The position numbers and the translations under genes were made by a program. A DNA stretch of 64,000 nt. It comes from Acidobacteriota bacterium (GTDB taxonomy: Bacteria > Acidobacteriota > Terriglobia > Acidiferrales > UBA7541). The notes under the pieces are model-generated. The model saw only the letters and a program-made list of their open reading frames with translations. It was not told where the DNA came from and ran no database searches. How positions within the stretch are numbered: the stretch's first letter is position 1; the number at the start of each line of letters is the position of its first letter. This document shows positions 1 through 64,000 of the stretch, one piece after another. The stretch spans positions 1 to 64,000 of the forward strand of contig QHZD01000019.1 of NCBI GenBank assembly GCA_003225315.1, given 5' to 3'.

Positions 1-2
1 TG

Positions 3-848
3 GACTCTGGTCTTGGGGCCATTCTCTATTCACTCGCCTTTTATCGGAATGACACCGCCGAAATGTCGCGGCAAGTAGCCGCTTGGTCTGGCAAACCGGA
101 CCAAGAATACCTGATGTTGGCGTTAGAGGCCGACACGGCTGCTTACTTCGGACATCTTGGAAGAGCGCGTGAGCTATCACGGCAGGCTTCAAGTTCCGCC
201 AAGCGGGCAGGGGAGAATGAAATCTCCGCGACTTACGAGGCCGTGGCTGCTTTGCGAGAAGGCCTGTTTGGCAATGCAAACCGAGCTGGACAACGGACAG
301 CGCTGGCTAAGGAACGTTCGGGTGGACCAGATAAGTATTATGGCGTAGTGCTTGCCCTAGCCTATACGGGGGACGAATCGCAGGGATTAGCTGATAATCT
401 CAATGAGAGCTTCCCCGAAAACACGGTCGTACAGTTCAATTACCTTCCTACCTTACGGGCAAAACTGGCATTAAACCATGCGAACCCGCAGCAGGCGCTT
501 GATGCTCTGGAGGTCGCTGCTCCGTATGAACTCGGGTTGCCTACTCTTTGGTTTTACAACTGGCCAAATTCATATCCGGTCTATGTGCGAGGAGAGGCCT
601 ACCTCGCGGCGCTGCGGGGCAGCGAAGCGGCGGCAGAGTTCCAGAAAATCCTTGGGCATCGTGGAATCGTGTTGAATGAACCCATTGGCGCGCTGGCTCA
701 TCTCCAACTGGGCCGCGCCTACGCGCTCCAAGGTGACGCCGCCAAGAGTCGCGCCGCGTATCAAGATTTCCTCACGTTATGGAAGGACGCTGACCCCGAC
801 ATCCCGATCTTGAAACAAGCCAAGGCGGAGTACGCGAAGCTGCAGTAG
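3..848 (+). CDS. TPR-rich protein, C-terminal part (5' end outside window)
   Basis: The frame is open from the first bases of the window, so the ATG at 63 is probably internal and the gene begins upstream. The visible 281 or so residues are alanine- and leucine-rich helical repeats, with TPR-like segments around AALRGSEAAAEFQKIL and HLQLGRAYALQGDAAKSR near the C-terminus. In Acidobacteriota such tails are common on serine/threonine kinases and on winged-helix regulators, but the N-terminal domain is not visible, so the role of the whole protein cannot be stated. No membrane segment is seen in this part. Confidence 0.7.
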   Translation, partial: DSGLGAILYSLAFYRNDTAEMSRQVAAWSGKPDQEYLMLALEADTAAYFGHLGRARELSRQASSSAKRAGENEISATYEAVAALREGLFGNANRAGQRTALAKERSGGPDKYYGVVLALAYTGDESQGLADNLNESFPENTVVQFNYLPTLRAKLALNHANPQQALDALEVAAPYELGLPTLWFYNWPNSYPVYVRGEAYLAALRGSEAAAEFQKILGHRGIVLNEPIGALAHLQLGRAYALQGDAAKSRAAYQDFLTLWKDADPDIPILKQAKAEYAKLQ

Positions 849-1154
849 CTCTGTGGACGGTTTGGAGAGTGTCAGCTTCTTGCCCTAGGTTCGCAGGACA
901 ATCGACCGACGATCATGGATAGCGAGAACAGACTTTTCACCCGGTTCACTCTGGGAAGAACCCCCTCCAACGTTCCGACATGGAATTTTGCCCCCCTCCC
1001 GGATTTCCGATAAGTGATTGATTCGATTGGACAAACTGGCATTCGTGGATGGGCCTGCCGGTGCAATGCCGAGCTAGGGCCAGCGCTCGAACTACTGTTC
1101 GTCTGCAGCGACTCCCGCGTGACTGGCGGAGAGCGGCTGGGGACTAAGCCAACG

Positions 1155-4100
1155 ATGAGAATTTGGAGGAAAAAAGCGGACACAGCACCAGGCCGACGAG
1201 GCGTCGCGCGCGCGGCCTTGGACGGCGCTCCTCGAGAAGAGCTGTTGCAGGAAGCCCTGAAGATACTCGTCCAGCAGGGGCACGCGAGCCGGATCGGTGT
1301 CTGGCTTGAGGCTGAGAAGGAAGTAGAAGCACAGAACGAGAATATCGCGGCGTTTCACGGTAGCGTTTGGGACCACGGAAACCGGGAGACCCCCCAAGAG
1401 TGGGCCCATCTTTCTGTGGAACCTCCACTGCCACACCAAGTGCTCCTACGCGGAAAAACCGTCGAACAGGATCTCTCGGCTTCTTTTCCGAACCCTATCC
1501 TTGGCCTGCTTGCAGGAGTCCGTCACGCGTTGTGGGTGCCAATCGCAAGGAAAGAACAATTGCAAGGAGTCATCCTCGTGGGGAGCTTTGCCAAGCAGCC
1601 AGCCATTTCCAGAGAAGACGTGGAATCGGTCGCCGCGGAACTCGCCTTGGCGCTCGGGCTTGAGGAGGAGCAAAGGATCGCTGAACTGCGAAAGCAGGAC
1701 CTCGGCGTCGTCCGGTATTTCTTCACAAAGCAATCATCGAATACTTCCATGGAGACGCTCCTCTGCAATCTGGTCGAGTCCTGCACCGAGGCCCCGGCAA
1801 CTGGCGAGGGGCTCGGCGCGTCATTCGCAGCGATTGGCGCCCTTCGGCATGACCGCAAAGAGGTTTCCGAAGTTTTTCCAATCGAGTTCCTCTGGCGCAG
1901 TGGAGACGAGTCCTGGACGCGTGCGATCGCGCGCGAACCCCTGGCGAGTATATGGCGGCAGGCGCTGGAGTCTCGCCGCGTCGTTGGAAGCGAGTCCCAA
2001 ACGAGTCGCGCGGCGGCTTCGGTGGTTCGAATCGTTGCCTTCCCTCTGGAGTCGGAAGGCCAGCTCATGGGAACACTGGTCGCGGGATTGCCGGGAAATG
2101 CAGTTTCTCTCTCTACGCTTGACCGCCTGGAGTTGCGCGCAGCTCTGGCAGCCTCGGCTCTTCAACAGCGAAAGCGAAAAAGAGAGGAGATGCAACCCGC
2201 GGATTGGCCGAACAACTTGCTGGAATGCATCAGCGAACCTCTCCTTCTTGTGGATGAGGCGGGAAAAATGACGGCCTGGAGCCGCGGCGCCGAGGAGTTG
2301 ATCCGTCCGGAACTGAAGACCGAACCAGCACACCCGGCAGGTATTCCTGCGAAGACTTACTTGCCCGAATTGTTCCGCGCCCAAGACCAGCCGCACATCG
2401 AAACCTGGCTGCGAGCGGGGCTCCACCCCGAAGCAGACGGGCATGGCGGTAAATACCAGCCTTTCCGCGCGAAATTGCTGACAGGTGTCGAAGTGCGATT
2501 GTCCCTGGCGGTCCCTGCCCAAGGCCAAGCCACGGTGATTTCACTCGAACCGCTAGCGGCCCGCGAATCAACGGGACAGGCAGGCAGTGCCGAAATTGAA
2601 TTGCAAAACGTCATCGAATGGCTCGAAGAAGGAGTCGTCCTCTCCGACGCTCAGGACAATATCCGTGCGATGAATACGCGGTTCGAGCAGATTGCGGGAC
2701 TTACGCCGCAAGAGTCCGCAAAAATCAAGACCTTGGAGGAATTGATCGGCCGTCTCAAGAATCAAGCGGCGGAACCGGAACGGTTCGCGGAGCAGTGGCG
2801 TGAACTGGCGCGCGGAATTGAAGGTGGCGTGCGCGAGGAGTTGCAAATGACGCATCCAGCCCCGCGTATTCTCGAAAGAGCGGCGCGGCCCGTTCTCGAT
2901 CCCGTCGGGCGTTTGCTGGGGCGCGTGGAAATTTACCGCGACCTGACCGCCCAGCGCGCTTTCCATTTGAAACTCCTGCAAACCGAGAAGCTCGCCGCGC
3001 TCGGACAACTGGTGAGCGGCATCGCGCATGAATTGAGTAATCCGCTGACCGGCATTCTCGGTTATGCCCAACGCATTCTGGCGCGCCAGGATTTGCCCGG
3101 GCGGACCGAGGAAGTGCGCCAGATTTATCAGGAAGCGGAGCGCGCCAGTAGCATCCTCCGTCAGTTGCTTTTGAACGCCAGGGAAACGCTTCCGGAGCGG
3201 CGTTTGGTATCCCTGAATCAAATCGTGCACCGCGTCATGGATCTCCAGCGTTTCAGCCTCGCTGCGGAAAAAATCCGTGTGCAGGTTGATCTGGATCCCG
3301 CCCTTCCTTTGGTGCAGGGAGATCCCGGCAACCTCCAGCAGGTGTTGATGAATCTGGTGGGCAACGCGCGGCAAGCCATCGAACAGCACGGCAAGGCCGG
3401 AGTAATCCAGTTGCGGACAAAAAGAATCGGCGAGCGGCGCGTGTTGCTGGAAGTTGCGGACAATGGCCCTGGAGTGCCGCAAGCCATTCTCGCGCGGATC
3501 TTCGATCCTTTTTTCACCACCAAACCCGCCGGCGTGGGCACTGGCCTGGGACTGGCCATTGTGTTGAGCGTGGTGCGCGAACATGGCGGAAAAGTGAACG
3601 TCTTGAGCCCGCCTCAGGGCGGCGCGGTTTTCCAAATCGAATTGCCGGTGGCCGCGGAAACAGCGCAGGACGACACGCTCGCTTCACCATTCCCCGGCTG
3701 GAAGAAATTGCTCCCCGAAGCTGAGGAAATCGTAGTCCGAGGGAAAAACTCTGCGCCCGAACACGAACGCGGAAATGGCGCGCGCGTGCTCGTTGTAGAA
3801 GACGAGCCGACCGTGGCCCGCCTGATCGCCGACGTGCTCGAAGACGAGGGCATGCGCGTGGAAATCCTGATGGACGGACGCGAAGCTCTGGACCGCGCTT
3901 CGCGGCAAACTTTTGACCTGGTGATTTGCGACATGAAAATGCCGGAGCTCGACGGGCAACATTTTTACAAATCACTCGAGCGTTCGGGAAATCCATTGCG
4001 AAAACGGTTCCTGTTCGTGACCGGCGACGTCATCGCCGCGCACACGCGGGAGTTTCTAGAGCGCAATAAGCTTCCGCACGTCGCCAAACCGTTCCGTGTG

Positions 4101-4202
4101 GAAGAGCTGACGGAAAAAGTTCACGGTGTGCTGGGAACCACAGCGCACCGGCAAGCGCCGCCTGCGCGGGCGGCCAGAAAAACTCTAGCGAGAAATGGAT
4201 AA
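1155..4202 (+). CDS. Hybrid sensor histidine kinase / response regulator with GAF and PAS domains
   Basis: About 1015 residues. The order is a GAF-like region, a second GAF-like region, two PAS-like regions, a HisKA dimerisation domain with the phospho-acceptor in [16 protein letters not shown], an ATPase domain with the N box ([10 protein letters not shown]), G1 box (DNGPGVP), F box (DPFFTT) and G2 box (GTGLGLAI), and a C-terminal receiver (VLVVEDEP, acceptor Asp in [11 protein letters not shown]). No membrane span is seen, so a cytoplasmic sensor is likely. The frame opens at a GTG at 1014, but the ATG at 1155 begins just before the recognisable domains and is preferred. It overlaps the next gene by 8 bases. 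The input signal is unknown. Confidence 0.9.
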
Positions 4203-4878
4203 AGCCATGGGCAACAAGGAACAAACGATACTGGTGGTGAGCGACGATTCGGCGTTGTGCGCGGCGGCGCGCCGGGAGTTCGAGGCCAATATCACGGGGC
4301 TCCGCGTGGCGTCGGTGACGAGTGTTGCCGCGGCGCGGCGAATCCTCAAGGATGATGCGCCGGCAGTGATTTTGCTGGAAGAGGCAGCGGTCGCGCCCGA
4401 GGCCGACGGGCGGCGAGGGATCGTGCCACGGCTTGACACCGTGGTGACTTCGCTGGCGGTGTACGCGCCGGTGGTCGTGATCGGGGCGGCGGAGCGGCGC
4501 ACGGAGCTTTCGGCGCTCATCGATGCAGGCGCCGCCGATTACGTGACGCGCGACGGAGGATACCTGCCGTCGGCGCTGGGATTGATTCGCAACCGCTTGC
4601 ACCAGGCGCGAACTGTGACGCAAAGCGCGCGCCAGCCGTTGGCGCAAGTGGAAGAGGATTTTGGCGAAGTGCTGCGCCACGAGCTGAACAATCCCTTGAC
4701 CGGAATTCTTGGGAATGCGGAACTGCTGCTGGTGGAGGTCCACCGGAAAAATGACGGCAAAATGCCGCGCGGCGGAGAACAACGCCTGGAAACCATTGCC
4801 GCGCTGGCGGTGCGTTTGCGCGAAACCGTCCGCCGCCTGAGCCAGGAGTGGGAAGCGCGGCAGCACGCCGCGCACTGA
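4195..4878 (+). CDS. Degenerate receiver fused to an orphan HisKA-like phosphotransfer domain
   Basis: 227 residues, starting inside the last codons of the hybrid kinase gene, so the two are probably translationally coupled. The first 120 or so residues have a receiver-like fold pattern (ILVVSDDSALCAAARREF) with an atypical acceptor region. Residues from about 155 carry an H-box, [20 protein letters not shown], very like that of the neighbouring kinase, but no N, G1 or G2 boxes follow, so there is no ATPase domain. It could act as a phosphotransfer partner or a dimerisation competitor for the upstream kinase. This role is inferred from domain content and position only. Confidence 0.75.
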   Translation: MDKAMGNKEQTILVVSDDSALCAAARREFEANITGLRVASVTSVAAARRILKDDAPAVILLEEAAVAPEADGRRGIVPRLDTVVTSLAVYAPVVVIGAAERRTELSALIDAGAADYVTRDGGYLPSALGLIRNRLHQARTVTQSARQPLAQVEEDFGEVLRHELNNPLTGILGNAELLLVEVHRKNDGKMPRGGEQRLETIAALAVRLRETVRRLSQEWEARQHAAH

Positions 4879-4900
4879 GCGGAGACGAGCCGAAATTGAA

Positions 4901-5896
4901 CTAGCGCGCACGGGAGTTCTCCGCAAAGAAGGAAAGGACGCGGCGGCGGAATTCTTCAGGGAAGAAGCCGTAGGCAGCGGTGTGGAACGCGCCGGGCACG
5001 ATCCAAAGTTGTTTGGGGCCGCGCGCGGCGGCGTAAATCATTTCCGAATGGCGACAGGGAAGCGCTTCATCCTTCTCATCGCAGATGAGCAGGACAGGAA
5101 ACGCGCGCGAGGCCACGGCTTTCACCGGCGAAGCTTCCGCGACCGGAAAACCCGCGAGTTTTTCTCCGCGATAGAGCAGCGTCCAGCCAAAAGGCGCGAG
5201 GAGCGTTTTGCCGAGCCAGGGATATTTTCGCAGGCCGGCGTAGTCGTAAGACGCTTCGCGCATATTGGCGAAAGAGGCTTCGGCAACGACGGCTTCGATG
5301 CGCGGATCGGCGGCCGCGGATTGCAGGACGATTCCCGCGCCCATGGATTCGCCGAGAGCGAAGATGTGGAAAGAAGCAGGGGCAGAAGGTTTGAACCCGG
5401 GCAAGTGGAGGGGGTCGCTCATTTGCACGGAGACGTACCTGTCGATCTCGAAAGCAAGCAGGGCGTCGATGATGGCGCGGGTGTCAGTGCGTTCGAGCCA
5501 GCCGTAAGTGGCGATAGGGCCCCCGCTGGCGCCGTGAGATCGGGCGTCCATCATGACGATGCTGTAGCCGGCGCGCAGCAGAAACTCCGATTGGCTAACG
5601 ACTCCGATACGGTTGTCGGCGACGCCGTGAAAAAGCAGAACCCAGCTTCCATTGGGATTCTTCGGGCGGAGTTTCCAGCCTCGAAGAAGCGTTCCGTCCG
5701 TGGCGCGAACGTCGAAATCCTCGCGCGTTGAACCGGTGGCCGCGAAGGAGGCGTCGGCTTCGCGAACCAGGTCGGGAGTCAGCTCGCGGCGGATAGGATG
5801 GAGAAACGCCGGCGCGGAGAGCCATCCGGCAACCGCGGCGAGCAGCGGCGGAAGGAGCAACAGAATCAGAGCAATGCGGATCAGCCGGCGACGCAT
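4901..5896 (-). CDS. Membrane-anchored alpha/beta hydrolase
   Basis: 331 residues from the ATG at 5896, which follows a GGAAA motif. A longer open frame to 6124 exists but runs into low-complexity intergenic repeats. An N-terminal hydrophobic segment (RIALILLLLPPLLAAVAGWL) predicts a membrane anchor. The body is an alpha/beta hydrolase: the oxyanion-region motif LLFHGVADNR, the nucleophile elbow LGESMGAG, a late acid (ICDEKDEALP) and a His in GAFHTAAYG. This resembles the YfhR/BEM46-like group of peptidases and esterases. The substrate is unknown. It converges on the small receiver/HisKA gene and shares no obvious operon. Confidence 0.85.
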   Translation of the reverse strand: MRRRLIRIALILLLLPPLLAAVAGWLSAPAFLHPIRRELTPDLVREADASFAATGSTREDFDVRATDGTLLRGWKLRPKNPNGSWVLLFHGVADNRIGVVSQSEFLLRAGYSIVMMDARSHGASGGPIATYGWLERTDTRAIIDALLAFEIDRYVSVQMSDPLHLPGFKPSAPASFHIFALGESMGAGIVLQSAAADPRIEAVVAEASFANMREASYDYAGLRKYPWLGKTLLAPFGWTLLYRGEKLAGFPVAEASPVKAVASRAFPVLLICDEKDEALPCRHSEMIYAAARGPKQLWIVPGAFHTAAYGFFPEEFRRRVLSFFAENSRAR

Positions 5897-6106
5897 AAGT
5901 TTCCAAAGATACGAGAAATCGCCTGTTGCCGTTCGTACAATCGTTGCCTGCGAATTCCTCGTCTTGACGCTCGGTACGACAGGTTGCGCAGGGGGAGTCT
6001 GGTCAATCGTAACCGAAACCCCCACCCCCATAACCGAGACCCCCACCCCGCCTTTTTTGTAAGTGTTGCATCTAAAGAACTTAGCTGGAGCATAAGTCTT
6101 TTGTTT

Positions 6107-6140
6107 GCAACATTTACGGGGCAAGGTCCGTAAATGTTGC
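6107..6140. repeat. Inverted repeat, 13-bp perfect arms
   Basis: GCAACATTTACGG (6107-6119) and CCGTAAATGTTGC (6128-6140) are exact reverse complements around an 8-base loop. A diverged TGTTGCA-(T/G)-TAAAG half-unit is also found at about 6063-6080 beside a similar one at 6135-6150, so the element looks composite. No T-run follows on either strand, so a terminator is unlikely. Confidence 0.75.
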
Positions 6141-6389
6141 AGTTAAAGGAGTTAAAGCGAGACGGCAGGTTGGGCGCTGAGAGGGCCCTCCCTCCCACGT
6201 TCTGTAAAAGGTTGACACTGCAGGGTTTAGAGGGTGGGGGTCGGCAAAAGGATAGAGAGCAAAGGAGTTAGGGACGTAGCGAAGAACAAGATCGGATTTT
6301 ATACAGAGTCCGCCCCGGCCTGGACGGGGTAGACTCCGGGCACAGAGATCCAGAGGAGCGGAGGGTGCCGGAGCTGGGCAGTAGGAAAA

Positions 6390-6407
6390 GCGGTGGCAAG
6401 CCACCGC
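6390..6407. repeat. Hairpin within a probable dispersed intergenic repeat
   Basis: GCGGTGGC and GCCACCGC flank a two-base loop. The surrounding 6270-6440 block contains further short GC-rich palindromic pieces and no gene. That it is dispersed in related genomes is inferred and needs a genome-wide search. Confidence 0.5.
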
Positions 6408-6828
6408 ACTCCACAGACGGGGATGGATCGTCGAGTTCAAAGTTTATGGTAGCACGATAGTAAACGCTTTTCAAGGATAACTTGTTAGTGATTCGAATGG
6501 ACGTGGCGATTTGACACAGTAGGGTTCAAGTTGGCGGAGGGAAAGGGTTTGCGGGAGACGTGGCATTCGAAAGAATTGTGGAAATCTGTGGAAAGAATCA
6601 AAAAGACTTCGCGTTGCGTCTGGTAGGTTGCCCTGGATGCGCCGGAAGCGTTTCAGTCACGACATTGACTTGCAGTTCTGACGGGTCCGGGTCCGGCTGA
6701 TCCCTCACCCATAAGAACAGAATTTCTAGTGTGCTCTTGGACCTGTAGCTTGGGCTGCGTCGATTGGCCGCGGGCTACGGCAGTGCTGATACAGGCGATG
6801 TATGCAACAAAAGCAAAGAGAACCAGCT

Positions 6829-7209
6829 TCATGACTGGCCCACGGCAGGAATGGCGGGACCGAACTCATAACCACAAAATCGACATTTCCTTGCGTCGGC
6901 CAAAACCATCTCCGCGCAATCGGGACACTTTTTTTGAGCGGGTGTCGGAACGGCGTGGAGGATTGGCGGCGTAGGTGCGAATTGTGGAAGATCGATGAAG
7001 TCGCCAGTAACGGGTACGGGCTGCGGGATATTGTCCTTGCTAACGGCCCAAACCAGTGCCACAACCCACCCAACCAGTGTCCATCCCAAGAAGATGTTTA
7101 GCAGGCCGATAGCAAGAGAATTCTGTTTTCCTCTCGCAGACGAAACGATGTAAGGGATGAAATAAATAAAGAGGCCGAATATCAGGACAATCGCGACAGT
7201 GCCGTCCAT
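6829..7209 (-). CDS. Superinfection-immunity-like membrane protein with zinc ribbon
   Basis: 126 residues. Two hydrophobic segments (about residues 5-25 and 33-57) match the small Imm_superinfect family, including the motif LLNIFLGWTLVGWVVALVWA. The C-terminus carries a zinc ribbon, CPDCAEMVLADARKCRFCGY, with two CxxC pairs. In phage T4 the Imm protein blocks DNA entry of superinfecting phage, but the family is widespread in bacterial chromosomes and its function there is generally untested. It stands alone between two gene-poor stretches. Confidence 0.8.
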   Translation of the reverse strand: MDGTVAIVLIFGLFIYFIPYIVSSARGKQNSLAIGLLNIFLGWTLVGWVVALVWAVSKDNIPQPVPVTGDFIDLPQFAPTPPILHAVPTPAQKKCPDCAEMVLADARKCRFCGYEFGPAIPAVGQS

Positions 7210-7399
7210 GAAATCCTCCCAACCAATTCTGTGCGGGAATCATATCGCCTGTGGACGTTCACAGCAAGTTACGGGGAGGGTGTTGGGATCGAGGACGCCG
7301 AAGGCGTTCTTCGGCTTGGCTCGAGACAACTTTTGAGCGGTTGATGGGAGATTTGCGGACGGGTGGCGCGCCGCGATCGGCGGAGTCATGCGCCGCCCA

Positions 7400-7437
7400 T
7401 CCAAAAACCGAATGGCCAGCGCATGACTCCACCGATG
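7400..7437. repeat. Direct repeat copy 1
   Basis: The 38 bases beginning TCCAAAAACCGAATGGCCAG recur 150 bases downstream with two or three differences. The minus-strand reading gives a similar peptide in both copies (IGG-MRWPF-FW), which could be coincidence or a relic of a repeated coding element. Confidence 0.6.
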
Positions 7438-7549
7438 CGCCCCGCTTGTGGGAGTCGGGAAAGAGTGGGAAGGCATGGAAAGAGAAAATTGAAATAGTGG
7501 CTGAGGGCGAAGGACGGAAAAGGGCTTTGGTGGTGGAGACTGAGACCAT

Positions 7550-7587
7550 TCCAAAAACGGAATGGCCAGCGCATGGCTCCACCGATG
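7550..7587. repeat. Direct repeat copy 2
   Basis: Second copy of the 38-base motif (TCCAAAAACGGAATGGCCAG...), offset by exactly 150 bases from copy 1. Confidence 0.6.
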
Positions 7588-7776
7588 GACACCGCTTGGT
7601 GGAATCGAGGAAGCCGGACGAAACTAGAAGGCAGAAACTAGAAAACAGAATGCAGAAAGTGAAAGCGAGATGGGACAGAAGAGAAAGGCAAGATAGCGAC
7701 CTGAAGTCGCTGACGGTCGGTGGGCTAGGCGACTCTGCGGGCGGGTTTTTCGACGAGTTGCTTCAGCCTAGTCCGT

Positions 7777-8889
7777 TTACTGTTGCTTCCTGCCAACGCC
7801 GAATTGATTGCCGGCACGAGTTACTTTGCCGTTTTCGATCACCAGTTCAAGCAGTTTTTCGCTCTGCACCTGGCGGCCGGTTTCGTCCTGTAGCGCCGCC
7901 ACAATCTTCTTGGTCCGCACATCAATGATCTCGCCCGTTGAAGAATATCCGAATCGCCCATCCATGCTGAAGCTAACCCAACTCACACAGTCCCGGACCT
8001 TGATGCTAGTGACTTGCTTCGGCGGCATCACCGTTGCATCGAACACGTGTATGGCGTTGTTCGCACAGTCCGCGAGCCAAAGTTCCTTCTCATCAGGAGT
8101 CAAAGCGATTCCATGACTCGGGCATGCGTGACGCTTGACCGGACCCTGGGAGTAGCCAGAAACCTCCACACGGTATAGCTTCTTGCCTGTCCGCAGATCA
8201 CCTACCTCGAAGCCCAGCAAGCCATTGATGTTGACGAAAACCAGGGTGTTGCTCCAATTAACCGTAAACGGACGGATCATATTATCGAATGGGCCCACTT
8301 CGCTTGCGATCTGGTGCGTTCTCGCATCCGCCACAGAAAGAACAGGAGACCTCAGGCTTGCCAAGTAGACGCGCTCACCGTCCGACGAATAAATCGTATT
8401 GTGCGAACCGGGCTTTGCGTCGATCTTTGCAATCACGTCCCCGGTCATCGCATTCACGACGTGCCATGCCGTTCCTTCGAGTTGCGGAACATACAAGGTT
8501 TTGCCGTCAGGCGAAATTGCCATGCGGTCGCATCCGCCTTCGTAAGTTTTGTCCCAGATCTCCTTGCCACTGAGAGCGTCGATGGCGATCATGCGATTCA
8601 GGGATGTAACGTAGACCCTGCCAGTCGCCGCGCTTGCGGCGATGCCCTTGACGTTTTCCGGCGTCGCACCATCCGGAACGCTCCAGGTTTTTATGCGGCG
8701 GACAAACTTATATCCCTTGTCCACGTCGAAAACGAGGATACCGACGCCGCCATGTTCCACGTAATTGCGGACACCCGGACTGGCTACGTATAGAAGATGT
8801 TGCTCTGCCCCTGCGCGCGTCGGAACAGGGGACATCGAGAGAGAGAACGATGCCAGAAGGATCAGCGCGGGAAAGGTAAATTTTTTCAT
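7777..8889 (-). CDS. Secreted YVTN-type beta-propeller protein
   Basis: 370 residues from the ATG at 8889, chosen because it begins a clear signal peptide (KKFTFPALILLASFSLSMS, cleavage near TRAGA). The open frame upstream to 9159 has no homology-like content. The mature part has repeated propeller blades of the YVTN/PQQ-like kind (LLYVASPG, GRVYVTSLN, AISPDGKTLYVPQ, ALTPDEKELWLADCANN). Such proteins are abundant in Acidobacteriota and are exported. A binding or structural role is likely but no ligand can be named. Confidence 0.85.
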   Translation of the reverse strand: MKKFTFPALILLASFSLSMSPVPTRAGAEQHLLYVASPGVRNYVEHGGVGILVFDVDKGYKFVRRIKTWSVPDGATPENVKGIAASAATGRVYVTSLNRMIAIDALSGKEIWDKTYEGGCDRMAISPDGKTLYVPQLEGTAWHVVNAMTGDVIAKIDAKPGSHNTIYSSDGERVYLASLRSPVLSVADARTHQIASEVGPFDNMIRPFTVNWSNTLVFVNINGLLGFEVGDLRTGKKLYRVEVSGYSQGPVKRHACPSHGIALTPDEKELWLADCANNAIHVFDATVMPPKQVTSIKVRDCVSWVSFSMDGRFGYSSTGEIIDVRTKKIVAALQDETGRQVQSEKLLELVIENGKVTRAGNQFGVGRKQQ

Positions 8890-8963
8890 TTTCGCTCTAA
8901 ACTCGGACTGCCCGTTGGACTCCGAGTGGGCAGCGGACACAGATGATATACCTTTTTTTGGAA

Positions 8964-9191
8964 TTACTTTGAAGTTGTGAGGAGTTTGGCAGCGGGGGAA
9001 GAGGCGCGCTGCTCGGAGCGGCGTTCTTGTTCGACGTGCTGAGTGCAGTCGGCGATTTCGTCGTCGAGAGCCTTGATTTCGCGGGCGAGTGAGAGGTTTT
9101 GCGGATCCTTGGTGTAGGCAGCGAAGAGGGAATTCCTCCTGGTTCTCAAAGTGTCGCACTTTTTCTTCCAGACACCGGCGGTAGCAACCAT
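8964..9191 (-). CDS. Small hypothetical protein, charged helical
   Basis: 75 residues from the ATG at 9191, which is preceded by GAGGTC at suitable spacing. The frame remains open to 9341, but the extension is arginine-rich and unlike protein. The sequence is strongly helical and charged (AREIKALDDEIADCTQHVEQERRSEQR), consistent with a short coiled coil. It has no recognisable family. It lies downstream of the NatAB operon, on the same strand, after a 74-base gap. Confidence 0.5.
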   Translation of the reverse strand: MVATAGVWKKKCDTLRTRRNSLFAAYTKDPQNLSLAREIKALDDEIADCTQHVEQERRSEQRASSPAAKLLTTSK

Positions 9192-9265
9192 GGGTATGAC
9201 CTCGGAGCTAGTGTGCGCCTTTTTAGAGTTTGCGGATAGGGGCATTAAAAGGGTGTGTCTACAAG

Positions 9266-10477
9266 TTAGGAGCGGAAGAGGACCGATTCGCGCTGAAACA
9301 TTTTGATGGCGAGGAAAAGGGCGGCGGAAGCGTAGACGCACGTGGATGCAAAAATGATCGCGATGTAGTTCCAGTGGTAAGTGCCGATCACAAGCTCCTT
9401 GCAGAGCAGACTCACGTTGAGGATGGGAACGAGCGCGAGCTTGGGAGTGAGCTCCACACCCGGCAGCATCGCGGCGATCGCCGGGATGATAACGATGAAA
9501 ATGAGCGGCATGATGTAGCTCTGCGCTTCTTTGTAGCTCTTGGCGAAGGTCGAGATGGTGATCAGGACGGACGAGAAAAGGACTGCCAAGGGAACCGCCA
9601 TGATGAAAACGGAAAGCGCCGCGCCAAATCCGATGTGGAGAGTGGTGTCAGCTTCGCCGGCCTGGATGGGCTTGGTCTGCAGGGCATTGGCGATGGCAAA
9701 GGAGATGCCCATGGAAATGACGGAGAGCGCGGCAGTGGTCAGCGCGGTTGTGAGAACCAGCAGGAACTTGCCAAGGACCAGATGCGAGCGCGAGATCGGA
9801 CTGGAAAGGATGGTTTCCATGGTGCCGCGCTCTTTTTCGCCCGCGGTAAGGTCCATGGCAGGATGCATCCCGCCGTTCAGGCACAGAAATACGACGATGT
9901 AGGCGATGAAGCCGCCAAAGAAGAGCGCACCGCCGGACTTCTCAGGCGGGGCAACATTGTGCGGCTTGATCGCGAACGGCTTGAGGATGCTGACGGGAAG
10001 ATTTCTGGCGGCGAGGCGGTCCTTGACGACGGAGTCGCGATAGTCGTTGAAGTATTTCTCGATTTTGTTTTTGGCGATTTCGGATTTCAGATCGCCCTCG
10101 TAGTCGTGAATGAGGACGGTTTGTTCCTTTTGGTTCGCGAGATTGCGCTCGAAGCCTTCGGGGATTTCGACGACCACGGGAACCTGCTTGTTGACGACTG
10201 CGTCCTTCCAATTCGCTTCCAGCGGAACGACCTGAATCTTTGGCACTTTTTTCAATCCTGCGAGAACATTGGGGGAATCCTCGCCGCCGATGATCATGAC
10301 TTTAGGGCTTTCTTCCTTCGCCTTTCCGATCAGCACGGCGATCATGGCGCCGAAGCCAACACTGAGAAGCGGAAAAATGATCAGAGGGAGAACAAACATA
10401 GTGATGAGCGTGCGGCGGTCACGGAGAGCCTCGGTCAGCTCCTTGCGATAGACGATGCCGATATTGCGCGCAGACAT
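9266..10477 (-). CDS. ABC-2 type permease, NatB-like
   Basis: 403 residues from the ATG at 10477, which lies one base after the stop of the ATPase gene and has GGAGG inside the end of that gene. One N-terminal membrane span (TLITMFVLPLIIFPLLSVGF) is followed by a roughly 150-residue extracytoplasmic domain and a cluster of five or so C-terminal spans, the NatB/ABC-2 layout. The motif MDLTAGEKERGTMETILSSP is characteristic of this permease family. With the upstream ATPase it should form an exporter, with sodium being the best-known substrate of the family (B. subtilis NatAB). The substrate here is not established. Confidence 0.88.
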   Translation of the reverse strand: MSARNIGIVYRKELTEALRDRRTLITMFVLPLIIFPLLSVGFGAMIAVLIGKAKEESPKVMIIGGEDSPNVLAGLKKVPKIQVVPLEANWKDAVVNKQVPVVVEIPEGFERNLANQKEQTVLIHDYEGDLKSEIAKNKIEKYFNDYRDSVVKDRLAARNLPVSILKPFAIKPHNVAPPEKSGGALFFGGFIAYIVVFLCLNGGMHPAMDLTAGEKERGTMETILSSPISRSHLVLGKFLLVLTTALTTAALSVISMGISFAIANALQTKPIQAGEADTTLHIGFGAALSVFIMAVPLAVLFSSVLITISTFAKSYKEAQSYIMPLIFIVIIPAIAAMLPGVELTPKLALVPILNVSLLCKELVIGTYHWNYIAIIFASTCVYASAALFLAIKMFQRESVLFRS

Positions 10478-10478
10478 C

Positions 10479-11234
10479 TTAGTTAGCCTCCGCGGAAACA
10501 TAGTGGGGAGCGACGACTTTGACGAAAATGTCCTCGAGATCCTGTTCGTGATGCTGATCGCGAAGCTGCGCAAGGGTGCCTTCGGAGAGAAGTTTACCGG
10601 ATTGGATGATGCCGATGGTGTCGCAGAGCTTTTCGACTTCGGACATGATGTGCGTGGAGAAGATGACGGTTTTGCCGTTGTTGCGGCATTCGTGGATGAA
10701 AGCGGTGATGGTGCGCGCGGTCATGACATCGAGGCCGTTGGTGGGCTCATCGAAGATCATGACAGGCGGATCGTGGACGAGGGTGCGGGCGATGGAGGTT
10801 TTTTGCTTCATGCCAGTGGAGAGCTTGTCGCAGCGGCGATCACGGAAGCCGTCCATGTCGAGACGGTTGAAGATGTTGTCGACACGCTTTTTCAGCGTGG
10901 CTTCGTCTAAACCATTGAGTCGGCCGAAGTATTCGACCAGTTCCTGGGCAGTGAGGCGAGGGTAGAGGGCGGTGGCGGTGGAGAGGAAGCCGACGTTGGC
11001 GCGGACTTTTTCCGGCTGCTCGATGACGTCGTGGCCGCAGACGATGGCGGTGCCGTCGGTAGGTTCGAGAATGGTGGCGAGCATGCGGAGAGTAGTGGTT
11101 TTGCCGGCGCCGTTGGCGCCGAGGAGACCGTAAATCTTGCCGGGTTGACAGGTAAAGCTGACGTTGTCAACGGCGCGGATTTCACCGCGTTTCTTGTCCT
11201 GGAAGCGCTTGGACAGGCCGCGAGCTTCGATCAT
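10479..11234 (-). CDS. ABC transporter ATP-binding protein, NatA-like
   Basis: 251 residues from the ATG at 11234, chosen because family members begin with MIEARGLSKRF-like sequence. Walker A is GANGAGKTTT, the Q-loop region is NVGFLSTATALYPRLTA, the signature is KLSTGMKQK, Walker B is PPVMIFDEPTNGLD, and the H-switch is FSTH. The DEPTNGLDV form and the neighbouring ABC-2 permease place it in the NatA/CcmA group. It is translated immediately before natB. Confidence 0.9.
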   Translation of the reverse strand: MIEARGLSKRFQDKKRGEIRAVDNVSFTCQPGKIYGLLGANGAGKTTTLRMLATILEPTDGTAIVCGHDVIEQPEKVRANVGFLSTATALYPRLTAQELVEYFGRLNGLDEATLKKRVDNIFNRLDMDGFRDRRCDKLSTGMKQKTSIARTLVHDPPVMIFDEPTNGLDVMTARTITAFIHECRNNGKTVIFSTHIMSEVEKLCDTIGIIQSGKLLSEGTLAQLRDQHHEQDLEDIFVKVVAPHYVSAEAN

Positions 11235-11372
11235 CGAAGGACCCCTAACTGAATTGGTAAGACAGGGCAAAAGAGCGTTCAGAGTGTACTACGCGGGGGC
11301 GGGGAAATGTTACGGGCAAGCGAAAGGCGGGCACGGAGATAGGGAAGAGAACGAAAGGGCAAGAGACGCGGA

Positions 11373-11558
11373 TCATCCCTTGTGACAGACGGGGCATTGC
11401 TTGGCATCAAACCTGTCAGGAGTGACGCGGAACATATTGTTGCACTGGATGCACACGCGGTGGATGACAGGACTGATAACGGCGCCCGGCTGGGGCGATT
11501 TGGGCAGGCCGCCCGTGGAAGGAGCGGCAGACTTTTCAGGAACGCTCTCGGTGGACAT
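11373..11558 (-). CDS. Small zinc-ribbon protein
   Basis: 61 residues. A disordered Ser/Pro-rich N-terminus is followed by a CxxC...CxxC pair (VCIQCNNMFRVTPDRFDAKQ, then CPVCHKG), a compact zinc ribbon. Nucleic-acid or protein binding is possible. No close family is recognised. It lies in a 640-base interval between natA and the efflux operon. Confidence 0.55.
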   Translation of the reverse strand: MSTESVPEKSAAPSTGGLPKSPQPGAVISPVIHRVCIQCNNMFRVTPDRFDAKQCPVCHKG

Positions 11559-11872
11559 GAGGGAATTCTAGCACGGTGCAGTATGGCGTCCAAGAAAGCT
11601 GGCGGCATCCATAGGATGTGCCAAGCGCATCCCTTGGATGTGGGGGGGCTCATGGTTCCGAGGAATTGCGTGAAGGGAGCAGGGCGCAGAATAAACAACA
11701 CCTGCGAGGAATCTATAGAAAGCCGCACTGCTCTTGCTAGAATGAAATGACTTGACGCCTATTGGACAGGGGTCAAGCAAGCCACGGACAAGTAACAGAA
11801 ATGCCGCACCTGAGGGATGCGCCCGTGCGTCTTGCAGAGTTCGAAGTGTGGGACCGCGCGGAATAGGAAGAA
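11559..11872. other. Intergenic region before the efflux operon
   Basis: No gene is seen. CTTGAC and GTCAAG form a short inverted repeat at about 11752-11778, just upstream of the adaptor gene, and could be an operator. This is weak evidence. AGGAAG precedes the adaptor ATG. Confidence 0.35.
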
Positions 11873-13180
11873 ATGGATCGCAAGCTGCGAAATCGAATTT
11901 TGCTCTACCTGGCGCTGGCGGCAGTGCTGGCGTTCGTGCTTGTGGAGCTGAGCGGACGAAAGCCGGTGCCGAAGATTTCGGCGGTGACGCCGGTGCGCGA
12001 GAATCTGGTGTCGTCCATCAGCAGCAACGGAAAGGTTGAGCCTATCGCCCCTTACGTGATGCGGGCGCAACTGGATACGTTTGTGCTGAAGATAAGCGTT
12101 CACGAAGGGCAGACCGTGAAGAAGGGGCAACTGCTGCTGGAACTGGACGTTAAGGATGCGGCAGCGCAGTTGGCGGAAGCGCAGGCAAAACTCCTGAAAG
12201 CGGAGGACGATTTGCGAGCAGCAAGAGCGGGCGGAAAAATTGATGAGGCCGCCAGAGTCACAGGCGACCTGGCGAAAGCGCAGGCGGAACGCGACCGGTT
12301 CCGGAAGAACAACGATGTGCTGCAACGGCTGATCGCGCAGAAAGCGGCGACGCAGGATGAACTTGAGGCGAACGACCTTGCCCTGATCAAGGCGCAGGCC
12401 GAGGTGGCCAGATTAACGGCGGTCAAGCAGGAGTTTGAGCGCAGCGTGAAGCTGGACACGGACCAGACACCGCTGCGCTTGCAACAGGTGCAAAACGAAG
12501 TGGCGGCCCTTGAGGAAAAAGTGCGGCAGGGGCGCATCACCGCGCCGGCGGACGGGACGCTTTACTCGCTGGGAAGAAGCGGCGAATCGACGCCGTTGAA
12601 GGCGGGAGACTATGTGAAGGTGGGCGATTTACTTGCGGAGATGGCGGACCTGCACAAGGTGCGCGTGCGTGCGTTCATCGACGAGCCGGAATTGGGCGCA
12701 CTGGAAACGAACCAGCCGGTGAAAATCACCTGGGACGCGCTGCCGAGCAAGACATGGACGGGAAAGACGGAGACGGTTCCGAAACAAGTGGTGCCACATC
12801 AAAACCGGAGTGTGGGCGAGCTGCTCTGCGCGGTGAATAACGACAATTTGGAATTGTTGCCGAATATTAACGTGAACGTGCGTATCAATTCGCGGGAACG
12901 GATCGGCGTGCTGTCAGTTCCGCGAGGGGCGGTGGAAGCGGACGGCGGCAGGCGCTATGTTTTCGTGGTCAGAAAGAGCCAACTGGGCGTGGGAAAATCG
13001 ACGCTTGAAAAACGAGAGATTCATGTGGGCATTGCGGACGCCACGAATTACGAAGTAGTGAGCGGCCTGCAAGAAGGGGAATTGGTGGCGCTTCCAGGGG
13101 ACGTGGATTTGCGCGATGGGATGACGGTGATCGTCATAACGACGGAAGCTGCACTCTTTCGAGGACCAAGTAATGGTTAA
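11873..13180 (+). CDS. Efflux periplasmic adaptor (HlyD/MacA family)
   Basis: 435 residues. One N-terminal membrane anchor (ILLYLALAAVLAFVLVELSG) is followed by the barrel-sandwich half-motif ISVHEGQTVKKGQLLLELD, a long coiled-coil hairpin (about residues 95-210, many AQAKL/AEVARL heptads), the second lipoyl half (GRITAPADGTLYSLG) and a beta-barrel domain. This is the standard membrane-fusion-protein layout linking an inner-membrane pump to TolC. Its end overlaps the TPR gene by 8 bases, and a MacB-type permease and TolC homologue follow. Confidence 0.9.
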   Translation: MDRKLRNRILLYLALAAVLAFVLVELSGRKPVPKISAVTPVRENLVSSISSNGKVEPIAPYVMRAQLDTFVLKISVHEGQTVKKGQLLLELDVKDAAAQLAEAQAKLLKAEDDLRAARAGGKIDEAARVTGDLAKAQAERDRFRKNNDVLQRLIAQKAATQDELEANDLALIKAQAEVARLTAVKQEFERSVKLDTDQTPLRLQQVQNEVAALEEKVRQGRITAPADGTLYSLGRSGESTPLKAGDYVKVGDLLAEMADLHKVRVRAFIDEPELGALETNQPVKITWDALPSKTWTGKTETVPKQVVPHQNRSVGELLCAVNNDNLELLPNINVNVRINSRERIGVLSVPRGAVEADGGRRYVFVVRKSQLGVGKSTLEKREIHVGIADATNYEVVSGLQEGELVALPGDVDLRDGMTVIVITTEAALFRGPSNG

Positions 13181-14159
13181 CGGGAGGAAACTTGCGGTTC
13201 TGCTTATCGCGAGCACGGCGATGGCGGCCGCAACCATCAAACAAGATGCCAGTCTCGAAGCGGGACGGCATGCTTACGAAGCCAGCGACTACGTGAAGGC
13301 CGTTCAAGCGTTGCAGGCGGCTGCAGCAAAAGATCCGCAAAATGCTGACGTGCAATTGCTGCTGGCGAAAAGTTATCTGGAGTTGCAGCAACATGACGCA
13401 GCAATCAAGAGCGCGGAGCGGGCGGTGGCCATTGACGCGCAGAATTCGATCTACCACGAGTGGCTGGGGAGAGCGTACGGGGAAAAGGCCGATCACGCGA
13501 GCTGGTTTTCGGCGATATCGCTCGCGAAGAAGACACGCAAAGAGTTCGAGACGGCAGTGCAGCTGGACGCAAAGAATTTTTCGGCGCGGCAGGCGCTGAT
13601 CGAATTCGATTGCAGCGCTCCCGGTCTTGTGGGTGGCGGTGAAGACAAAGCAGTACGGCAGATCGAGCAATTGGCGGAGATGGACGCCGCGGAAGGGCAT
13701 TACGCGAAGGGGAATTGCCGTCGGCAGAAAAAAGATTTCACCGCCGCGGACGAGGAATTTACAACGGCGCTGGAGAGCAATCCAAAATCCGCGGAGCTGA
13801 TCTACGACGTCGGCGATTACGCCGTGAAACGCAGCCAGCCGGCGCGGCTGCTGGCGGTTGCGGATGCCGGGAAACGCGTGGCGCCAAGCGACCTGAGAGA
13901 GAAGTTTTACCGCGGCGTTGCGCTGGTTTTGAAGAAGGAGGGCTCCGAGGAAGCGGAACGATTGCTCAAGGAATATGCGAAAAGAGCGCCGACGCGATCG
14001 GGATATCCGCGGCCGGCTGCGGCGCACGCGTGGCTGGGGCGACTTTTCGAGGATCAGAACAAGATGGAAGAGGCGGCGCAGGAGTTTGAAAGTGCGCTGA
14101 AACTGGATCCAAAAAACAAAATGGCGCAGGAAGCGCTAAAGCGGCTGAAGAAGGGGTGA
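13173..14159 (+). CDS. Secreted TPR protein within an efflux operon
   Basis: 328 residues with an N-terminal signal peptide (KLAVLLIASTAMAAAT). At least five tetratricopeptide-like repeats follow, for example AGRHAYEASDYVKAVQALQA, KSYLELQQHDAAIKSAERAV and a final AWLGRLFEDQNKMEEAAQEF. It is likely periplasmic. It starts inside the adaptor gene and sits between adaptor and permease, so a scaffold role for the efflux complex is plausible but unproven. Confidence 0.8.
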   Translation: MVNGRKLAVLLIASTAMAAATIKQDASLEAGRHAYEASDYVKAVQALQAAAAKDPQNADVQLLLAKSYLELQQHDAAIKSAERAVAIDAQNSIYHEWLGRAYGEKADHASWFSAISLAKKTRKEFETAVQLDAKNFSARQALIEFDCSAPGLVGGGEDKAVRQIEQLAEMDAAEGHYAKGNCRRQKKDFTAADEEFTTALESNPKSAELIYDVGDYAVKRSQPARLLAVADAGKRVAPSDLREKFYRGVALVLKKEGSEEAERLLKEYAKRAPTRSGYPRPAAAHAWLGRLFEDQNKMEEAAQEFESALKLDPKNKMAQEALKRLKKG

Positions 14160-14204
14160 GAGTTTTATCCGAGGCTGCCGGAAAATTCCGGTCAAAAGGC
14201 AACG

Positions 14205-15404
14205 ATGGATATTCGCGAAACGATATCGGTGGCGATTGACGCGCTGCGCGCGAATAAGCTGCGCGCAATTCTGACATCGTTAGGAGTGATTATTGGGAGC
14301 GCCTCCATCGTCCTGGTGGTCACTGTGGCGCTGACCAGCCAGAAATTTGTCATTTCGCAGATTGAGGCTGTGGGCTCGAACCTGTTGTGGGCGGAGTTGG
14401 TCAGAAGCTCGGACATCGCCCCACCGCTGAGCTACGAGATAACTTATGGGGACTTGAATGCAGTGAAATCCGGCCTCCCCGCAGTGGTGGAGGCGGCAGG
14501 GATTCGAGAATTGCCGATGGAAGTAGTGGTGGGCGGTGTTTCGGTGCCTGTAAATCTGATTGGCGTGACGGAAGGTTACCAAATGATTCGCCGATTGGTG
14601 ATCTTTCGCGGACGTTACTTCGATTCCGTGGACATGGAGATGCGCAATAAATTCTGTTTAATCTCCGAGCATCTCGCGCGGCGCGTATTCGGAGTGGAGA
14701 ATCCCGTGGGAAGGGACGTCCGTATGGGGGAATTAACCTTTACAGTCATCGGCGTTTTTCGAGAACGAGTATCAACGTTCGGGCAATCGGAAATTCACGA
14801 TGATTCGGTCATCATCCCCTTCACGCTCATGAAGTACTACACGGGTACCGATGCACTTCGGACGTTGTACGTACAAACGGCAAAACACGAAGATGTCGAT
14901 AGCGTGGAGCGACAACTGGGGCAGTTGCTGCGCAGCCGCCACCCTGCCGATGCAGGTTACGAGGTGCACACGCTGATAGCAATTTTGGATGTTGCGAGAA
15001 AGATTTCGCTGGGACTGACGATTGTTCTGATCATTATAGCCGCGATCGCGCTGCTGGTCAGCGGAATCGGGATCATGAACATCATGCTGGTAACGGTGAC
15101 CGAACGGACGAGAGAGATCGGAATCCGCAAAGCTATTGGAGCGGCGAGGCGTGAAATTATGTACCAGTTTTTAGTCGAATCGCTCGTAATCAGCGGGGGA
15201 GGGGCGGTTCTCGGAATCTTGATTGGAATCGCCGTGCCGGTTGCAATCCAATCTTTCTTGCCGGGAAATTTGCGGGTTCCAGTGTCGCCGCTGAGCGTGA
15301 TCATTGCGTTCGTAGTGTCGTGTTCCACGGGGCTGTTTTTCGGTTACTTGCCTGCGAATCAGGCGGCGAGCCTGCAACCAGTCGAGTCTCTGAGATATGA
15401 GTGA
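14205..15404 (+). CDS. MacB/FtsX-type ABC permease without fused ATPase
   Basis: 399 residues. One N-terminal span follows the MacB-type start (SVAIDALRANKLRAILTSLG), then comes a periplasmic MacB core domain of about 200 residues, then three C-terminal FtsX spans including GIGIMNIMLVTVTERTREIG and IRKAIGAARREI, which are hallmark motifs. The MacB ATPase domain is not fused and no ATPase gene is found nearby, so a partner would have to come from elsewhere. It is downstream of the adaptor and TPR genes and upstream of a TolC homologue. Confidence 0.88.
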   Translation: MDIRETISVAIDALRANKLRAILTSLGVIIGSASIVLVVTVALTSQKFVISQIEAVGSNLLWAELVRSSDIAPPLSYEITYGDLNAVKSGLPAVVEAAGIRELPMEVVVGGVSVPVNLIGVTEGYQMIRRLVIFRGRYFDSVDMEMRNKFCLISEHLARRVFGVENPVGRDVRMGELTFTVIGVFRERVSTFGQSEIHDDSVIIPFTLMKYYTGTDALRTLYVQTAKHEDVDSVERQLGQLLRSRHPADAGYEVHTLIAILDVARKISLGLTIVLIIIAAIALLVSGIGIMNIMLVTVTERTREIGIRKAIGAARREIMYQFLVESLVISGGGAVLGILIGIAVPVAIQSFLPGNLRVPVSPLSVIIAFVVSCSTGLFFGYLPANQAASLQPVESLRYE

Positions 15405-15495
15405 AGCAACAGGAGGCCCAGGGCAGTAGTGAGGGGAAGTGAACGGGCGGCGATTGGCAATACTAAAGCGGCTTCGGCGAAGAAGGAGCATGAAA

Positions 15496-16848
15496 ATGCA
15501 CTTACTGGGACGCGTTGCAGGGACGATTGTGCTGCTGACGTTGTGCGTTGGAGCTGCGAGTGCGCAAGAAGCGTCCGTGCCGAATGCGAGCCAAGCTGCG
15601 GCACAGGAGGCGCCCAAGGATGCGGTGCCAATGGCCCTGACGCTGAAGCGCGCGATTCAGATGGCGCTGCAGAACAGCAAAGAAATTCAAGTGGCAAAGA
15701 TTCAAGCGAGCGTGGCAGACCGCGCCGCGAAGATCACCAAGGCACAGTTCATGCCGAATCTCTATGCGGGCTCTGGAGCAGGATACACATACGGAATACC
15801 GGAAACGCCGGGCGGACGCGCGCCATCGATCTTCAACGTTTCGTACACGGAACAAGTTCTGAACGAGCCTCTGCGCGGCCAGGCGAAGGAGACGCAGGAA
15901 CAGGCCAAGGCGCAAAAGATTGTGCTGGAGGACGCGAAGAACAACGTCATCACGCGAACGGCAATGGCGTATCTGGAACTGGGGAAGGTGCGGCATTCGC
16001 TTGAGCTATTGCGAAAAGAGCAACAGAGCGCGGAGAAGATCCTGCAGGTGACGCAGGAGCGGCAGGGGGAAGGATACGAACTGCCGGTGGAAGTGACGAA
16101 AGCGCAACTGACAAAAGCGCAGGTGGTCCAAAGGATTTTGCAACTCGAGGGCCGGGAAGATGAGCTGGAAGTTTTTCTGAGATACCAGCTTGGATTGCCG
16201 GAGACGCAGTCCATCGAAGTCACACCGGAGGAGTTGCCCGGGGAAGCAGAGCAGGCGGGAGACAACCTCGTGGCGATGGCCATAACGCGCAACGCTGGAT
16301 TGCAGCTTGCGGAGTCCGACGTTCGAGCGAAAGAGTTTCGGTTGAAGGGCGAGAAGCGAGGTTATTGGCCGACGCTGGAGCTCGTGAGCGTGTACAGCGT
16401 GCTGGCGAAGTTCAACAACTATAGCCAGTTTTTTACGACTTTTCAGCGGAACAATTACAATGCAGGAATCGACATGCACGTGCCGATTTTTAGCGCGCAG
16501 ACGAAAGCGGCGGTGGGAATGGCGGAGATAAACCTGGAAGCGGCCAGAGTCAACCTGACGAACAAGAAAACGGAATTGACCGCGGACGTTAGGCAAAAGA
16601 CGCGGCAAGTACGCGAGAGAGACGCCGCGAAAGAGGTAGCGCGGCTGGAATTGCAACTTGCGCAGCAAAACGTGGTGGTGGAACAGGCGCAGTTTGCGGA
16701 AGGGAAGCTGAATCTGCGCGAGGTCGAAAAGGCCAGGCTCGAAGAGAACGAAAAGTGGATGGCGTATCTGGATGCAAATTTCCAGAAGCAGCAGGCACAA
16801 CTGGAATTGCTAAAGACGGCAGGGCAGTTGGATAAGGTGTGGCAGTGA
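15496..16848 (+). CDS. TolC-family outer membrane efflux protein
   Basis: 450 residues from the ATG at 15496, which is 7 bases after AAGGAG. An ATG at 15490 is too close to that motif, and the frame opens at a GTG at 15439. A signal peptide (GRVAGTIVLLTLCVGAASAQ) is followed by two internally similar halves rich in long helices, starting ALTLKRAIQMALQNSKEIQVA. This is the typical outer-membrane-factor pattern. It completes a tripartite export group with the three preceding genes. Confidence 0.9.
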   Translation: MHLLGRVAGTIVLLTLCVGAASAQEASVPNASQAAAQEAPKDAVPMALTLKRAIQMALQNSKEIQVAKIQASVADRAAKITKAQFMPNLYAGSGAGYTYGIPETPGGRAPSIFNVSYTEQVLNEPLRGQAKETQEQAKAQKIVLEDAKNNVITRTAMAYLELGKVRHSLELLRKEQQSAEKILQVTQERQGEGYELPVEVTKAQLTKAQVVQRILQLEGREDELEVFLRYQLGLPETQSIEVTPEELPGEAEQAGDNLVAMAITRNAGLQLAESDVRAKEFRLKGEKRGYWPTLELVSVYSVLAKFNNYSQFFTTFQRNNYNAGIDMHVPIFSAQTKAAVGMAEINLEAARVNLTNKKTELTADVRQKTRQVRERDAAKEVARLELQLAQQNVVVEQAQFAEGKLNLREVEKARLEENEKWMAYLDANFQKQQAQLELLKTAGQLDKVWQ

Positions 16849-16869
16849 AAAAGTGATTGGTGACTCGGG

Positions 16870-18264
16870 ATGCTCGATCGCGAGAGTTTGAGGGTGTTCT
16901 CCGAGGTTGCGAGCAAGCTCGACCAGGGCTTCGCAAAATTGCCTGCGTTTCAAGATGAATCGCCGGAAATGGCGCGTCTTGCAGAAGTACTTGAGGCGAC
17001 GGCGGAGCGGTTGCAGGACAACTACCCGTATTTTCATCCTTTATATGCGGGTCAGATGCTGAAGCCGCCGCATCCTGTGGCGCGGCTGGCGTATGCGCTG
17101 GCTATGTGGATCAATCCAAACAACCATGCGCTGGATGGTGGGCGAGCGACTTCCGCGATGGAAAAAGAAGCGGTTGCGGAGATCGCCGGCATGTTTGGGT
17201 GGAAGAAGTTTCTTGGACACCTATGCGGCGGCGGAACGATGGCGAATCTCGAGGCCCTGTGGGTTGCAGGGCGACTACATCCGGGAAAGAAGATTCTCGC
17301 CAGTGACCAAGCTCATTACACGCACGGACGGATTAGCGGCGTTCTACAGTTGCCGTTCGAAATGGTGCCCTGCGATGCGCGGGGACGGATGGACGCGAAC
17401 GCGCTGGGGAAGCGGCTGGAATGCGGCGACGTTGGGACCATTGTAGCGACGATGGGTACGACGGCAACGGGTTCAGTGGATCCGCTGCCGGAGATCCTTG
17501 CGCTTCGAGAAAGACATGGATTCCGAGTTCACGCAGACGCGGCATACGGCGGCTATTTCGTGCTGACGGAGAATCTTGCGGAAGATGCCAAACGGGTGTT
17601 TGCACGGATTGGAGAAGTGGAATCCGTTGTGATCGATCCGCACAAACACGGCTTGCAACCTTACGGTTGCGGCTGCGTGCTATTTCGCGACGCCGAAATC
17701 GGCCGATTGTACAAGCACGATTCGCCCTACACCTATTTCAGCTCCGCGGAGCTGCACTTGGGTGAGATCAGCCTGGAATGTTCGCGACCGGGTGCGGCTG
17801 CGGCGGCTCTGTGGGCGACGCAGAGATTGCTACCGCTGAAAAAAGGCAGCGAGTTTGCGCGGGGATTGGAACGCGGAAGGAAAGCGGCGCTGGCCCTCTT
17901 CGAAAAGCTGCGCACGGATGCGCGATTTGTGGCCGCCTTCCCACCGGAACTGGACATTGTCGTTTTTGCGCCGAGAGCGGCTAGCGTCAGCGAGGCTTCA
18001 TTTTTGAGCCGCAAGATATTCGAGGCTGCGGCGAAGCGCGATTTGCATCTGGCAGTGGCGGAATTGCCGGCTCTTTTTTGGCAAGGGAATCTGGGAGCGA
18101 CGAAGCGGGACCGCGAGACCATCACTTGCTTGCGCTCCGTGCTCATGAAACCGGAGCATCTCGACTGGGTAGAACGGATTTGGGATTTGCTCGCAGTGTC
18201 CGCGGATGAAGTGCTTGGCGCTCGAGGACGATCCGCCAAGAGCGGGCCTGCAAACTCCATTTAA
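16870..18264 (+). CDS. PLP-dependent group II decarboxylase
   Basis: 464 residues. The fold type I motifs are clear: CGGGTMANLEALW near residue 118, HADAAYGG with the cofactor-binding Asp, and the Schiff-base lysine in VIDPHKHGLQPYGCG. The motif order fits the aromatic-L-amino-acid/glutamate decarboxylase superfamily. The substrate cannot be told from the sequence. It begins 21 bases after the TolC gene, so it may be cotranscribed with the efflux group, possibly to make an amine that is exported, which is a guess. Confidence 0.85.
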   Translation: MLDRESLRVFSEVASKLDQGFAKLPAFQDESPEMARLAEVLEATAERLQDNYPYFHPLYAGQMLKPPHPVARLAYALAMWINPNNHALDGGRATSAMEKEAVAEIAGMFGWKKFLGHLCGGGTMANLEALWVAGRLHPGKKILASDQAHYTHGRISGVLQLPFEMVPCDARGRMDANALGKRLECGDVGTIVATMGTTATGSVDPLPEILALRERHGFRVHADAAYGGYFVLTENLAEDAKRVFARIGEVESVVIDPHKHGLQPYGCGCVLFRDAEIGRLYKHDSPYTYFSSAELHLGEISLECSRPGAAAAALWATQRLLPLKKGSEFARGLERGRKAALALFEKLRTDARFVAAFPPELDIVVFAPRAASVSEASFLSRKIFEAAAKRDLHLAVAELPALFWQGNLGATKRDRETITCLRSVLMKPEHLDWVERIWDLLAVSADEVLGARGRSAKSGPANSI

Positions 18265-18466
18265 TGAGGCTAATAGCCGTTCGCTGTCAGTTAACACCCA
18301 ATGAGAGATAAGGTTTGAGGCGATGCAACGAAGTCAGGTAAACTAGTATCCATAGATGGGGAGCCCAAGCCCCGCGTGAATGCGCGGCCCTTCCCTTTTG
18401 CAAAACAGACCAAGTGCCAAGTATTCGAGACGGCCAAGTTTAGAACGCGAAGGCTGAGGGTGAAGA

Positions 18467-19969
18467 ATGCCGGATGTAATGAAGACATTGCTGTTGAATC
18501 CGCCGAGTTTTGAAAATTTTGACGGCGGCGCGAGCTCTCGGTGGCCTGCCACACGCGAGATTGAATCCTATTGGTACCCAGTTTGGTTGACGTACCCCGC
18601 AGGCATGATTCCGGGAAGCAGGCTGCTGGACGCATCTCCCCACAAAGTAAACTGGCGGCAGACCATCGAGATCTGCAAAGACTACGAATTTCTTGTTCTG
18701 TTCACCTCCACGGTTGGCCTGGAGAGCGACGTCAAGCTCATCCGGAAAATCAAGGAAGCCAACCCGAGCATGAAGATTGCTTTCGTCGGGCCGCACGGAC
18801 ACATCAAGCCCGAGGAGACGCTGAACGCTAGCGAGGACATCGATTTCGTAACGCGCGGAGAGTTCGATCACTCGGTGGTGGATTACGCGCACGGGAAGCC
18901 GCTCAGCGAAATTTCGGGCGTCAGCTATCGCAAAGACGGCAAGATCGTTCACAACGCCGAACGTCCGCAACTGCACACGGAAGAGCTGGACGCGCTGCCG
19001 TTTGCCACAGACATTTACAAGCGCGATTTGGAAATCGAACGCTATAACGTACCGTTCCTGCTGCACCCTTATGTGTCGTTCTACACGACGCGCGGATGCC
19101 CGGCGCTATGTACGTTTTGCATGTGGCCGCAGACGATTTCTGGGCACGCCTGGCGGACGCGGTCGACGGAGAACGTGGCGCGGGAAGTGAAACAAGCGCT
19201 CGGATATTTTCCGCGGATGAAAGAGATTTTCTTCGACGACGACACCTTCAACATCCGCAAGGACCGCGTGCTGGATCTTTGCGCGAAGTTCAAACCGCTG
19301 AAGTTCCAGTGGTCATCGACGGCGCGCGTGCACAGCGACTACGAAACAGTAAAGGCGATGGCGGATGGCGGAGCGAGGCTCTTTATCGTGGGCTTTGAGT
19401 CCGGCGATGCGCAAATCCTGAAGAACATCAAGAAGGGCGCAACCGTCGAGATGGGGCGCGCCTTCATGAAAAACTGCCGCAAAGTAGGGATCAAGGTGCA
19501 TGGCGACTTTATCATCGGCTTGCCGGGCGAGACGAAAGATACGATTCAAAAGACCATTGATTTCGCCAAGGAATTGGATTGCGAGACGATCCAGGTTTCG
19601 CTGGCTCACGCCATGCCGGGGACGGAACTGCACGACACCATGGCGCAGCAGGGCTTTCTAAAAGTCGAAGCACTTGCCGATTCCGGCGGTCACCAGTTGC
19701 CGCACATCGAGTATCCGCACTTATCGAAGGCAGAGATGATGGCGGGCGTGAACCAGTTCTACGATGAGTACTATTTCCGGCCGAAAGTGGTTTGGCGCAT
19801 CGTGAAGGAAGCCCTGTGGGACAGCCACGAGCGGAAACGCCTGTACCACGAGGCGACGGAATTCCTGAAGCTGCGCGCGGAACGGCTGAAGTGGGTGCGC
19901 AAGGGCGGCGACTACGACAAGCCCATGGTTTCCGTGCCAGGGGCGTCTTCAGCTTCCGGGAACGATTAA
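18467..19969 (+). CDS. hpnJ: Hopanoid biosynthesis radical SAM protein HpnJ
   Basis: 500 residues, preceded by GAGGGTGAAG. The start KTLLLNPPSFENFDGGASSR is highly characteristic of HpnJ. A B12-binding-like N-terminal domain is followed by the radical SAM cluster motif CPALCTFC (CxxxCxxC) near residue 209 and the core motifs FFDDDTFNI and GFESGD. HpnJ is required for the cyclitol ether head group of bacteriohopanepolyols, contracting the sugar ring after HpnI adds N-acetylglucosamine. Two HpnI-type transferases lie 1-4 kb downstream, which supports the call. Confidence 0.87.
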   Translation: MPDVMKTLLLNPPSFENFDGGASSRWPATREIESYWYPVWLTYPAGMIPGSRLLDASPHKVNWRQTIEICKDYEFLVLFTSTVGLESDVKLIRKIKEANPSMKIAFVGPHGHIKPEETLNASEDIDFVTRGEFDHSVVDYAHGKPLSEISGVSYRKDGKIVHNAERPQLHTEELDALPFATDIYKRDLEIERYNVPFLLHPYVSFYTTRGCPALCTFCMWPQTISGHAWRTRSTENVAREVKQALGYFPRMKEIFFDDDTFNIRKDRVLDLCAKFKPLKFQWSSTARVHSDYETVKAMADGGARLFIVGFESGDAQILKNIKKGATVEMGRAFMKNCRKVGIKVHGDFIIGLPGETKDTIQKTIDFAKELDCETIQVSLAHAMPGTELHDTMAQQGFLKVEALADSGGHQLPHIEYPHLSKAEMMAGVNQFYDEYYFRPKVVWRIVKEALWDSHERKRLYHEATEFLKLRAERLKWVRKGGDYDKPMVSVPGASSASGND

Positions 19970-19977
19970 CACACAAA

Positions 19978-20406
19978 ATGGGAAGTGAAAGAAGACTGCG
20001 GATCAAGACGCTGGTCATGGTCTTGGCAATGGTCGTGTGCGCCAATGCCGGAGACTTAATGCTGAAGCGCGGGATGTCGCAGATCGGCGCTGTCCAACTG
20101 ACGGTTTCGGGTCTTGCGCAAGCGTTCCGGCTGACGGTGACGAACGGAACGATCTGGGTAGGAATTCTGTTTCTGACCGGCTTCATGCTGAGTTACATGA
20201 CGGTGTTGAGTTGGGCGGACTACAGTTACGTGATGCCGGCGGGCGCGTTTGGATATGCGTTGCTCACTTTGCTGGCGGTTGTTTTTCTGCATGAGGCCGT
20301 TTCGCCGCGGCGCTGGGTTGGTGTTGTTCTAATTTGCGTGGGTGTCCTGCTGGTGGGGCAGACGAAACCGCGGACGACCGCAGTAGCCAGTGAGGCGGTG
20401 GCCTGA
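19978..20406 (+). CDS. Four-TM half transporter of the EamA/DMT superfamily, first of a pair
   Basis: 142 residues from the ATG at 19978, nine bases after hpnJ. Four hydrophobic segments and the terminal half-repeat pattern (LHEAVSPRRWVGVVLICVGV) fit a single EamA repeat, as in small multidrug resistance and ArnE/ArnF proteins. The stop overlaps the start of the next half transporter (TGATG), suggesting a heterodimer. Position after hpnJ suggests movement of a lipid or sugar-lipid across the membrane, which is inferred. Confidence 0.8.
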   Translation: MGSERRLRIKTLVMVLAMVVCANAGDLMLKRGMSQIGAVQLTVSGLAQAFRLTVTNGTIWVGILFLTGFMLSYMTVLSWADYSYVMPAGAFGYALLTLLAVVFLHEAVSPRRWVGVVLICVGVLLVGQTKPRTTAVASEAVA

Positions 20407-20774
20407 TGCGTGTCATTCTGGCACTTGCGGTCTTGATTCTTGGCAGCACCGGAGGCGAGATCGCGATCACGCACGGAATGAAGGCGACCGGTGAACCGAC
20501 CCGATTGCGCCCAATGGCGTTGCTTCAGTTCCTGGGTCGGGCAGTACGCAATGGTTGGTTCTGGGCGGGCGTACCGCTGATGGCTCTGTCATTTTATTCC
20601 TTGCTGGTTTTGCTTTCCTGGGAGCCTATCAGTTTTGTGATTCCTGCATCAGCGCTGAGCTATGTCGTCGGCACGCTGGGCGCCAAGTATATTCTGGGCG
20701 AGCAGGTGAGTGCGGCGCGTTGGGCGGGTGTCGTGCTGGTTTGCGCGGGAGTTGCCCTGGTCGCGGCGGGCTGA
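20406..20774 (+). CDS. Four-TM half transporter of the EamA/DMT superfamily, second of a pair
   Basis: 122 residues, overlapping the previous gene at TGATG. Four hydrophobic segments end in LGEQVSAARWAGVVLVCAGV, which mirrors the end of its partner. The paired arrangement is like ArnE/ArnF, which flip an aminoarabinose-undecaprenyl lipid. Here the partner genes are hopanoid head-group enzymes, so a hopanoid or glycolipid flippase is a reasonable hypothesis. Confidence 0.8.
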   Translation: MRVILALAVLILGSTGGEIAITHGMKATGEPTRLRPMALLQFLGRAVRNGWFWAGVPLMALSFYSLLVLLSWEPISFVIPASALSYVVGTLGAKYILGEQVSAARWAGVVLVCAGVALVAAG

Positions 20775-20976
20775 CGACAAGCTTTGAAAAAATATTGAAC
20801 AACGGTGGGCGACTAGTGATAGCGTGTAGGCAATGGTTTGGTGCCCCCGCGAGATTCCAGGTTTCGGTTTGCGGCAACGTATCAAAAAAGTGTGGCATCT
20901 GAGCCGAAAAGACAACTTGAATAGTAAGATTCATGCGTGACGAAGGGAATTCCCCGCTTTTGGTTTTCGTCTCGCA

Positions 20977-22233
20977 ATGGGGATTCAGGGCGACGGAATG
21001 TTGTTACATACTGTCTATCGGATCGCGCTCGTCTTGGCGGCCGCGCCTCTGGCTTATTACCTTCTGTCGCTGTACTGCGTTGTTGATTATTTCCATGAAT
21101 TGCGGAAATCGCCTCCCTTGAATTCCGAGTACTTGCCTCCCGTGAGTATCCTCAAGCCCGTGCGCGGCGTGGACCGCGAAGCTTACGAGAATTTTGCAAG
21201 TTATTGCCGGCTCGACTACCCGGAATACGAAATCATCTTTGCAGTGGGGGATCCAGATGACCCCGCCGTACCGGTGATCGAAAGATTGCAGGCCAATTTC
21301 CCCGCGTGTTCCATCCGCTTAATCAAGGGTGCAGAGCGAATTGGCACGAATAGCAAAGTGAATAGCCTGTGCCGACTGGTGCAAGAAGCGAAATACGACC
21401 TGATGGTGATGAGCGACAGCGATGTGCGCGTGGGTGCCGATTACCTTAAAGTGGTTGCGCCACCGTTTGCAGATCCACAGGTGGGCGTGGTTACCGGTTT
21501 TTACCGGTGCATCACGGCGGGCGGTGTGGCGGCAGACTTGGACGCCCTTGGAATGTACCTGGACTCCGCTCCCGGGGCGCTTGTGGCGCGAAGGCTGGAA
21601 GGGAAGATGCAATTCGCCTTTGGGTGGACGATGGCGACGACCAAGAAACAGCTGTCGGAGATCGGCGGCTGGGAAGCGATGGCAAATTATCACTCTGACG
21701 ATTTTGAGCTGGGAAATCGAATCGCGCGCCGCGGCTATCGCGTGGAATTGATGCGCAAGCCGGTGTGGATGGTATTTCCGCAAGAGACGATCGCACAGTT
21801 CTTTCGGCATGAACTCCGATGGTCCATCGGGCTGAAAAACGTGCGCCCCACCGGATACCAGTGGCTGGTATTGACGCACGGATTGCCGTGGGCTTTGTTG
21901 GCAGCAGGATGCGCGGCGCGAGCTGGATGGGAGGGAATTGCGTCGGCGTATCTGGTCGCATACCTGGGGCTGCGCCTCGGGCTGGCTTGGACGACGGGCA
22001 GCTGGGGCCTGGCCGATGCCGGAGCATGGAAGAAACTGTGGCTCGTCCCGGTGCGCGATGCAATCAATTTTGCCGCATGGGTGGGCGGATTCTTTTCAGA
22101 ACGTATCCTATGGCGGGGAATTGCTTACCGCGTGAAGAATGGGCAACTCTTCCCAATGACGGGTGCGAGCCTCGCGAACGATGGCGCTGCGCAAGGATTG
22201 AGCGCCGTTACAAATTCTGAGAATATTACTTAA
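20977..22233 (+). CDS. hpnI: HpnI-type glycosyltransferase (GT2/GT21, ceramide glucosyltransferase-like)
   Basis: 418 residues; an ATG at 20998 is an alternative start. An N-terminal membrane helix is followed by the start motif PPVSILKPVRGVDREAYENF, the metal motif MSDSDVRVG, the DDFELGNRIA acceptor motif, a QxxRW-like HELRWSIG, and two or three C-terminal membrane segments. These match the ceramide-glucosyltransferase-like family that includes HpnI, which adds N-acetylglucosamine to bacteriohopanetetrol. The linkage to hpnJ makes HpnI the best call, but one of the two paralogues may have another substrate. Confidence 0.8.
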   Translation: MGIQGDGMLLHTVYRIALVLAAAPLAYYLLSLYCVVDYFHELRKSPPLNSEYLPPVSILKPVRGVDREAYENFASYCRLDYPEYEIIFAVGDPDDPAVPVIERLQANFPACSIRLIKGAERIGTNSKVNSLCRLVQEAKYDLMVMSDSDVRVGADYLKVVAPPFADPQVGVVTGFYRCITAGGVAADLDALGMYLDSAPGALVARRLEGKMQFAFGWTMATTKKQLSEIGGWEAMANYHSDDFELGNRIARRGYRVELMRKPVWMVFPQETIAQFFRHELRWSIGLKNVRPTGYQWLVLTHGLPWALLAAGCAARAGWEGIASAYLVAYLGLRLGLAWTTGSWGLADAGAWKKLWLVPVRDAINFAAWVGGFFSERILWRGIAYRVKNGQLFPMTGASLANDGAAQGLSAVTNSENIT

Positions 22234-22326
22234 GACTGCGTATTAGCGGGCTTGTGGAAGAAGCGATTCATTCGACAGCAGTTCTGAAGTTCGCTATAGC
22301 CAGATCATGAGAACGAGCGGGCCAGC

Positions 22327-23529
22327 GTGACAGCGCACTATGCGATATGGCATGACGCGGTGTTCCTGGTGGCGGCTGTTCCGCTCATTTACTACGCACT
22401 TGCGACTCTAGCGGCGCTGCGTTTCTTCTGGCGCGAACGTGCACGAATTCTGGCAGATTACACTCCTCCCGTTAGCGTGCTCAAACCTGTGCGCGGGGTG
22501 GACTTCGGCTCCTACGAAAATTTCGCGAGCTTTTGCCGCCAGGAATACAGAGACTACGAGATTTTGTTTGCAGTCAACGACGACGGCGATGCCGCCGTGG
22601 CGGTGATCCGGCGAATCATCGCGGAGTTTCCCGAGCGGAGAATCCGCCTGTTTGTCGGCGCGGAGCATCTCGGTGCGAACCGAAAGGTAAACAAACTGGC
22701 GCGGCTGGCACGAGAAGCGCGAAACGAAGTGCTGGTGTTGACCGACGGCGATGTGCGCGTGGGGCCCAGGTTTTTGCGTGAAGTTGTAGCACCGCTTGCA
22801 AACCGCAAGACCGGCGCGGTGACCTGCTTCTACCGCGGAATCGCCGAGAAAAATCTTGGCGCGGAAATCGAAGCCGTCGGCGCGTCGAGCGATTTTTTCG
22901 CCGGAGTGCTGATGGCGGGCTGGACCGAAGGAATCACTTTCGCGCTGGGAGCCTCCATCGCGACGACCAAGGAATGGCTCGGGAAAATAGGCGGGTTTCA
23001 GGCCATAGCCTATGCACTTGCAGACGACTACGAGCTCGGCAACCACATCGCTAAAGCGGGCGGTGAGGTTGTCCTCTCTTGCGAGGCCGTCTGGACCATG
23101 TATCCCGCGCAGACAATTCGCGGCTTCTGGGACCATCAAGTTCGCTGGGCACGCACAGTGCGATTGTGCAGGCCGCTGTCTTACGCGGGACTGCTTTTTA
23201 CCCAGGGACTGCCTTGGGCGCTGCTTGCGGCGCTTGTCGCGCCTGTGAAGTGGATCGCGGGCGCTTATCTGCTCGCGTATTTGGTGCTGCGTTTTACGAT
23301 GGCGTGGACAATAGGAGTTTGGGGCGTTGGAGACGAAGTGCTACGCCGCAGATTTTGGCTGGTGCCGTTGCGGGATGCAATTCACTTCGTGATCTGGCTG
23401 GCGAGTTTCGGTTCGAATCGGATTCGCTGGGGCAACCTCGAGTATGTGATTCGGCAGGGACGGATGGTACCGGTTGGAGGCGTCGAAAGGCCGGTGGCAA
23501 AACCCGCGCAAGATGTTCCACGATCGTAG
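22327..23529 (+). CDS. Second HpnI-type glycosyltransferase
   Basis: 400 residues from a GTG. It is a paralogue of the upstream gene: PPVSVLKPVRGVDFGSYENF, the metal motif LTDGDVRVG (DGD in place of DSD), ADDYELGNHIA and DHQVRWARTV, with similar N- and C-terminal membrane helices. The changed DxD residue and lower similarity in the central acceptor region suggest a different acceptor or donor. It ends about 130 bases before the tRNA-Gln gene. Confidence 0.78.
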   Translation: MTAHYAIWHDAVFLVAAVPLIYYALATLAALRFFWRERARILADYTPPVSVLKPVRGVDFGSYENFASFCRQEYRDYEILFAVNDDGDAAVAVIRRIIAEFPERRIRLFVGAEHLGANRKVNKLARLAREARNEVLVLTDGDVRVGPRFLREVVAPLANRKTGAVTCFYRGIAEKNLGAEIEAVGASSDFFAGVLMAGWTEGITFALGASIATTKEWLGKIGGFQAIAYALADDYELGNHIAKAGGEVVLSCEAVWTMYPAQTIRGFWDHQVRWARTVRLCRPLSYAGLLFTQGLPWALLAALVAPVKWIAGAYLLAYLVLRFTMAWTIGVWGVGDEVLRRRFWLVPLRDAIHFVIWLASFGSNRIRWGNLEYVIRQGRMVPVGGVERPVAKPAQDVPRS

Positions 23530-23656
23530 ATTTGCAGTTCCGCAACGCGAGACGCGCGGTTGACGACCGTTGAAAACCCGATTAAATTAGTAAGTAGAAT
23601 CGTGTGTGCCCCGATCATCGGGAACGCGCTACGGTTCGTTTTTTTCCAGCGACGGG

Positions 23657-23730
23657 TGGGAGATCGTCCAACGGTAGGACTCCAGATTCTGGATCTGGCT
23701 ATCTAGGTTCGAATCCTAGTCTCCCAGCCA
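23657..23730 (+). tRNA. tRNA-Gln (anticodon CTG)
   Basis: A full cloverleaf can be drawn by eye: acceptor TGGGAGA with TCTCCCA, D-stem GTCC/GGAC, anticodon stem CCAGA/TCTGG with loop TTCTGGA giving anticodon CTG, and T-arm CTAGG-TTCGAAT-CCTAG. The discriminator G is followed by an encoded CCA. 74 bases with CCA. Confidence 0.95.
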
Positions 23731-24078
23731 ATCTTCTCTCCGTCTGGACCACCCAAGTTTCCTTCATCGTGAGATGGCCTTTCCGAATTGATGACACATC
23801 GGTGAAGAAGCCTCAAGCTGTCTTCTCATGTAGGACACTTGTAGGAATTGAGTGACAGCGTGATGAACCATTTTGCGACTCGTTGGCTACTCGCAAAGCC
23901 GCTTGCGCTGGCTGGCTTTGAGGCGTATTCTCGCTTGCGACAACCGACAAGCTCAGCCGGGTCGGCCCACCAAAGAGCATTAGAAGGCTTGACCGATTCA
24001 AGTTCGCAATCCTCTCGTGGCTTCAGTACGGCAATATGCGGCGAGTATCGAGCGGTTGTCCGGTAGGGTTCGAGAACT
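23731..24078. other. Intergenic region between tRNA-Gln and the sigma factor gene
   Basis: No gene or clear integrase remnant is seen. The tRNA 3' end is not visibly duplicated within the stretch read by eye, so there is no evidence of an integrated element here, although this is where the lasso-like locus begins. Confidence 0.4.
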
Positions 24079-24753
24079 GTGGCCACGAAAGATCTCTCCT
24101 TTGCGCGTTTGGCTCAGCCGCATCCCGCAGAGCCCGCCTTAGTCATTTCCAGCGCACCCGATGAAGAGCTGATCACGCTAATGAAGTCCGGGCGCGGGGA
24201 GGCTCTGAGCGCGCTCTTCGATCGCTACTTCCGCCTGGTACTATGCGTCGCTTTGAGAATCCTCAGAGACGCCGGAGAAGCCGAAGACCTCATGCAGGAT
24301 GTATTCCTCGAGATTTACAAGAGGGCGTGCCTGTTTGATGCCAGCAAAGGAAGCGCGAAAACGTGGATTCTGCAGTATGCGTATCACAGGAGCATGAACC
24401 GCCGCCAATACCTTATCGCGAGAAGGTTTTATAAGTCGGAAGAGATTTCGGCGCTGGAACTGGGAAGATGGGAACCGTCCTATTCCCCGAACGGCTGGGA
24501 TGGGCTGACATGCGAAGAGCGCAAACGGATGCTCAAAAAAGGGATGGAAAGTCTGGGGGACAAGCAAAAAAGGGTGCTGGAGTTGGCATACTCAGAAGGG
24601 CTCTTGATTAAGGAGATTGCGGAACGCATGGGCGAGCCGGTCCAACAAGTTCGAAGTTATTACTACCGGGGATTAAAGAAGCTCCGAGAAGTCTTGCATG
24701 AAACGAGCAAGGAAGACGGCCCCGGTGCCAAAGCCGCTGGAGCAGCAGATTGA
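24079..24753 (+). CDS. ECF-type RNA polymerase sigma factor
   Basis: 224 residues from a GTG. Region 2 is seen in ALFDRYFRLVLCVALRILRD followed by AGEAEDLMQDVFLEIYKRA and ILQYAYHRSMNRRQYL, and region 4 in LGDKQKRVLELAYSEGLLIK followed by EIAERMGEPVQQVRSYYYRG. The stop overlaps the start of the anti-sigma gene (TGATG), a normal sigma/anti-sigma arrangement. Since the next genes are a TonB receptor and a lasso-type isopeptidase, it may control their expression, as FecI-like factors do in proteobacterial lasso loci. Confidence 0.9.
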   Translation: MATKDLSFARLAQPHPAEPALVISSAPDEELITLMKSGRGEALSALFDRYFRLVLCVALRILRDAGEAEDLMQDVFLEIYKRACLFDASKGSAKTWILQYAYHRSMNRRQYLIARRFYKSEEISALELGRWEPSYSPNGWDGLTCEERKRMLKKGMESLGDKQKRVLELAYSEGLLIKEIAERMGEPVQQVRSYYYRGLKKLREVLHETSKEDGPGAKAAGAAD

Positions 24754-26042
24754 TGGAGCATGAACAATACGCGGAACTGATAGTCCTGGCCGCCGGGGGG
24801 CAGCTTTCAGGGGAAGAATACGACCATCTGAGGGCGCACGTTGAAGTTTGCGCTTGCTGCCGGCGCGAGCTTGCAGAATACCAAGACATGGTTTTCACGC
24901 AATTTCCTCTCACTGGCTTCGATCGGACTGGGGAAGCAGTCGGGGCCCAAGTCGCAGAGGCGGCTCACGATTATAAGAACAGGTTCATGGCGAGAGCTAA
25001 AGCGGAAGGGATCCCACTTAGCATTGTGGAGGAAGCCTCTAAGAAGACCTTCTGGGCCGCGCTCGGGGCGAAGCAGGCTTGGTCTCCTTTGTATGCGTGT
25101 GCGGCAGTCCTGGTGCTGAGTTTATTCAGCGGGTTCGTCGCTTACCGTTTGCATGCAGCCCGAACAAGGGAATTCGCGCAGTCTGGAGAAAAACAGGACT
25201 TGCAGGATCAAATTTCGGCTCTACGCATCCGGAATTCTGAGCTGGACGGACGAGTTTCAGAATTGTCGAAGATCAGCGGCCAGACCACTGAAGCAAAGGC
25301 CCAGTTGTCCGCGACTAGATCGCAATACACGGAACTGGAAGCGCGGTACGCGACGCTCGAAGCAGAAGTAAAAGGTGCAGCCTTGCGAGCTGAGGCTTTG
25401 CAGGCGGAAATTCAGGGAGCGGCGAGCAGGGAGCAAAACCTATCGGCCAAATTGGAAGATACCAAGCTGTCGCTCGCCAGCGTGAGCAGCGAACTCCAGA
25501 GCCTCCGCAAGGCGCGCACGGTTGAAGTTGCCAGTACGACCGATCAGGTCTCGCGAATGAAAGAGTTGGAAGCACAGCTCGGAGACGCCAATGATTCCCT
25601 GGATCGGGCCAAAAAACTATTGGCGGCGGACCACGATATTCGGGACCTGATGGGCGCAAGGACCCTCCATATTACCGATGTCTATGACGTCGATTCGCAC
25701 GGCAAGACGAAGAGCCCGTTTGGCCGCGTATTCTACACCGAGGGGAAGTCGCTGATCTTTTATGCTTTTGATTTGGGGAAGACCAAACGAGCTTCGTTCT
25801 CGGAACGGTCGTACCAGCTATGGGGCTATCAAGAAGCGTCTGGATTGTCCACGCAGAGCCTCGGGATGCTTTACCAAGACGACCAAAAGCAAAACCGGTG
25901 GGTACTCAAGTTTAACGATCCCGCAGTCCTTTCGGCCATTGACGCAGTTTTTGTTACGGCAGAGCCACCCGGCGGAAGCGAGAAACCCACAGGCGCCAAA
26001 TTGCTCTACGCCTATCTCAACACAAAGCCAAACCATCCCTAA
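24753..26042 (+). CDS. Membrane anti-sigma factor with zinc-finger and RskA-like C-terminal domain
   Basis: 429 residues from the ATG at 24753. The N-terminal anti-sigma zinc motif is seen as HLRAHVEVCACCRREL (HxxxCxxC). A single membrane span (YACAAVLVLSLFSGFVAYRL, about residue 120) leads to a long coiled coil (about residues 145-290), then an RskA-like periplasmic domain with ARTLHITDVYDVDSHG and GRVFYTEGKSLIFYAFDL. It probably holds the ECF factor inactive until an envelope signal arrives. The unusually long coiled coil could reach toward the outer membrane, perhaps the TonB receptor encoded next, which is inferred. Confidence 0.85.
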   Translation: MEHEQYAELIVLAAGGQLSGEEYDHLRAHVEVCACCRRELAEYQDMVFTQFPLTGFDRTGEAVGAQVAEAAHDYKNRFMARAKAEGIPLSIVEEASKKTFWAALGAKQAWSPLYACAAVLVLSLFSGFVAYRLHAARTREFAQSGEKQDLQDQISALRIRNSELDGRVSELSKISGQTTEAKAQLSATRSQYTELEARYATLEAEVKGAALRAEALQAEIQGAASREQNLSAKLEDTKLSLASVSSELQSLRKARTVEVASTTDQVSRMKELEAQLGDANDSLDRAKKLLAADHDIRDLMGARTLHITDVYDVDSHGKTKSPFGRVFYTEGKSLIFYAFDLGKTKRASFSERSYQLWGYQEASGLSTQSLGMLYQDDQKQNRWVLKFNDPAVLSAIDAVFVTAEPPGGSEKPTGAKLLYAYLNTKPNHP

Positions 26043-26450
26043 CTTGTTGGGTTGGCTTGGTTTGCGGTCAATTCGTTCGTGACATGCGCATCCGTGAGAG
26101 CCAATCGTTGCCAGAGTGACGGGTGCAGGAAAACTCCGACATTCCCGGGTTGAAATCTCCTACAAGAGAATCGGGAATTGGCGGGCAGATACTTTCTTGC
26201 ATTGCGTTCAGGATGCCCAAGGTGAGCGGAAGGCGATTGCGATTCCTCTAGCGCTGTACTCCAGAGATTTCCTCCAGACCCTGACCAAGCCCCTTTGGAC
26301 TCATCCAGCCATGTGATCGCTCACTCAGCGGGAGCAGTCTCGCACTCCGCGGTGCGAAAAAGAAAAGAGAATCGGCTGTCACAAAGTGCCGATGATGCAG
26401 GCAATTATAAATAGCAGGTTACGGGGTTATTCCAGGGGAGGACAGCATAC
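26043..26450. promoter_or_regulatory. Upstream region of the TonB receptor gene
   Basis: No credible gene is seen (a 66-codon frame at 26116 has no protein-like features). An AT-rich segment (GCAATTATAAATAGC) around 26400-26415 and the ribosome site GGGGAGG at about 26434-26440 precede the receptor ATG, so the promoter is likely in the last 100 bases. It may be a target of the adjacent ECF factor, which cannot be shown from sequence alone. Confidence 0.4.
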
Positions 26451-29400
26451 ATGATTAAGCGGTGTGGTGTGCAGATACTTGTGTGTCTGGCGGCGCTTCT
26501 TTGTGCGTTAGCCGGGCCAGCTTTCGCAAACGAACTCGCATCGATCTCTGGACGAATAACGGACTCTCAGGGACTCGTTCTTCCGGGTGTGAAGGTCGAG
26601 GCCGTCAACATCAATACCAACGTTGCGTATTCCGGTGAGTCCAATGGGGATGGGCTGTATCGAATTCCCAGTGTGCCTCCCGGGGTCTATCGAATAATCG
26701 TGCAAAAGAACGGTTTTTCACAGATCGTGAAGCCCAACGTCGAGTTGCACGTGCAGGATGATGTTGCCCTGAACTTTGGAATGCAGGTCGGCTCGGTCAG
26801 CCAGACGGTCACGGTCGAAGGTGGAGCGCCAATGATCAACACCACGGGTGCAGCGGTCGGCACTGTGGTGGATCAGACGTACATAAAGAATATGCCGCTG
26901 AATGGCCGGAGCTTTCAGGATTTGATCCTGCTGGCGCCGGGAGTCGTGACGCAGACGACGCAGCTCAACTCGACCACCGTCGGCGTTGGCAAGACGGGAG
27001 AGTTCAGCGTCAATGGCCAGCGCACGGAGTCGAACTACTATACGGTGGACGGCGTCAGCGCAAACACGTCGATCGGCGGGACGACCGGAGGATGCCTTGC
27101 GCTGGGCTGGTCGGCTGCCAGCGGTTCGGTCGCTGCTTCGACGGCTTTGGGTACCACGCAAGCGCTGGTTTCGGTAGATGAACTGCAGGAGTTTCGAGTG
27201 CAAACGTCAAGTTATTCCGCTGAGTACGGGCGGAATCCCGGCGCACAGATTGCGTTTGAGACGAAGTCGGGTGTCAACCAATGGCACGGCACGGCTTACG
27301 ACTACCTACGAAATGATTTCTTTGACGCCAACGACTACTTCAACGACTATCTTCGCGCGGTAGACCCCACTTTGACGAAACCAGCGCTTCGGCAAAACGA
27401 TTTTGGCGGCACCCTGGGGGGGCCGGTGAGAATTCCGGGCGCGTACAACGGAAGAGACAAGACGTTCTTTTTTGTCTCCTATGAAGGACTGCGCTTACTT
27501 CAGCCGCAGCCAGCTTTTACGCTGGCCGTGCCTGATAACGCCCTGCGAACCAATACTCCAGCCCCATTGAATCAGGTGCTGAATGCGTTTCCCGTGCCGA
27601 ATGGCCCTGAACTCCTGTTTCCGTGCACTCCAGGTGACCCCAATGATCCCAATTGCCCAGCCTCGGGCCAGGAACCGAGCGGCGCGGCACAATTCGTGGG
27701 AACCTGGTCCAATCCGAGCTCCATCAATGCGACGAGCGCGCGGTTCGATCACGTGGTGAACGATAAGTTAAAGCTGTTCTTCCGGTTCAGCAACACCCTT
27801 TCCAACCAAACTGCGTTAGGAGTGGGAGGCGGAACTCCCAGCATGTCCAGCGCGCTTTCCTACACCGCGCGGACGTATACGGGAGGCGCGAGCACCGTTT
27901 TCTCGAGCCGTTTGAGCAACGAGTTGCGTCTCAACTACACCTCGAATGCGGAGGCAACTACGGACACGATTCACGCTTTCGGCGGCAGCACGCCTGTTGA
28001 CCTTGACAAGCTTACCGGTCTCGGTCCTTCGGCGCTCATCAATCCCTTCTTCATTCTTGGGAATTTCAGCTACACCTTTGGGATAGACCGGACAATGGAT
28101 GCCAGCACGCAAAGTCAATGGAACCTGGTCGATACGGTGAATTACTCTCTGGGACGGCACCAGCTCAAGTTCGGAGCCGACTATCGCAGGCTGACGCCGT
28201 TTGCCGTCCCTCATAATCCGAATTTGCTCTACGCCTTTTTGGATGAGAACTCGGTGCTAAACAATAGCGGGCTTGTCCTCTCCAGCTCGAATGCCCCGGG
28301 GTACCCGCTCATCCAAAATTTCTCCCTCTTCGCCCAGGACGAATGGAGAGTATCGCCACGGTTGAGCCTTTCGCTGGGGCTCCGATGGGAAGTGAACCCC
28401 GCGGCAGGGGCGACGCAAGGTACAAAGCCGTCCACGATTCTGTTTGCTGGAAGCGGCCCTGATACCTGGCAATTGGCTCCGCAGGGCACGCCTCTCTGGC
28501 AAACCACGTGGTATAACTTTGCTCCGCGACTGGGCGCAGCCTACGTGATGCGCGACAAGCAGGGATGGGAGACAGTCGTGCGCGGCGGCGGTGGCGTGTT
28601 TTTTGACACCGGCCAACAATTGGGGACATTGAGTTTTACCGGGCCTGGTTTTTTTGAGCAAGGATCTATTAATTTCTCACCATTTCCCGGCGATCCGGCG
28701 GCGCTAGCTCCGCCAATTTCGAACCCGCCCACAGGGCCTTTCTCCGCCGTGTATGGGTACGCCACGCATTTGCAACTGCCGTACACGCTGCAGTGGAACG
28801 CGAGCATCGAGCAGGCGCTGGGCGCGTCTCAAAGCTTCACGATCTCTTACATTGGCGCGCACGCATCGAGGCTGCTGCAGCAAAATTCATTTCAAAGCAG
28901 CGTGGACGCGAACGGCAATCCCGTCAATCCGCTACTGAATTCGCCCAATGGCCCGGGTACGTTTGTGGTCGTTCAAAATGGTCAGACGTCCGACTATCAT
29001 GGAATGCAGACGCAATTCCAGCGTAGGTTGAGCCGGGGATTGACGGCCTTGGCCTCCTACACCTGGTCGCATTGCCTGGACTACGGGTCCGTGAATTATA
29101 CGTTTGGCTATGAGAGGGGAAACTGCGGTACTGATGTGCGCCACAGTTTCTCTGCTGCGTTTTCCTACGACCTTCCGAATTTGGGACGTAATGGAATCGC
29201 CAGTGCCGTCCTGCACCATTGGGGACTCGACGACCGTTTCATTGCGAGAACTGCCTTTCCCGTTGATCTGACTGGGGGCACAATTTTTGATCCCAATACC
29301 GACAGGCGGTTGTCCAGTGGTTTGAACTTGGTTTCCGGCCCGATATACCTCTACGGCGACCAGTGCGCGCAGGCCTATGGACCAGGACAAGGCGGGACTG

Positions 29401-29762
29401 GCTTTCTTCAGGCCGGTCAGGGATGCCCGGGAGGCCGTGGCATCAACCCGAATGCTTTCCAGGATGTGACTACCGGGCTGGGCAACGTTCCGCGAAACTT
29501 TGCGCGCGGTTTCGGAGCCTGGCAAATGAACCTGGGAGTCCGCCGAGAATTTCCGATTTATGAGGGGCTCAAGCTGCAATTCCGCGCAGAGGCTTTCAAC
29601 GTGTTCAACCATCCGAATTTCGGGACCATCAATGGCGGCCACGGGCAGGGCAATTTTGGCTTGGCTACGGGCACGCTTGCTAATTCACTGGGCGTCCTGA
29701 GTCCGCTGTACCAGATGGGTGGCCCACGCTCAATGCAGTTCGCGCTCAAACTCGTTTTTTGA
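26451..29762 (+). CDS. Oar-like TonB-dependent receptor with carboxypeptidase-regulatory domain
   Basis: 1103 residues. A signal peptide (LVCLAALLCALAGPAFANEL) is followed by a carboxypeptidase regulatory-like domain (ISGRITDSQGLVLPGVKVEA ... DGLYRIPSVPPGVYRI, residues about 30-115), a plug domain (MPLNGRSFQDLILLAPGVV, FSVNGQRTESNYYTVDGV) and a large beta-barrel ending in aromatic QFALKLVF. The family is very abundant in Acidobacteriota. A strong terminator follows, then the isopeptidase gene, with sigma/anti-sigma genes upstream. By analogy with proteobacterial astexin-type loci it may import the lasso-like peptide made by the adjacent cluster. That substrate assignment is an inference. Confidence 0.9.
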   Translation: MIKRCGVQILVCLAALLCALAGPAFANELASISGRITDSQGLVLPGVKVEAVNINTNVAYSGESNGDGLYRIPSVPPGVYRIIVQKNGFSQIVKPNVELHVQDDVALNFGMQVGSVSQTVTVEGGAPMINTTGAAVGTVVDQTYIKNMPLNGRSFQDLILLAPGVVTQTTQLNSTTVGVGKTGEFSVNGQRTESNYYTVDGVSANTSIGGTTGGCLALGWSAASGSVAASTALGTTQALVSVDELQEFRVQTSSYSAEYGRNPGAQIAFETKSGVNQWHGTAYDYLRNDFFDANDYFNDYLRAVDPTLTKPALRQNDFGGTLGGPVRIPGAYNGRDKTFFFVSYEGLRLLQPQPAFTLAVPDNALRTNTPAPLNQVLNAFPVPNGPELLFPCTPGDPNDPNCPASGQEPSGAAQFVGTWSNPSSINATSARFDHVVNDKLKLFFRFSNTLSNQTALGVGGGTPSMSSALSYTARTYTGGASTVFSSRLSNELRLNYTSNAEATTDTIHAFGGSTPVDLDKLTGLGPSALINPFFILGNFSYTFGIDRTMDASTQSQWNLVDTVNYSLGRHQLKFGADYRRLTPFAVPHNPNLLYAFLDENSVLNNSGLVLSSSNAPGYPLIQNFSLFAQDEWRVSPRLSLSLGLRWEVNPAAGATQGTKPSTILFAGSGPDTWQLAPQGTPLWQTTWYNFAPRLGAAYVMRDKQGWETVVRGGGGVFFDTGQQLGTLSFTGPGFFEQGSINFSPFPGDPAALAPPISNPPTGPFSAVYGYATHLQLPYTLQWNASIEQALGASQSFTISYIGAHASRLLQQNSFQSSVDANGNPVNPLLNSPNGPGTFVVVQNGQTSDYHGMQTQFQRRLSRGLTALASYTWSHCLDYGSVNYTFGYERGNCGTDVRHSFSAAFSYDLPNLGRNGIASAVLHHWGLDDRFIARTAFPVDLTGGTIFDPNTDRRLSSGLNLVSGPIYLYGDQCAQAYGPGQGGTGFLQAGQGCPGGRGINPNAFQDVTTGLGNVPRNFARGFGAWQMNLGVRREFPIYEGLKLQFRAEAFNVFNHPNFGTINGGHGQGNFGLATGTLANSLGVLSPLYQMGGPRSMQFALKLVF

Positions 29763-29793
29763 GGCAATTTGCAAGCCAGCAGTTGGAAGCCAG

Positions 29794-29833
29794 GACCTGG
29801 CGCGGCGTGGAGAGTTCCGCGCCAGGTCTTTTT
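29794..29833 (+). terminator. Rho-independent terminator after the TonB receptor gene
   Basis: GACCTGGCGCGG (29794-29805) and CCGCGCCAGGTC (29817-29828) form a perfect 12-bp stem with an 11-base loop, directly followed by TTTTT. It separates the receptor from the isopeptidase, so the latter may have its own promoter or depend on read-through. Confidence 0.85.
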
Positions 29834-29912
29834 CCTACGCTATGAGGGGCCAGAGTTTGTTCCAGGAGTTGTTCTGCAGTACTAGCGTTTTGACAAGCGA
29901 GATGAAAAGACA

Positions 29913-32252
29913 GTGTCCAAGAGAAAGATGAAAATCGCATCGATTTCCGTTGTTGCACTTGCGTTCTTGGGCGGCCCCTTTTCTCTCGGCGCTTCGGCAC
30001 AACAAGCCAAGAAGCCTTTCACAGTGGCCGACGACATCGGACTCACTCTGTTTAGCAATCCGAACGGGACAAAGACGGAAGCGGCGCTTTTTTCTCCCGA
30101 TGGAAGGTATCTGGCTGTTCGCAGCGAGCGTGGCCGCTTGGACGTGAACCTAGTGGAAGACTCCATTTCGTTCTATCGAAGCGAGGACATAAAGACCTTC
30201 CTGGCAGGTGGAGACGAGTTTCGCAAACCAGCCCCTTTCTGGGTTGTCACGCGATCCTGCAAAGAGGCAGAAGATACGGTGGGTGGAGAAGACGGAGCCA
30301 TCCGCCACTGGCGCTGGATGGCAAACTCGGAAGGCATGGCATTCCTTGCGTCGGCGAAAAATGGCGCGTGGCAACTTACTCTGGCTGATCTTCACAGCAA
30401 GAAGCTCGAGGTGCTCACGCCGGAAACAGTATCGGTAGCGTTCTTTGATACTCGCGACCGACAGCACTACGTCTATACCGCAACTGAAGTGAGTGATGAG
30501 AAGTCGTCCGATGCTCAGGTACCCGCGAAAGTCGCTACAGGGCACAAGATACGGGAGCTATTCTTTCCGGATGACCCCCTAAACAGAATCTATCGCCCTG
30601 CCTATCTTTGGGCCGTGGCCGGCGACAGACCTTTCCAAGTCAAAAAGGACGGCACGAACGTTATTCCTGAACTAGGCTTTCCGCTGGCGCTTTCTCCAGA
30701 TGGCGAAAGCGTTGCTACCGTGGTCAACGTTCCCCAAGTTCCTTCTTCTTGGGAGAAACTCTATCCTCCTCCATACCCATCCGCAGACTGGCGTATTCAT
30801 GCCGGCAAGAGCGCGGCGCAATTCGTCCGGGTTGCCCTGAAGGCAGGATCAATACAAAGCCTAACGGACGCACCGATTAGTGCATCCGGGGGAGCATGGG
30901 AGGATGTACCCATGGGCGCGGAATGGTCTGGTGACGGCCAATCCATTCTGCTACCTGGGACATACCTTCGAACGAAAGACGATGCGCCTTCGCGGCCGTG
31001 TATCGCGGTGGTAGACCTGGCCTCGAATACGGGCAGCTGTGTGGAATTGTTGAAGGGGGAGACCGAAACCGGCCACGAGGCAGGCTATCACAATATCGGC
31101 AACGCCGAGTTTGTAGACGGAAAGAAAGACGAAGTCTTAGTGACTTTCACACACTCCGACCTTTCCATCGCGGGCACGACCGAATACACGCGCGCGAACG
31201 ACACGTGGAGAGTTGCCTCGCAGGGCGTGGGCGAGCCCAAGACGTGGCATGAGGGTTTGCTGGTGACCGTTAAGGAAGACCTCAACGTGCCTCCCGTGCT
31301 GGTTGCCTCGGATAAAGAGACTTCGCGGGTGATCTGGGATCCGAATCCTCAGCTTAAGAGCTTCGATTTGGGAGAGGTTTCCTTGTATCGCTGGAAGGAC
31401 AAGGATGGCCGCGAGATAGAAGGCAACCTCTACAAGCCGGCCAACTATCAGATGGGGCGACGCTATCCGCTGGTGATTCAAACGCATGGCAAAACTGCGG
31501 ACCGATTCATGCCTTCGGGCAACTATACGACGGGATTCGCGGCGCAGGAGATGGCTGGGGCAGGAATTGCGGTCCTACAGGTGCTAGAGCGTTGCGTTAC
31601 CGGAGGAGAAAGTCCAAAGGAAGGGCCGTGCGCCATCTCTGTGTATGAGACCGCGGTGAACCAACTGGCCGCCGAGGGATTAGTAGATCCAGAAAAAGTT
31701 GGCCTCATTGGATTCAGCCACACCTGTTTCTATGTGATGGAGACCCTCACTATGAGCTCGAACCTGCATCTCAGGGCCGCGTCCGTCAACGATGGCTATA
31801 TGAATGATTATTTTCAGTTCATGATAGACCCGAGTCCGGGTAAGACAGAGCCGTGGAACGGCGGGCCCCCGTTTGGCGATGGTTTGCAACTCTGGCTGAA
31901 GCACTCTCCCAGTTTCAACCTGGACAAGGTTCATGCGCCGTTGTTGCTCATGGCGGCAAGTGGAGGGTATCAGTCTGCAGGGCTATTCATGTGGGGACCC
32001 TATGCCGGGCTTTACTCCCTCAAGAAGCCTGTTGATTTGATTCTGCTGAATAGTAGCGAACACGGAATTACCAATCCGGCGGAGCGGCTGGTGTCTCAGG
32101 GGACGAATGTCGATTGGTTCCGCTTCTGGCTGACAGGAGAGGAAGATCCTGATCCTACCAAGGCCGTGCAGTACAAGCGGTGGCACGGATTACGGGAACT
32201 ACAAGCGGAGAACGAGAAGAAATCGGGAGGCGCGCAGGCAGCCTCCAATTGA
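29913..32252 (+). CDS. Atxe2-like lasso-peptide isopeptidase (S9 prolyl-oligopeptidase fold)
   Basis: 779 residues from a GTG; an ATG at 29928 is an equally good start. It has a signal peptide (KIASISVVALAFLGG ... ASAQ), so it is periplasmic. The mature start KPFTVADDIGLTLF, an N-terminal beta-propeller and a C-terminal alpha/beta-hydrolase domain match the Atxe2 lasso isopeptidase family, which opens the isopeptide ring of lasso peptides. The nucleophile Ser602 lies in LIGFSHTCFYV and the His717 in LNSSEHGITNP. The region where the triad Asp is expected (about residue 685, MAASGGYQSAG) shows no Asp. The gene converges on the precursor genes, which strengthens the assignment. A related S9 peptidase of other specificity is the alternative. 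Confidence 0.75.
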   Translation: MSKRKMKIASISVVALAFLGGPFSLGASAQQAKKPFTVADDIGLTLFSNPNGTKTEAALFSPDGRYLAVRSERGRLDVNLVEDSISFYRSEDIKTFLAGGDEFRKPAPFWVVTRSCKEAEDTVGGEDGAIRHWRWMANSEGMAFLASAKNGAWQLTLADLHSKKLEVLTPETVSVAFFDTRDRQHYVYTATEVSDEKSSDAQVPAKVATGHKIRELFFPDDPLNRIYRPAYLWAVAGDRPFQVKKDGTNVIPELGFPLALSPDGESVATVVNVPQVPSSWEKLYPPPYPSADWRIHAGKSAAQFVRVALKAGSIQSLTDAPISASGGAWEDVPMGAEWSGDGQSILLPGTYLRTKDDAPSRPCIAVVDLASNTGSCVELLKGETETGHEAGYHNIGNAEFVDGKKDEVLVTFTHSDLSIAGTTEYTRANDTWRVASQGVGEPKTWHEGLLVTVKEDLNVPPVLVASDKETSRVIWDPNPQLKSFDLGEVSLYRWKDKDGREIEGNLYKPANYQMGRRYPLVIQTHGKTADRFMPSGNYTTGFAAQEMAGAGIAVLQVLERCVTGGESPKEGPCAISVYETAVNQLAAEGLVDPEKVGLIGFSHTCFYVMETLTMSSNLHLRAASVNDGYMNDYFQFMIDPSPGKTEPWNGGPPFGDGLQLWLKHSPSFNLDKVHAPLLLMAASGGYQSAGLFMWGPYAGLYSLKKPVDLILLNSSEHGITNPAERLVSQGTNVDWFRFWLTGEEDPDPTKAVQYKRWHGLRELQAENEKKSGGAQAASN

Positions 32253-32296
32253 AGTGATTCAATCGATGTGTTGAGCCAGCAAATAATTGAGAGCCC

Positions 32297-32314
32297 TAGC
32301 GCGATTTTGCGCTA
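32297..32314 (-). repeat. Short palindrome at the stop of precursor 4
   Basis: TAGCGC and GCGCTA flank six bases and include the TAG stop codon. No T-run follows on the minus strand, so it is at most a weak 3' stem. Confidence 0.4.
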
Positions 32315-32449
32315 CTCCCAGTCTGCATAACCAGATATTGGCTCGTTCAAACCTGGCACATCGCGATAGCGGGCGTGGAGCTTGGAACCTTTTTGGATGG
32401 CGTCTATCGCAGGTGTCAATGCAGTGAGTTCAGGCGTTTCGTATTTCAT
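32312..32449 (-). CDS. Lasso-like precursor peptide 4 (divergent copy, 45 aa)
   Basis: 45 residues from the ATG at 32449 with GAGGTGAAA upstream. The leader MKYETPELTALTPAIDAIQ contains the YxxPxL motif recognised by lasso RRE proteins. The C-terminal part runs KGSKLHARYRDVPGLNEP and then ISGYADWE. Compared with the other three copies it has one extra Pro in the leader, is one residue shorter before the conserved RD, and differs at most variable sites, while RD-x-x-G-x-N-E and GYADWE are kept with identical spacing. It is the last gene on the minus strand of the cluster and converges on the isopeptidase gene. Confidence 0.8.
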   Translation of the reverse strand: MKYETPELTALTPAIDAIQKGSKLHARYRDVPGLNEPISGYADWE

Positions 32450-32537
32450 GGGTTTCACCTCGTTTGAGATTGGTTGGAAGGGCAAAGATGGCAGAATTCC
32501 CGCTGGATTTTGGCATTGCCTGTGGTAAATTAAAACC

Positions 32538-32571
32538 CTACCGGAGCGCCCCGTAACGAACGCTCCGGTAG
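32538..32571 (-). repeat. Perfect 11-bp hairpin after precursor 3
   Basis: CTACCGGAGCG and CGCTCCGGTAG pair around a 12-base loop, 12 bases after the stop of precursor 3. The downstream bases on the minus strand are GGTTTTAATTT, a weak T-tract, so it may be a partial terminator or a 3' stabilising stem that sets the relative level of each precursor message. Confidence 0.75.
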
Positions 32572-32583
32572 AGGTTTACCTAC

Positions 32584-32724
32584 TTACTCCCAGTCGGCGT
32601 AACCAGGCTGTGTTTCGTTCTGGCCCAGAGAATCGCGAATGGGCTTGAACACAGTCTTGGCGCCGTTGCTCTGGATGGCATTGATCGCGGTCAATGCCGT
32701 CAGTTCTGGCGTTTCGTATTTCAT
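32584..32724 (-). CDS. Lasso-like precursor peptide 3 (46 aa)
   Basis: 46 residues from the ATG at 32724, directly after AAAGGAGGTGAAAGCC, a near-perfect ribosome site. A longer open frame to 32790 is not needed. The leader MKYETPELTALTAINAIQ has YxxPxL. The rest is SNGAKTVFKPIRDSLGQN and then ETQPGYADWE. The protein is identical to precursor 2. Conserved Asp31 (RD) and Glu37 (NE) are the candidate ring acceptors. The exact leader/core boundary is unclear, because the usual Thr at leader position -2 is not conserved in all copies. Confidence 0.85.
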   Translation of the reverse strand: MKYETPELTALTAINAIQSNGAKTVFKPIRDSLGQNETQPGYADWE

Positions 32725-32806
32725 GGCTTTCACCTCCTTTGTTATTGATTTAGGTGCAAAGCTAATGGAATCTCCGCTAGACCGTGGCACGCGGTAATTT
32801 GAACAA

Positions 32807-32840
32807 CTACCGGAGCGTCCCGTAACGAACGCTCCGGTAG
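32807..32840 (-). repeat. Perfect 11-bp hairpin after precursor 2
   Basis: The same stem as after precursor 3 (CTACCGGAGCG / CGCTCCGGTAG), with one loop difference, 12 bases after the stop of precursor 2. It is followed by TTGTTCAAATT on the minus strand, not a good terminator tail. Confidence 0.75.
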
Positions 32841-32852
32841 AGGTTTACCTAC

Positions 32853-32993
32853 TTACTCCCAGTCGGCGTAACCAGGCTGTGTTTCGTTCTGGCCCAGAGA
32901 ATCGCGAATGGGCTTGAACACAGTCTTGGCGCCGTTGCTCTGGATGGCATTGATCGCAGTCAATGCCGTCAGTTCCGGCGTTTCGTATTTCAT
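32853..32993 (-). CDS. Lasso-like precursor peptide 2 (46 aa)
   Basis: 46 residues from the ATG at 32993 with AAAGGAGGTGAAAGCC immediately upstream. The peptide is identical to precursor 3 (leader MKYETPELTALTAINAIQ, tail GYADWE). It is followed by a strong hairpin. The unusually strong ribosome sites in front of all copies predict high expression relative to the enzymes, as expected for a RiPP substrate. Confidence 0.85.
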   Translation of the reverse strand: MKYETPELTALTAINAIQSNGAKTVFKPIRDSLGQNETQPGYADWE

Positions 32994-33056
32994 GGCTTTC
33001 ACCTCCTTTGTTTTGAGTTGTCCTTTACAAACAACTGATTTGCGATTGGGCATTGC

Positions 33057-33197
33057 TTACTCCCAATCCGCATAACCGGAGTGCAGCTCGTTTGCACCCA
33101 AAGCATCACGGGTCGGCTTACTGACCATCTTGTTGCCGTTGCTCTGGATGGCATCGATCGCAGTCAATGCAGTGAGTTCTGGCGTTTCGTATTTCAT
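33057..33197 (-). CDS. Lasso-like precursor peptide 1 (46 aa), overlapped by the cyclase gene
   Basis: 46 residues from the ATG at 33197, with AAAGGAGGTGAAAACG upstream. The leader MKYETPELTALTAIDAIQ is followed by SNGNKMVSKPTRDALGAN and ELHSGYADWE. It shares RD-x-L-G-x-N-E and GYADWE with precursors 2 and 3 but differs at about nine sites. Its first 80 bases lie inside the 3' end of the upstream Asn-synthetase-like gene, in another frame, so translation of the two may be coupled or competing. Confidence 0.85.
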   Translation of the reverse strand: MKYETPELTALTAIDAIQSNGNKMVSKPTRDALGANELHSGYADWE

Positions 33198-35250
33198 CGT
33201 TTTCACCTCCTTTCCAAGTGGTTTTACATACATAGCTAGCTAAACTTTTTGGCTGAGTTGGGGGATGGAGTCCCTCAGCCTGCAGATGCGACGGAAATCT
33301 CTGTTTCTTTTGAGGCGCTGGCGCTGTCAGAACCCCGTGAGTCGCAAGATGACGCAGCCAGGACTCAATCGTTAGGGTGTGTGTCAAGCTGGCGGAGGAA
33401 ATTTCCTCGGAGCGCTGAGCTCCTTCCAAAGCCTCCTGAAATCGTTCGAGATCTATAATTCCCAAATCATGGGTGATGAGGCGTTCGCCTAATTCAGCCA
33501 AACTGGGCCACGTCGCCGCGGCGTCTTTCCGCGACTCCGGGGGAACAAATGCCTTTCTCCTGCGGTTGAGGAGTTCATCCGGAACGATGCCAACGAGGGC
33601 GCGTTTCATCAGAGAACGGCGCTGGCCTACGCGGACGATCTGTTCCCTAGGTATGGCAAAGACAAATTCCAGAAGGTCCCGGTCCAAGAAAGGGAAACGC
33701 ACTTCGCGAAGGAATTCTGGCTGAAGAGGCGATCTCGCCAGCAGCATGCGATCGCCATCCAGCGCACGCAAATTATCCTGAAAGCTCGGCAAGGGACCGA
33801 ACAGTTCCGTTCGGGACGGATAACCGTAAAGGGCAGCGCAGTTCCGGCGCACGAAGCCTGGATGGAGCCAGCTAGCCAGCGGGAGGACATTTTCTGGATC
33901 TATTTTGTCCTGGATGGCGAGAGGAAAAAAATCTCGAGCAGCTTCCCAGAGTAGCGGGAGCCGAGGCTTTCGCATTTTTGCGGCCCAGGCGTTTAGCTGG
34001 CGAACCAGCTTAGGCAAGCGTAGCCGTGCCATGAAGTTTTGCAATTCTAATTTTGGGTTTGGCGTGCCGTCGCCCAAGAATTCGCTTCCACCGATTCCGC
34101 AAAGTGAAGCCCGATGTCCGCTGGATTTCATGTACGCGTTATAGTGCTCGAATAGTCCATCCTGACTTCGATTGGGAACCGGAATCGCCGCAAAGCGATG
34201 GTTGTCAAACACGGATTCAAAATGATCTTGCGTGCGAGATCCTCTTGCAGTGGCCAGTTTGTTGGCATTCAAATGCAAACCCGCTTTGCCGCGCTTTTCT
34301 TCGACTTTGACGACCCAGCGGAGCTCGTTTGTATCGGGTTCAATATCGTCGTAGGAATCGTCGTACCAGGAGATGGTGTCAAGACGCGGGCATTCGGCTT
34401 GGCCGCGAGCGATGACAAGATCGGCCATGCAAACGATGGAGGAGGAGTCCATGCCGCCGCTGAGATCGGCAACGATGGGACAGTCGGAGCGGAGATTACG
34501 CCGGACGGCTGTCGAGAAGGCTATGCGGAAGTGCTCCTCGTATTCAGCGTCAGTGCGATAACAAATTCTTTTTTTTGCGTTGAAATCCCAGTACCTGGCG
34601 ACGACGCAATTCACGCCGTGTTTGCCGGGCCGCAACATCACCGACGAACACGGCGGGACCGCATGAATGCCAGAGTAAGGCGTCAGATGTACAGCCGGAT
34701 ACATAGCCATCCAGCCAGCGACATACTCTTCACAGATCTTGAACGGTTTTCCCGCGTATAAGACGAGCGGATCAAGAATTGTGCTCCAGGTGATGTGCTG
34801 ATCGTCGAACGAATAGTAGAGGTGCCGGGTACCGATGAAGTCTTTCCCAAGGAGCAGCGAGCAGTCCTGAGGGTTCCAGATCGACAGCGCCCAGTCCCCA
34901 ATCAGTTTGGCAAGACACTCGTCGCCCCACTTTTCGTACGCCGCCGCCACAATAGCTACCTCTGTGGTGTCAACGGTAAATGGTGCTCGCAATTCACTGA
35001 TGAGCTCAGCCCGATTATCCAATCGTCCGTCCCAAGTGATCACGGCGCCGGACCGCGAAACATGCGGCTGCACTTCCCGATGCGATTCCCGGGTAGTGCG
35101 GAAGGCGCGATAAAGAATCTTTATGCCGCCCTTCGAATAGGACTCGTTGCTGTCGGGGCCGTAGGGAGCAAGCGTTTCCGCCACCTTTTCCAGATACTCC
35201 GGCGCGGGCGGTGGTCCCTCGAAATTCCATCGTCCAAACTGCACGCTCAT
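33118..35250 (-). CDS. Asparagine-synthetase-like lasso cyclase candidate 1
   Basis: 710 residues. An N-terminal glutaminase-like domain begins MSVQFG, without the catalytic Cys2 of true Asn synthetases, so it cannot use glutamine. The C-terminal ATP-pyrophosphatase domain has the PP-loop VADLSGGMDSSSIVCMAD. This is the architecture of lasso cyclases (McjC type), which adenylate a side-chain acid and join it to the N-terminus of the core. Oddities: the usual GGDE motif reads GIGGSEFLGD here, and homology to its paralogue ends about 67 residues before the stop, leaving a tail that runs through the ribosome site and start of precursor 1. It follows cyclase candidate 2 after 62 bases, with GAGGGAAT as ribosome site. 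Confidence 0.82.
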   Translation of the reverse strand: MSVQFGRWNFEGPPPAPEYLEKVAETLAPYGPDSNESYSKGGIKILYRAFRTTRESHREVQPHVSRSGAVITWDGRLDNRAELISELRAPFTVDTTEVAIVAAAYEKWGDECLAKLIGDWALSIWNPQDCSLLLGKDFIGTRHLYYSFDDQHITWSTILDPLVLYAGKPFKICEEYVAGWMAMYPAVHLTPYSGIHAVPPCSSVMLRPGKHGVNCVVARYWDFNAKKRICYRTDAEYEEHFRIAFSTAVRRNLRSDCPIVADLSGGMDSSSIVCMADLVIARGQAECPRLDTISWYDDSYDDIEPDTNELRWVVKVEEKRGKAGLHLNANKLATARGSRTQDHFESVFDNHRFAAIPVPNRSQDGLFEHYNAYMKSSGHRASLCGIGGSEFLGDGTPNPKLELQNFMARLRLPKLVRQLNAWAAKMRKPRLPLLWEAARDFFPLAIQDKIDPENVLPLASWLHPGFVRRNCAALYGYPSRTELFGPLPSFQDNLRALDGDRMLLARSPLQPEFLREVRFPFLDRDLLEFVFAIPREQIVRVGQRRSLMKRALVGIVPDELLNRRRKAFVPPESRKDAAATWPSLAELGERLITHDLGIIDLERFQEALEGAQRSEEISSASLTHTLTIESWLRHLATHGVLTAPAPQKKQRFPSHLQAEGLHPPTQPKSLASYVCKTTWKGGENDEIRNARTHCIDCDRCHPEQRQQDGQ

Positions 35251-35312
35251 GATTCCCTCTCACTGCTTCAGCTAGCTGCGGCTATATTCCATTTTCATTT
35301 GTAGTGATGTCG

Positions 35313-37253
35313 TCAGCCTTGCATAGAAGGGCTCAATGCCAATCCATGCCCCATGGTTGTCTGCAAATTCATGACGCGCAGAGTGCGAAGATCCCTCAGC
35401 CAGCCTTCGAGGAATATGGTGGTTGTCAGGGCATTTGTGGGGAATTTGTCATCATCGCCCTGGCGAGCCTTCTGTAAGGCTTCGAGAAAACGATTTGTGT
35501 CAACAATACCGATCGCACTGCTGACCATATCCTGGGCTATTTCCGTCAATCTCGCCCAGTCTCTTGAAATGCCCACGAGCGGGGCGCGCGAGACAAAGGC
35601 TTTTGTTTTCCTGTTTAGGATTTCGTCGGGCACAATCCCGAAGAGCGCGCGACGCATCAGAGATCGACGCTGTGTCGGACGGACAAGTTGTTCCCGTGGG
35701 ATGGCAAACATGAATTCCAGAAGGTCCCGGTCAAGAAAAGGATAACGCTTGTCAAAGGGGGGATCGAAGGGCGCCGCGGCACGTGCTAGCTGCCTTCGCA
35801 AAATATCGAGCGTACCCAAGTTGCCCTGAAAGCTCGGCAGAGGACCGAACAGCTTCGTGCGTGAAGGATAGCCGGTTAGCGCAGCCCGGTGGCGCTTCAC
35901 AAAATTCGACTGTAGCCACGGGGCCGGCCGCATGTATTTTGGAACTCCCACGACCGAAGGCGGAAAAAAATCCCTAGCAGCTTCCCAGAACAGATGAAAC
36001 CATGGTCTTCGTTTTTCCAGCGCCCAGACTTTCAGTTGATGAGCGAGCGTACCCAAACGCGCCCTCACAAGGTGGTTTTGCAGTTCAGATATAGGGGTTG
36101 GCACACCACCCATAACCTCGTCGCCGCCGATGCCGGAAAGCACGACGCGATTCCCTTGTGAGGTCAAGCACAGCTTCATTTCTCCGGACGTTCGGCCATC
36201 ATACCCGGGAGTCGCTACGAAGCGATCGGTAGATGGAGGCTCGGGGCGCGCCTTGGGCTCGGCCGCTTGATCCTCGTCTTTCTGTCCTACGTTGACGTGC
36301 CAACCTGTGCGGCCACGTTTTTCTTCGACTTTGGTGAAATACGGGCGTTCGTTCCAATTGGGTTCGGAGTCATCGTAGTTGGAAATGGTGTCAAGACGCG
36401 GGCATTCGGCTTGGCCTCGTGCAATCACGGTATCGGCCATACACACGATGGAAGAAGAATCTCTGCCGCCGCTGAGTTCTGCAAGGACAGGCCTATCGGA
36501 GCGGACCTTCCTCTCGACCGCTTGCGCAAAGACGGTACGAAACTGCTCCTCGTACTCGCAGTCAGTGCGGTAGCGGATATTCTTGCCTGGATCGAAATCC
36601 CAATACTTGCTGACAGTATGGCTTCCCGGCCGCAACAACACCCAAGAGGAGGGTGGCACAGAATGGATATCCACGCAGGGTGTTAGATGAACAGCCGGGT
36701 ACATGGACGAAAACCACCCGGCAACGTACTCTTTGTCGAGATCGAAAGTCCTTCCAGCAAACCGGATGATTGGGTCAAGGAGGGTTCCCCAAGTGACTTG
36801 ATTTCCGCCAATCCAATAGTAGAGATGACGTGTACCAATCGGGTCCTTAGCCAGGAGCAACGAACGGTTGTTGCGGTTCCAAATCGAAACCGCCCAGTCA
36901 CCGACAAGCTTTCCCAAACAGTTGTTGCCCCATCGTTCATACGCTGCTGCCACCAGTGCTACGTCGGTGTGGTCGCCGGTCAAGGAGTCGCGTAGTTCGA
37001 TGATGAGCTCCTTGCGATTATCCAAGCGTCCGTCCCAAGTGATCACGGCGCCAGACGGTGAAATATGTGGCTGTACTTCGAGATGCGACTCCGTTGTCGT
37101 GTGGAAAGCACGATAGAGGATTGCTACTCCGTCTTTGGAATACCCGTCATTGCTATCGGGTCCGTACGGAGCAAGCGTCGCGCCAACCTTGTCAAGATAT
37201 TCCTGGGTTACAGGCCGGCGGTCGAAATTCCATTTTCCAAACTGTACGCTCAT
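35313..37253 (-). CDS. Asparagine-synthetase-like lasso cyclase candidate 2
   Basis: 646 residues, clearly paralogous to candidate 1 (both begin MSVQFG-WNF and share GAVITWDGRLDNR). Cys2 is absent. The PP-loop is LAELSGGRDSSSIVCMAD and the second ATP-site motif is intact (LSGIGGDEVMGG). It ends normally in WLRDLRTLRVMN and a short tail. Lying between the B2 peptidase and candidate 1, it is the better preserved of the two and probably the main cyclase. Two cyclases for three precursor types may reflect division of labour. Confidence 0.85.
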   Translation of the reverse strand: MSVQFGKWNFDRRPVTQEYLDKVGATLAPYGPDSNDGYSKDGVAILYRAFHTTTESHLEVQPHISPSGAVITWDGRLDNRKELIIELRDSLTGDHTDVALVAAAYERWGNNCLGKLVGDWAVSIWNRNNRSLLLAKDPIGTRHLYYWIGGNQVTWGTLLDPIIRFAGRTFDLDKEYVAGWFSSMYPAVHLTPCVDIHSVPPSSWVLLRPGSHTVSKYWDFDPGKNIRYRTDCEYEEQFRTVFAQAVERKVRSDRPVLAELSGGRDSSSIVCMADTVIARGQAECPRLDTISNYDDSEPNWNERPYFTKVEEKRGRTGWHVNVGQKDEDQAAEPKARPEPPSTDRFVATPGYDGRTSGEMKLCLTSQGNRVVLSGIGGDEVMGGVPTPISELQNHLVRARLGTLAHQLKVWALEKRRPWFHLFWEAARDFFPPSVVGVPKYMRPAPWLQSNFVKRHRAALTGYPSRTKLFGPLPSFQGNLGTLDILRRQLARAAAPFDPPFDKRYPFLDRDLLEFMFAIPREQLVRPTQRRSLMRRALFGIVPDEILNRKTKAFVSRAPLVGISRDWARLTEIAQDMVSSAIGIVDTNRFLEALQKARQGDDDKFPTNALTTTIFLEGWLRDLRTLRVMNLQTTMGHGLALSPSMQG

Positions 37254-37315
37254 GATTTGGTCCGTGTTCTTAACTGTTTCTTTATTGTTATTCAGTTAGT
37301 AATCTTTTCTGACTC

Positions 37316-37690
37316 TTAGCACCTATCGACAATCGCGTACATCTCCGGTATGTATGACTTGTCGTTTACAACTCGGCCATCGACCTCGACCCAGGCGTGG
37401 GCTTTGAAAGGCATCTGCTGTGCCCCGATGACCATCTGCGCAGGTACGCCGTAGCGCTTCAAGAGACACGTCAAAGCTGCGGATCGTTGAAGGCAAAGAG
37501 ACTCTTTCCAGTACCAAATGCCGGCCATGTCCAGAGCAGCGCAGACCCGTTCGACCGCATCCGGCGTAGGAGTCTTCTTGCCTAGCGGGCACTTGCGCAC
37601 TTTGTCGTAGAGGGCGGCAAAATTTCTCCGCGCGAGGTAAAGGTCAAACTGAATCAGCTTTAGATACGCTTGCAGTACTAGAAATGACAT
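37316..37690 (-). CDS. Lasso peptide B2 protein, transglutaminase-like leader peptidase
   Basis: 124 residues from the ATG at 37690, which has AAGGTGG at good spacing; the open frame to 37795 is probably untranslated. The short N-terminal helix is followed by the Cys-His-Asp catalytic set of the family: Cys66 in ESLCLQRSAALTCLLKRYGV, His98 in FKAHAWVEVDG and Asp110 in RVVND. Stand-alone B2 proteins of this size cut the leader of lasso precursors with help from a B1 (RRE) protein. It is 62 bases upstream of cyclase candidate 2. It is the only B2 seen, so it would serve all four precursors. Confidence 0.88.
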   Translation of the reverse strand: MSFLVLQAYLKLIQFDLYLARRNFAALYDKVRKCPLGKKTPTPDAVERVCAALDMAGIWYWKESLCLQRSAALTCLLKRYGVPAQMVIGAQQMPFKAHAWVEVDGRVVNDKSYIPEMYAIVDRC

Positions 37691-38074
37691 GTAAACCACC
37701 TTGGTTAAGCTATCGAGTTTTAAGTCAAATTCCAGGACTTGACAGAATTTACTGATTCTTTTTTCTCGCTTTCCAAAGTTCCATTCGCATATCAACTAAC
37801 TTCCGTGTTGTTCATCGCGGGCTGGCGAGCAGGGCTGAACGATCAGTCGGCGGTAACTCTGAAGACGTGCTGATGATGAGTGATCTTGTCTTCGCTCGTC
37901 AACGGAAGACAGTTTTCATGTCCGGCCAAAAGGGGTGAGATGCGGCCATGAATTGAGTATTATGTGGAGATACATCTGAATATTATAATACTAGTACTAA
38001 ACGTAACTGGGCCAAAGACTCATGCAGGCCAGGGGCCTTATGTTCTTCCGAATTTTTGAAAAATGAAGACAGGC
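37691..38074. promoter_or_regulatory. Intergenic region upstream of B2, probable promoter of the core lasso operon
   Basis: No gene is seen. On the minus strand a TATAAT hexamer lies at 37982-37987 in an AT-rich patch, without a good -35 match. This is the only large gap within the minus-strand run, so transcription of B2, the cyclases and the precursors may start here separately from the glycosyltransferase genes. Confidence 0.35.
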
Positions 38075-38992
38075 TCAACGCGCGGCGGGCCGCAGCTCTT
38101 GGGTGGACTCCCAAGCGCCGTCATTGTCCCGGGTGAATTCTCGAAGAAGTTCTGTCTCTGAGGTGATCGCCAGCCTGTGCCCGTCAGGCTTATCGTGAAC
38201 GAACCAGTAGCGTCCGGCTCCAGGATAATACGGTGGTCCGATCGTTCCGTCGCAATTCAGGCGCAAGGATTTGTCTCGGTGGCCGCCTTTCAAGCATAAG
38301 GTTTGATTCTTCAGATGGTTTGTTTCTTGTTCGTTGATTTGTATGTGCCAGCGGAAAGGTGGCTTGTATCGGCCCTCGAAGAAATCAATATTAGCGAACT
38401 TATAGTAGGGTTTTAGTCCGTGCGCCATGAACACGGGCACTTCGTAGTCGAACTTCCCGGTTCCAAATCCAACCCAGTTATACCGTCGGTCAATCAATTC
38501 GAGCTTTAGGCCAAGGCGGTGGCGCGTTATGTTCAGCGGCGTCTGATCATACGGATCGTAAGAGGGAACACCCGGATTGGCCAGCACGAATTTTTCTGTT
38601 TCTCGAAACCAATCGTGATGGCAATTTCGATTGAGCATCATGAGTCCCGCATTGAAGTACTCGTGGATAGGGATGTCCCAATCCCGGCATGCCCGGATGA
38701 CCATAGGATGAAGGCGTTCCGCGACCGCCACAATTGCATCCCGTCTTGCGAATCTTTCGGGATTCCAGACGTTCAGGCACACCATATCCGAATCGAAAAA
38801 CATCACCTTATCGTCGTCAACTACATCAAAAACCCTCAGCTTTAGCAGATGGGGATAGGGAAGGCCAGAAGAGACAAAATGAGTGTCGTCAAGAATCACC
38901 GTCTCCAGACCCGTCATGTTTCGAACGGCCTCCGAAGCGCGAATGGCGAGTCTCTTGTAATATTCCCCAATTCCAATGGTCACGGCGATCAT
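38075..38992 (-). CDS. GT8-family glycosyltransferase b
   Basis: 305 residues with ribosome site GGAGAAAC. GT8 features: the metal motif VMFFDSDMVCLN near residue 70, the EYFNAGLMMLNR motif and a late DQTPLNITRHRLG segment. About 70 C-terminal residues after RYKPPFRWHIQIN form an extra beta-rich domain shared with its neighbour (SLRLNCDGTIGPPYYPGAGR). GT8 enzymes transfer glucose or galactose with retention. It is 18 bases downstream of its paralogue and near the lasso genes, so modification of the peptide or a carrier is possible. Confidence 0.82.
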   Translation of the reverse strand: MIAVTIGIGEYYKRLAIRASEAVRNMTGLETVILDDTHFVSSGLPYPHLLKLRVFDVVDDDKVMFFDSDMVCLNVWNPERFARRDAIVAVAERLHPMVIRACRDWDIPIHEYFNAGLMMLNRNCHHDWFRETEKFVLANPGVPSYDPYDQTPLNITRHRLGLKLELIDRRYNWVGFGTGKFDYEVPVFMAHGLKPYYKFANIDFFEGRYKPPFRWHIQINEQETNHLKNQTLCLKGGHRDKSLRLNCDGTIGPPYYPGAGRYWFVHDKPDGHRLAITSETELLREFTRDNDGAWESTQELRPAAR

Positions 38993-39010
38993 TGTTTCTC
39001 CGTTCGACGA

Positions 39011-39952
39011 TTAAGCGTGGGCGTCAAATGACACTTCGGAAAGGGCAGGCTCCAACCGCTGAATCGACCGCCAAGACCTGTCCGATGCTTTCTTGAACTC
39101 CTGCAGGACTTGAGCTTCTGAACAAATCGCCAGCGTGAGTGAACCAGCTCTGTTATGCACAAACCAATATTGTCCCGCGCCTGTAAAGCGCGGCGGACCG
39201 ATTGTTCCGTCACTGTTGAATCGTATGCTCGTCTCTTTGTCTCCGGCGCTCATACATAAAGCTCGATTCTTGAGGCCGTCCATCTCCTCTTCGTTGATTT
39301 CGATTTGCCAGTTGAAAGGAGGTTTGTAGCGTCCTTCAAAGAAATCAATGTTCGCGAATTTGTTCTCGGGATGGAGCCCGTGCGCCATATAAACGGGCAC
39401 TTCATAACTGAGCCGGCTGCCTCCGAAACCGATCCAGTTATATCTTCGGTCCAGCAACTCCAGCTTGAGGCCCAGGCGATGACGAGTAATGTTCAATGCG
39501 GCCTGGTCGTAGGGATCGTATTCCGCAAACTTCTTATCCGTAAGTACAAAATGTTCTGTCTCCCGAAGCCAGTCCTGATGGCATCGGCGATTCAACAAGA
39601 GGAGTCCCGCATTGAAGTATTCTCCCGGCGGAATTTCCCAATCCTGTGCCGTCCGGACATGCAGAGGGCGAGCGCTTTCCGCCACAGCCACGAGCGCATC
39701 CATCCTTGCAAGACGCTCGGGGCTCCAGGGACTCAAGCAAACCATATCCGCGTCGAAATAAAGGACCGACTCATGGTTAACGAAGTCAAACATACGCAAT
39801 TTGAGGTGGTGCGGAGCGGGAAGGCCGGAAGAAGCGAAGTGCTCGTCGGTCAGGATTACTACCTTTATGCCGGTCTTTTCTTCCACAGCCTGTGCGGCAT
39901 GCCTCGCCAGGCGGCTGTAATATTCACCAACACCGATCGTGATCCCCACCAT
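39011..39952 (-). CDS. GT8-family glycosyltransferase a
   Basis: 313 residues, paralogue of the next gene on the minus strand (both start with TIG(I/V)GEYY-RLA). The metal motif is VLYFDADMVCLS, followed by EYFNAGLLLLNRRCHQDW and DQAALNITRHRLG. The same unusual C-terminal beta domain is present (SIRFNSDGTIGPPRFTGAGQ), and it looks like a carbohydrate- or peptide-binding module, which is inferred. It starts 6 bases after the GT4 stop, with GAGGAT upstream, in a tight three-gene glycosyltransferase operon. Confidence 0.82.
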   Translation of the reverse strand: MVGITIGVGEYYSRLARHAAQAVEEKTGIKVVILTDEHFASSGLPAPHHLKLRMFDFVNHESVLYFDADMVCLSPWSPERLARMDALVAVAESARPLHVRTAQDWEIPPGEYFNAGLLLLNRRCHQDWLRETEHFVLTDKKFAEYDPYDQAALNITRHRLGLKLELLDRRYNWIGFGGSRLSYEVPVYMAHGLHPENKFANIDFFEGRYKPPFNWQIEINEEEMDGLKNRALCMSAGDKETSIRFNSDGTIGPPRFTGAGQYWFVHNRAGSLTLAICSEAQVLQEFKKASDRSWRSIQRLEPALSEVSFDAHA

Positions 39953-39958
39953 AGTTGA

Positions 39959-41062
39959 CTATCCTCTTGCAACGATTTGTGAAAACCGCTCGGAGTTAAC
40001 AATTTCTCGGATTCTCTTCTCGATGGTCGCTCCCACGGCGCCACGGTCGAACTTTTTTATGTCACGGGTTGCATTTTGAACCTTTTGGCGAATCTCAGGA
40101 GTGTCACGCGTGTGATACAAGAACAGCAATTTCTCCTCCAAGTCCTCTACAGAAGGGTAGGCCCACTTCATGGTCTGATCGAAGAAATAGAAGCAATCCT
40201 CCGGCTTGATGTGATCCACGGCAAAATCCAGCAGCAGGGAGTTTTCGTCGTTCATGAACTCACAGTTGCCGGAATATCCAGTTGCGATCGTCGGTTTTTG
40301 CAAAATCATCGCGTCGGATAGGGTTAGCCCCCATCCTTCGGAATGATGAGGGCTAACATACGCATCCGCGGTTTCGTAAAGAGCGTTCATTTGTGCATCG
40401 TCAAGATGCTCACGCAGGACAATGACACTATCTTCCTGGAGATCTCCTACATCATCTTGAGGACCAACTTTGATGATTAGTTTGGCCTTTGGCATGGCTG
40501 GTCTTCGCCTCTGGAACGCGGCTGCCAGGGCCCTGGTGTTCTTGCGCAAATCCCACAGTTTCGTGACCATTAGAAAATAGAAACTTTTCCGGTCGTAGGA
40601 AATGATTCGTCGAATATATTCGCGGGCGGCATCTGAGCAATGCGTGTCGCGTTCGACCACATGCGGCACATATTTTACTTGCGGATGATACTGCCCGAAG
40701 ATTTCACAGCAATATTGTGAACACGTCCAGATTTCCTGAACGTGAGAGATCGCCTCTTGATATAGAGGCGGCAACTCACTAGCTTCCCAGACGCAATATC
40801 CGACAAGATATCTCCGCTTCAGGGCGGGATAGACTTCAACGAGCGACCTGAAACTGTGCGGTTCGAAATGCAGCAAAACAATGTCTGCAAGGCTGATCTC
40901 GCTGACGACTTCGGAGTGGCTCCGGATGAGGTCACGGTACACTCGTGCCACTCTTGCATGGCTCAGATATTTCGACGCCCCGTAGCAAACTTTCACACTT
41001 TTCAGATCATTCCCTAGTGTGGGAACCTCATAGGGAGCGGTTTGCTGGCCGGCGGTTTCCAA
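39959..41062 (-). CDS. GT4-family glycosyltransferase
   Basis: 367 residues from a TTG preceded by GTGGGG; no ATG is available near the N-terminus. The GT-B fold C-terminal half shows the E-x7-E donor-site motif (HHSEGWGLTLSDAM) and KPTIATGYSGNCEFM. The N-terminal half contains VGYCVWEASELPPLY, seen in GT4 enzymes that act on surface glycans. It is the first gene of the minus-strand operon and is transcribed divergently from the PqqD gene at 41387. Confidence 0.85.
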   Translation of the reverse strand: METAGQQTAPYEVPTLGNDLKSVKVCYGASKYLSHARVARVYRDLIRSHSEVVSEISLADIVLLHFEPHSFRSLVEVYPALKRRYLVGYCVWEASELPPLYQEAISHVQEIWTCSQYCCEIFGQYHPQVKYVPHVVERDTHCSDAAREYIRRIISYDRKSFYFLMVTKLWDLRKNTRALAAAFQRRRPAMPKAKLIIKVGPQDDVGDLQEDSVIVLREHLDDAQMNALYETADAYVSPHHSEGWGLTLSDAMILQKPTIATGYSGNCEFMNDENSLLLDFAVDHIKPEDCFYFFDQTMKWAYPSVEDLEEKLLFLYHTRDTPEIRQKVQNATRDIKKFDRGAVGATIEKRIREIVNSERFSQIVARG

Positions 41063-41386
41063 TGTATCCCCACTGCGACGCAGAAATGCGCCACGTCGTA
41101 TTCGTCATCTGGCCGGGGAAGTAGGCGGGCTATCAGAACTTTCGTTACGCCCCCTAAATCTTCCAGGGGCCGTTTTCTGCGCTTCGATGTTCTTCGACGA
41201 TAAACATAGAAATCCTCGCGCAAAGTGTCAACACTTTTCTGGTCAGAATGCAAGTAGTGATTGCTTTTTGTGTTTGCGCCGATTAGCCGACTGTGTCAAA
41301 AAAAGCTTGAGGCCCTTTGATATCTGCTGGAGGAGCGATGCCTGGCAACAATACCCCGTACATCGAAATGAAAGGAAGAAACGGCA
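41063..41386. promoter_or_regulatory. Divergent control region between the two glycosyltransferase arms
   Basis: A 324-base gap between divergent operons. The palindrome AAAGTGT-CA-ACACTTT lies at 41222-41237, about 150 bases before the PqqD ATG and 160 before the GT4 start, a good position for an operator. Two AraC-type regulators are encoded in the locus. No other feature is seen. Confidence 0.45.
41222..41237. promoter_or_regulatory. 16-bp palindrome, candidate operator
   Basis: AAAGTGT and ACACTTT are perfect inverted 7-mers with a 2-base spacer, inside the divergent intergenic region. A regulator-binding role is suggested only by symmetry and position. Confidence 0.35.
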
Positions 41387-41641
41387 ATGCAAGTATCAGG
41401 AGTAGCTCGCGTGTCCACGACCACCGACGGGAAAACCATCATGGAAATTGCGGGGCGGCCCGCATTCGAACTAAATCGCGTCGCCTTGAGCATTTGGACG
41501 AAGTTGGCGGCCGGTCATTCCCCACAGGAAATCAGTTCGCAAGTCGCGAAAGAGTTCAGTGCTCCTGAAGAGCTTGCGAGCAAGGATGTGGATCACTTCA
41601 TCGAAAAGTTGAAGCGTCACCTGTTGATTTACGATAACTAG
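41387..41641 (+). CDS. Stand-alone PqqD/RRE protein
   Basis: 84 residues, with AGGAAG upstream. The winged-helix PqqD fold pattern is seen: a three-strand start (VARVSTTTDGKTIMEIAGRP), LNRVALSIWTKLAAG, and the helix HSPQEISSQVAKEF followed by DVDHFIEKLKRHLLI. Such RiPP recognition elements bind precursor leaders. It is closely related to the N-terminal domains of the three following fusion proteins, so it may be a copy that lost the transferase, or a separate leader carrier. Confidence 0.85.
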   Translation: MQVSGVARVSTTTDGKTIMEIAGRPAFELNRVALSIWTKLAAGHSPQEISSQVAKEFSAPEELASKDVDHFIEKLKRHLLIYDN

Positions 41642-41671
41642 CGGTTCTTTTTGAATGGTGGCTGACTCAAA

Positions 41672-42913
41672 ATGCAGGTATCTAGCATAGCGCGAGCGGT
41701 GTCTACGCCTGAAGGCAAGGCGTTACTGGAAATAGCAGGCCGCCCCCTGTTTCAGCTGAATTCAGTATCAGCTGCCATCTGGGCCAAGCTAGCCGAAGGC
41801 CGTTCCACTCAGCAGATTATCAGACAGATCGCGGCCCAATTTAACGTTTCGGTAGAACGCGTGACGAATGACGTGAATGGGTTTGTCGAGACGTTGAGAC
41901 AAAACGATCTCGCGAAGGACGATGTCCGAACACTTGATTACCATGTCGACTTGCTATGGAAAAAGGGAATTGCCGCCCAATGCGACTGGAGAATTCCCGA
42001 TGAGTTTCCCCAGGGATTGGGTTACGCGAGCGTTCTGGAACCCCTCGGACACTCAGTGCCGCCTTTTCTGCTCGACGACTTGATTTCGGATCCCGGAATC
42101 TACCGTGACATAAGGGATGGAGACCTGGTTTGGGTGAGATTTTCCTGGCTGAAGTCCTTTGTCAAACAGGTCCTGCCACTTGTTAAGGCAAGATTCATAC
42201 TCGTCACAGCGGATTGTCCACTGGGTGCACCGCTGCCAATCATGGGCGAGGCGCTGGAAATCTTAGAGTACCCCAACGTCCTCCACTGGTATGCGCAGGA
42301 TTGTAACGGCCCCGGTTTTATGGGACGCATGTCGCCGCTGCCACTGGGGATCGATTTTCATACCATCAGCGAACAACCCATGTGGGGGGAGGGTATTTCA
42401 TCCCCGCAAGAGCAGGAACAGATGCTCTTGTCAATCCGGCGAGAATTTCGCCCCGCGCGCGAAAGAATCCGCAAGGTTTACATTGATTTTGCCTGGCAAC
42501 CAGCCAATCGTTATCTCCCCGGGAAAAGGCAGAGAGTCATCGCCCAGGTGCTAACGAATCCGCGCGTAGTTTTTCAAAGCAGGCCCCTTTCCCGAAGGCA
42601 GTTGTGGCAAAAATGGGGGGAATATGCGTTCGTGTTGTCTCCACACGGAGACGGATTGGACTGTCACAGGACGTGGGAAGCGCTCGCCTGCGGCAGTGTC
42701 GTTCTGGTGCCATCGTCCCCCTTGGATAGCTTGTACGAAGGCCTCCCAGTAATCCCCATTAAAAATTGGAATGAGATTACGCCTCAGAACCTGGATGCAT
42801 GGCTCGATCGCTACCCAGGATGTGAAATCGGCGAGGAACGACTAAAAAGCAAGTATTGGGTGAACAAAATGAGGGCTATGACCAAAGAGAAACTCAACGC
42901 CAGCAATGGGTGA
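41672..42913 (+). CDS. PqqD/RRE-glycosyltransferase fusion 1
   Basis: 413 residues. Residues 1-84 are a PqqD-type RRE (VSSIARAVSTPEGKALLEIA, LNSVSAAIWAKLAEG, DVNGFVETLRQNDL). Residues about 90-405 are a GT-B-like, exostosin-like (GT47-like) domain with CDWRIPDEFP, NVLHWYAQDCNGPG, KVYIDFAWQP and the donor-site-like SPHGDGLDCHRTWEALACG followed by LDSLYEGLPVIPIKNWNEI. The covalent link of a leader-binding domain to a sugar transferase predicts leader-directed glycosylation of the precursor. The family call for the C-terminal domain is moderate; the fusion itself is plain. It lies 30 bases after the PqqD gene. Confidence 0.75.
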   Translation: MQVSSIARAVSTPEGKALLEIAGRPLFQLNSVSAAIWAKLAEGRSTQQIIRQIAAQFNVSVERVTNDVNGFVETLRQNDLAKDDVRTLDYHVDLLWKKGIAAQCDWRIPDEFPQGLGYASVLEPLGHSVPPFLLDDLISDPGIYRDIRDGDLVWVRFSWLKSFVKQVLPLVKARFILVTADCPLGAPLPIMGEALEILEYPNVLHWYAQDCNGPGFMGRMSPLPLGIDFHTISEQPMWGEGISSPQEQEQMLLSIRREFRPARERIRKVYIDFAWQPANRYLPGKRQRVIAQVLTNPRVVFQSRPLSRRQLWQKWGEYAFVLSPHGDGLDCHRTWEALACGSVVLVPSSPLDSLYEGLPVIPIKNWNEITPQNLDAWLDRYPGCEIGEERLKSKYWVNKMRAMTKEKLNASNG

Positions 42914-43062
42914 CGAATCTCGAATTCTTAGCGCTAGACTAGCGGTTCGCGAGAGCACCAATAGCCAGAGAATCGATCCTGATTTCGCACCTAACCTGCA
43001 GCCTTAGGAATTTGGACAAAGCCAGTGGCAGAAGCATTCAAGACAAAGCGTGCGCAACTCCT

Positions 43063-44343
43063 ATGATTACGTCGAGCATTGTGCGAACGATAGCGACTCC
43101 AGATGGTCGGACAACGCTGGAGGTTGCTGGGCGTCCATTCTTTCGATTGAATTCCGTAGGGGCCGCCATTTGGTCCAAATTATCGGAGGGTTGGTCCGTT
43201 CCGCGCATCATTCGTCATCTGGTCACACGGTGTGATGTCCCCGAGGAACGAATTGAAGAGGACGTAAACAATTTTCTGACAATCTTAAAGAGAAATCTTC
43301 TAGTGCAAGACTATGTCAGGACACTCGATGTTCGTGCCGAGGTTGTTTGGAACAAGGGAATTGCGCGCATGTGCGATTGGAGGATCCCTGACGAGTTCCC
43401 GGCTGATGTTGGTTACCGAAGAGTTCCCGACCCTGTAGGCCACATAGTTCCTCCTCACTTGCTTGCGAACTTGATTGTGAATCCTGAGATCTATCGAAAA
43501 ATAAAGGATGGAGACATCGTGTGGGTGAGGCCCGCGTGGTTGAAGTCTTTTATTGAGCGGATCCTTCCGTTCGTCCAAGAGAAGTTTATCCTCGTCACGG
43601 CCGATTCGGACGTCAGTATGCCGTCGCAGTTTTTGGCCGAAGCCTTGGAAATTTTGGAGCACCCGAATGTCCTCCATTGGTATGCCCAGAATTGTGATGG
43701 CCCGGGTTTCTTGAGTCGCATGTCTCCTCTGCCAATTGGTGTTGATTTTCACACCCTCTGTGAACGGCCTGAGTGGGGAGAAGACATTTCGTCGCCCGAA
43801 CAGCAAGAGCAAATGCTCCAGTCAATTCGGAAAAGCGTTCGTCCCGCGCGCGAGCGAATCCGGAAGGTCTATGTTGATTTTGCATGGCAGCCAAGCCATT
43901 TGTACCATCCATCAAAAAGGCAACGTGTCCTTGCGAGGGTTCTGGCGAATGAATGCGTTGTCTTTCAAAGCAGACCGCTTCCAAGAAGGGAATTGTGGCG
44001 GAAGTGGGGAGAGCATGCATTCGTGCTGTCCCCTCCTGGAGTAGGGTTAGACTGCCATCGTACGTGGGAGGCGCTTGCTTGCGGCAATATTGTTCTGGTG
44101 CCGCCGTCTCCCCTCGATGGTTTGTACGAAGGGTTGCCGGTGATTCCGGTTGAGGATTGGAACGACATCACACCTCGAAATCTGGATAGTTGGCTCGAGC
44201 ATTATTCTGAATGCCCAATCGGTGAGGAACGACTAAAAAGCAGCTATTGGATCAGCAAAATGAAGTCGTCGGCCAAGGAAAGAATCGCTTCCGCATTTTC
44301 GCAAGGATTGGGAAGTGCGGCATCCGCGTCACTGAGGCCATAA
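43063..44343 (+). CDS. PqqD/RRE-glycosyltransferase fusion 2
   Basis: 426 residues from the ATG at 43063, chosen because it matches the start of the paralogues; the frame also opens at a TTG at 43012. The RRE (TSSIVRTIATPDGRTTLEVA, LNSVGAAIWSKLSEG) is followed by the same transferase-like domain (CDWRIPDEFPADVG, NVLHWYAQNCDGPG, VYVDFAWQPSHLY, SPPGVGLDCHRTWEALACG). The donor-site-like motif has SPPGVG where the others have SPHG(D/A)G, so the substrate may differ. The C-terminus ends in an extra Ser/Ala-rich tail. Confidence 0.75.
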   Translation: MITSSIVRTIATPDGRTTLEVAGRPFFRLNSVGAAIWSKLSEGWSVPRIIRHLVTRCDVPEERIEEDVNNFLTILKRNLLVQDYVRTLDVRAEVVWNKGIARMCDWRIPDEFPADVGYRRVPDPVGHIVPPHLLANLIVNPEIYRKIKDGDIVWVRPAWLKSFIERILPFVQEKFILVTADSDVSMPSQFLAEALEILEHPNVLHWYAQNCDGPGFLSRMSPLPIGVDFHTLCERPEWGEDISSPEQQEQMLQSIRKSVRPARERIRKVYVDFAWQPSHLYHPSKRQRVLARVLANECVVFQSRPLPRRELWRKWGEHAFVLSPPGVGLDCHRTWEALACGNIVLVPPSPLDGLYEGLPVIPVEDWNDITPRNLDSWLEHYSECPIGEERLKSSYWISKMKSSAKERIASAFSQGLGSAASASLRP

Positions 44344-44345
44344 AC

Positions 44346-45578
44346 ATGCAGGTATCGAGCATAGCTAGAGCAGTACCGACCGCCGAAGGCGGTACTGTAC
44401 TTGAAGTTGCTGGTGCACCTATTTTTCACTTGAATTCAATTGCGGCTGCGATCTGGACAAAATTAACCCAAGGGCTATCCACGCACGAGATTGTTTCTGA
44501 GTTGACCACACAATTTAACATTTCTGAAGAGCGTGTTGCGAACGATGTAAAGAGTTTTGTGGACACGCTGAAACAGAATGACCTTGCCAAGGACTCCGTC
44601 AAGACATCAGATTTTCATGTCGAACTAGTGTGGAACAAAGGGATTGCCGCCCAATGCGATTGGAGAATACCCGACGAGTTCCCAGAGAAGCGCGCCTACG
44701 AAAGCGTCTTGGAGCCGGCCGGACACAGGATGCCTCCCCATTTACTCGATAGCTTGATTTCAAACCCCGCGATCTACCGGTACATAAAGACCGAGGACCT
44801 AGTCTGGGTGAAATTTTCCTGGCTGAAGTCTTTCGTAAAACAGGTCCTTCCACTTGTTCGAGCAAACTTTGTCTTAGTCACTGGCGACTCTGATGGAGGG
44901 GCACCACTACCAGTCATGGCCGAGGCGCTCGAAATTCTGGAGCACCCTAATGTCCTCCACTGGTTTACACAGAATTGCGATGGTCCGGGTTTTATGGGCC
45001 GAATGTCGCCTATACCCATCGGGATTGATTTTCACACACTGAATGAGCAGTCGCTTTGGGGCGAAACTATAGCGTCACCGCGCGAGCAGGAGGAAATGCT
45101 TCTGTCAATTCGGCAGGAGTTTCGTCCTACACGTGAGCGGATTAGAAAAGTTTATGTTGATTTCGCATGGCAACCCGCAAGTGCGTATGCGCCCTGGAAG
45201 CGAAATGGAATTAGAACAAAGCTCTTGACGAACGAATACGTCGTTTTTCAGCGGCAATTCCTCCCAAGGAGGCAACTATGGAGGAAGTGGGGAGAATACG
45301 CATTTGTGCTGTCGCCGCACGGTGCCGGACTCGACTGCCACCGCACATGGGAAGCGCTTGCTTGCGGCAATATTGTCCTGGTGCCGGCGTCTCCATTGGA
45401 TAGCTTGTATGAAGGATTGCCGGTGATCTCAATTAAGGACTGGAAAGAGATTACCTCGGAGAATTTGGATGCATGGCTGGGCCGTTACTCCGGATGTGAG
45501 ATTGGCGAGGAAAGGCTAACCAGCCGATATTGGGTCGCAAAAATGAGAACTACAGTTTCAAGCCTAAGTTTGGAATAG
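44346..45578 (+). CDS. PqqD/RRE-glycosyltransferase fusion 3
   Basis: 410 residues from the ATG at 44346, two bases after the previous stop; an upstream in-frame start at 44247 lies inside fusion 2 and is rejected. The RRE (VSSIARAVPTAEGGTVLEVA, LNSIAAAIWTKLTQG) and the transferase domain (CDWRIPDEFPEKRAYESVLE, NVLHWFTQNCDGPG, SPHGAGLDCHRTWEALACG, LDSLYEGLPVISIKDWKEI) are closest to fusion 1. Three retained paralogues suggest selection for several acceptor sites, donors or precursors. Confidence 0.75.
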   Translation: MQVSSIARAVPTAEGGTVLEVAGAPIFHLNSIAAAIWTKLTQGLSTHEIVSELTTQFNISEERVANDVKSFVDTLKQNDLAKDSVKTSDFHVELVWNKGIAAQCDWRIPDEFPEKRAYESVLEPAGHRMPPHLLDSLISNPAIYRYIKTEDLVWVKFSWLKSFVKQVLPLVRANFVLVTGDSDGGAPLPVMAEALEILEHPNVLHWFTQNCDGPGFMGRMSPIPIGIDFHTLNEQSLWGETIASPREQEEMLLSIRQEFRPTRERIRKVYVDFAWQPASAYAPWKRNGIRTKLLTNEYVVFQRQFLPRRQLWRKWGEYAFVLSPHGAGLDCHRTWEALACGNIVLVPASPLDSLYEGLPVISIKDWKEITSENLDAWLGRYSGCEIGEERLTSRYWVAKMRTTVSSLSLE

Positions 45579-46049
45579 AGAACCTGACTCGCTGATGTTT
45601 CCGTGTCTGGTTTCCCATTCCGGACCGTTCCCTGATTGTATTTGATAACGCTTCGGCCGTTTACCCACGGTTGCGTGAAAGCAGCGAGAAAATGCCGACG
45701 TAACACTGTATCCAAGGATTCCCGCCGTCTCATTAACATTAAAACGTCTGCCGTTTCGGAGAAGTTGTTCCGCCCTCTTCATTCTGACCTGTCGCGAATA
45801 GGCGCGCATAGTAGTCTGGTATAACTTCCTGAATTGTTTGCTTACCAGAGACAAATCTACTTGAAATTTCCTGCATTCTTTCGCCGGGCTGCAGGAGAGA
45901 TTGCCACCCGATTGATCAATTAGCTGGCGAAGTCTTTTTGCCATTTGTTTGGACTTGCATTCTGCTCTTCCCAAGATCAGGTCTATTGCGTAGCCAACGG
46001 TAAGCACTTCCGGGCGGGAGTAGATCCCTTTAGTTACAAACAAAGACAT
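45564..46049 (-). CDS. AraC-family regulator without sensor domain (first copy)
   Basis: 161 residues from the ATG at 46049 after AGGAAG. The C-terminal 100 residues form an AraC double helix-turn-helix: CRKFQVDLSLVSKQFRKLYQ followed by TTMRAYSRQVRMKRAEQLL, then FNVNETAGILGYSVTSAFSR and CFHATVGKRPKRY. The first 60 residues are too short for a cupin sensor. It overlaps the 3' end of the third fusion gene by 15 bases and faces it. It may control the glycosylation or lasso genes. Confidence 0.82.
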   Translation of the reverse strand: MSLFVTKGIYSRPEVLTVGYAIDLILGRAECKSKQMAKRLRQLIDQSGGNLSCSPAKECRKFQVDLSLVSKQFRKLYQTTMRAYSRQVRMKRAEQLLRNGRRFNVNETAGILGYSVTSAFSRCFHATVGKRPKRYQIQSGNGPEWETRHGNISESGSLFQT

Positions 46050-46542
46050 TCGCACTTCCTGGATAAATATCCGGCACTCTTGTTTTTTTGGATCACCGCT
46101 GATGTAAGGTATCCGTATCCATCAAGGTGACTGCCAGGGCGGGAGATAAATTGTGGGGCTGAGAAACTTATTTTGAACTAGATTCTATGCCCGGGTCAAC
46201 GGAGGAGACAAGAGATAGTCTCAGCCTCGGGAAAATGATGCGGACCGGTGATTGTCTAGGGTATTCACCCGAAGTCTTTCCGAGCCGGTTCGAGTTGGGT
46301 GATTGGTAGTGCGATGGGCGACGCTGGAGTTATGTCCTGCGCTTAGGTTGGGAACCTCGAATTATGGAATCCGCTGTCTAGGGCCTCAAAACATGCGTCG
46401 AAAATACAAAAATCAATCATTACTTGCCAATTGTGACAAAAACGGTTGACGCGAGTTACGTGCATTGTCTACCGTCAAACTGAAAAAGCTTCAGAGTCGT
46501 TTCCACAATTAGAGGGTACCTTGCGCTCCAGGAATCTACGAG
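46050..46542. promoter_or_regulatory. Intergenic region between AraC regulator and GT4 gene
   Basis: No gene is seen in 490 bases. TTGACG at about 46447 is a possible -35 for the GT4 gene but no convincing -10 follows. It probably carries the divergent promoters of the AraC and GT4 genes. Confidence 0.35.
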
Positions 46543-48186
46543 ATGAAGGCGTTGTACATAGATCAAGTTAGTGCAAATCCCGAAAGCCTCCAGAAGAAGG
46601 GCCATCAGACCATCAAGGGTGCCGACATATTCGAGTGGAACCTGCTTTCGGCTCTGCTTGAATACGGAACCTACGACGCCTACTTTGCGCGTGGGCTAAC
46701 GGAAGAAAAGAAACAAGCACTGTTGCACGGCGGTTTACCTCAGGACAGTATCAAGCGGCTTGTTCCTGCGCCTCTTGGAGGACAGTTACCCTTCGAAGAT
46801 TCTGACCATGTGGTCTTCCTGACGGCTGGCCGATACCTGAACGCCTTGGCTGCGGTGCGTCAAAAACTGAAACGGTACGATGCACCGGTGTGCGGGTTCA
46901 TACATTCCATCAACTCCGTGCGTATTGCATTCGCTTTGCTGCAGCAATGTTTTGCAGGACTCTCTGAAGCTGATCTGCTGTTTTGTTCAAGCCGAGCGGG
47001 AATGAAGACGATTGATATTTATGCTGATGAGATTAATGGGCTGCTGCCACCAGAGTTGCGTTACCGGACGCGCCGGGTTCTTATTCCTCTAGGTGTCAAT
47101 ATTCCGGCTGTCGAGCAAGGAGCGGCAGGCGCTCTGCGGCAAAGATTGAGTATCGAAACACAAGTCAGCATCGCGTTGTATTGTGGCCGTCTGTCGCAAG
47201 GTAGTAAGTGTGATTTGGGGCCCCTATTGGTTACCTTGTCTCAGTTGCTGAGGAGAGGGAATGATCTTTATCTGATTATTGCAGGTGATGATACCCAATC
47301 GAAAGAAGCCCCGCGTCTGGAGGCACTTGCCAGCGAATTGGGTTGTCAAAAAAACGTGATGATATGGCCCAATCCGTCAGCGGATGAAAAGCATCTGCTA
47401 TATTGCGGGGCCGATTTCTTTGTATCGCCCAGCGATAATATGCAAGAGACGTTTGGGCTAAGCGTCGCTGAGGCTATGGCTTATGGTCTTCCCGCTGTTG
47501 TCTCGGATTGGGATGGGTATCGAGATATGGTAAGAGATGGACAGAACGGATTCTTAGTCCCTTCGGTCTTGCCGACAAGCGTAGGGCACTTCCGCCTCTG
47601 TGATTGTGTGACGTCCATGCTGGAGGAGGATTCGCTGGCCCAGTCCACAACCATCGATATCCCCTGTTTGTCCGCGAGAATGGAAACACTTGCCGCGGAT
47701 CCGGAACGCCGCGCGCAAATGGGGCAAGCTGCCAGGCGATTCGCAGAAGACTATTGCAGCTGGCGAGTTGTCGTAAGGCGCTATGAAGAATTGTGGGAAG
47801 AGTCCTTGAAGGCTGCGAGTTCCAACAAGCTGCGGTCAGGGAAATCCAAACATCTGCTGAACCTCTCCTTGGAAAAGGCCTTTGGGCACTACGCCAACGG
47901 AAAGCGAAGCGAGGAAGCAAAATGTTTTATAACCGAAGAAGGCCGAGAATGGCTAAAACGGCCGAGTCGTTTGTATTTTCTACCCCAATTGTCCGCTGTC
48001 CCATGTCCGGGAAAATTCGCTGATATGCTGCGTGAAATATCGGATCGCCCGGGCTTTTCAGTCGCTGAGTTGGTGGAGGCTTTCTCAAATGGAGGCGAGC
48101 ACGCCTCAGCGGGTGATGCCCATTGGATCCTAGGAAGGTTGTTCAAATACGGTTTGGTGACCGATAGACAAGACGCACTCACATAG
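46543..48186 (+). CDS. GT4-family glycosyltransferase with C-terminal winged-helix-like domain
   Basis: 547 residues. Residues 1-420 are GT-B/GT4: GRLSQGSKCDLGPLLVTLSQ, then IIAGDDTQSKEAPRLEALA and the donor motif FVSPSDNMQETFGLSVAEAM followed by AYGLPAVVSDWDGYRDM. The last 110 residues (after LNLSLEKAFGHYANGKRSEE) are an added helical domain ending in FSVAELVEAF ... WILGRLFKYGLV, a winged-helix pattern similar to the end of PqqD domains. This could be another leader- or carrier-binding module. A GH3 hydrolase follows on the same strand. Confidence 0.8.
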   Translation: MKALYIDQVSANPESLQKKGHQTIKGADIFEWNLLSALLEYGTYDAYFARGLTEEKKQALLHGGLPQDSIKRLVPAPLGGQLPFEDSDHVVFLTAGRYLNALAAVRQKLKRYDAPVCGFIHSINSVRIAFALLQQCFAGLSEADLLFCSSRAGMKTIDIYADEINGLLPPELRYRTRRVLIPLGVNIPAVEQGAAGALRQRLSIETQVSIALYCGRLSQGSKCDLGPLLVTLSQLLRRGNDLYLIIAGDDTQSKEAPRLEALASELGCQKNVMIWPNPSADEKHLLYCGADFFVSPSDNMQETFGLSVAEAMAYGLPAVVSDWDGYRDMVRDGQNGFLVPSVLPTSVGHFRLCDCVTSMLEEDSLAQSTTIDIPCLSARMETLAADPERRAQMGQAARRFAEDYCSWRVVVRRYEELWEESLKAASSNKLRSGKSKHLLNLSLEKAFGHYANGKRSEEAKCFITEEGREWLKRPSRLYFLPQLSAVPCPGKFADMLREISDRPGFSVAELVEAFSNGGEHASAGDAHWILGRLFKYGLVTDRQDALT

Positions 48187-48346
48187 CACGCTATCCTGAT
48201 GAGAAATCTGCTTTGCCGGTCCGGATTCTGAACGTAGCAATCGATTCACTGAGCCAATTCCTATTCCTCACTCTGCTCAACGCCCCACGAGTCGACTGCG
48301 TCAGTCCCACTCCAAGCATTGAAGTGGATTGAAGGAGAAAGGCCGC

Positions 48347-51022
48347 ATGAAAAGGAAAAAGACGAGAAATAAGCGTATGCAAGTTCGGGTCTCTTGCCTC
48401 TTAATTGCAGCCGCACTTTGTCCTCATTTGCACTGCGCTCAGAATTCTATTCCCGAGCAGCCCAGGCGTGCTTACCTCGATCCGGATCTGCCGCTTGAAA
48501 AACGCGTTAACGATTTGGTGTCGCGCATGACTCTTGAAGAAAAAGTTTCTCAAATGCAGAATAACGCTCCCGCCATTCCTCGTTTGGGCATTCCTGCCTA
48601 TGGGTGGGCGAATGAAGCATTGCACGGAGTCGCGCTTGCCGGTCACGCCACCGTTTTTCCCCAGGCTATAGGATTGGCGGCGACTTGGGACACGAGTCTA
48701 GTTCACAGCATCGCGGACGTCATCTCGACCGAGGCTCGCGCCAAGCACAACGATGCCATTCAACATGGCAATTTTGGTGAACACTACGGCCTCGACTTCT
48801 GGTCACCCAACATCAATATTTTTAGGGATCCGCGATGGGGCCGTGGCCAGGAAACCTATGGTGAAGATCCCTTTCTTACTGCGCGGATGGCGGTGGCATT
48901 TGTCACTGGCCTTCAAGGCGACAATTCCACCTATCTCAAAACAATTTCAACCCCTAAGCATTTTGCGGTTCACAGCGGCCCGGAAGTATGGAGGCATCAA
49001 TTTGACGCCGAGCCTTCACCGCACGATCTGGCGGACACCTACACGCCCGCATTTCGAGCAGCCATTGTGGAGGGAAAAGCAGATTCGGTTATGTGCGCAT
49101 ACAACGCCGTTGACGGCGTTCCAGCCTGTGCGAATGACAAGCTCTTCGGCCTGTTGCGCAACAAATGGGGATTTCGCGGGTATGTGGTTTCAGATTGCGG
49201 AGCCATCGGTGACATCTACACGGGGCATGGTTACGTGGCGACTCTGGCGCAAGCGGCAGCCATGTCGGTTAAAGCCGGAACGGATCTGAATTGCGGGAGC
49301 GGGTACTACATGCTTCGATATTCAATCGCAGACCGGATGATTTCGCGCGAGGACATTGATCGCTCTGTAAAGCGTTTGTTCGAAGCACGCTTCCGTTTGG
49401 GAATGTTTGATCCGCCGGAACGTGTGCCGTGGTCTGGCTTGACGCTGGCGGACAACGACACGGTCGAGCATCGCCAGCTTGCGCTCAAAGCCGCACAGGA
49501 ATCCATCGTACTGTTGAAGAATGAGCGGAACACTTTGCCGCTCAAGCCCGCCGTCAAGAAAATCGCAGTGATCGGACCGAACGCTGACTCGCTCGACGTC
49601 TTAGTGGGCAACTACAGTGGCATGCCTTCAAGGTACTCCACGATTCTCGATGGCATCCGCAAAAGGTTCACCGGCGCAAAAGTGATTTTTTCGGTTGGAT
49701 CAGTGCCTGTCGAAACCGTTGGTGTGCCTATAGACAAGGAGAGCTTACGTCCCGGAGGCGCGAACTCAGAACCTGGACTAACCGGCGAGTATTTCGGAAA
49801 CGCAACTCTGGAGCGCAAACCAATTGTGACTCGTGTGGATTCCGGTATTGATTTTACCTGGAATGGTGTTGTGCCGGCTCCAGGCGTTTCGAATGGCGAG
49901 TTTTCGGTCCGGTGGAGCGGCGAACTTATTCCCCCAAGCACAGGCGGCTATCGGTTTGGTCTCCGCAGCGAAGGCAGCTATGGCCTCCGGCTCTATTTGG
50001 GCGGTAAATGCTTGATCGACGAATGGACGCGTTCAGGGGAGGGCGGTTTAACTCCTTTGGTCCATTTAGAGCGCGGTCGAGCCTATCCAATTCGTGTCGA
50101 GTATGTGCATCGTAGGTGGGAATCTTCGGCACACTTGCTTTGGCAAGCGCCGGATTTTCAGGAACGCGCCTTGGCCGCGGCGCGCGAAGCTGATGTGGTT
50201 GTCGCTGTTGTCGGCCTTACGGCCCGTTTGGAGGGAGAAGAGAATGGCCTTGTCATTCCCGGCTTTTTCGGAGGAGACCGGGTTGATCTGGATCTTCCGG
50301 CGCCACAGCAGCAGCTCCTCGAATCCGTGGCCGCCACGGGAAAACCACTGACCGTCGTGCTGACCAATGGCAGTGCGCTGGCGGTGAATTGGGCACAGGA
50401 ACATGCTTCTGCGATCATCGAGGCGTGGTATCCAGGGGAGGAAGGCGGCACCGCCGTGGCCGACGTCTTATCAGGCGCTTTCAATCCCGCTGGACGATTG
50501 CCAGTGACTTTTTATAAGTCCGTGGAGCAACTACCACCGTTTCGTAGCTACTCCATGGCCGGGCGCACCTACCGTTATTTGACGGAGCAGCAGTTGTACC
50601 CGTTTGGATACGGCCTGAGCTACACAACGTTTCACTATGACAAGGTAGAAGCGGAGTCGCCCAAGATTGCGGCCGATGGAACCGTCTCAGTATCCGCGCG
50701 CGTCACCAACACCGGAAAAGTTGCGGGCGACGAAGTGGTTCAGGTTTACCTCACGCACCCTGGCGCTGAGGGCGCACCGATTCGCGCGCTGGCGGGATTT
50801 CAACGCGTTCACTTGGAGGCAGGTGCGTCTAAAACCGTAAAATTCTCCTTGCGTGACCGTGATTTGAGCATCGTTGATGCAGACGGCGTGCTCCGGATCG
50901 TTCCTGGTGAAGTCAAGGTGTGGATTGGGGGAGGACAACCGATCATGGGACCAGGACAAGGGTCCACTGCCGGTGCGGAAACTCGATTCCAGATTACATC
51001 TGGAGCCGTATTACCCGACTAA
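48347..51022 (+). CDS. Secreted GH3 beta-glycosidase with PA14 domain
   Basis: 891 residues from the ATG at 48347 after AAGGAG; a TTG at 48329 is the longer alternative. After a basic N-terminus there is a signal peptide (VSCLLIAAALCPHLHCAQ). The GH3 N-domain shows GRGQETYGEDPFLTARM and the nucleophile Asp in GFRGYVVSDCGAIGDIY. A PA14-like insert (about residues 480-610, GLTGEYFGNATLER ... YRFGLRSEGSYGLRLYLGG) is followed by the second GH3 domain (GLVIPGFFGGDRVDLDLPAP) and a fibronectin-III-like end. Beta-glucosidase or xylosidase activity is likely. In this setting it might trim a glycosylated peptide, or simply digest plant sugars. Confidence 0.88.
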   Translation: MKRKKTRNKRMQVRVSCLLIAAALCPHLHCAQNSIPEQPRRAYLDPDLPLEKRVNDLVSRMTLEEKVSQMQNNAPAIPRLGIPAYGWANEALHGVALAGHATVFPQAIGLAATWDTSLVHSIADVISTEARAKHNDAIQHGNFGEHYGLDFWSPNINIFRDPRWGRGQETYGEDPFLTARMAVAFVTGLQGDNSTYLKTISTPKHFAVHSGPEVWRHQFDAEPSPHDLADTYTPAFRAAIVEGKADSVMCAYNAVDGVPACANDKLFGLLRNKWGFRGYVVSDCGAIGDIYTGHGYVATLAQAAAMSVKAGTDLNCGSGYYMLRYSIADRMISREDIDRSVKRLFEARFRLGMFDPPERVPWSGLTLADNDTVEHRQLALKAAQESIVLLKNERNTLPLKPAVKKIAVIGPNADSLDVLVGNYSGMPSRYSTILDGIRKRFTGAKVIFSVGSVPVETVGVPIDKESLRPGGANSEPGLTGEYFGNATLERKPIVTRVDSGIDFTWNGVVPAPGVSNGEFSVRWSGELIPPSTGGYRFGLRSEGSYGLRLYLGGKCLIDEWTRSGEGGLTPLVHLERGRAYPIRVEYVHRRWESSAHLLWQAPDFQERALAAAREADVVVAVVGLTARLEGEENGLVIPGFFGGDRVDLDLPAPQQQLLESVAATGKPLTVVLTNGSALAVNWAQEHASAIIEAWYPGEEGGTAVADVLSGAFNPAGRLPVTFYKSVEQLPPFRSYSMAGRTYRYLTEQQLYPFGYGLSYTTFHYDKVEAESPKIAADGTVSVSARVTNTGKVAGDEVVQVYLTHPGAEGAPIRALAGFQRVHLEAGASKTVKFSLRDRDLSIVDADGVLRIVPGEVKVWIGGGQPIMGPGQGSTAGAETRFQITSGAVLPD

Positions 51023-51090
51023 CTTTGGGTCACGATGGGTCGCCTACCCAATTGCATCTGCCGCGACAGAGTCCATTTGCTCACCTCTCT

Positions 51091-52869
51091 TCAATTATTC
51101 TTGGAGAGGTGTGGAAATGAGTCGACATTCAGAAGCGCTCCTGGTGCGCTATGCAGGTGCGTGTAAAGGCCACCTGTGTGAATCAATTGATCGTGGGTTC
51201 CTTGCTCTTCGATTACGCCACGGTTCAACACGATGATTCTATCCACCCACTTGAGAGAGGCAATTCGATGTGAGACAAATACAATGGTCTGCTTCGGGAA
51301 GTGCTGGGCCAGATTCATGAATATTTGCCGTTCCGAAAGTGCATCAAGAGCAGATGTAGATTCGTCGAGCAGCAAAATCGACGGATTTTGAAGCACCGCA
51401 CGGGCTAACGCGACACGTTGCCTTTCACCGCCCGACAGCGCGTTGCCTCTCGGGCCCACAGGCGTGTCCCAGCCCCTTGGCAGCCTTCTAAGCAATTCCT
51501 TCATATCTGCAATTTCGAGGGCGCGATGAAGTTCCCTTGCCGACGCCAAGGGGTTTCCGAGCAGCAGATTCTCCTTCAACGTTCGATCGAAAAGCATGGC
51601 ATCCTGCAAGAGGTAACAGACCTTGGTTCGCAGGCTCTCCAGGCGGAGATTTCGAACGTCCATCCCGTCGATGTAAACGGCCCCCCGGTGCACGTCATAC
51701 AAACGGGCAACGAGCTTAACGATAGTGCTTTTGCCACTCCCACTCATGCCGACTAGGGCGACCTTTTCGCCGGGCTCAAGTTTCAGATCGATGCTGTCGA
51801 GCACGGGTGCAGCTTCACAGTAGGAAAACGAAACCCCCTCCATTTCCACATAGCCTCGGAGAGGGGAGGGGAAACTCACGGCGCCCGGCATTTCCGGCAC
51901 ACCGGGTGCCCTTTCCGTTACCTCCAGAATGCGCCGAATATTTGTGCCCAAGCGGTTCAATTGGGAGTAGATATGCACGGCCGCGCCCAAGGGATCAAAT
52001 AGTGCGCCCACATAGCTGTAGAAGGCGACCACGCCTCCGATGGTCAAGGCCCCGATAAATACCTGATAGCCGCCATAACCGAGAATCGCTATCGTGCCCA
52101 ACGCAATGATCCCCATGTAGCAAGCACTGAACAGGACCTCGACCAGCTCACGGTGATTCAACGCCTTCATGCGTTCTCTGGCGCACTGCAGGAAGACCTC
52201 CGTCTGGCTCTTCTCCTGGTGCAGGAGTTGGACTTGGACGACGGACGAGAGATGCTCCTGAAGAAAACTGTTTTCCTTGGCGGCCCTTTCCTGGACCGAA
52301 TCCGAGGCCCGGCGCAAGGGCCTTTCAAACTTCTTTCGGAAAACAAAGAACAGGGGCATTAGCGGGAGAACCATCAACGTAAGCCTCGAATCGAGCGTAA
52401 ACATGGTGCCCATGACGAAGACAGCCTTGAAGGCCGTTTGCAGCACAAACGGCACTAGGTTCGATCCCACTTCGGCGACCTGGTCGACGTCCTGTTCCAG
52501 ACGATACAGTCTGTCCCCAACCGGTGTAATTTCGTGGTAATCCGCGGAGAGAAGGTTCATCCGTTCCAGGATGCTGAGGCGCATTCGCAACACCAGCTTC
52601 TGAATCGTTCGAAAATTGATAAGTTGCGCCAACGTAAAAAAGCTGAGCCGGAAAACGTATAGGCCGAAGAATCCACAAGCCGCAAAAACCAGGAGGTGAA
52701 AGTCTTTCTTGGGAAGAACGCGGTCAATCAGCCACTTCATGAGCAACGGGTCGAGGAGGAACATCAAGCTGCTTAGAACCACCAAGACCACACTCAAGGA
52801 ATAGGCAGGCAAAAGTGGTCGCATTTGATGAATGAACCACCTTGCCTGCGCTTTAAAAGTTGGATTCAA
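51091..52869 (-). CDS. ABC exporter (transmembrane domain fused to ATPase), probable lasso exporter
   Basis: 592 residues from a TTG with GGAGA 7 bases upstream; an ATG at 52824 is the alternative. Six membrane spans occupy residues 15-310. The ATPase domain has Walker A (LVGMSGSGKSTIVKL), the signature LSGGERQRVALARA, Walker B (ILLLDESTSALD) and H-loop (FVSHRIASL). No N-terminal C39 peptidase is present, as in lasso D proteins where the leader is cut by B2. The layout is MsbA/McjD-like. The AraC and B1 genes follow on the same strand upstream, so these three may form the export-recognition operon. Confidence 0.87.
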   Translation of the reverse strand: MNPTFKAQARWFIHQMRPLLPAYSLSVVLVVLSSLMFLLDPLLMKWLIDRVLPKKDFHLLVFAACGFFGLYVFRLSFFTLAQLINFRTIQKLVLRMRLSILERMNLLSADYHEITPVGDRLYRLEQDVDQVAEVGSNLVPFVLQTAFKAVFVMGTMFTLDSRLTLMVLPLMPLFFVFRKKFERPLRRASDSVQERAAKENSFLQEHLSSVVQVQLLHQEKSQTEVFLQCARERMKALNHRELVEVLFSACYMGIIALGTIAILGYGGYQVFIGALTIGGVVAFYSYVGALFDPLGAAVHIYSQLNRLGTNIRRILEVTERAPGVPEMPGAVSFPSPLRGYVEMEGVSFSYCEAAPVLDSIDLKLEPGEKVALVGMSGSGKSTIVKLVARLYDVHRGAVYIDGMDVRNLRLESLRTKVCYLLQDAMLFDRTLKENLLLGNPLASARELHRALEIADMKELLRRLPRGWDTPVGPRGNALSGGERQRVALARAVLQNPSILLLDESTSALDALSERQIFMNLAQHFPKQTIVFVSHRIASLKWVDRIIVLNRGVIEEQGTHDQLIHTGGLYTHLHSAPGALLNVDSFPHLSKNN

Positions 52870-53041
52870 AAAATTCTCCGTGCTTCTGAATAGTCAACTG
52901 ACTTAATTCCGGCGCTAAGAGGCTCCGAAGGGCGATGAGTTCGTGCGGGCTGGAAAGGGCGGGGTGGATGGTTTGTTCTAAGTGTGTTTGAGAGCTCCCT
53001 TGACCTCCGTTCAATTCTGAATCGTACAATTGGATGTGCAT
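52853..53041 (-). CDS. Possible small protein before the exporter
   Basis: 62 residues from an ATG at 53041; the frame stays open to 53104. It overlaps the start of the exporter by 17 bases, which could allow coupled translation. It is hydrophilic (ETIHP-free N-terminus HIQLYDSELNGGQGSS, then HELIALRSLLAPELSQLTI). It has neither the YxxPxL leader nor the GYADWE tail of the precursors. It could be a chance open frame. Confidence 0.25.
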   Translation of the reverse strand: MHIQLYDSELNGGQGSSQTHLEQTIHPALSSPHELIALRSLLAPELSQLTIQKHGEFFESNF

Positions 53042-53100
53042 TGCTATCCGGGTCTGTAACGAAATCGGCGAGCCTGAGCTCTTCGCAGGGAAGCCATATG

Positions 53101-53550
53101 TCATGCCGCAATATCTCTTCCGCGCCAGATTCGCCTGAATTCGATCGGGCTTACGCGGAACTGTTTCAGGAAGCTTCTGGTGAAGTTGCTAACGTGCCGA
53201 TATCCAGCGTCCACTGCAATCGCTTTGACGGGTGCATCTGTTGTTTGTAATTGCCGTGCGGCCACGTCGAGGCGCTTTTTCTTTGCGTATTCCTTGATGC
53301 CTATGCCGGTGCACGTTTTGAAGAGGCGGCGTGCCTGACGCGCTGACATACATAATTGAAGCTGCTTGCAGATTTGCTCGAGATTCCACCGAATATTTGC
53401 CGGGTCACTATCGATCAAATCTATGAGTTTTTGGACCCGCCAGTCCTCCTTGACCGGGCTCACCGGCAGCATGAATTGGCTGGGGAAAAGTAAGTCGAGA
53501 AAGCTGCGCACTGTACCCCAACTCTGAACAAAAGGTCTCTCGTAAATCAT
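53101..53550 (-). CDS. AraC-family regulator without sensor domain (second copy)
   Basis: 149 residues from the ATG at 53550 with AGGAGG upstream. Two helix-turn-helix units are visible: LEQICKQLQLCMSARQARRL and VKAIAVDAGYRHVSNFTRSF, the second ending in the AraC signature FLKQFRVSPIEFRRI. The N-terminal 40 residues cannot hold a sensor domain. It lies between the PqqD B1 gene and the exporter on the same strand and resembles the regulator at 45564 in size and layout. Confidence 0.85.
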   Translation of the reverse strand: MIYERPFVQSWGTVRSFLDLLFPSQFMLPVSPVKEDWRVQKLIDLIDSDPANIRWNLEQICKQLQLCMSARQARRLFKTCTGIGIKEYAKKKRLDVAARQLQTTDAPVKAIAVDAGYRHVSNFTRSFLKQFRVSPIEFRRIWRGRDIAA

Positions 53551-53700
53551 CAACCTTGCCTCCTAGGTTTCACGATCTCCAAATACTGAGAAGACTCCGA
53601 ATCCGCTGGGCCAAAAACTCCGTTTGAAAATAAACAGGGAGTGTTCATTCCGGGCGCTCATTCCAAGTGCATGGACAAAACGCCAGATTCATTTAAGGAA

Positions 53701-54015
53701 TTATGATGGTGCGGCAGTATGTTGAGGAACACTCCGGTGGACCAACCCTGCCTTCTCGAGTTTCTCCAGATGCTCGGTGATGTCAGCTTCCAATCTTTCA
53801 GGTGGTGCGTCGAACTGTTTGCGCAGCGAATCGATCAGATCCTGAAAGGTAGAGCCTCCCTGGCGCGATTCAAGGGCGTTCCAAGCCTTGGCTGCTACAA
53901 CGTTCAGGCTGTAACACAAGCCCTTTTGAATATCCAATATCACGGCACCATCCTGAGTGTAAGTGGAGCGAGCAGAGTTAGACACTTTCCAGACAGAATT
54001 CGGAATTGCTTTCAT
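53701..54015 (-). CDS. Lasso peptide B1 protein (PqqD-family RRE)
   Basis: 104 residues, with AGGAGAT upstream. It matches the stand-alone PqqD-like B1 of lasso loci: DGAVILDIQKGLCYSLNVVA, AAKAWNALES, STFQDLIDSLRKQFDAPPER and DITEHLEKLEKAGLVHRS. B1 binds the YxxPxL leader and presents the precursor to B2. It is more typical of B1 than the shorter PqqD at 41387, so it is the likely B2 partner even though it is encoded 16 kb away. Confidence 0.85.
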   Translation of the reverse strand: MKAIPNSVWKVSNSARSTYTQDGAVILDIQKGLCYSLNVVAAKAWNALESRQGGSTFQDLIDSLRKQFDAPPERLEADITEHLEKLEKAGLVHRSVPQHTAAPS

Positions 54016-54328
54016 AATTACATCTCCTGGTTTTGTTTAATCTGTTGTCGTCCAAATATAGTTATGGCCACCAACCATCGCCTTCCTTGGGAAGGTTGTA
54101 CTCTATCGTTAATATTTACAAACAAGCGCTGGCTGGACTGCCAGGGATTGAAGGGCCTGGGGGCTTTCCTGAAGAACAACTTAGTCGGTTGTCCGCGCGC
54201 TGTCGAGCGATGTAGCTAACTCTTTACAACAATAAGCTCGCGCTCAACGCAGCACTGTCGGATTGTATTGGCGAAGCATTTTCGGCGCAAGTATTTTTTC
54301 GATTGGTACTAGAACTTATGAGGCCTAT
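54016..54328. other. Intergenic region between the RiPP locus and the aromatic-degradation genes
   Basis: No gene is seen. A small CCTTCC/GGAAGG stem at about 54082-54096 lacks a T-run. The promoter of the B1 gene should lie in the left part of this stretch, read on the minus strand. It marks the right border of the RiPP locus as read here. Confidence 0.35.
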
Positions 54329-55624
54329 TCATTTTAACTGCCCTGTTTCGTGAGCAAGAATGCCAACTCTTGGCGGCTCAGGCATTCTTGCAAAAAAGAG
54401 CGCCCCGATTCCAATCGCCGCCCAGGCTGAGTTAATCTCGAAAGCAATCTTATAGCTTTGGAACAGGTCAAATAGTTTCCCGCCCAAATAACCAGCCGGC
54501 GAGCAAAAGAAAGCTGCGACCAGCAGCACCATTCCGCTCACCTTAGGAAAAGCCACGGGTCCGTAGTAGTGGCCCGTGACCGTATTGAAGCAAATAAACG
54601 TCCATCCAAATCCCGTGCCATAAAGAATCGCGGCGGTGTAGGCGATCCACAGTGCTTCCGGAGAAACGCGAATTGCCAGGAAAGATCCCAGGAAATAACA
54701 GCAGAAACCCAGCATGAACGCGTAGCGCCCTTCGATTGCGTCCATTAGCCAGCCCCCGATCAACCGGCCGAAAACGGCTCCCAGAGTGAAAAGACCCATG
54801 GCGAATGCGGCGTCTGCTGGACGAACGCCAGCTCCTTTCAAGTGCAGCAGCCAGTGGGCGGTAAAGAAAAAAAACGGGAATTGGCAGGCAATCGCGCCAA
54901 TGAGAATCATCCAGTAGGCTCGCGTTCGATAAGCCTGGTGTGGCTCCCAGGGAAATTTTGTAACCCGGGCAGATGCTGAGGTCGAATCCGCCGATGGGGC
55001 AGCGCCTGGTCCGCCGTCCACCATTTGACCAAGGTCTTCGGGACGTTCTCTCACAAAGAGAAACGCTACAACTGCAGACAAAACGGAAACGGCTGCCACA
55101 ATCGCCCACGCTTGCCGCCAATTTCCTCCATTTCCGGTGAGGATTCGATTGATCGTCGGTGCAACGAAAAAGCCCGCAAATCCCGAAGCTGACAGCGTCA
55201 CCGCCATGGTCCTTCCCCGATAACGGCTGAACCATCGGGTGATCGCGGTCGCCGCTGGAATGATGGTCCCGAAACTGATTCCCATTGCTGCCAGGATTCC
55301 AAATCCCACCCAATAGTGCCAAGGCCTGGAAGTGATAAGGGAAAGCCACAGAGCCCCGGCAAGAATCAGTGCAGAGCCAATGCCGAAAGTCTTGCGAATG
55401 CCCCAGCGAACAATAGACGCTCCCACAAGGATGGACGGAATGCCTACGAAGATATTTAAGACCGTAAATCCCAGGCCGAAGGCGCTGCGGCTCATGGGGA
55501 TTTCCTTCAGCATGTAGGTGTTGATGACTGCTCCGCCGTAAAGCGGAAATCCCATGTTGAGGAAATCCAGAAGCCAAAGAATGAAAACCAGCTTCCAGCC
55601 ATAGAACCCTCGTTGCGCGGTCAT
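54329..55624 (-). CDS. MFS transporter, oxalate/formate antiporter-like (OFA) group
   Basis: 431 residues from the ATG at 55624 (TTG codons at 55681 are alternatives). Twelve hydrophobic segments can be traced, with the start motif FYGWKLVFILWLLDFLNMGF, GLGFTVLNIFVGIPSILVG and a loop 2-3 RWGIRKTFGIGSALILAG. The family carries small carboxylates. As the last gene of the aromatic-degradation run it may import an aromatic acid such as 4-hydroxybenzoate, which is inferred from position. Confidence 0.82.
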   Translation of the reverse strand: MTAQRGFYGWKLVFILWLLDFLNMGFPLYGGAVINTYMLKEIPMSRSAFGLGFTVLNIFVGIPSILVGASIVRWGIRKTFGIGSALILAGALWLSLITSRPWHYWVGFGILAAMGISFGTIIPAATAITRWFSRYRGRTMAVTLSASGFAGFFVAPTINRILTGNGGNWRQAWAIVAAVSVLSAVVAFLFVRERPEDLGQMVDGGPGAAPSADSTSASARVTKFPWEPHQAYRTRAYWMILIGAIACQFPFFFFTAHWLLHLKGAGVRPADAAFAMGLFTLGAVFGRLIGGWLMDAIEGRYAFMLGFCCYFLGSFLAIRVSPEALWIAYTAAILYGTGFGWTFICFNTVTGHYYGPVAFPKVSGMVLLVAAFFCSPAGYLGGKLFDLFQSYKIAFEINSAWAAIGIGALFFARMPEPPRVGILAHETGQLK

Positions 55625-55830
55625 TTCTGTGCTTGTCCCTGGCCCGGTCGGGCGTGTTGCTCTCTTTTCTTGCAACAACAAAGAGCTTGGAGGATATCAG
55701 GTTCTTGAGGAGTCAGAGAAACACGTAGCCACAGCCGTTCTGCGTCTAGGAATCAAGAGCACAACGCCGACATTGCTTCTGCCTTTACGTGAGTAGGGCA
55801 GGTGCGATGCTGATCGAGAATCCAAATTAG

Positions 55831-56859
55831 CTATTCGAAAGCGCAGCGCGTGAAACTCTCGCGCTCGGCCCGCACATCGTCGCCACGCAGCTCGCGCAGC
55901 GCGTAAGTCACAAATTCAGCGGTGACTCTCTTGCGCCAGGTCATATCGAAATCAGTGTTGTCGAGCGGCTTTGCGATTCGGGCCGCAAGTGCGGCCGCTT
56001 CTTCGATGGCCTGCTGATTCAAGGGCCGGCCCAATAGCGATTTTGCTGCTTCCATGGCGGCCAACGGACGGCAAGCCGCCGAGCCAACGACAATCCGAGC
56101 GTCCTCGACCGTGTTATTTCCGGACAGGCTCACGGCTGCCGCAACGGATAACACGGGAAAATCGAACGATCCCCGGCGGCGCAATTTCCAATAGGTGCTT
56201 TTCCATCCGTGCAAATTATCGAGCGAGACTTCGGCAAGGATTTCATCAGGCCTGCGCTTGATAAAGTCGATCCCGTCATTGTTGTACAAATCGGAGAGCA
56301 AGACTTCGCGCTCTCCTGAACGCGACACCAGTCGAACTCTTGCGCCGAGCGCCATCAGTGCTGGGCCAGTGTCCGTAGAAGAGACCGCCACGCACTTCCG
56401 GCTGCTAGGTGCGACCCAGCAGGTAGTGCCGTCTTTTTTCAGGCAGAAGTTGATTGACTTTCTCCACTCATAGCTTTGATCGTAGTAATTGCACCGCGTA
56501 TCGAGGCAAATGTTGCCGCCGAGCGTGGCCATGTTGCGAATCTGCGGGGTGGCCACAAGAGAAGCCGCTTGCGCCAGCGCCGTCAATCCATTTCGAAAGC
56601 GCCGGTCTGCCGCGATTTCGGAGAGTGTGACGCAAGCGCCAAGCCGTGAGCCAGAATCGTGTAACGCCACCCGGTTCAGGATTTCAATGTGACGCAGGCT
56701 CATCAGCATGCGCGGAACCTGTTGACGCCGTTTCATGTTGGGGAGCAGATCTGTCCCGCCGGCAAGAGGCATGGCGTTAGCTCTCTCAGCGTCCAGAATT
56801 CTCGCAGCCTCTTCTAGCGTACGCGGCGCACGGAATTCGAATAGAGGCAGCCGCATCAT
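55831..56859 (-). CDS. hcrB: 4-hydroxybenzoyl-CoA reductase, FAD and [4Fe-4S] subunit
   Basis: 342 residues, overlapping the hcrA stop by four bases (ATGA). FAD motifs are PLAGGTDLLP and MATLGGNICLDTRCNYY. Four cysteines at 123, 139, 147 and 156 (TRCNYY, INFCLKKDG, TTCWVA, RKCVAV) match the extra [4Fe-4S]-binding cysteines that distinguish HcrB of Thauera (122, 138, 146, 155) from other xanthine-dehydrogenase-family FAD subunits. HcrB passes electrons into the enzyme for reductive removal of the 4-hydroxyl group. This is the strongest evidence for the substrate class. Confidence 0.85.
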   Translation of the reverse strand: MMRLPLFEFRAPRTLEEAARILDAERANAMPLAGGTDLLPNMKRRQQVPRMLMSLRHIEILNRVALHDSGSRLGACVTLSEIAADRRFRNGLTALAQAASLVATPQIRNMATLGGNICLDTRCNYYDQSYEWRKSINFCLKKDGTTCWVAPSSRKCVAVSSTDTGPALMALGARVRLVSRSGEREVLLSDLYNNDGIDFIKRRPDEILAEVSLDNLHGWKSTYWKLRRRGSFDFPVLSVAAAVSLSGNNTVEDARIVVGSAACRPLAAMEAAKSLLGRPLNQQAIEEAAALAARIAKPLDNTDFDMTWRKRVTAEFVTYALRELRGDDVRAERESFTRCAFE

Positions 56860-59372
56860 GACGTGAGTACCTTTTCTTTCTTTGACACCCTCCTTGTGCG
56901 TCGCGGAACGTCATTAACTGCGTTGCCGTCGCCGCCTTCCCAAGGCGGGGGGACGCGTAGTGCCTCCGGCCAATTGATACGTGGAAAATGACTTGGGCCG
57001 AAACGCGGCTCGCGTCCCGCCTTTTTTTCGGCAAGGGCTTTCATAATTTTTTCAGGTGTAATGGGGATTTCGTCGATGCGCACCCCAACAGCGTCGTACA
57101 CGGCATTGGCAACTGCGGGCATTATGGGCAGAAGCGGGCCCTGCCCTACCTCTTTTGCGCCGAATGGGCCTTGAGGATCAGGCTCTTCGATCAGCTCGGT
57201 GATTACTTCCGGCATGTCCAGCGACGTGGGGCTCTTGTATTCGAGGATCGAAGGGAACTTGTGCACCAGCGCATGAGAAAGTTTTTTCGGAAGGCGGCGG
57301 AATTCCTGCTCTTCCATCAATGCTTCACCGAGTCCCATGTAGACGCTGCCTTCGACCTGACCACGCGCGAGCGTAGGATTTAAAGCGCAGCCAATGTCAT
57401 GCGCGATCCAAATTCTTGGGACAGTGACCCAACCCGTCACGGGATTTACTTCGACTTCGACAACGGCTGCCGAATAGGAATATGTGGGAGACGGCCCTAC
57501 GCCGCCGCCTTTATAAAGCGCGGGAGATTTCGGCGGGGTATAAGAGCCTACCGTGCCAATCGTGCCGAAGCGAGCTTCCGCGATACAAACAGCCTCTTCA
57601 AAGGAGACGCCTTTTTCGGGCGCAACGGAGTCGAATACGCGCTTGTCAGCAAAGCTCAGCCGTTCTTTGGGTACTTCGAGTTTTTCTGCCACGCCCTCTG
57701 CAATGATTGCTTTTCCTCGCTCCGCTGCCTGCAACGCTGCATTTCCTGCCATCAGCGTCACGCGGCTTGAGTAGGAACCAAGATCCACTGGCCCAAGGTC
57801 CGTGTCACCGGTGAATAGCCGAATGTCGAATGGATCAATGCCCAGAACTTGTGCGACGATTCCAGCAAGGACATCATCTGAACCTTGTCCGATCTCCGTC
57901 GCGCCGCAGAAAATGCTGACGCCGCCGCAGCGGTCAAATTTTAATTGAACCCCAGAGTGCGGCATCTTGTTCCAGTAAATGGGGAGTCCCGCGCCGGTCA
58001 GATAGGCGGAGCAGGCCAATCCCACACCGCGGCCCTCGGGGAGTTTTCGGAATTTGTCCTTCCACCCGGACACTTCAACGACGCGGCGAATGCACTCGGA
58101 AAGGTTGACGGTTCCAAGGCGGAAGAAGTTCGCCGTCACCGCGTTTGGTGATTCCACGATATGCAGACGTAAGTTCGCTGGATCAATCTTGAGCCTCTCG
58201 GCGATTTTGTCGAGCTGCACTTCTTGACCGAAGCGTGGTTGAGGGGTGCCGTGTCCGCGCTTTGGTCCGCAGGGCGGTTTGTTCGTGAAGGTGCGGCAAC
58301 CTTGGTAGCGATACCGAGGGACATGATATGTAGTGGTTTGCAACGCGCCGGCGTAGAACGTGCTTGCAACTCCGTACGAGCCGTAGGCGCCGCCGTCGAT
58401 TAACGTCTGTAAATGCATTCCTGTGATCGCGCCGTCCTTCTTGACGCCGGTCTTGAATTTCATCAGGATGGGATGTCGGCCACGATGGCAGTAAAAAACC
58501 TCTTCACGCGTCAGGCAAATCTTAACCGGTCGATCTAGCATGAGCGCAGCTTTGGCTACGACGATTTCGTGATTGAACGGGTCACTCTTCCCGCCGAAAC
58601 CGCCGCCGTTGGGCGTGGCAATCACGCGAATATGAGCGGCCGGCATTTCCAGCACCTTCGCTAGCGCGCGATGGAGATAATGCGGAGTCTGCGTGCTGGA
58701 CCAAATGGTCAGCTTTCCATCCGGGTCCTTGATGGCCACGGAAGCGTGCTGCTCGATGGGAAGATGGGTGTTTCCCTGAAAGAAAAAAGTGTCCTCAAAG
58801 ATCTCATCGGCTTCGGCAAAGCCTTCTTCCACGTTGCCAAACTCCAATGCCACGAGCTTGTGAATGTTCCCCTCTTCGCCGTATTCGTGAATGCGCGGCG
58901 CAGATGTTGCCAGAGCTTCTTCGGGATTGGAGATGGTCGTCAGGATTTCATAGTCGACGTCGATCAAGTCGAGCGCTTCGAAGGCCGTCAGCTCCTCGCG
59001 CGCGATGACCGCAGCGACAGGATCCCCTACGTGCCGCACGTGGTCGACGCAAAGAGCCTGTTCGTCCTGGCTGACGGGAAGAATTCCGTACTGGATGGGA
59101 ACATCTTTCCCCGTCAGGACTAGATACACTCCAGGGTGAGCGACAGCGCGAGACGTGTCGATTCTTCGGATGCGGGCGTGGGGATGAGGAGAGCGTAGAA
59201 GTTTGCAGAACGCCATTCGGGGCAGGAAAATGTCGTCGGCGAAGCGCGTTTGGCCGGTCACTTTTGCTCGAGCATCAACTCGGCGCCGAGGGACACCGAT
59301 CACGCGAAGGTCATTCTCGTTGGCTTTTAGAGAGCCGACTCGGGTGACTCGCGGATCCCTTTCATTCGGCAT
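56856..59372 (-). CDS. hcrA: 4-hydroxybenzoyl-CoA reductase, molybdopterin subunit
   Basis: 838 residues from the ATG at 59372, which follows GGGAGGG; a TTG at 59411 is the longer alternative. It is a xanthine-dehydrogenase-family large subunit: GQTRFADDIFLPRMAFCKLL, LRSPHPHARI, the Mo-site region TPNGGGFGGKSDPFNHE, GATEIGQGSDDVLAGI and the terminal Glu motif PQGPFGAKEVGQGP. The C-terminus has an added basic tail (RRTRRVSKKEK). Subunits HcrC and HcrB flank it. The identification as HcrA rests mainly on the diagnostic cysteines in HcrB. Confidence 0.82.
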   Translation of the reverse strand: MPNERDPRVTRVGSLKANENDLRVIGVPRRRVDARAKVTGQTRFADDIFLPRMAFCKLLRSPHPHARIRRIDTSRAVAHPGVYLVLTGKDVPIQYGILPVSQDEQALCVDHVRHVGDPVAAVIAREELTAFEALDLIDVDYEILTTISNPEEALATSAPRIHEYGEEGNIHKLVALEFGNVEEGFAEADEIFEDTFFFQGNTHLPIEQHASVAIKDPDGKLTIWSSTQTPHYLHRALAKVLEMPAAHIRVIATPNGGGFGGKSDPFNHEIVVAKAALMLDRPVKICLTREEVFYCHRGRHPILMKFKTGVKKDGAITGMHLQTLIDGGAYGSYGVASTFYAGALQTTTYHVPRYRYQGCRTFTNKPPCGPKRGHGTPQPRFGQEVQLDKIAERLKIDPANLRLHIVESPNAVTANFFRLGTVNLSECIRRVVEVSGWKDKFRKLPEGRGVGLACSAYLTGAGLPIYWNKMPHSGVQLKFDRCGGVSIFCGATEIGQGSDDVLAGIVAQVLGIDPFDIRLFTGDTDLGPVDLGSYSSRVTLMAGNAALQAAERGKAIIAEGVAEKLEVPKERLSFADKRVFDSVAPEKGVSFEEAVCIAEARFGTIGTVGSYTPPKSPALYKGGGVGPSPTYSYSAAVVEVEVNPVTGWVTVPRIWIAHDIGCALNPTLARGQVEGSVYMGLGEALMEEQEFRRLPKKLSHALVHKFPSILEYKSPTSLDMPEVITELIEEPDPQGPFGAKEVGQGPLLPIMPAVANAVYDAVGVRIDEIPITPEKIMKALAEKKAGREPRFGPSHFPRINWPEALRVPPPWEGGDGNAVNDVPRRTRRVSKKEKVLTS

Positions 59373-59412
59373 ACGCCCTCCCGGCGGACTGTCTACGCCC
59401 ACAGCGGGCAAA

Positions 59413-59922
59413 TCAGGTTGCAGAAGTTTTCTGACCTGCGATCTTCAGCATCGCGGCTTCGACGGCTTCGAAAATCTGAAGGTAGCCCGTGCAGCGGCAC
59501 AAGTTGCCGGAGATGGCCTCGCGGATTTGATCTCGCGTGGGGTGCGGATTCTGATCCAGCAAAGCTTTCGCTGTCACCAAAATTGCCGGCGTGCAATAGC
59601 CGCACTGCGCGGCTCCCAAATCGGCAAAGGCATCTTGCAAAGGATGAAGACCTCCGTCTTCCCCGAGGCCTTCCACGGTCAGGACTTGCTTTCCGCCGCA
59701 CTCGAGCGCCAGTACGAGACAGGAAAGAACGGGCTTGCCGTCCAGAAGAACGGCGCAAGCGCCGCATTCACCGAGTTCACAGCCATGCTTGGTGCCGGTA
59801 TGACCGAGATCTTCACGCAGGATCTCCAGCAGAGTCTTGTACGGTGCAAAGGAGACGTCTGTCTCTTCGCCGTTCAGCATGAATCGTATTTGCGAGGTCT
59901 TTTGTGATTCGATGGGTAGCAT
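59413..59922 (-). CDS. hcrC: 4-hydroxybenzoyl-CoA reductase, [2Fe-2S] subunit
   Basis: 169 residues from the ATG at 59922; a TTG directly after the TetR stop (59934) is possible. Two [2Fe-2S] clusters are clear: the plant-type motif GCELGECGACAVLLDGKPVLSC (shown by its Cys spacing CxxxxCxxC...C) and the second CGYCTPAILVT ... NLCRCTGY. It feeds electrons from ferredoxin to the FAD and Mo subunits. It is the first subunit gene in the order C, A, B. Confidence 0.85.
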   Translation of the reverse strand: MLPIESQKTSQIRFMLNGEETDVSFAPYKTLLEILREDLGHTGTKHGCELGECGACAVLLDGKPVLSCLVLALECGGKQVLTVEGLGEDGGLHPLQDAFADLGAAQCGYCTPAILVTAKALLDQNPHPTRDQIREAISGNLCRCTGYLQIFEAVEAAMLKIAGQKTSAT

Positions 59923-59934
59923 GGTCACGTTCAA

Positions 59935-60666
59935 TCACCCGCGAAAGAAATTCTCGATTGAGTCCGGCAATCTTGCCTCCCGAGGACCAGGAGTGTTCAA
60001 AGAGCGATTCGATTCTTTCCCTGCAGGAAGCCGATAAGAGGCACCAGGTTTGGCGAGCAGACCTCGGATCAGATAGTCCGCAAACTTCTCAGCGATTTCC
60101 GCTGAAGTTAGCGGCCCTTCCGGGTTAAACCACTGCACGCTCCAGTTCAGACTTCCCAGGATGGCGCGCACTGTAAGCGCCGGGTCGCACGACGCGAATT
60201 CACCCGAACGCATGCCCGCGACGATCAAATTCCGGACGCCCGCTTCATACTTGTCGCGTTTTGCTACCAGATAGCGTTGCTGGCGAGGCGGCAGGGCAGT
60301 GGTCAAAAGATGCGCTGCAGAACCCTCGACTTCATCGAGTAGGCATCGCAAATGCGAAACGATTACCATGCGCAGCCTGATTGCCGCGCTGGCTCTCATG
60401 CGGCGAGCTTTATCAAGTGCTGCGATCATGCGATCCAGAGAATTGTCCTGGCAAAAGAAGAGGATGTCGTGTTTGCCACGGAAGTAGTTGTAAAGATTGG
60501 CGGGCGAAAGGGCAGCGGCTTCCGCAATGTCGCGCATGCCAGTCTCCGCAAACCCGCGAACGCGAAATTCTCTCCCGGCAGCGCGCAAGATTTCCAGGCG
60601 CCGCGCAAGATAGCGTCGCTTGAGATGGCCATTTCTCTTACTCGCATGGCCATAAATCGACTTCAT
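59935..60666 (-). CDS. TetR-family regulator
   Basis: 243 residues from the ATG at 60666; the frame is open to 60732. The N-terminal helix-turn-helix is RLEILRAAGREFRVRGFAET followed by GMRDIAEAAALSPANLYNYF and RGKHDIL, the TetR signature. The C-terminal ligand domain resembles regulators of acyl-CoA or aromatic catabolism (WSVQWFNPEGPLTSAEIAEK). It lies between the amidohydrolase and hcrC on the same strand and probably responds to an aromatic CoA ester, which is inferred. Confidence 0.87.
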   Translation of the reverse strand: MKSIYGHASKRNGHLKRRYLARRLEILRAAGREFRVRGFAETGMRDIAEAAALSPANLYNYFRGKHDILFFCQDNSLDRMIAALDKARRMRASAAIRLRMVIVSHLRCLLDEVEGSAAHLLTTALPPRQQRYLVAKRDKYEAGVRNLIVAGMRSGEFASCDPALTVRAILGSLNWSVQWFNPEGPLTSAEIAEKFADYLIRGLLAKPGASYRLPAGKESNRSLNTPGPREARLPDSIENFFRG

Positions 60667-60823
60667 CGTCCGGGTCCACGCCGACAAGGTTGCACAAGAC
60701 ACCAACCAATTCTCACGCTTTGAGGCGCACATGTCAACGAATTGTGAACAGCAGTTCAGAAAATGAACAGCTGTTCATCATGTGTCAGACAAAACGTTAT
60801 GAAAGGATTGCTCGAAGGGCCGC

Positions 60824-61672
60824 TCATTGTGGAAACAGCCGCGCCGCATTGTCGTACAAGATCTTGCGCTTTGCCGCGGCCCCAATTGGCAGAGCATTGA
60901 ACTTTTCAATGTTCCCCTTGATTGCGGGAACGCCGGGCCCGGGCCAGTCCGTACCCCACAAGACTTTGTCGGCCACGTCTTCGATTCGCGGAAAATATTC
61001 CATCAGTTTCTGGGGCGGGATGCCGGAAATGTCCATGTACATGTTCTTGTGCCGGCGAACCAGGAAAAAAGCTTCGTTCATCCACAGCGGCCTGCCGCCG
61101 TGCGCAAGAATGACCACGAGATTTGGATAGTCGATGCACACATCATCGCAGAGCATTGGCTGCGCATGCAGATTTCTTGCGCCTGGAAAAATCGAAGTCC
61201 CGGTATGAATCATGATCGGCATGCCGTTTGTTTGAGCACGCTCGTAAATCGCCGCAAGGCCGCGATTGCCGTCCATGTAATCGTTGGGCGAAAGCACTTG
61301 ATGCGAGGGATGCATCTTGATAGCTCGAATTCCAAGTCTTGCAAGACGATCCACTTCCGCGCCCGCATCCGGAACCGTTCCCGGCAGCACTCCGCCGAAT
61401 GCGATGAGACGATCCGGGGCCGCGCTGCAATACTTCGCGCTCCAGTCATTTACTTCCGGCGTGAACCCGATAATCTCAGGTGCGACATAATTGATTAGTC
61501 CCGCGCGCTCCACTCTCAAAGTGTCCAGAAAGGCGAGAAAGGCTTTTGGGTCGGCGCAATAGCGTTCAACATCGGCGTAGTCCTTGCGGCCTTGTTTCAT
61601 CAACTCGTGGGCGGATTGTTTCATCATGTGATAAGGCATGATGTGGATATGAATGTCTATGATTTGTTGCAG
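60824..61672 (-). CDS. Amidohydrolase-family TIM-barrel enzyme with probable CTG start
   Basis: 282 residues if read from the CTG at 61672. The metal-site motif IIDIHIHIMPYH lies upstream of the first ATG (61639), so starting at that ATG would remove the catalytic DxHxH. The only start-like codon between the in-frame stop and this motif is CTG, which has AAGGGCGG at good spacing. Other motifs are IKMHPSHQ, MIMIHTGTS, VILAHGGRPLW and WGTDWPGPG, typical of the amidohydrolase 2 family (ring-cleavage decarboxylases and lactonases). It may hydrolyse a ring-opened intermediate; the substrate is unknown. Confidence 0.78.
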   Translation of the reverse strand: MQQIIDIHIHIMPYHMMKQSAHELMKQGRKDYADVERYCADPKAFLAFLDTLRVERAGLINYVAPEIIGFTPEVNDWSAKYCSAAPDRLIAFGGVLPGTVPDAGAEVDRLARLGIRAIKMHPSHQVLSPNDYMDGNRGLAAIYERAQTNGMPIMIHTGTSIFPGARNLHAQPMLCDDVCIDYPNLVVILAHGGRPLWMNEAFFLVRRHKNMYMDISGIPPQKLMEYFPRIEDVADKVLWGTDWPGPGVPAIKGNIEKFNALPIGAAAKRKILYDNAARLFPQ

Positions 61673-61716
61673 GGATCACCGCCCTTTGCTGAGGCTTGTA
61701 GCTAGTCTAAATTAGA

Positions 61717-63141
61717 CTAGTTGAACCGTACGTACTCAAAGTTCAAAGGTTGATTGTTTATCCCGCGGCTAGGCGGTGCAATCCAATTCGCAAACTTGCC
61801 CGGTTCCACAACCCGTCCGCTCATCAGCGACTGGACGTACGCATAATCCTTGGAATTCGGAAGCCATTCGGATTCGTGGTTCTTCCAAGCCTCTTGGCTC
61901 AGGACTTCTCCGTCAGGGCTTATAAAGTGTCCAGCGAAATTGCCAATCGTGCGGTGAAAGCCTTTGTGGGGCAGGGTCAACCGAAAGGGAATGCCCACAT
62001 TGTCGATAATCCGTTGCCAGCGGCCAACTCCATCAGCAATCTCGTCGATGTAGTCATCGCGGAGGCGTTCGTTCAATGCCGTCAAGGCTGGCACATTTTT
62101 CTTGATGATTTTTCCGCCCACGACTTCAGAGACAGGGTATTCCGCATCCGTCAGCACGTGGTCGTCATCCAGTTTGGTCTCACGGAAGCGTCCTTTGAGG
62201 CCGCTGGTGAAATAGTTCGCGGCATTTGAGGAGACATCGGACCCGTAAAGATCAAGCGTCACGCTGTAGTGAAAATTCAGGTATCTCTGAATCGTTTGCA
62301 GATCGATGACTCCCAGCGCACGCATTTCTGACGGATCCTCCACTTTGTGTTCCTTCATCACTTCGCAAGTCCGCTGAATAATGCGGCCGACTCCGGTTTC
62401 ACCAACAAACATGTGGTGGGCTTCCTCAGTCAGCATGAAGCGGCAAGTGCGGGCCAGCGGATCAAAGCCGGATTCCGCGAGGGCGCAAAGTTGAAACTTC
62501 CCATCACGGTCAGTGAAAAACGTAAACATATAAAAGGCCAGCCAGTCCGGCGTGGGCTCGTTGAATGCGCCAAGGATACGCGGATTATCGGCGTCTCCAG
62601 ACCGCCGCGCCAGCAAGGATTCGGCTTCCTCACGGCCATCGCGTCCGAAGTAGCGGTGCAGCAAGTACACCATGGCCCATAGGTGGCGCCCTTCTTCGAC
62701 GTTTACCTGAAAAATGTTCCGCAGGTCGTACATTGAGGGACAACTTGCCCCCAGCATCCGTTGTTGTTCCACGGAAGCCGGTTCCGTATCGCCCTGCGTA
62801 ACGATCACACGGCGTAAGGTCGAGCGGTATTCGCCGGGCACTTCCTGCCAGGCCGGCTGTCCTTTGTGGATTCCGAAACTCACTTCGCGCTTCTCGTCGC
62901 GCGGCTGCAGGAAAATCCCCCAGCGGTATTCGGGCATCTTCACGTAGCCGAATTGCGCCCAGCCGTCGGGCTCCACACTGATCGCCGTTCGCAGATATAC
63001 CTCATAGTTGTGGCTCTCGTTCGGCCCCATGTCATACCACCAGCCCATGTAGGCAGGCTGCCAGTGCTCAAGGGCGCGCTGCAGGACGCGGTCCCTGCCC
63101 AAATCGACGTTGTTCGGGATTTTTTCCGTGTAATTAATCAT
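61717..63141 (-). CDS. boxB: Benzoyl-CoA 2,3-epoxidase, oxygenase subunit
   Basis: 474 residues, with GGGGGAA upstream. The start LQRALEHWQPAYMGWWYDMG is highly characteristic of BoxB. The di-iron ligands lie in FQVNVEEGRHLWAMVYLLHR and RFMLTEEAHHMFVGETGV. BoxB with its reductase BoxA makes 2,3-epoxybenzoyl-CoA. No BoxA is visible in the window. It is 38 bases downstream of boxC and 44 bases before the amidohydrolase. Confidence 0.93.
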   Translation of the reverse strand: MINYTEKIPNNVDLGRDRVLQRALEHWQPAYMGWWYDMGPNESHNYEVYLRTAISVEPDGWAQFGYVKMPEYRWGIFLQPRDEKREVSFGIHKGQPAWQEVPGEYRSTLRRVIVTQGDTEPASVEQQRMLGASCPSMYDLRNIFQVNVEEGRHLWAMVYLLHRYFGRDGREEAESLLARRSGDADNPRILGAFNEPTPDWLAFYMFTFFTDRDGKFQLCALAESGFDPLARTCRFMLTEEAHHMFVGETGVGRIIQRTCEVMKEHKVEDPSEMRALGVIDLQTIQRYLNFHYSVTLDLYGSDVSSNAANYFTSGLKGRFRETKLDDDHVLTDAEYPVSEVVGGKIIKKNVPALTALNERLRDDYIDEIADGVGRWQRIIDNVGIPFRLTLPHKGFHRTIGNFAGHFISPDGEVLSQEAWKNHESEWLPNSKDYAYVQSLMSGRVVEPGKFANWIAPPSRGINNQPLNFEYVRFN

Positions 63142-63179
63142 TGCGATTCCCCCAGGGCTCCAGACTCAAACCCGTTCAT

Positions 63180-64000
63180 TCACACTCTTTCCCAACTGAA
63201 TTTCACCGGCGCTCCAGTTCCATACACTTTGAGCGCACCACTCGCACCGACGGCGTTCGGGCGGTTGAATATCCAGTTTTGCCATGCGGAAAGCCGGCCG
63301 AAGATCCGCGTTTCCATCGTTTCTCCGGGTCCGAACCGCAGATTTGCTTCAAGTCCCGTCAAAGCGTCGGGCGATTGCGCGGCGCGCGATTCGATGGCTT
63401 GGCGAATTTCATCTTCCCAGTCGAGATCATCGGGCGCGGCCGTAACCAAGCCAGCTTCCAGTGCCTCGCGCGCAGAAAGGTTTTTTCCAATCCCTGAGCG
63501 CAAATTGTCGATATGCGTCTCATCGTTGTAGAATCGCGCTGTCAGCCGAGAGAGCCTGTTCACCATTGGGAGCGCCCCGAAATTCATTTTTGAAAGCGTC
63601 ATGCTTGGGGCATCCCCGCTTTCCTGCGTATCGCGCATGTAGACGCGGTCGGCTGCGAGAGCCAATTCCAGCAATGTGCCGGCAAAGCAGGATCCGGGTT
63701 CAACGATTGCGTAGATGGAACGGGACGTGACATCGATTCGCGCAAACGTTCGTCGCATCATTCCCAGAACTTCGCGAACGAACCAATTCCGCTGGTGATT
63801 CAAAAGGAATTCGTCGATCGTAAGAACGACGTCTGGGTTTCCCGTAGTTTTAAAAATCCAAAGTCCCAAATCCGGTTCGTTGGCACGTAGATTCAGAATG
63901 GCATCATCCAGCTCACGCGCCATTTGCAGCGGCCACCAATTCGAACCTGCTGCAATAACCTTTTCAAATGTATCTTCGGCAATGGAGTCCGGACCGCGGA
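63180..64000 (-). CDS. boxC: Benzoyl-CoA-dihydrodiol lyase, C-terminal part
   Basis: The frame is open to the right edge of the window, so the N-terminus is missing. About 273 residues are visible of a family length of roughly 550. Motifs include GSNWWPLQMARELDDAIL, the crotonase-like SIYAIVEPGSCFAGTLLELA, then LAADRVYMRD and MNFGALPMVNRLSRLTARFY. BoxC hydrolyses the epoxide and cleaves the ring to 3,4-didehydroadipyl-CoA semialdehyde and formate. Together with BoxB it defines the aerobic box pathway. Confidence 0.9.
   Translation of the reverse strand, partial: RGPDSIAEDTFEKVIAAGSNWWPLQMARELDDAILNLRANEPDLGLWIFKTTGNPDVVLTIDEFLLNHQRNWFVREVLGMMRRTFARIDVTSRSIYAIVEPGSCFAGTLLELALAADRVYMRDTQESGDAPSMTLSKMNFGALPMVNRLSRLTARFYNDETHIDNLRSGIGKNLSAREALEAGLVTAAPDDLDWEDEIRQAIESRAAQSPDALTGLEANLRFGPGETMETRIFGRLSAWQNWIFNRPNAVGASGALKVYGTGAPVKFSWERV

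Follow-up and report, generated by a model that had tools for sequence, protein, structure and literature searches.

The window, as we call the whole 64,000-nucleotide stretch analyzed here, derives from an Acidobacteriota soil bacterium and carries a lasso-type cluster in which three adjacent proteins (F1, F2, and F3) combine an RRE with a glycosyltransferase (GT) domain in a single polypeptide. Their gene run, on the forward strand, opens with a stand-alone, B1-like RRE of 84 aa (positions 41387 to 41641; PF05402, 42.8 bits, cutoff 23.4), whose ATG has an RBS-like AGGAAG 8 bases ahead of it and which shows 71 to 74% identity to the B1-like RREs of the related loci L018, L019, and L062. The initial annotation is to be corrected in that this RRE is part of the same gene run as the fusions. 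F1 (41672 to 42913; 413 residues), delimited by its open reading frame (ORF) and PF05402 match, starts 30 bases after the B1 stop, and F3 (44346 to 45578; 410 residues) starts 2 bases after the stop of F2 (43063 to 44343; 426 residues). The F2 and F3 ORFs (43012 to 44343 and 44247 to 45578) are open from the TTG codons at 43012 and 44247, respectively, and alignment points to the ATG codons at 43063 and 44346 as the likely starts. In each protein, an N-terminal RRE of about 84 aa (41672 to 41923 in F1; PF05402, 47.3, 43.8, and 47.6 bits in F1, F2, and F3, curated Pfam cutoff 23.4) is followed from residue 85 to the C terminus (from about 41924 in F1) by a GT part of about 326 aa, which contains the motif SPHGDGLDCHRTWEALACG in F1, SPPGVGLDCHRTWEALACG in F2, and SPHGAGLDCHRTWEALACG in F3.

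The reverse strand encodes a B2 leader peptidase (37316 to 37795; NF033537, 80.5 bits, cutoff 33) and two asparagine-synthetase-like lasso cyclases with PF00733 domains, the first at 35313 to 37253 and the second at 33118 to 35250; for both, the best NCBIfam match is lass_lactam_cya, though under its cutoff of 525 (281.3 and 241.5 bits). The genes of a lasso cluster are hence all present: B1 (PqqD), a B2 above its cutoff, and Asn_synthase cyclases. Also on this strand are a GT8 glycosyltransferase (39011 to 39952; PF01501, 28.7 bits, cutoff 24.3), a GT8-like enzyme 61% identical to it (38075 to 38992; 19.4 bits, under the same cutoff), a GT4-like enzyme (GT4a; 39959 to 41062; PF13692, 45 bits, cutoff 27), an AraC-type regulator that adjoins the fusion in L018 too (45564 to 46055; PF12833), an ABC exporter (51091 to 52869; PF00664 and PF00005), and a further stand-alone RRE, placed on another branch by alignment and tree (53701 to 54015). 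The forward strand additionally encodes an ECF-type sigma factor (24079 to 24753; PF04542 and PF08281), a TonB-type outer-membrane receptor (26451 to 29762; PF25183, 459.3 bits; PF00593, 31.9 bits), an AtxE2-like lasso isopeptidase (29913 to 32252; NF033523, 149.7 bits, under the cutoff of 400; AtxE2 5txc, E = 7.6e-28), a GT4 glycosyltransferase (GT4b; 46543 to 48186; PF00534, 86.4 bits), and a beta-xylosidase-like GH3 glycosidase (48329 to 51022; PF00933 and PF01915). The best solved chain for the latter is a xylan 1,4-beta-xylosidase, and its best NCBIfam match is xylosidase_Xyl3A (884.9 bits, under the cutoff of 1250). The C-terminal part of GT4b, which is unassigned, was considered as a possible RRE, and the model obtained (pLDDT 33.7) is too poor to read.

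Four precursor peptides with YxxPxL leaders, comprising three distinct sequences, are encoded on the reverse strand: one with the MKYETPELTALTAIDAIQ leader (33057 to 33233), whose ORF is overlapped by the end of the second cyclase ORF, two sharing the same MKYE... sequence (32853 to 33053 and 32584 to 32790), and one at 32312 to 32485. The leaders end in AIQ and so do not have Thr at position -2; Ile or Val occupies this position in all 22 of 22 related precursors, and Ile at -2 is a variant already noted for Acidobacteriaceae (PMC10368454). A canonical Gly1 ring was considered for the window precursors and rejected: if cleavage occurs after AIQ, the first core residue has an Asp/Glu 7 to 9 residues on in 0/3 of the distinct sequences. 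What these precursors have instead is a Lys followed by Asp/Glu at residue 8 or 9. Acidobacterial precursors have a Lys-to-Asp/Glu spacing of 7 to 9 residues in common (34/35 on a recount, with five sequences from L072, L073, L074, and L076 included in the set), hinting at an unusual macrolactam. When all 20 residues were tried as ring starters, Asp also stood out (16/35 against 8.1; 4 of 3,000). A tail of the form N[DE]...Y.DWE is found in 16/16 precursors of clusters with the GT types of the window and in 0/41 (0/19 plus 0/22) of those from clusters with no match to these GTs in the stretch fetched, a pattern that may reflect mere common descent of the GT-bearing clusters.

We then compared 13 leader-pocket positions, drawn from solved RRE-leader complexes (e.g., N33, D70, and F74 of LppB; PMC13381572), across B1, F1, F2, F3, and the related fusions. 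Positions 27, 29, 30, 36, 67, 71, 75, and 80 are identical in B1 and the three fusions, positions 32 and 53 vary conservatively, 60 and 64 are variable, and F2 has a Cys at 57; the equivalents of the three LppB residues are intact in F1, F2, and F3. Leaving out the homolog L020, which has lost F27, N30, and D67, N30 (LppB N33) is kept in 5/6 fusions and D67 (LppB D70) in 6/6; the L019 fusion has Cys at 27, and in the L021 fusion, position 30 is Ser and position 71 is Leu. The RRE part of the modeled F3 superimposes on TbiB1 (5v1u; Z = 11.8 over 82 residues) and TfuB1 (6jx3; Z = 11.3), two lasso RREs whose structures include the leader. Judged by these mostly kept pocket residues, the fused RREs appear to be of the discrete lasso type, with YxxPxL leaders as putative ligands.

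For the GT part, the closest solved relative is A075L of chlorovirus PBCV-1, a GT114 beta-xylosyltransferase (PDB codes 8avq, 8asa, and 8q8i; PMC11571054), recovered in phmmer searches (E = 4.9e-10), profile searches (E = 9e-16), and, starting from the F3 model, with Foldseek (E = 8.5e-9) and by fold comparison (Z = 12.4, rmsd 4.6 over 236 aligned residues with about 21% identity). The quality of this F3 model is middling, with a mean pLDDT of 63.3, a pTM of 0.48, and residues 84 to 144 below 50. Equivalents of the donor-binding R158, R208, E211, and G203 of A075L are present in 9/9 aligned rows. In the same sequence-only alignment, the N148 position is Asp in 9/9 rows, and the T150 position is Ala in eight and Gly in one. 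We accordingly describe the domain as a predicted GT114/A075L-like one. Membership in the exostosin (GT47) family was dropped: PF03016 gave no match in F1 to F3 up to an E value of 1 (weak matches may be lost to HMMER filters), and RXYLT1_C (PF24785) reached at best 16.1 bits, under its cutoff of 27. EXT1/2 (7scj) and other GT-B chains, at Z = 8.8 or less against the F3 model, were likewise set aside as evidence. The initial annotation was thus right about three tandem fusions of a PqqD/RRE to a domain of some 320 residues, and its label of exostosin-like gives way to A075L/GT114-like; the predicted structure without a nucleotide-sugar site that would have refuted it did not turn up, as far as a model of such quality can show, and the fold resembles the GT-B fold of A075L.

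The fusion is no accident of this contig: it is open and collinear in three related genomes (L018, L019, and L021) and also present, broken off by the contig end, in the near-identical contig L022. The order B2, GT8, GT8, GT4a on one side and B1, RRE-GT, GT4b on the other is conserved in L018/L025 and L019/L026. The dN/dS estimates are about 0.06 to 0.27 (a value was obtained in 10/30 comparisons), with 0.08 to 0.27 on the RRE part (5/15 pairs); all are rough, since dS where a value was obtained is 1.1 to 3.7 and most pairs show saturation at synonymous sites. Relatives occur in 7/399 genomes of the class sample, own genome counted, four of them with an intact fusion and all four belonging to the genus of the window. 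PF05402 is matched in 235/399 genomes, with few frames of at least 250 aa among the matches listed. In the phylum sample, relatives were found in 2/396 genomes, namely, the genome of the window and G479, in which the protein concerned (L108) has, by eye, no RRE; there were none among the 26 stretches of viral contigs that fit the sequence patterns. A single origin of the fused RREs, with one change, is seen in 12% of 200 bootstrap trees, and the L020 branch is very long. The sister clusters L062 and L066 encode GT8, GT4a, and precursors with the same tail motif but no RRE-GT behind B1, so the fusions are dispensable for the basic modification.

The domain architecture, the mostly kept pocket, the kept main donor residues, the gene context, and the conservation are best explained if the fusions are leader-docked glycosyltransferases acting on the precursor or on a glycan that it carries, a reading that we regard as probable, with moderate confidence. 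From it we infer the leader binding, sugar, acceptor, inversion, and order of steps as follows. The fused RREs would bind the MKYETPELTALT leader, with the MKYETPEL stretch of these peptides lodged in a groove formed by the third strand and third helix, and the tethered GT-B domain would transfer a UDP-activated sugar, possibly xylose, in an inverting, metal-free reaction. The acceptor may be the peptide or a sugar put there earlier by the GT8/GT4 enzymes that the cluster encodes. Glycosylation would precede leader removal by B2 and ring closure by a cyclase, and the three paralogs would either attach one sugar after another or each act on a precursor of its own. As a precedent for leader-docked tailoring, a B1 speeds a kinase that acts on a linear lasso precursor (PMC10368454). 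The GH3 near the run is only suggestive of xylose as the donor sugar, and this reading rests on one cluster, because no GH3 relative was found in the 21 kb of L019. Against this explanation speak the middling model, the deviating pocket positions, and the sister clusters L062 and L066 that do without the fusions; besides, the acceptor of A075L is a sugar, not a peptide, F1 has Pro at the A075L base position, and the N148 and T150 equivalents are changed.

The sugar acceptor of A075L fits a narrower alternative, possible though rather unlikely, in which the fusions only lengthen a glycan begun by the GT8/GT4 enzymes on the leader-bound precursor, the RRE keeping the substrate near. A075L itself xylosylates a fucose within a glycan (PMC11571054), GT8, GT4a, and GT4b genes occur in all three fusion clusters with the neighborhood read (the window, L018/L025, and L019/L026), and GT8 and GT4a also occur in clusters without fusions; against this, POGLUT1, whose solved structures contain peptide (EGF repeat) acceptors, matches the F3 model too, albeit weakly (Z = 8.4). 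We consider it quite improbable that the fused RRE, as a mere scaffold or a relic, binds B2, the cyclase, or another RRE instead of the leader and that the substrate of the GT is the mature peptide or some unrelated glycan. Sugar addition to a mature lasso peptide is in print (Chem Sci 2025 16:6480, cited in PMC13352647), and L020 keeps its GT domain despite a decayed N terminus in another gene context, with no lasso gene of the window type in the surrounding 20 kb; outside L020, though, the main leader-pocket residues are kept, and the low, if rough, dN/dS of the RRE part argues in the same direction. That any of the copies has lost its activity and only holds the leader for active ones is very improbable: the catalytic base Asp73 of A075L is matched by Asp in 8/9 rows, with Pro in F1 and likewise in the near-identical L022 copy, but Asp181, two residues before Asp183, could serve as the base, because it is invariant in 9/9 rows and, by eye, is kept in L108, which lacks Asp183, and F1 retains R286, R333, E336, and G328.

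A leader-docked glycosyltransferase would be of wider interest in that an enzyme with a built-in domain for leader binding might perhaps be steered to other peptides via a short leader tag, which would be useful for peptide glycosylation. To our knowledge, no RiPP role is known for a GT114-type domain, and such a role, if true, would apparently be new. With the Lys spacing, the chemistry of ring closure in a largely uncultured group becomes open to direct tests. The most extended picture, which we hold to be unlikely as a whole, joins leader-docked GT114 enzymes, a short, perhaps xylose-containing glycan, and a ring from an internal Lys, rather than from the N-terminal amine, to an Asp/Glu 7 to 9 residues away with an encoded glycosidase and isopeptidase that would undo both after TonB-dependent uptake.

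Among known systems, A075L resembles the fusions in profile, fold, and main donor-site residues, but its solved chains (282 to 285 residues) cover only their GT part, and it extends a viral N-glycan, whereas the GT here shares its polypeptide with an RRE and belongs to a RiPP cluster. PF00535 is a GT-A family. Fusions of PF00535 with an RRE were mentioned in 2025 (PMC12710340), in contrast to the A075L-like GT-B domain here, and RRE-glycosyltransferase fusions of the same general architecture were mentioned in 2020 by RRE-Finder (PMC7470986). A literature search, mostly of records without full text, found no RRE-fused glycosyltransferase in a lasso cluster. Leader-guided sugar transfer, as first proposed, retains indirect support from the pocket residues, the donor-site residues, and the YxxPxL precursors but loses the GT47 family, and to call it a new tailoring class was too strong, because the literature already contains such fusions, as of 2020, as well as a case of sugar addition to a mature lasso peptide. 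TbiB1, TfuB1/FusB1, and PbaB1 (PDB codes 5v1u, 5v1v, 6jx3, and 9x90) share the fold and main leader-pocket residues of the fused RREs; they stand alone, whereas those of the window head a GT, with a separate B1 besides. Pseudomycoidin (PMC9266682 and PMC8498205) is a sugar-bearing lasso peptide, like the product proposed here, but owes this to the nucleotidyltransferase-like PsmN acting after a kinase, and in Sun et al. 2025, the sugar is added to the mature lasso peptide rather than to a leader-bound precursor. In the BsfB1/BsfK/BsfB2 system of Bradymonas (PMC10368454), with Ile at -2, the modification is phosphorylation by a kinase and the RRE is a separate protein, but there too a discrete RRE aids the tailoring of a linear precursor.

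The source genome (4.98 Mb in 57 contigs) indeed carries, on the forward strand of the window, the three tandem fusion ORFs described in the initial annotation, namely F1 (41672-42913), F2 (43063-44343), and F3 (44346-45578). With starts placed at 41672, 43063, and 44346, the three proteins align from residue 1, and in protein alignments F1 is 70-71% and F2 61% identical to F3. The PqqD/RRE N terminus of 84 residues was recovered as a PF05402 match within residues 1-84, well above the curated cut-off, and the region of about 320 residues said to bear an SP(H/P)G motif proved to be a single conserved domain of ~326 residues starting at residue 85, with the motif SP(H/P)GxGLDCHRTWEALACG.

For the C-terminal domain, searches of solved structures recovered A075L, the GT114 enzyme of chlorovirus PBCV-1, both with a single sequence (E = 4.9e-10) and with a profile of nine homologues (E = 9e-16). 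A075L was also ranked first by Foldseek (E = 8.5e-9) for the AlphaFold model of F3, which is of middling quality (pLDDT 63.3, pTM 0.48). Structural comparison with VIA-align gave a Z of 12.4 to A075L (rmsd 4.6 over 236 residues) and 8.8 to the next other glycosyltransferases. The Pfam match of the domain to RXYLT1, likewise a xylosyltransferase, is weak and lies below the cut-off. A075L is described in the available text of its report as an inverting, metal-independent beta-xylosyltransferase, with Asp73 as the base and Arg158 and Arg208 binding phosphate (PMC11571054); sequence alignments place D183, R286, and R333 of the fusions at these positions. Arg286, Arg333, Glu336 (A075L E211), and Gly328 (A075L G203) are present in all nine rows of the alignment. 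Two observations count against the likeness: A075L Asn148 and Thr150 are aligned with Asp and Ala/Gly in the fusion family, and Asp stands at the base position in eight of the nine rows but is replaced by Pro in F1. The residue two positions ahead of it is an invariant Asp. A GT114-like domain is also found in a 617-aa protein of another genome of the phylum (L108), there joined to an N-terminal part that is GT8-like by eye, without an evident RRE.

In the F3 model, residues 1-83 resemble TbiB1 (Z = 11.8) and TfuB1 (Z = 11.3), both RREs solved with lasso leaders. Leader-pocket residues described for LppB and PbaB1 in the accessible part of PMC13381572 were carried onto the fusions by sequence alignment. 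By this mapping, F1, F2, and F3 retain N30 and D67, whose equivalents fix the kink and the Tyr of the leader, as well as F71, the dividing Phe; seven stand-alone B1-like RREs do likewise. Departures include Cys at pocket position 57 of F2, Cys at 27 in the fusion of L019, and Ser at 30 with Leu at 71 in that of L021. Together, the pocket residues and the modeled fold support the predicted binding of leaders by the fused RREs. The Candidatus Angelobacter homologue (L020, 9740-10960; also L027) is a GT114-like protein with a decayed RRE-like N terminus, in which F27, N30, and D67 are all lost; none of the window's lasso genes was found within 20 kb of it. By eye, its neighbors encode ketosynthase-, acyltransferase-, and crotonase-like proteins and a 904-aa kinase/LanC-like ORF, which may together make up a hybrid lipid-peptide pathway.

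A stand-alone RRE, likely B1 (41387-41641), lies 30 bases upstream of F1. Encoded on the strand opposite to the fusions are the glycosyltransferase GT4a, two GT8-like proteins, the leader peptidase B2, two asparagine-synthetase-like cyclases (33118-37253), and four precursors (32312-33233) that contain MKYETPELTALT. Beyond the precursor genes are an AtxE2-like isopeptidase (E = 7.6e-28 to AtxE2; best NCBIfam match below its cut-off), a TonB-type receptor, and a sigma factor of the ECF type. The genes downstream of the fusions encode an AraC-type regulator, GT4b (46543-48186), a GH3 glycosidase best matched by a beta-xylosidase model, at a score below its cut-off, and an ABC exporter. The C-terminal 110 residues of GT4b form a conserved extra part that may be a winged-helix domain, its predicted model being poor. 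The two cyclases of the window are ~55% identical to each other; clusters with the window's glycosyltransferase types (window, L008, L025, L026, L061, L062, and L066) have two cyclase genes each, and the remaining fetched clusters compared have one.

We propose that the fused RRE would grip the precursor through its YxxPxL leader, and that the tethered GT-B domain would use a UDP donor to glycosylate either the peptide itself or a sugar placed there by the other glycosyltransferases. B1 and B2 would then take off the leader, and a cyclase would shut the ring. A precedent, as far as the available text of PMC10368454 goes, is a B1 that speeds a kinase acting on a linear lasso precursor. The relationship to A075L and the one nearby GH3 gene hint at xylose as the sugar, an identity that we regard as doubtful. 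The one neighborhood compared for GH3, L019, has no relative of it within its 21 kb, the L018/L025 contig ending inside GT4b.

Within the class, 7 of 399 genomes, one of them the source genome, have the glycosyltransferase domain. Four of these seven, all of the window's genus, have the intact fusion, with 3, 1, 1, and 1 copies observed (the last on a 3.7-kb contig). Named relatives come from soil MAGs, whose labels are Acidobacteria (gp2 in two cases) and Candidatus Angelobacter; the homologues in L023 and L024 gave no RRE match. A second lasso cluster of the source genome (contig C7, L008) is a simpler sister of the window's, with GT4b present and no match to GT8, GT4a, or the fusions. GT4a and two GT8 genes are present in L062 and L066, with no fusion after B1; in L062 GT4b comes next instead, and the L066 stretch stops before any GT4b. 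Since these three clusters have glycosyltransferases without fusions, and the fusions come on top of such genes in the window, L018/L025, and L019/L026, they look like late arrivals in a cluster already rich in sugar genes. Between GT8 and B2, L066 also contains GH92 and GH127-like glycosidase genes (10664-15051; Pfam) and L062 a glycosidase pair including GH92 (5007-9602; families named by eye), further signs of a glycan that is made and then taken apart. A further relative of the fusion is on L022, a contig filed under Candidatus Bathyarchaeota that nearly matches the window: its B1, GT8 (39011 in the window), and GT4a proteins are 96-100% identical to their counterparts there, and it is probably acidobacterial DNA wrongly binned.

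In clusters with the window's glycosyltransferase types (window, L008, L025, L026, L062, and L066), each of the 16 distinct precursors ends in a tail with N[DE] followed by Y.DWE. The tail is found in none of 41 others (two sets, 19 and 22), from clusters without a tblastn match to the window's glycosyltransferases in the 8-20 kb fetched. At the sequence level it does not simply track B2 ancestry, because some clusters without glycosyltransferases (L064, 77%; L065, 76%) are nearer the window in B2 identity than bearing ones (C7, 68%; L062, 69%). Common descent of the glycosyltransferase-bearing clusters may account for it, and the conserved tail Asn is a candidate modification site.

Glycosylation of a mature lasso peptide was reportedly described in 2025, and pseudomycoidin is a glycosylated lasso peptide (PMC9266682, PMC8498205). 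The fusion, proposed in the initial annotation as perhaps a new tailoring class, is not new as an architecture: the available texts mention RRE-glycosyltransferase fusions in 2020 (PMC7470986) and RRE fusions with PF00535 in 2025 (PMC12710340). For an RRE-fused glycosyltransferase set in a lasso cluster, our search of one literature collection, mostly of titles and abstract openings, found no account.

A side result on the precursors (window 32312-33233, L008, L025, L026, L061-L077, and L087-L106) is possibly weightier than the fusions themselves. Of 35 distinct acidobacterial precursors, 34 have a Lys 7-9 residues (inclusive) before an Asp/Glu, against 8.7 expected from shuffles (0/3000); the pattern was first noticed in 30 of the 35. 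The second set, fetched afterwards, has it in 20 of 22 (perhaps truly 19, L089a qualifying via a late Lys), with 4.9 expected (0/5000). Gly reaches 15 against 9.4 there (58/5000), and no further residue stands out in these 22; among the first 35, Asp does (16, with 8.1 expected). Leader position -2, counting from Tyr at -17, is Ile/Val in all 22. An acid lies 7-9 from the first core residue in 13/22 of the second set and 8/35 of the first; judged from their sequences, many of the precursors could not form the usual N-terminal ring. The Lys spacing suggests either a ring through an internal Lys side chain, a possible Lys-based macrolactam, or additional trimming that leaves Lys as residue 1. 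Either way, the acidobacterial peptides would depart from the ring residues at the N terminus that the available text of PMC12670498 lists, which are Gly, Cys, Ser, Ala, and, newly, Asn.
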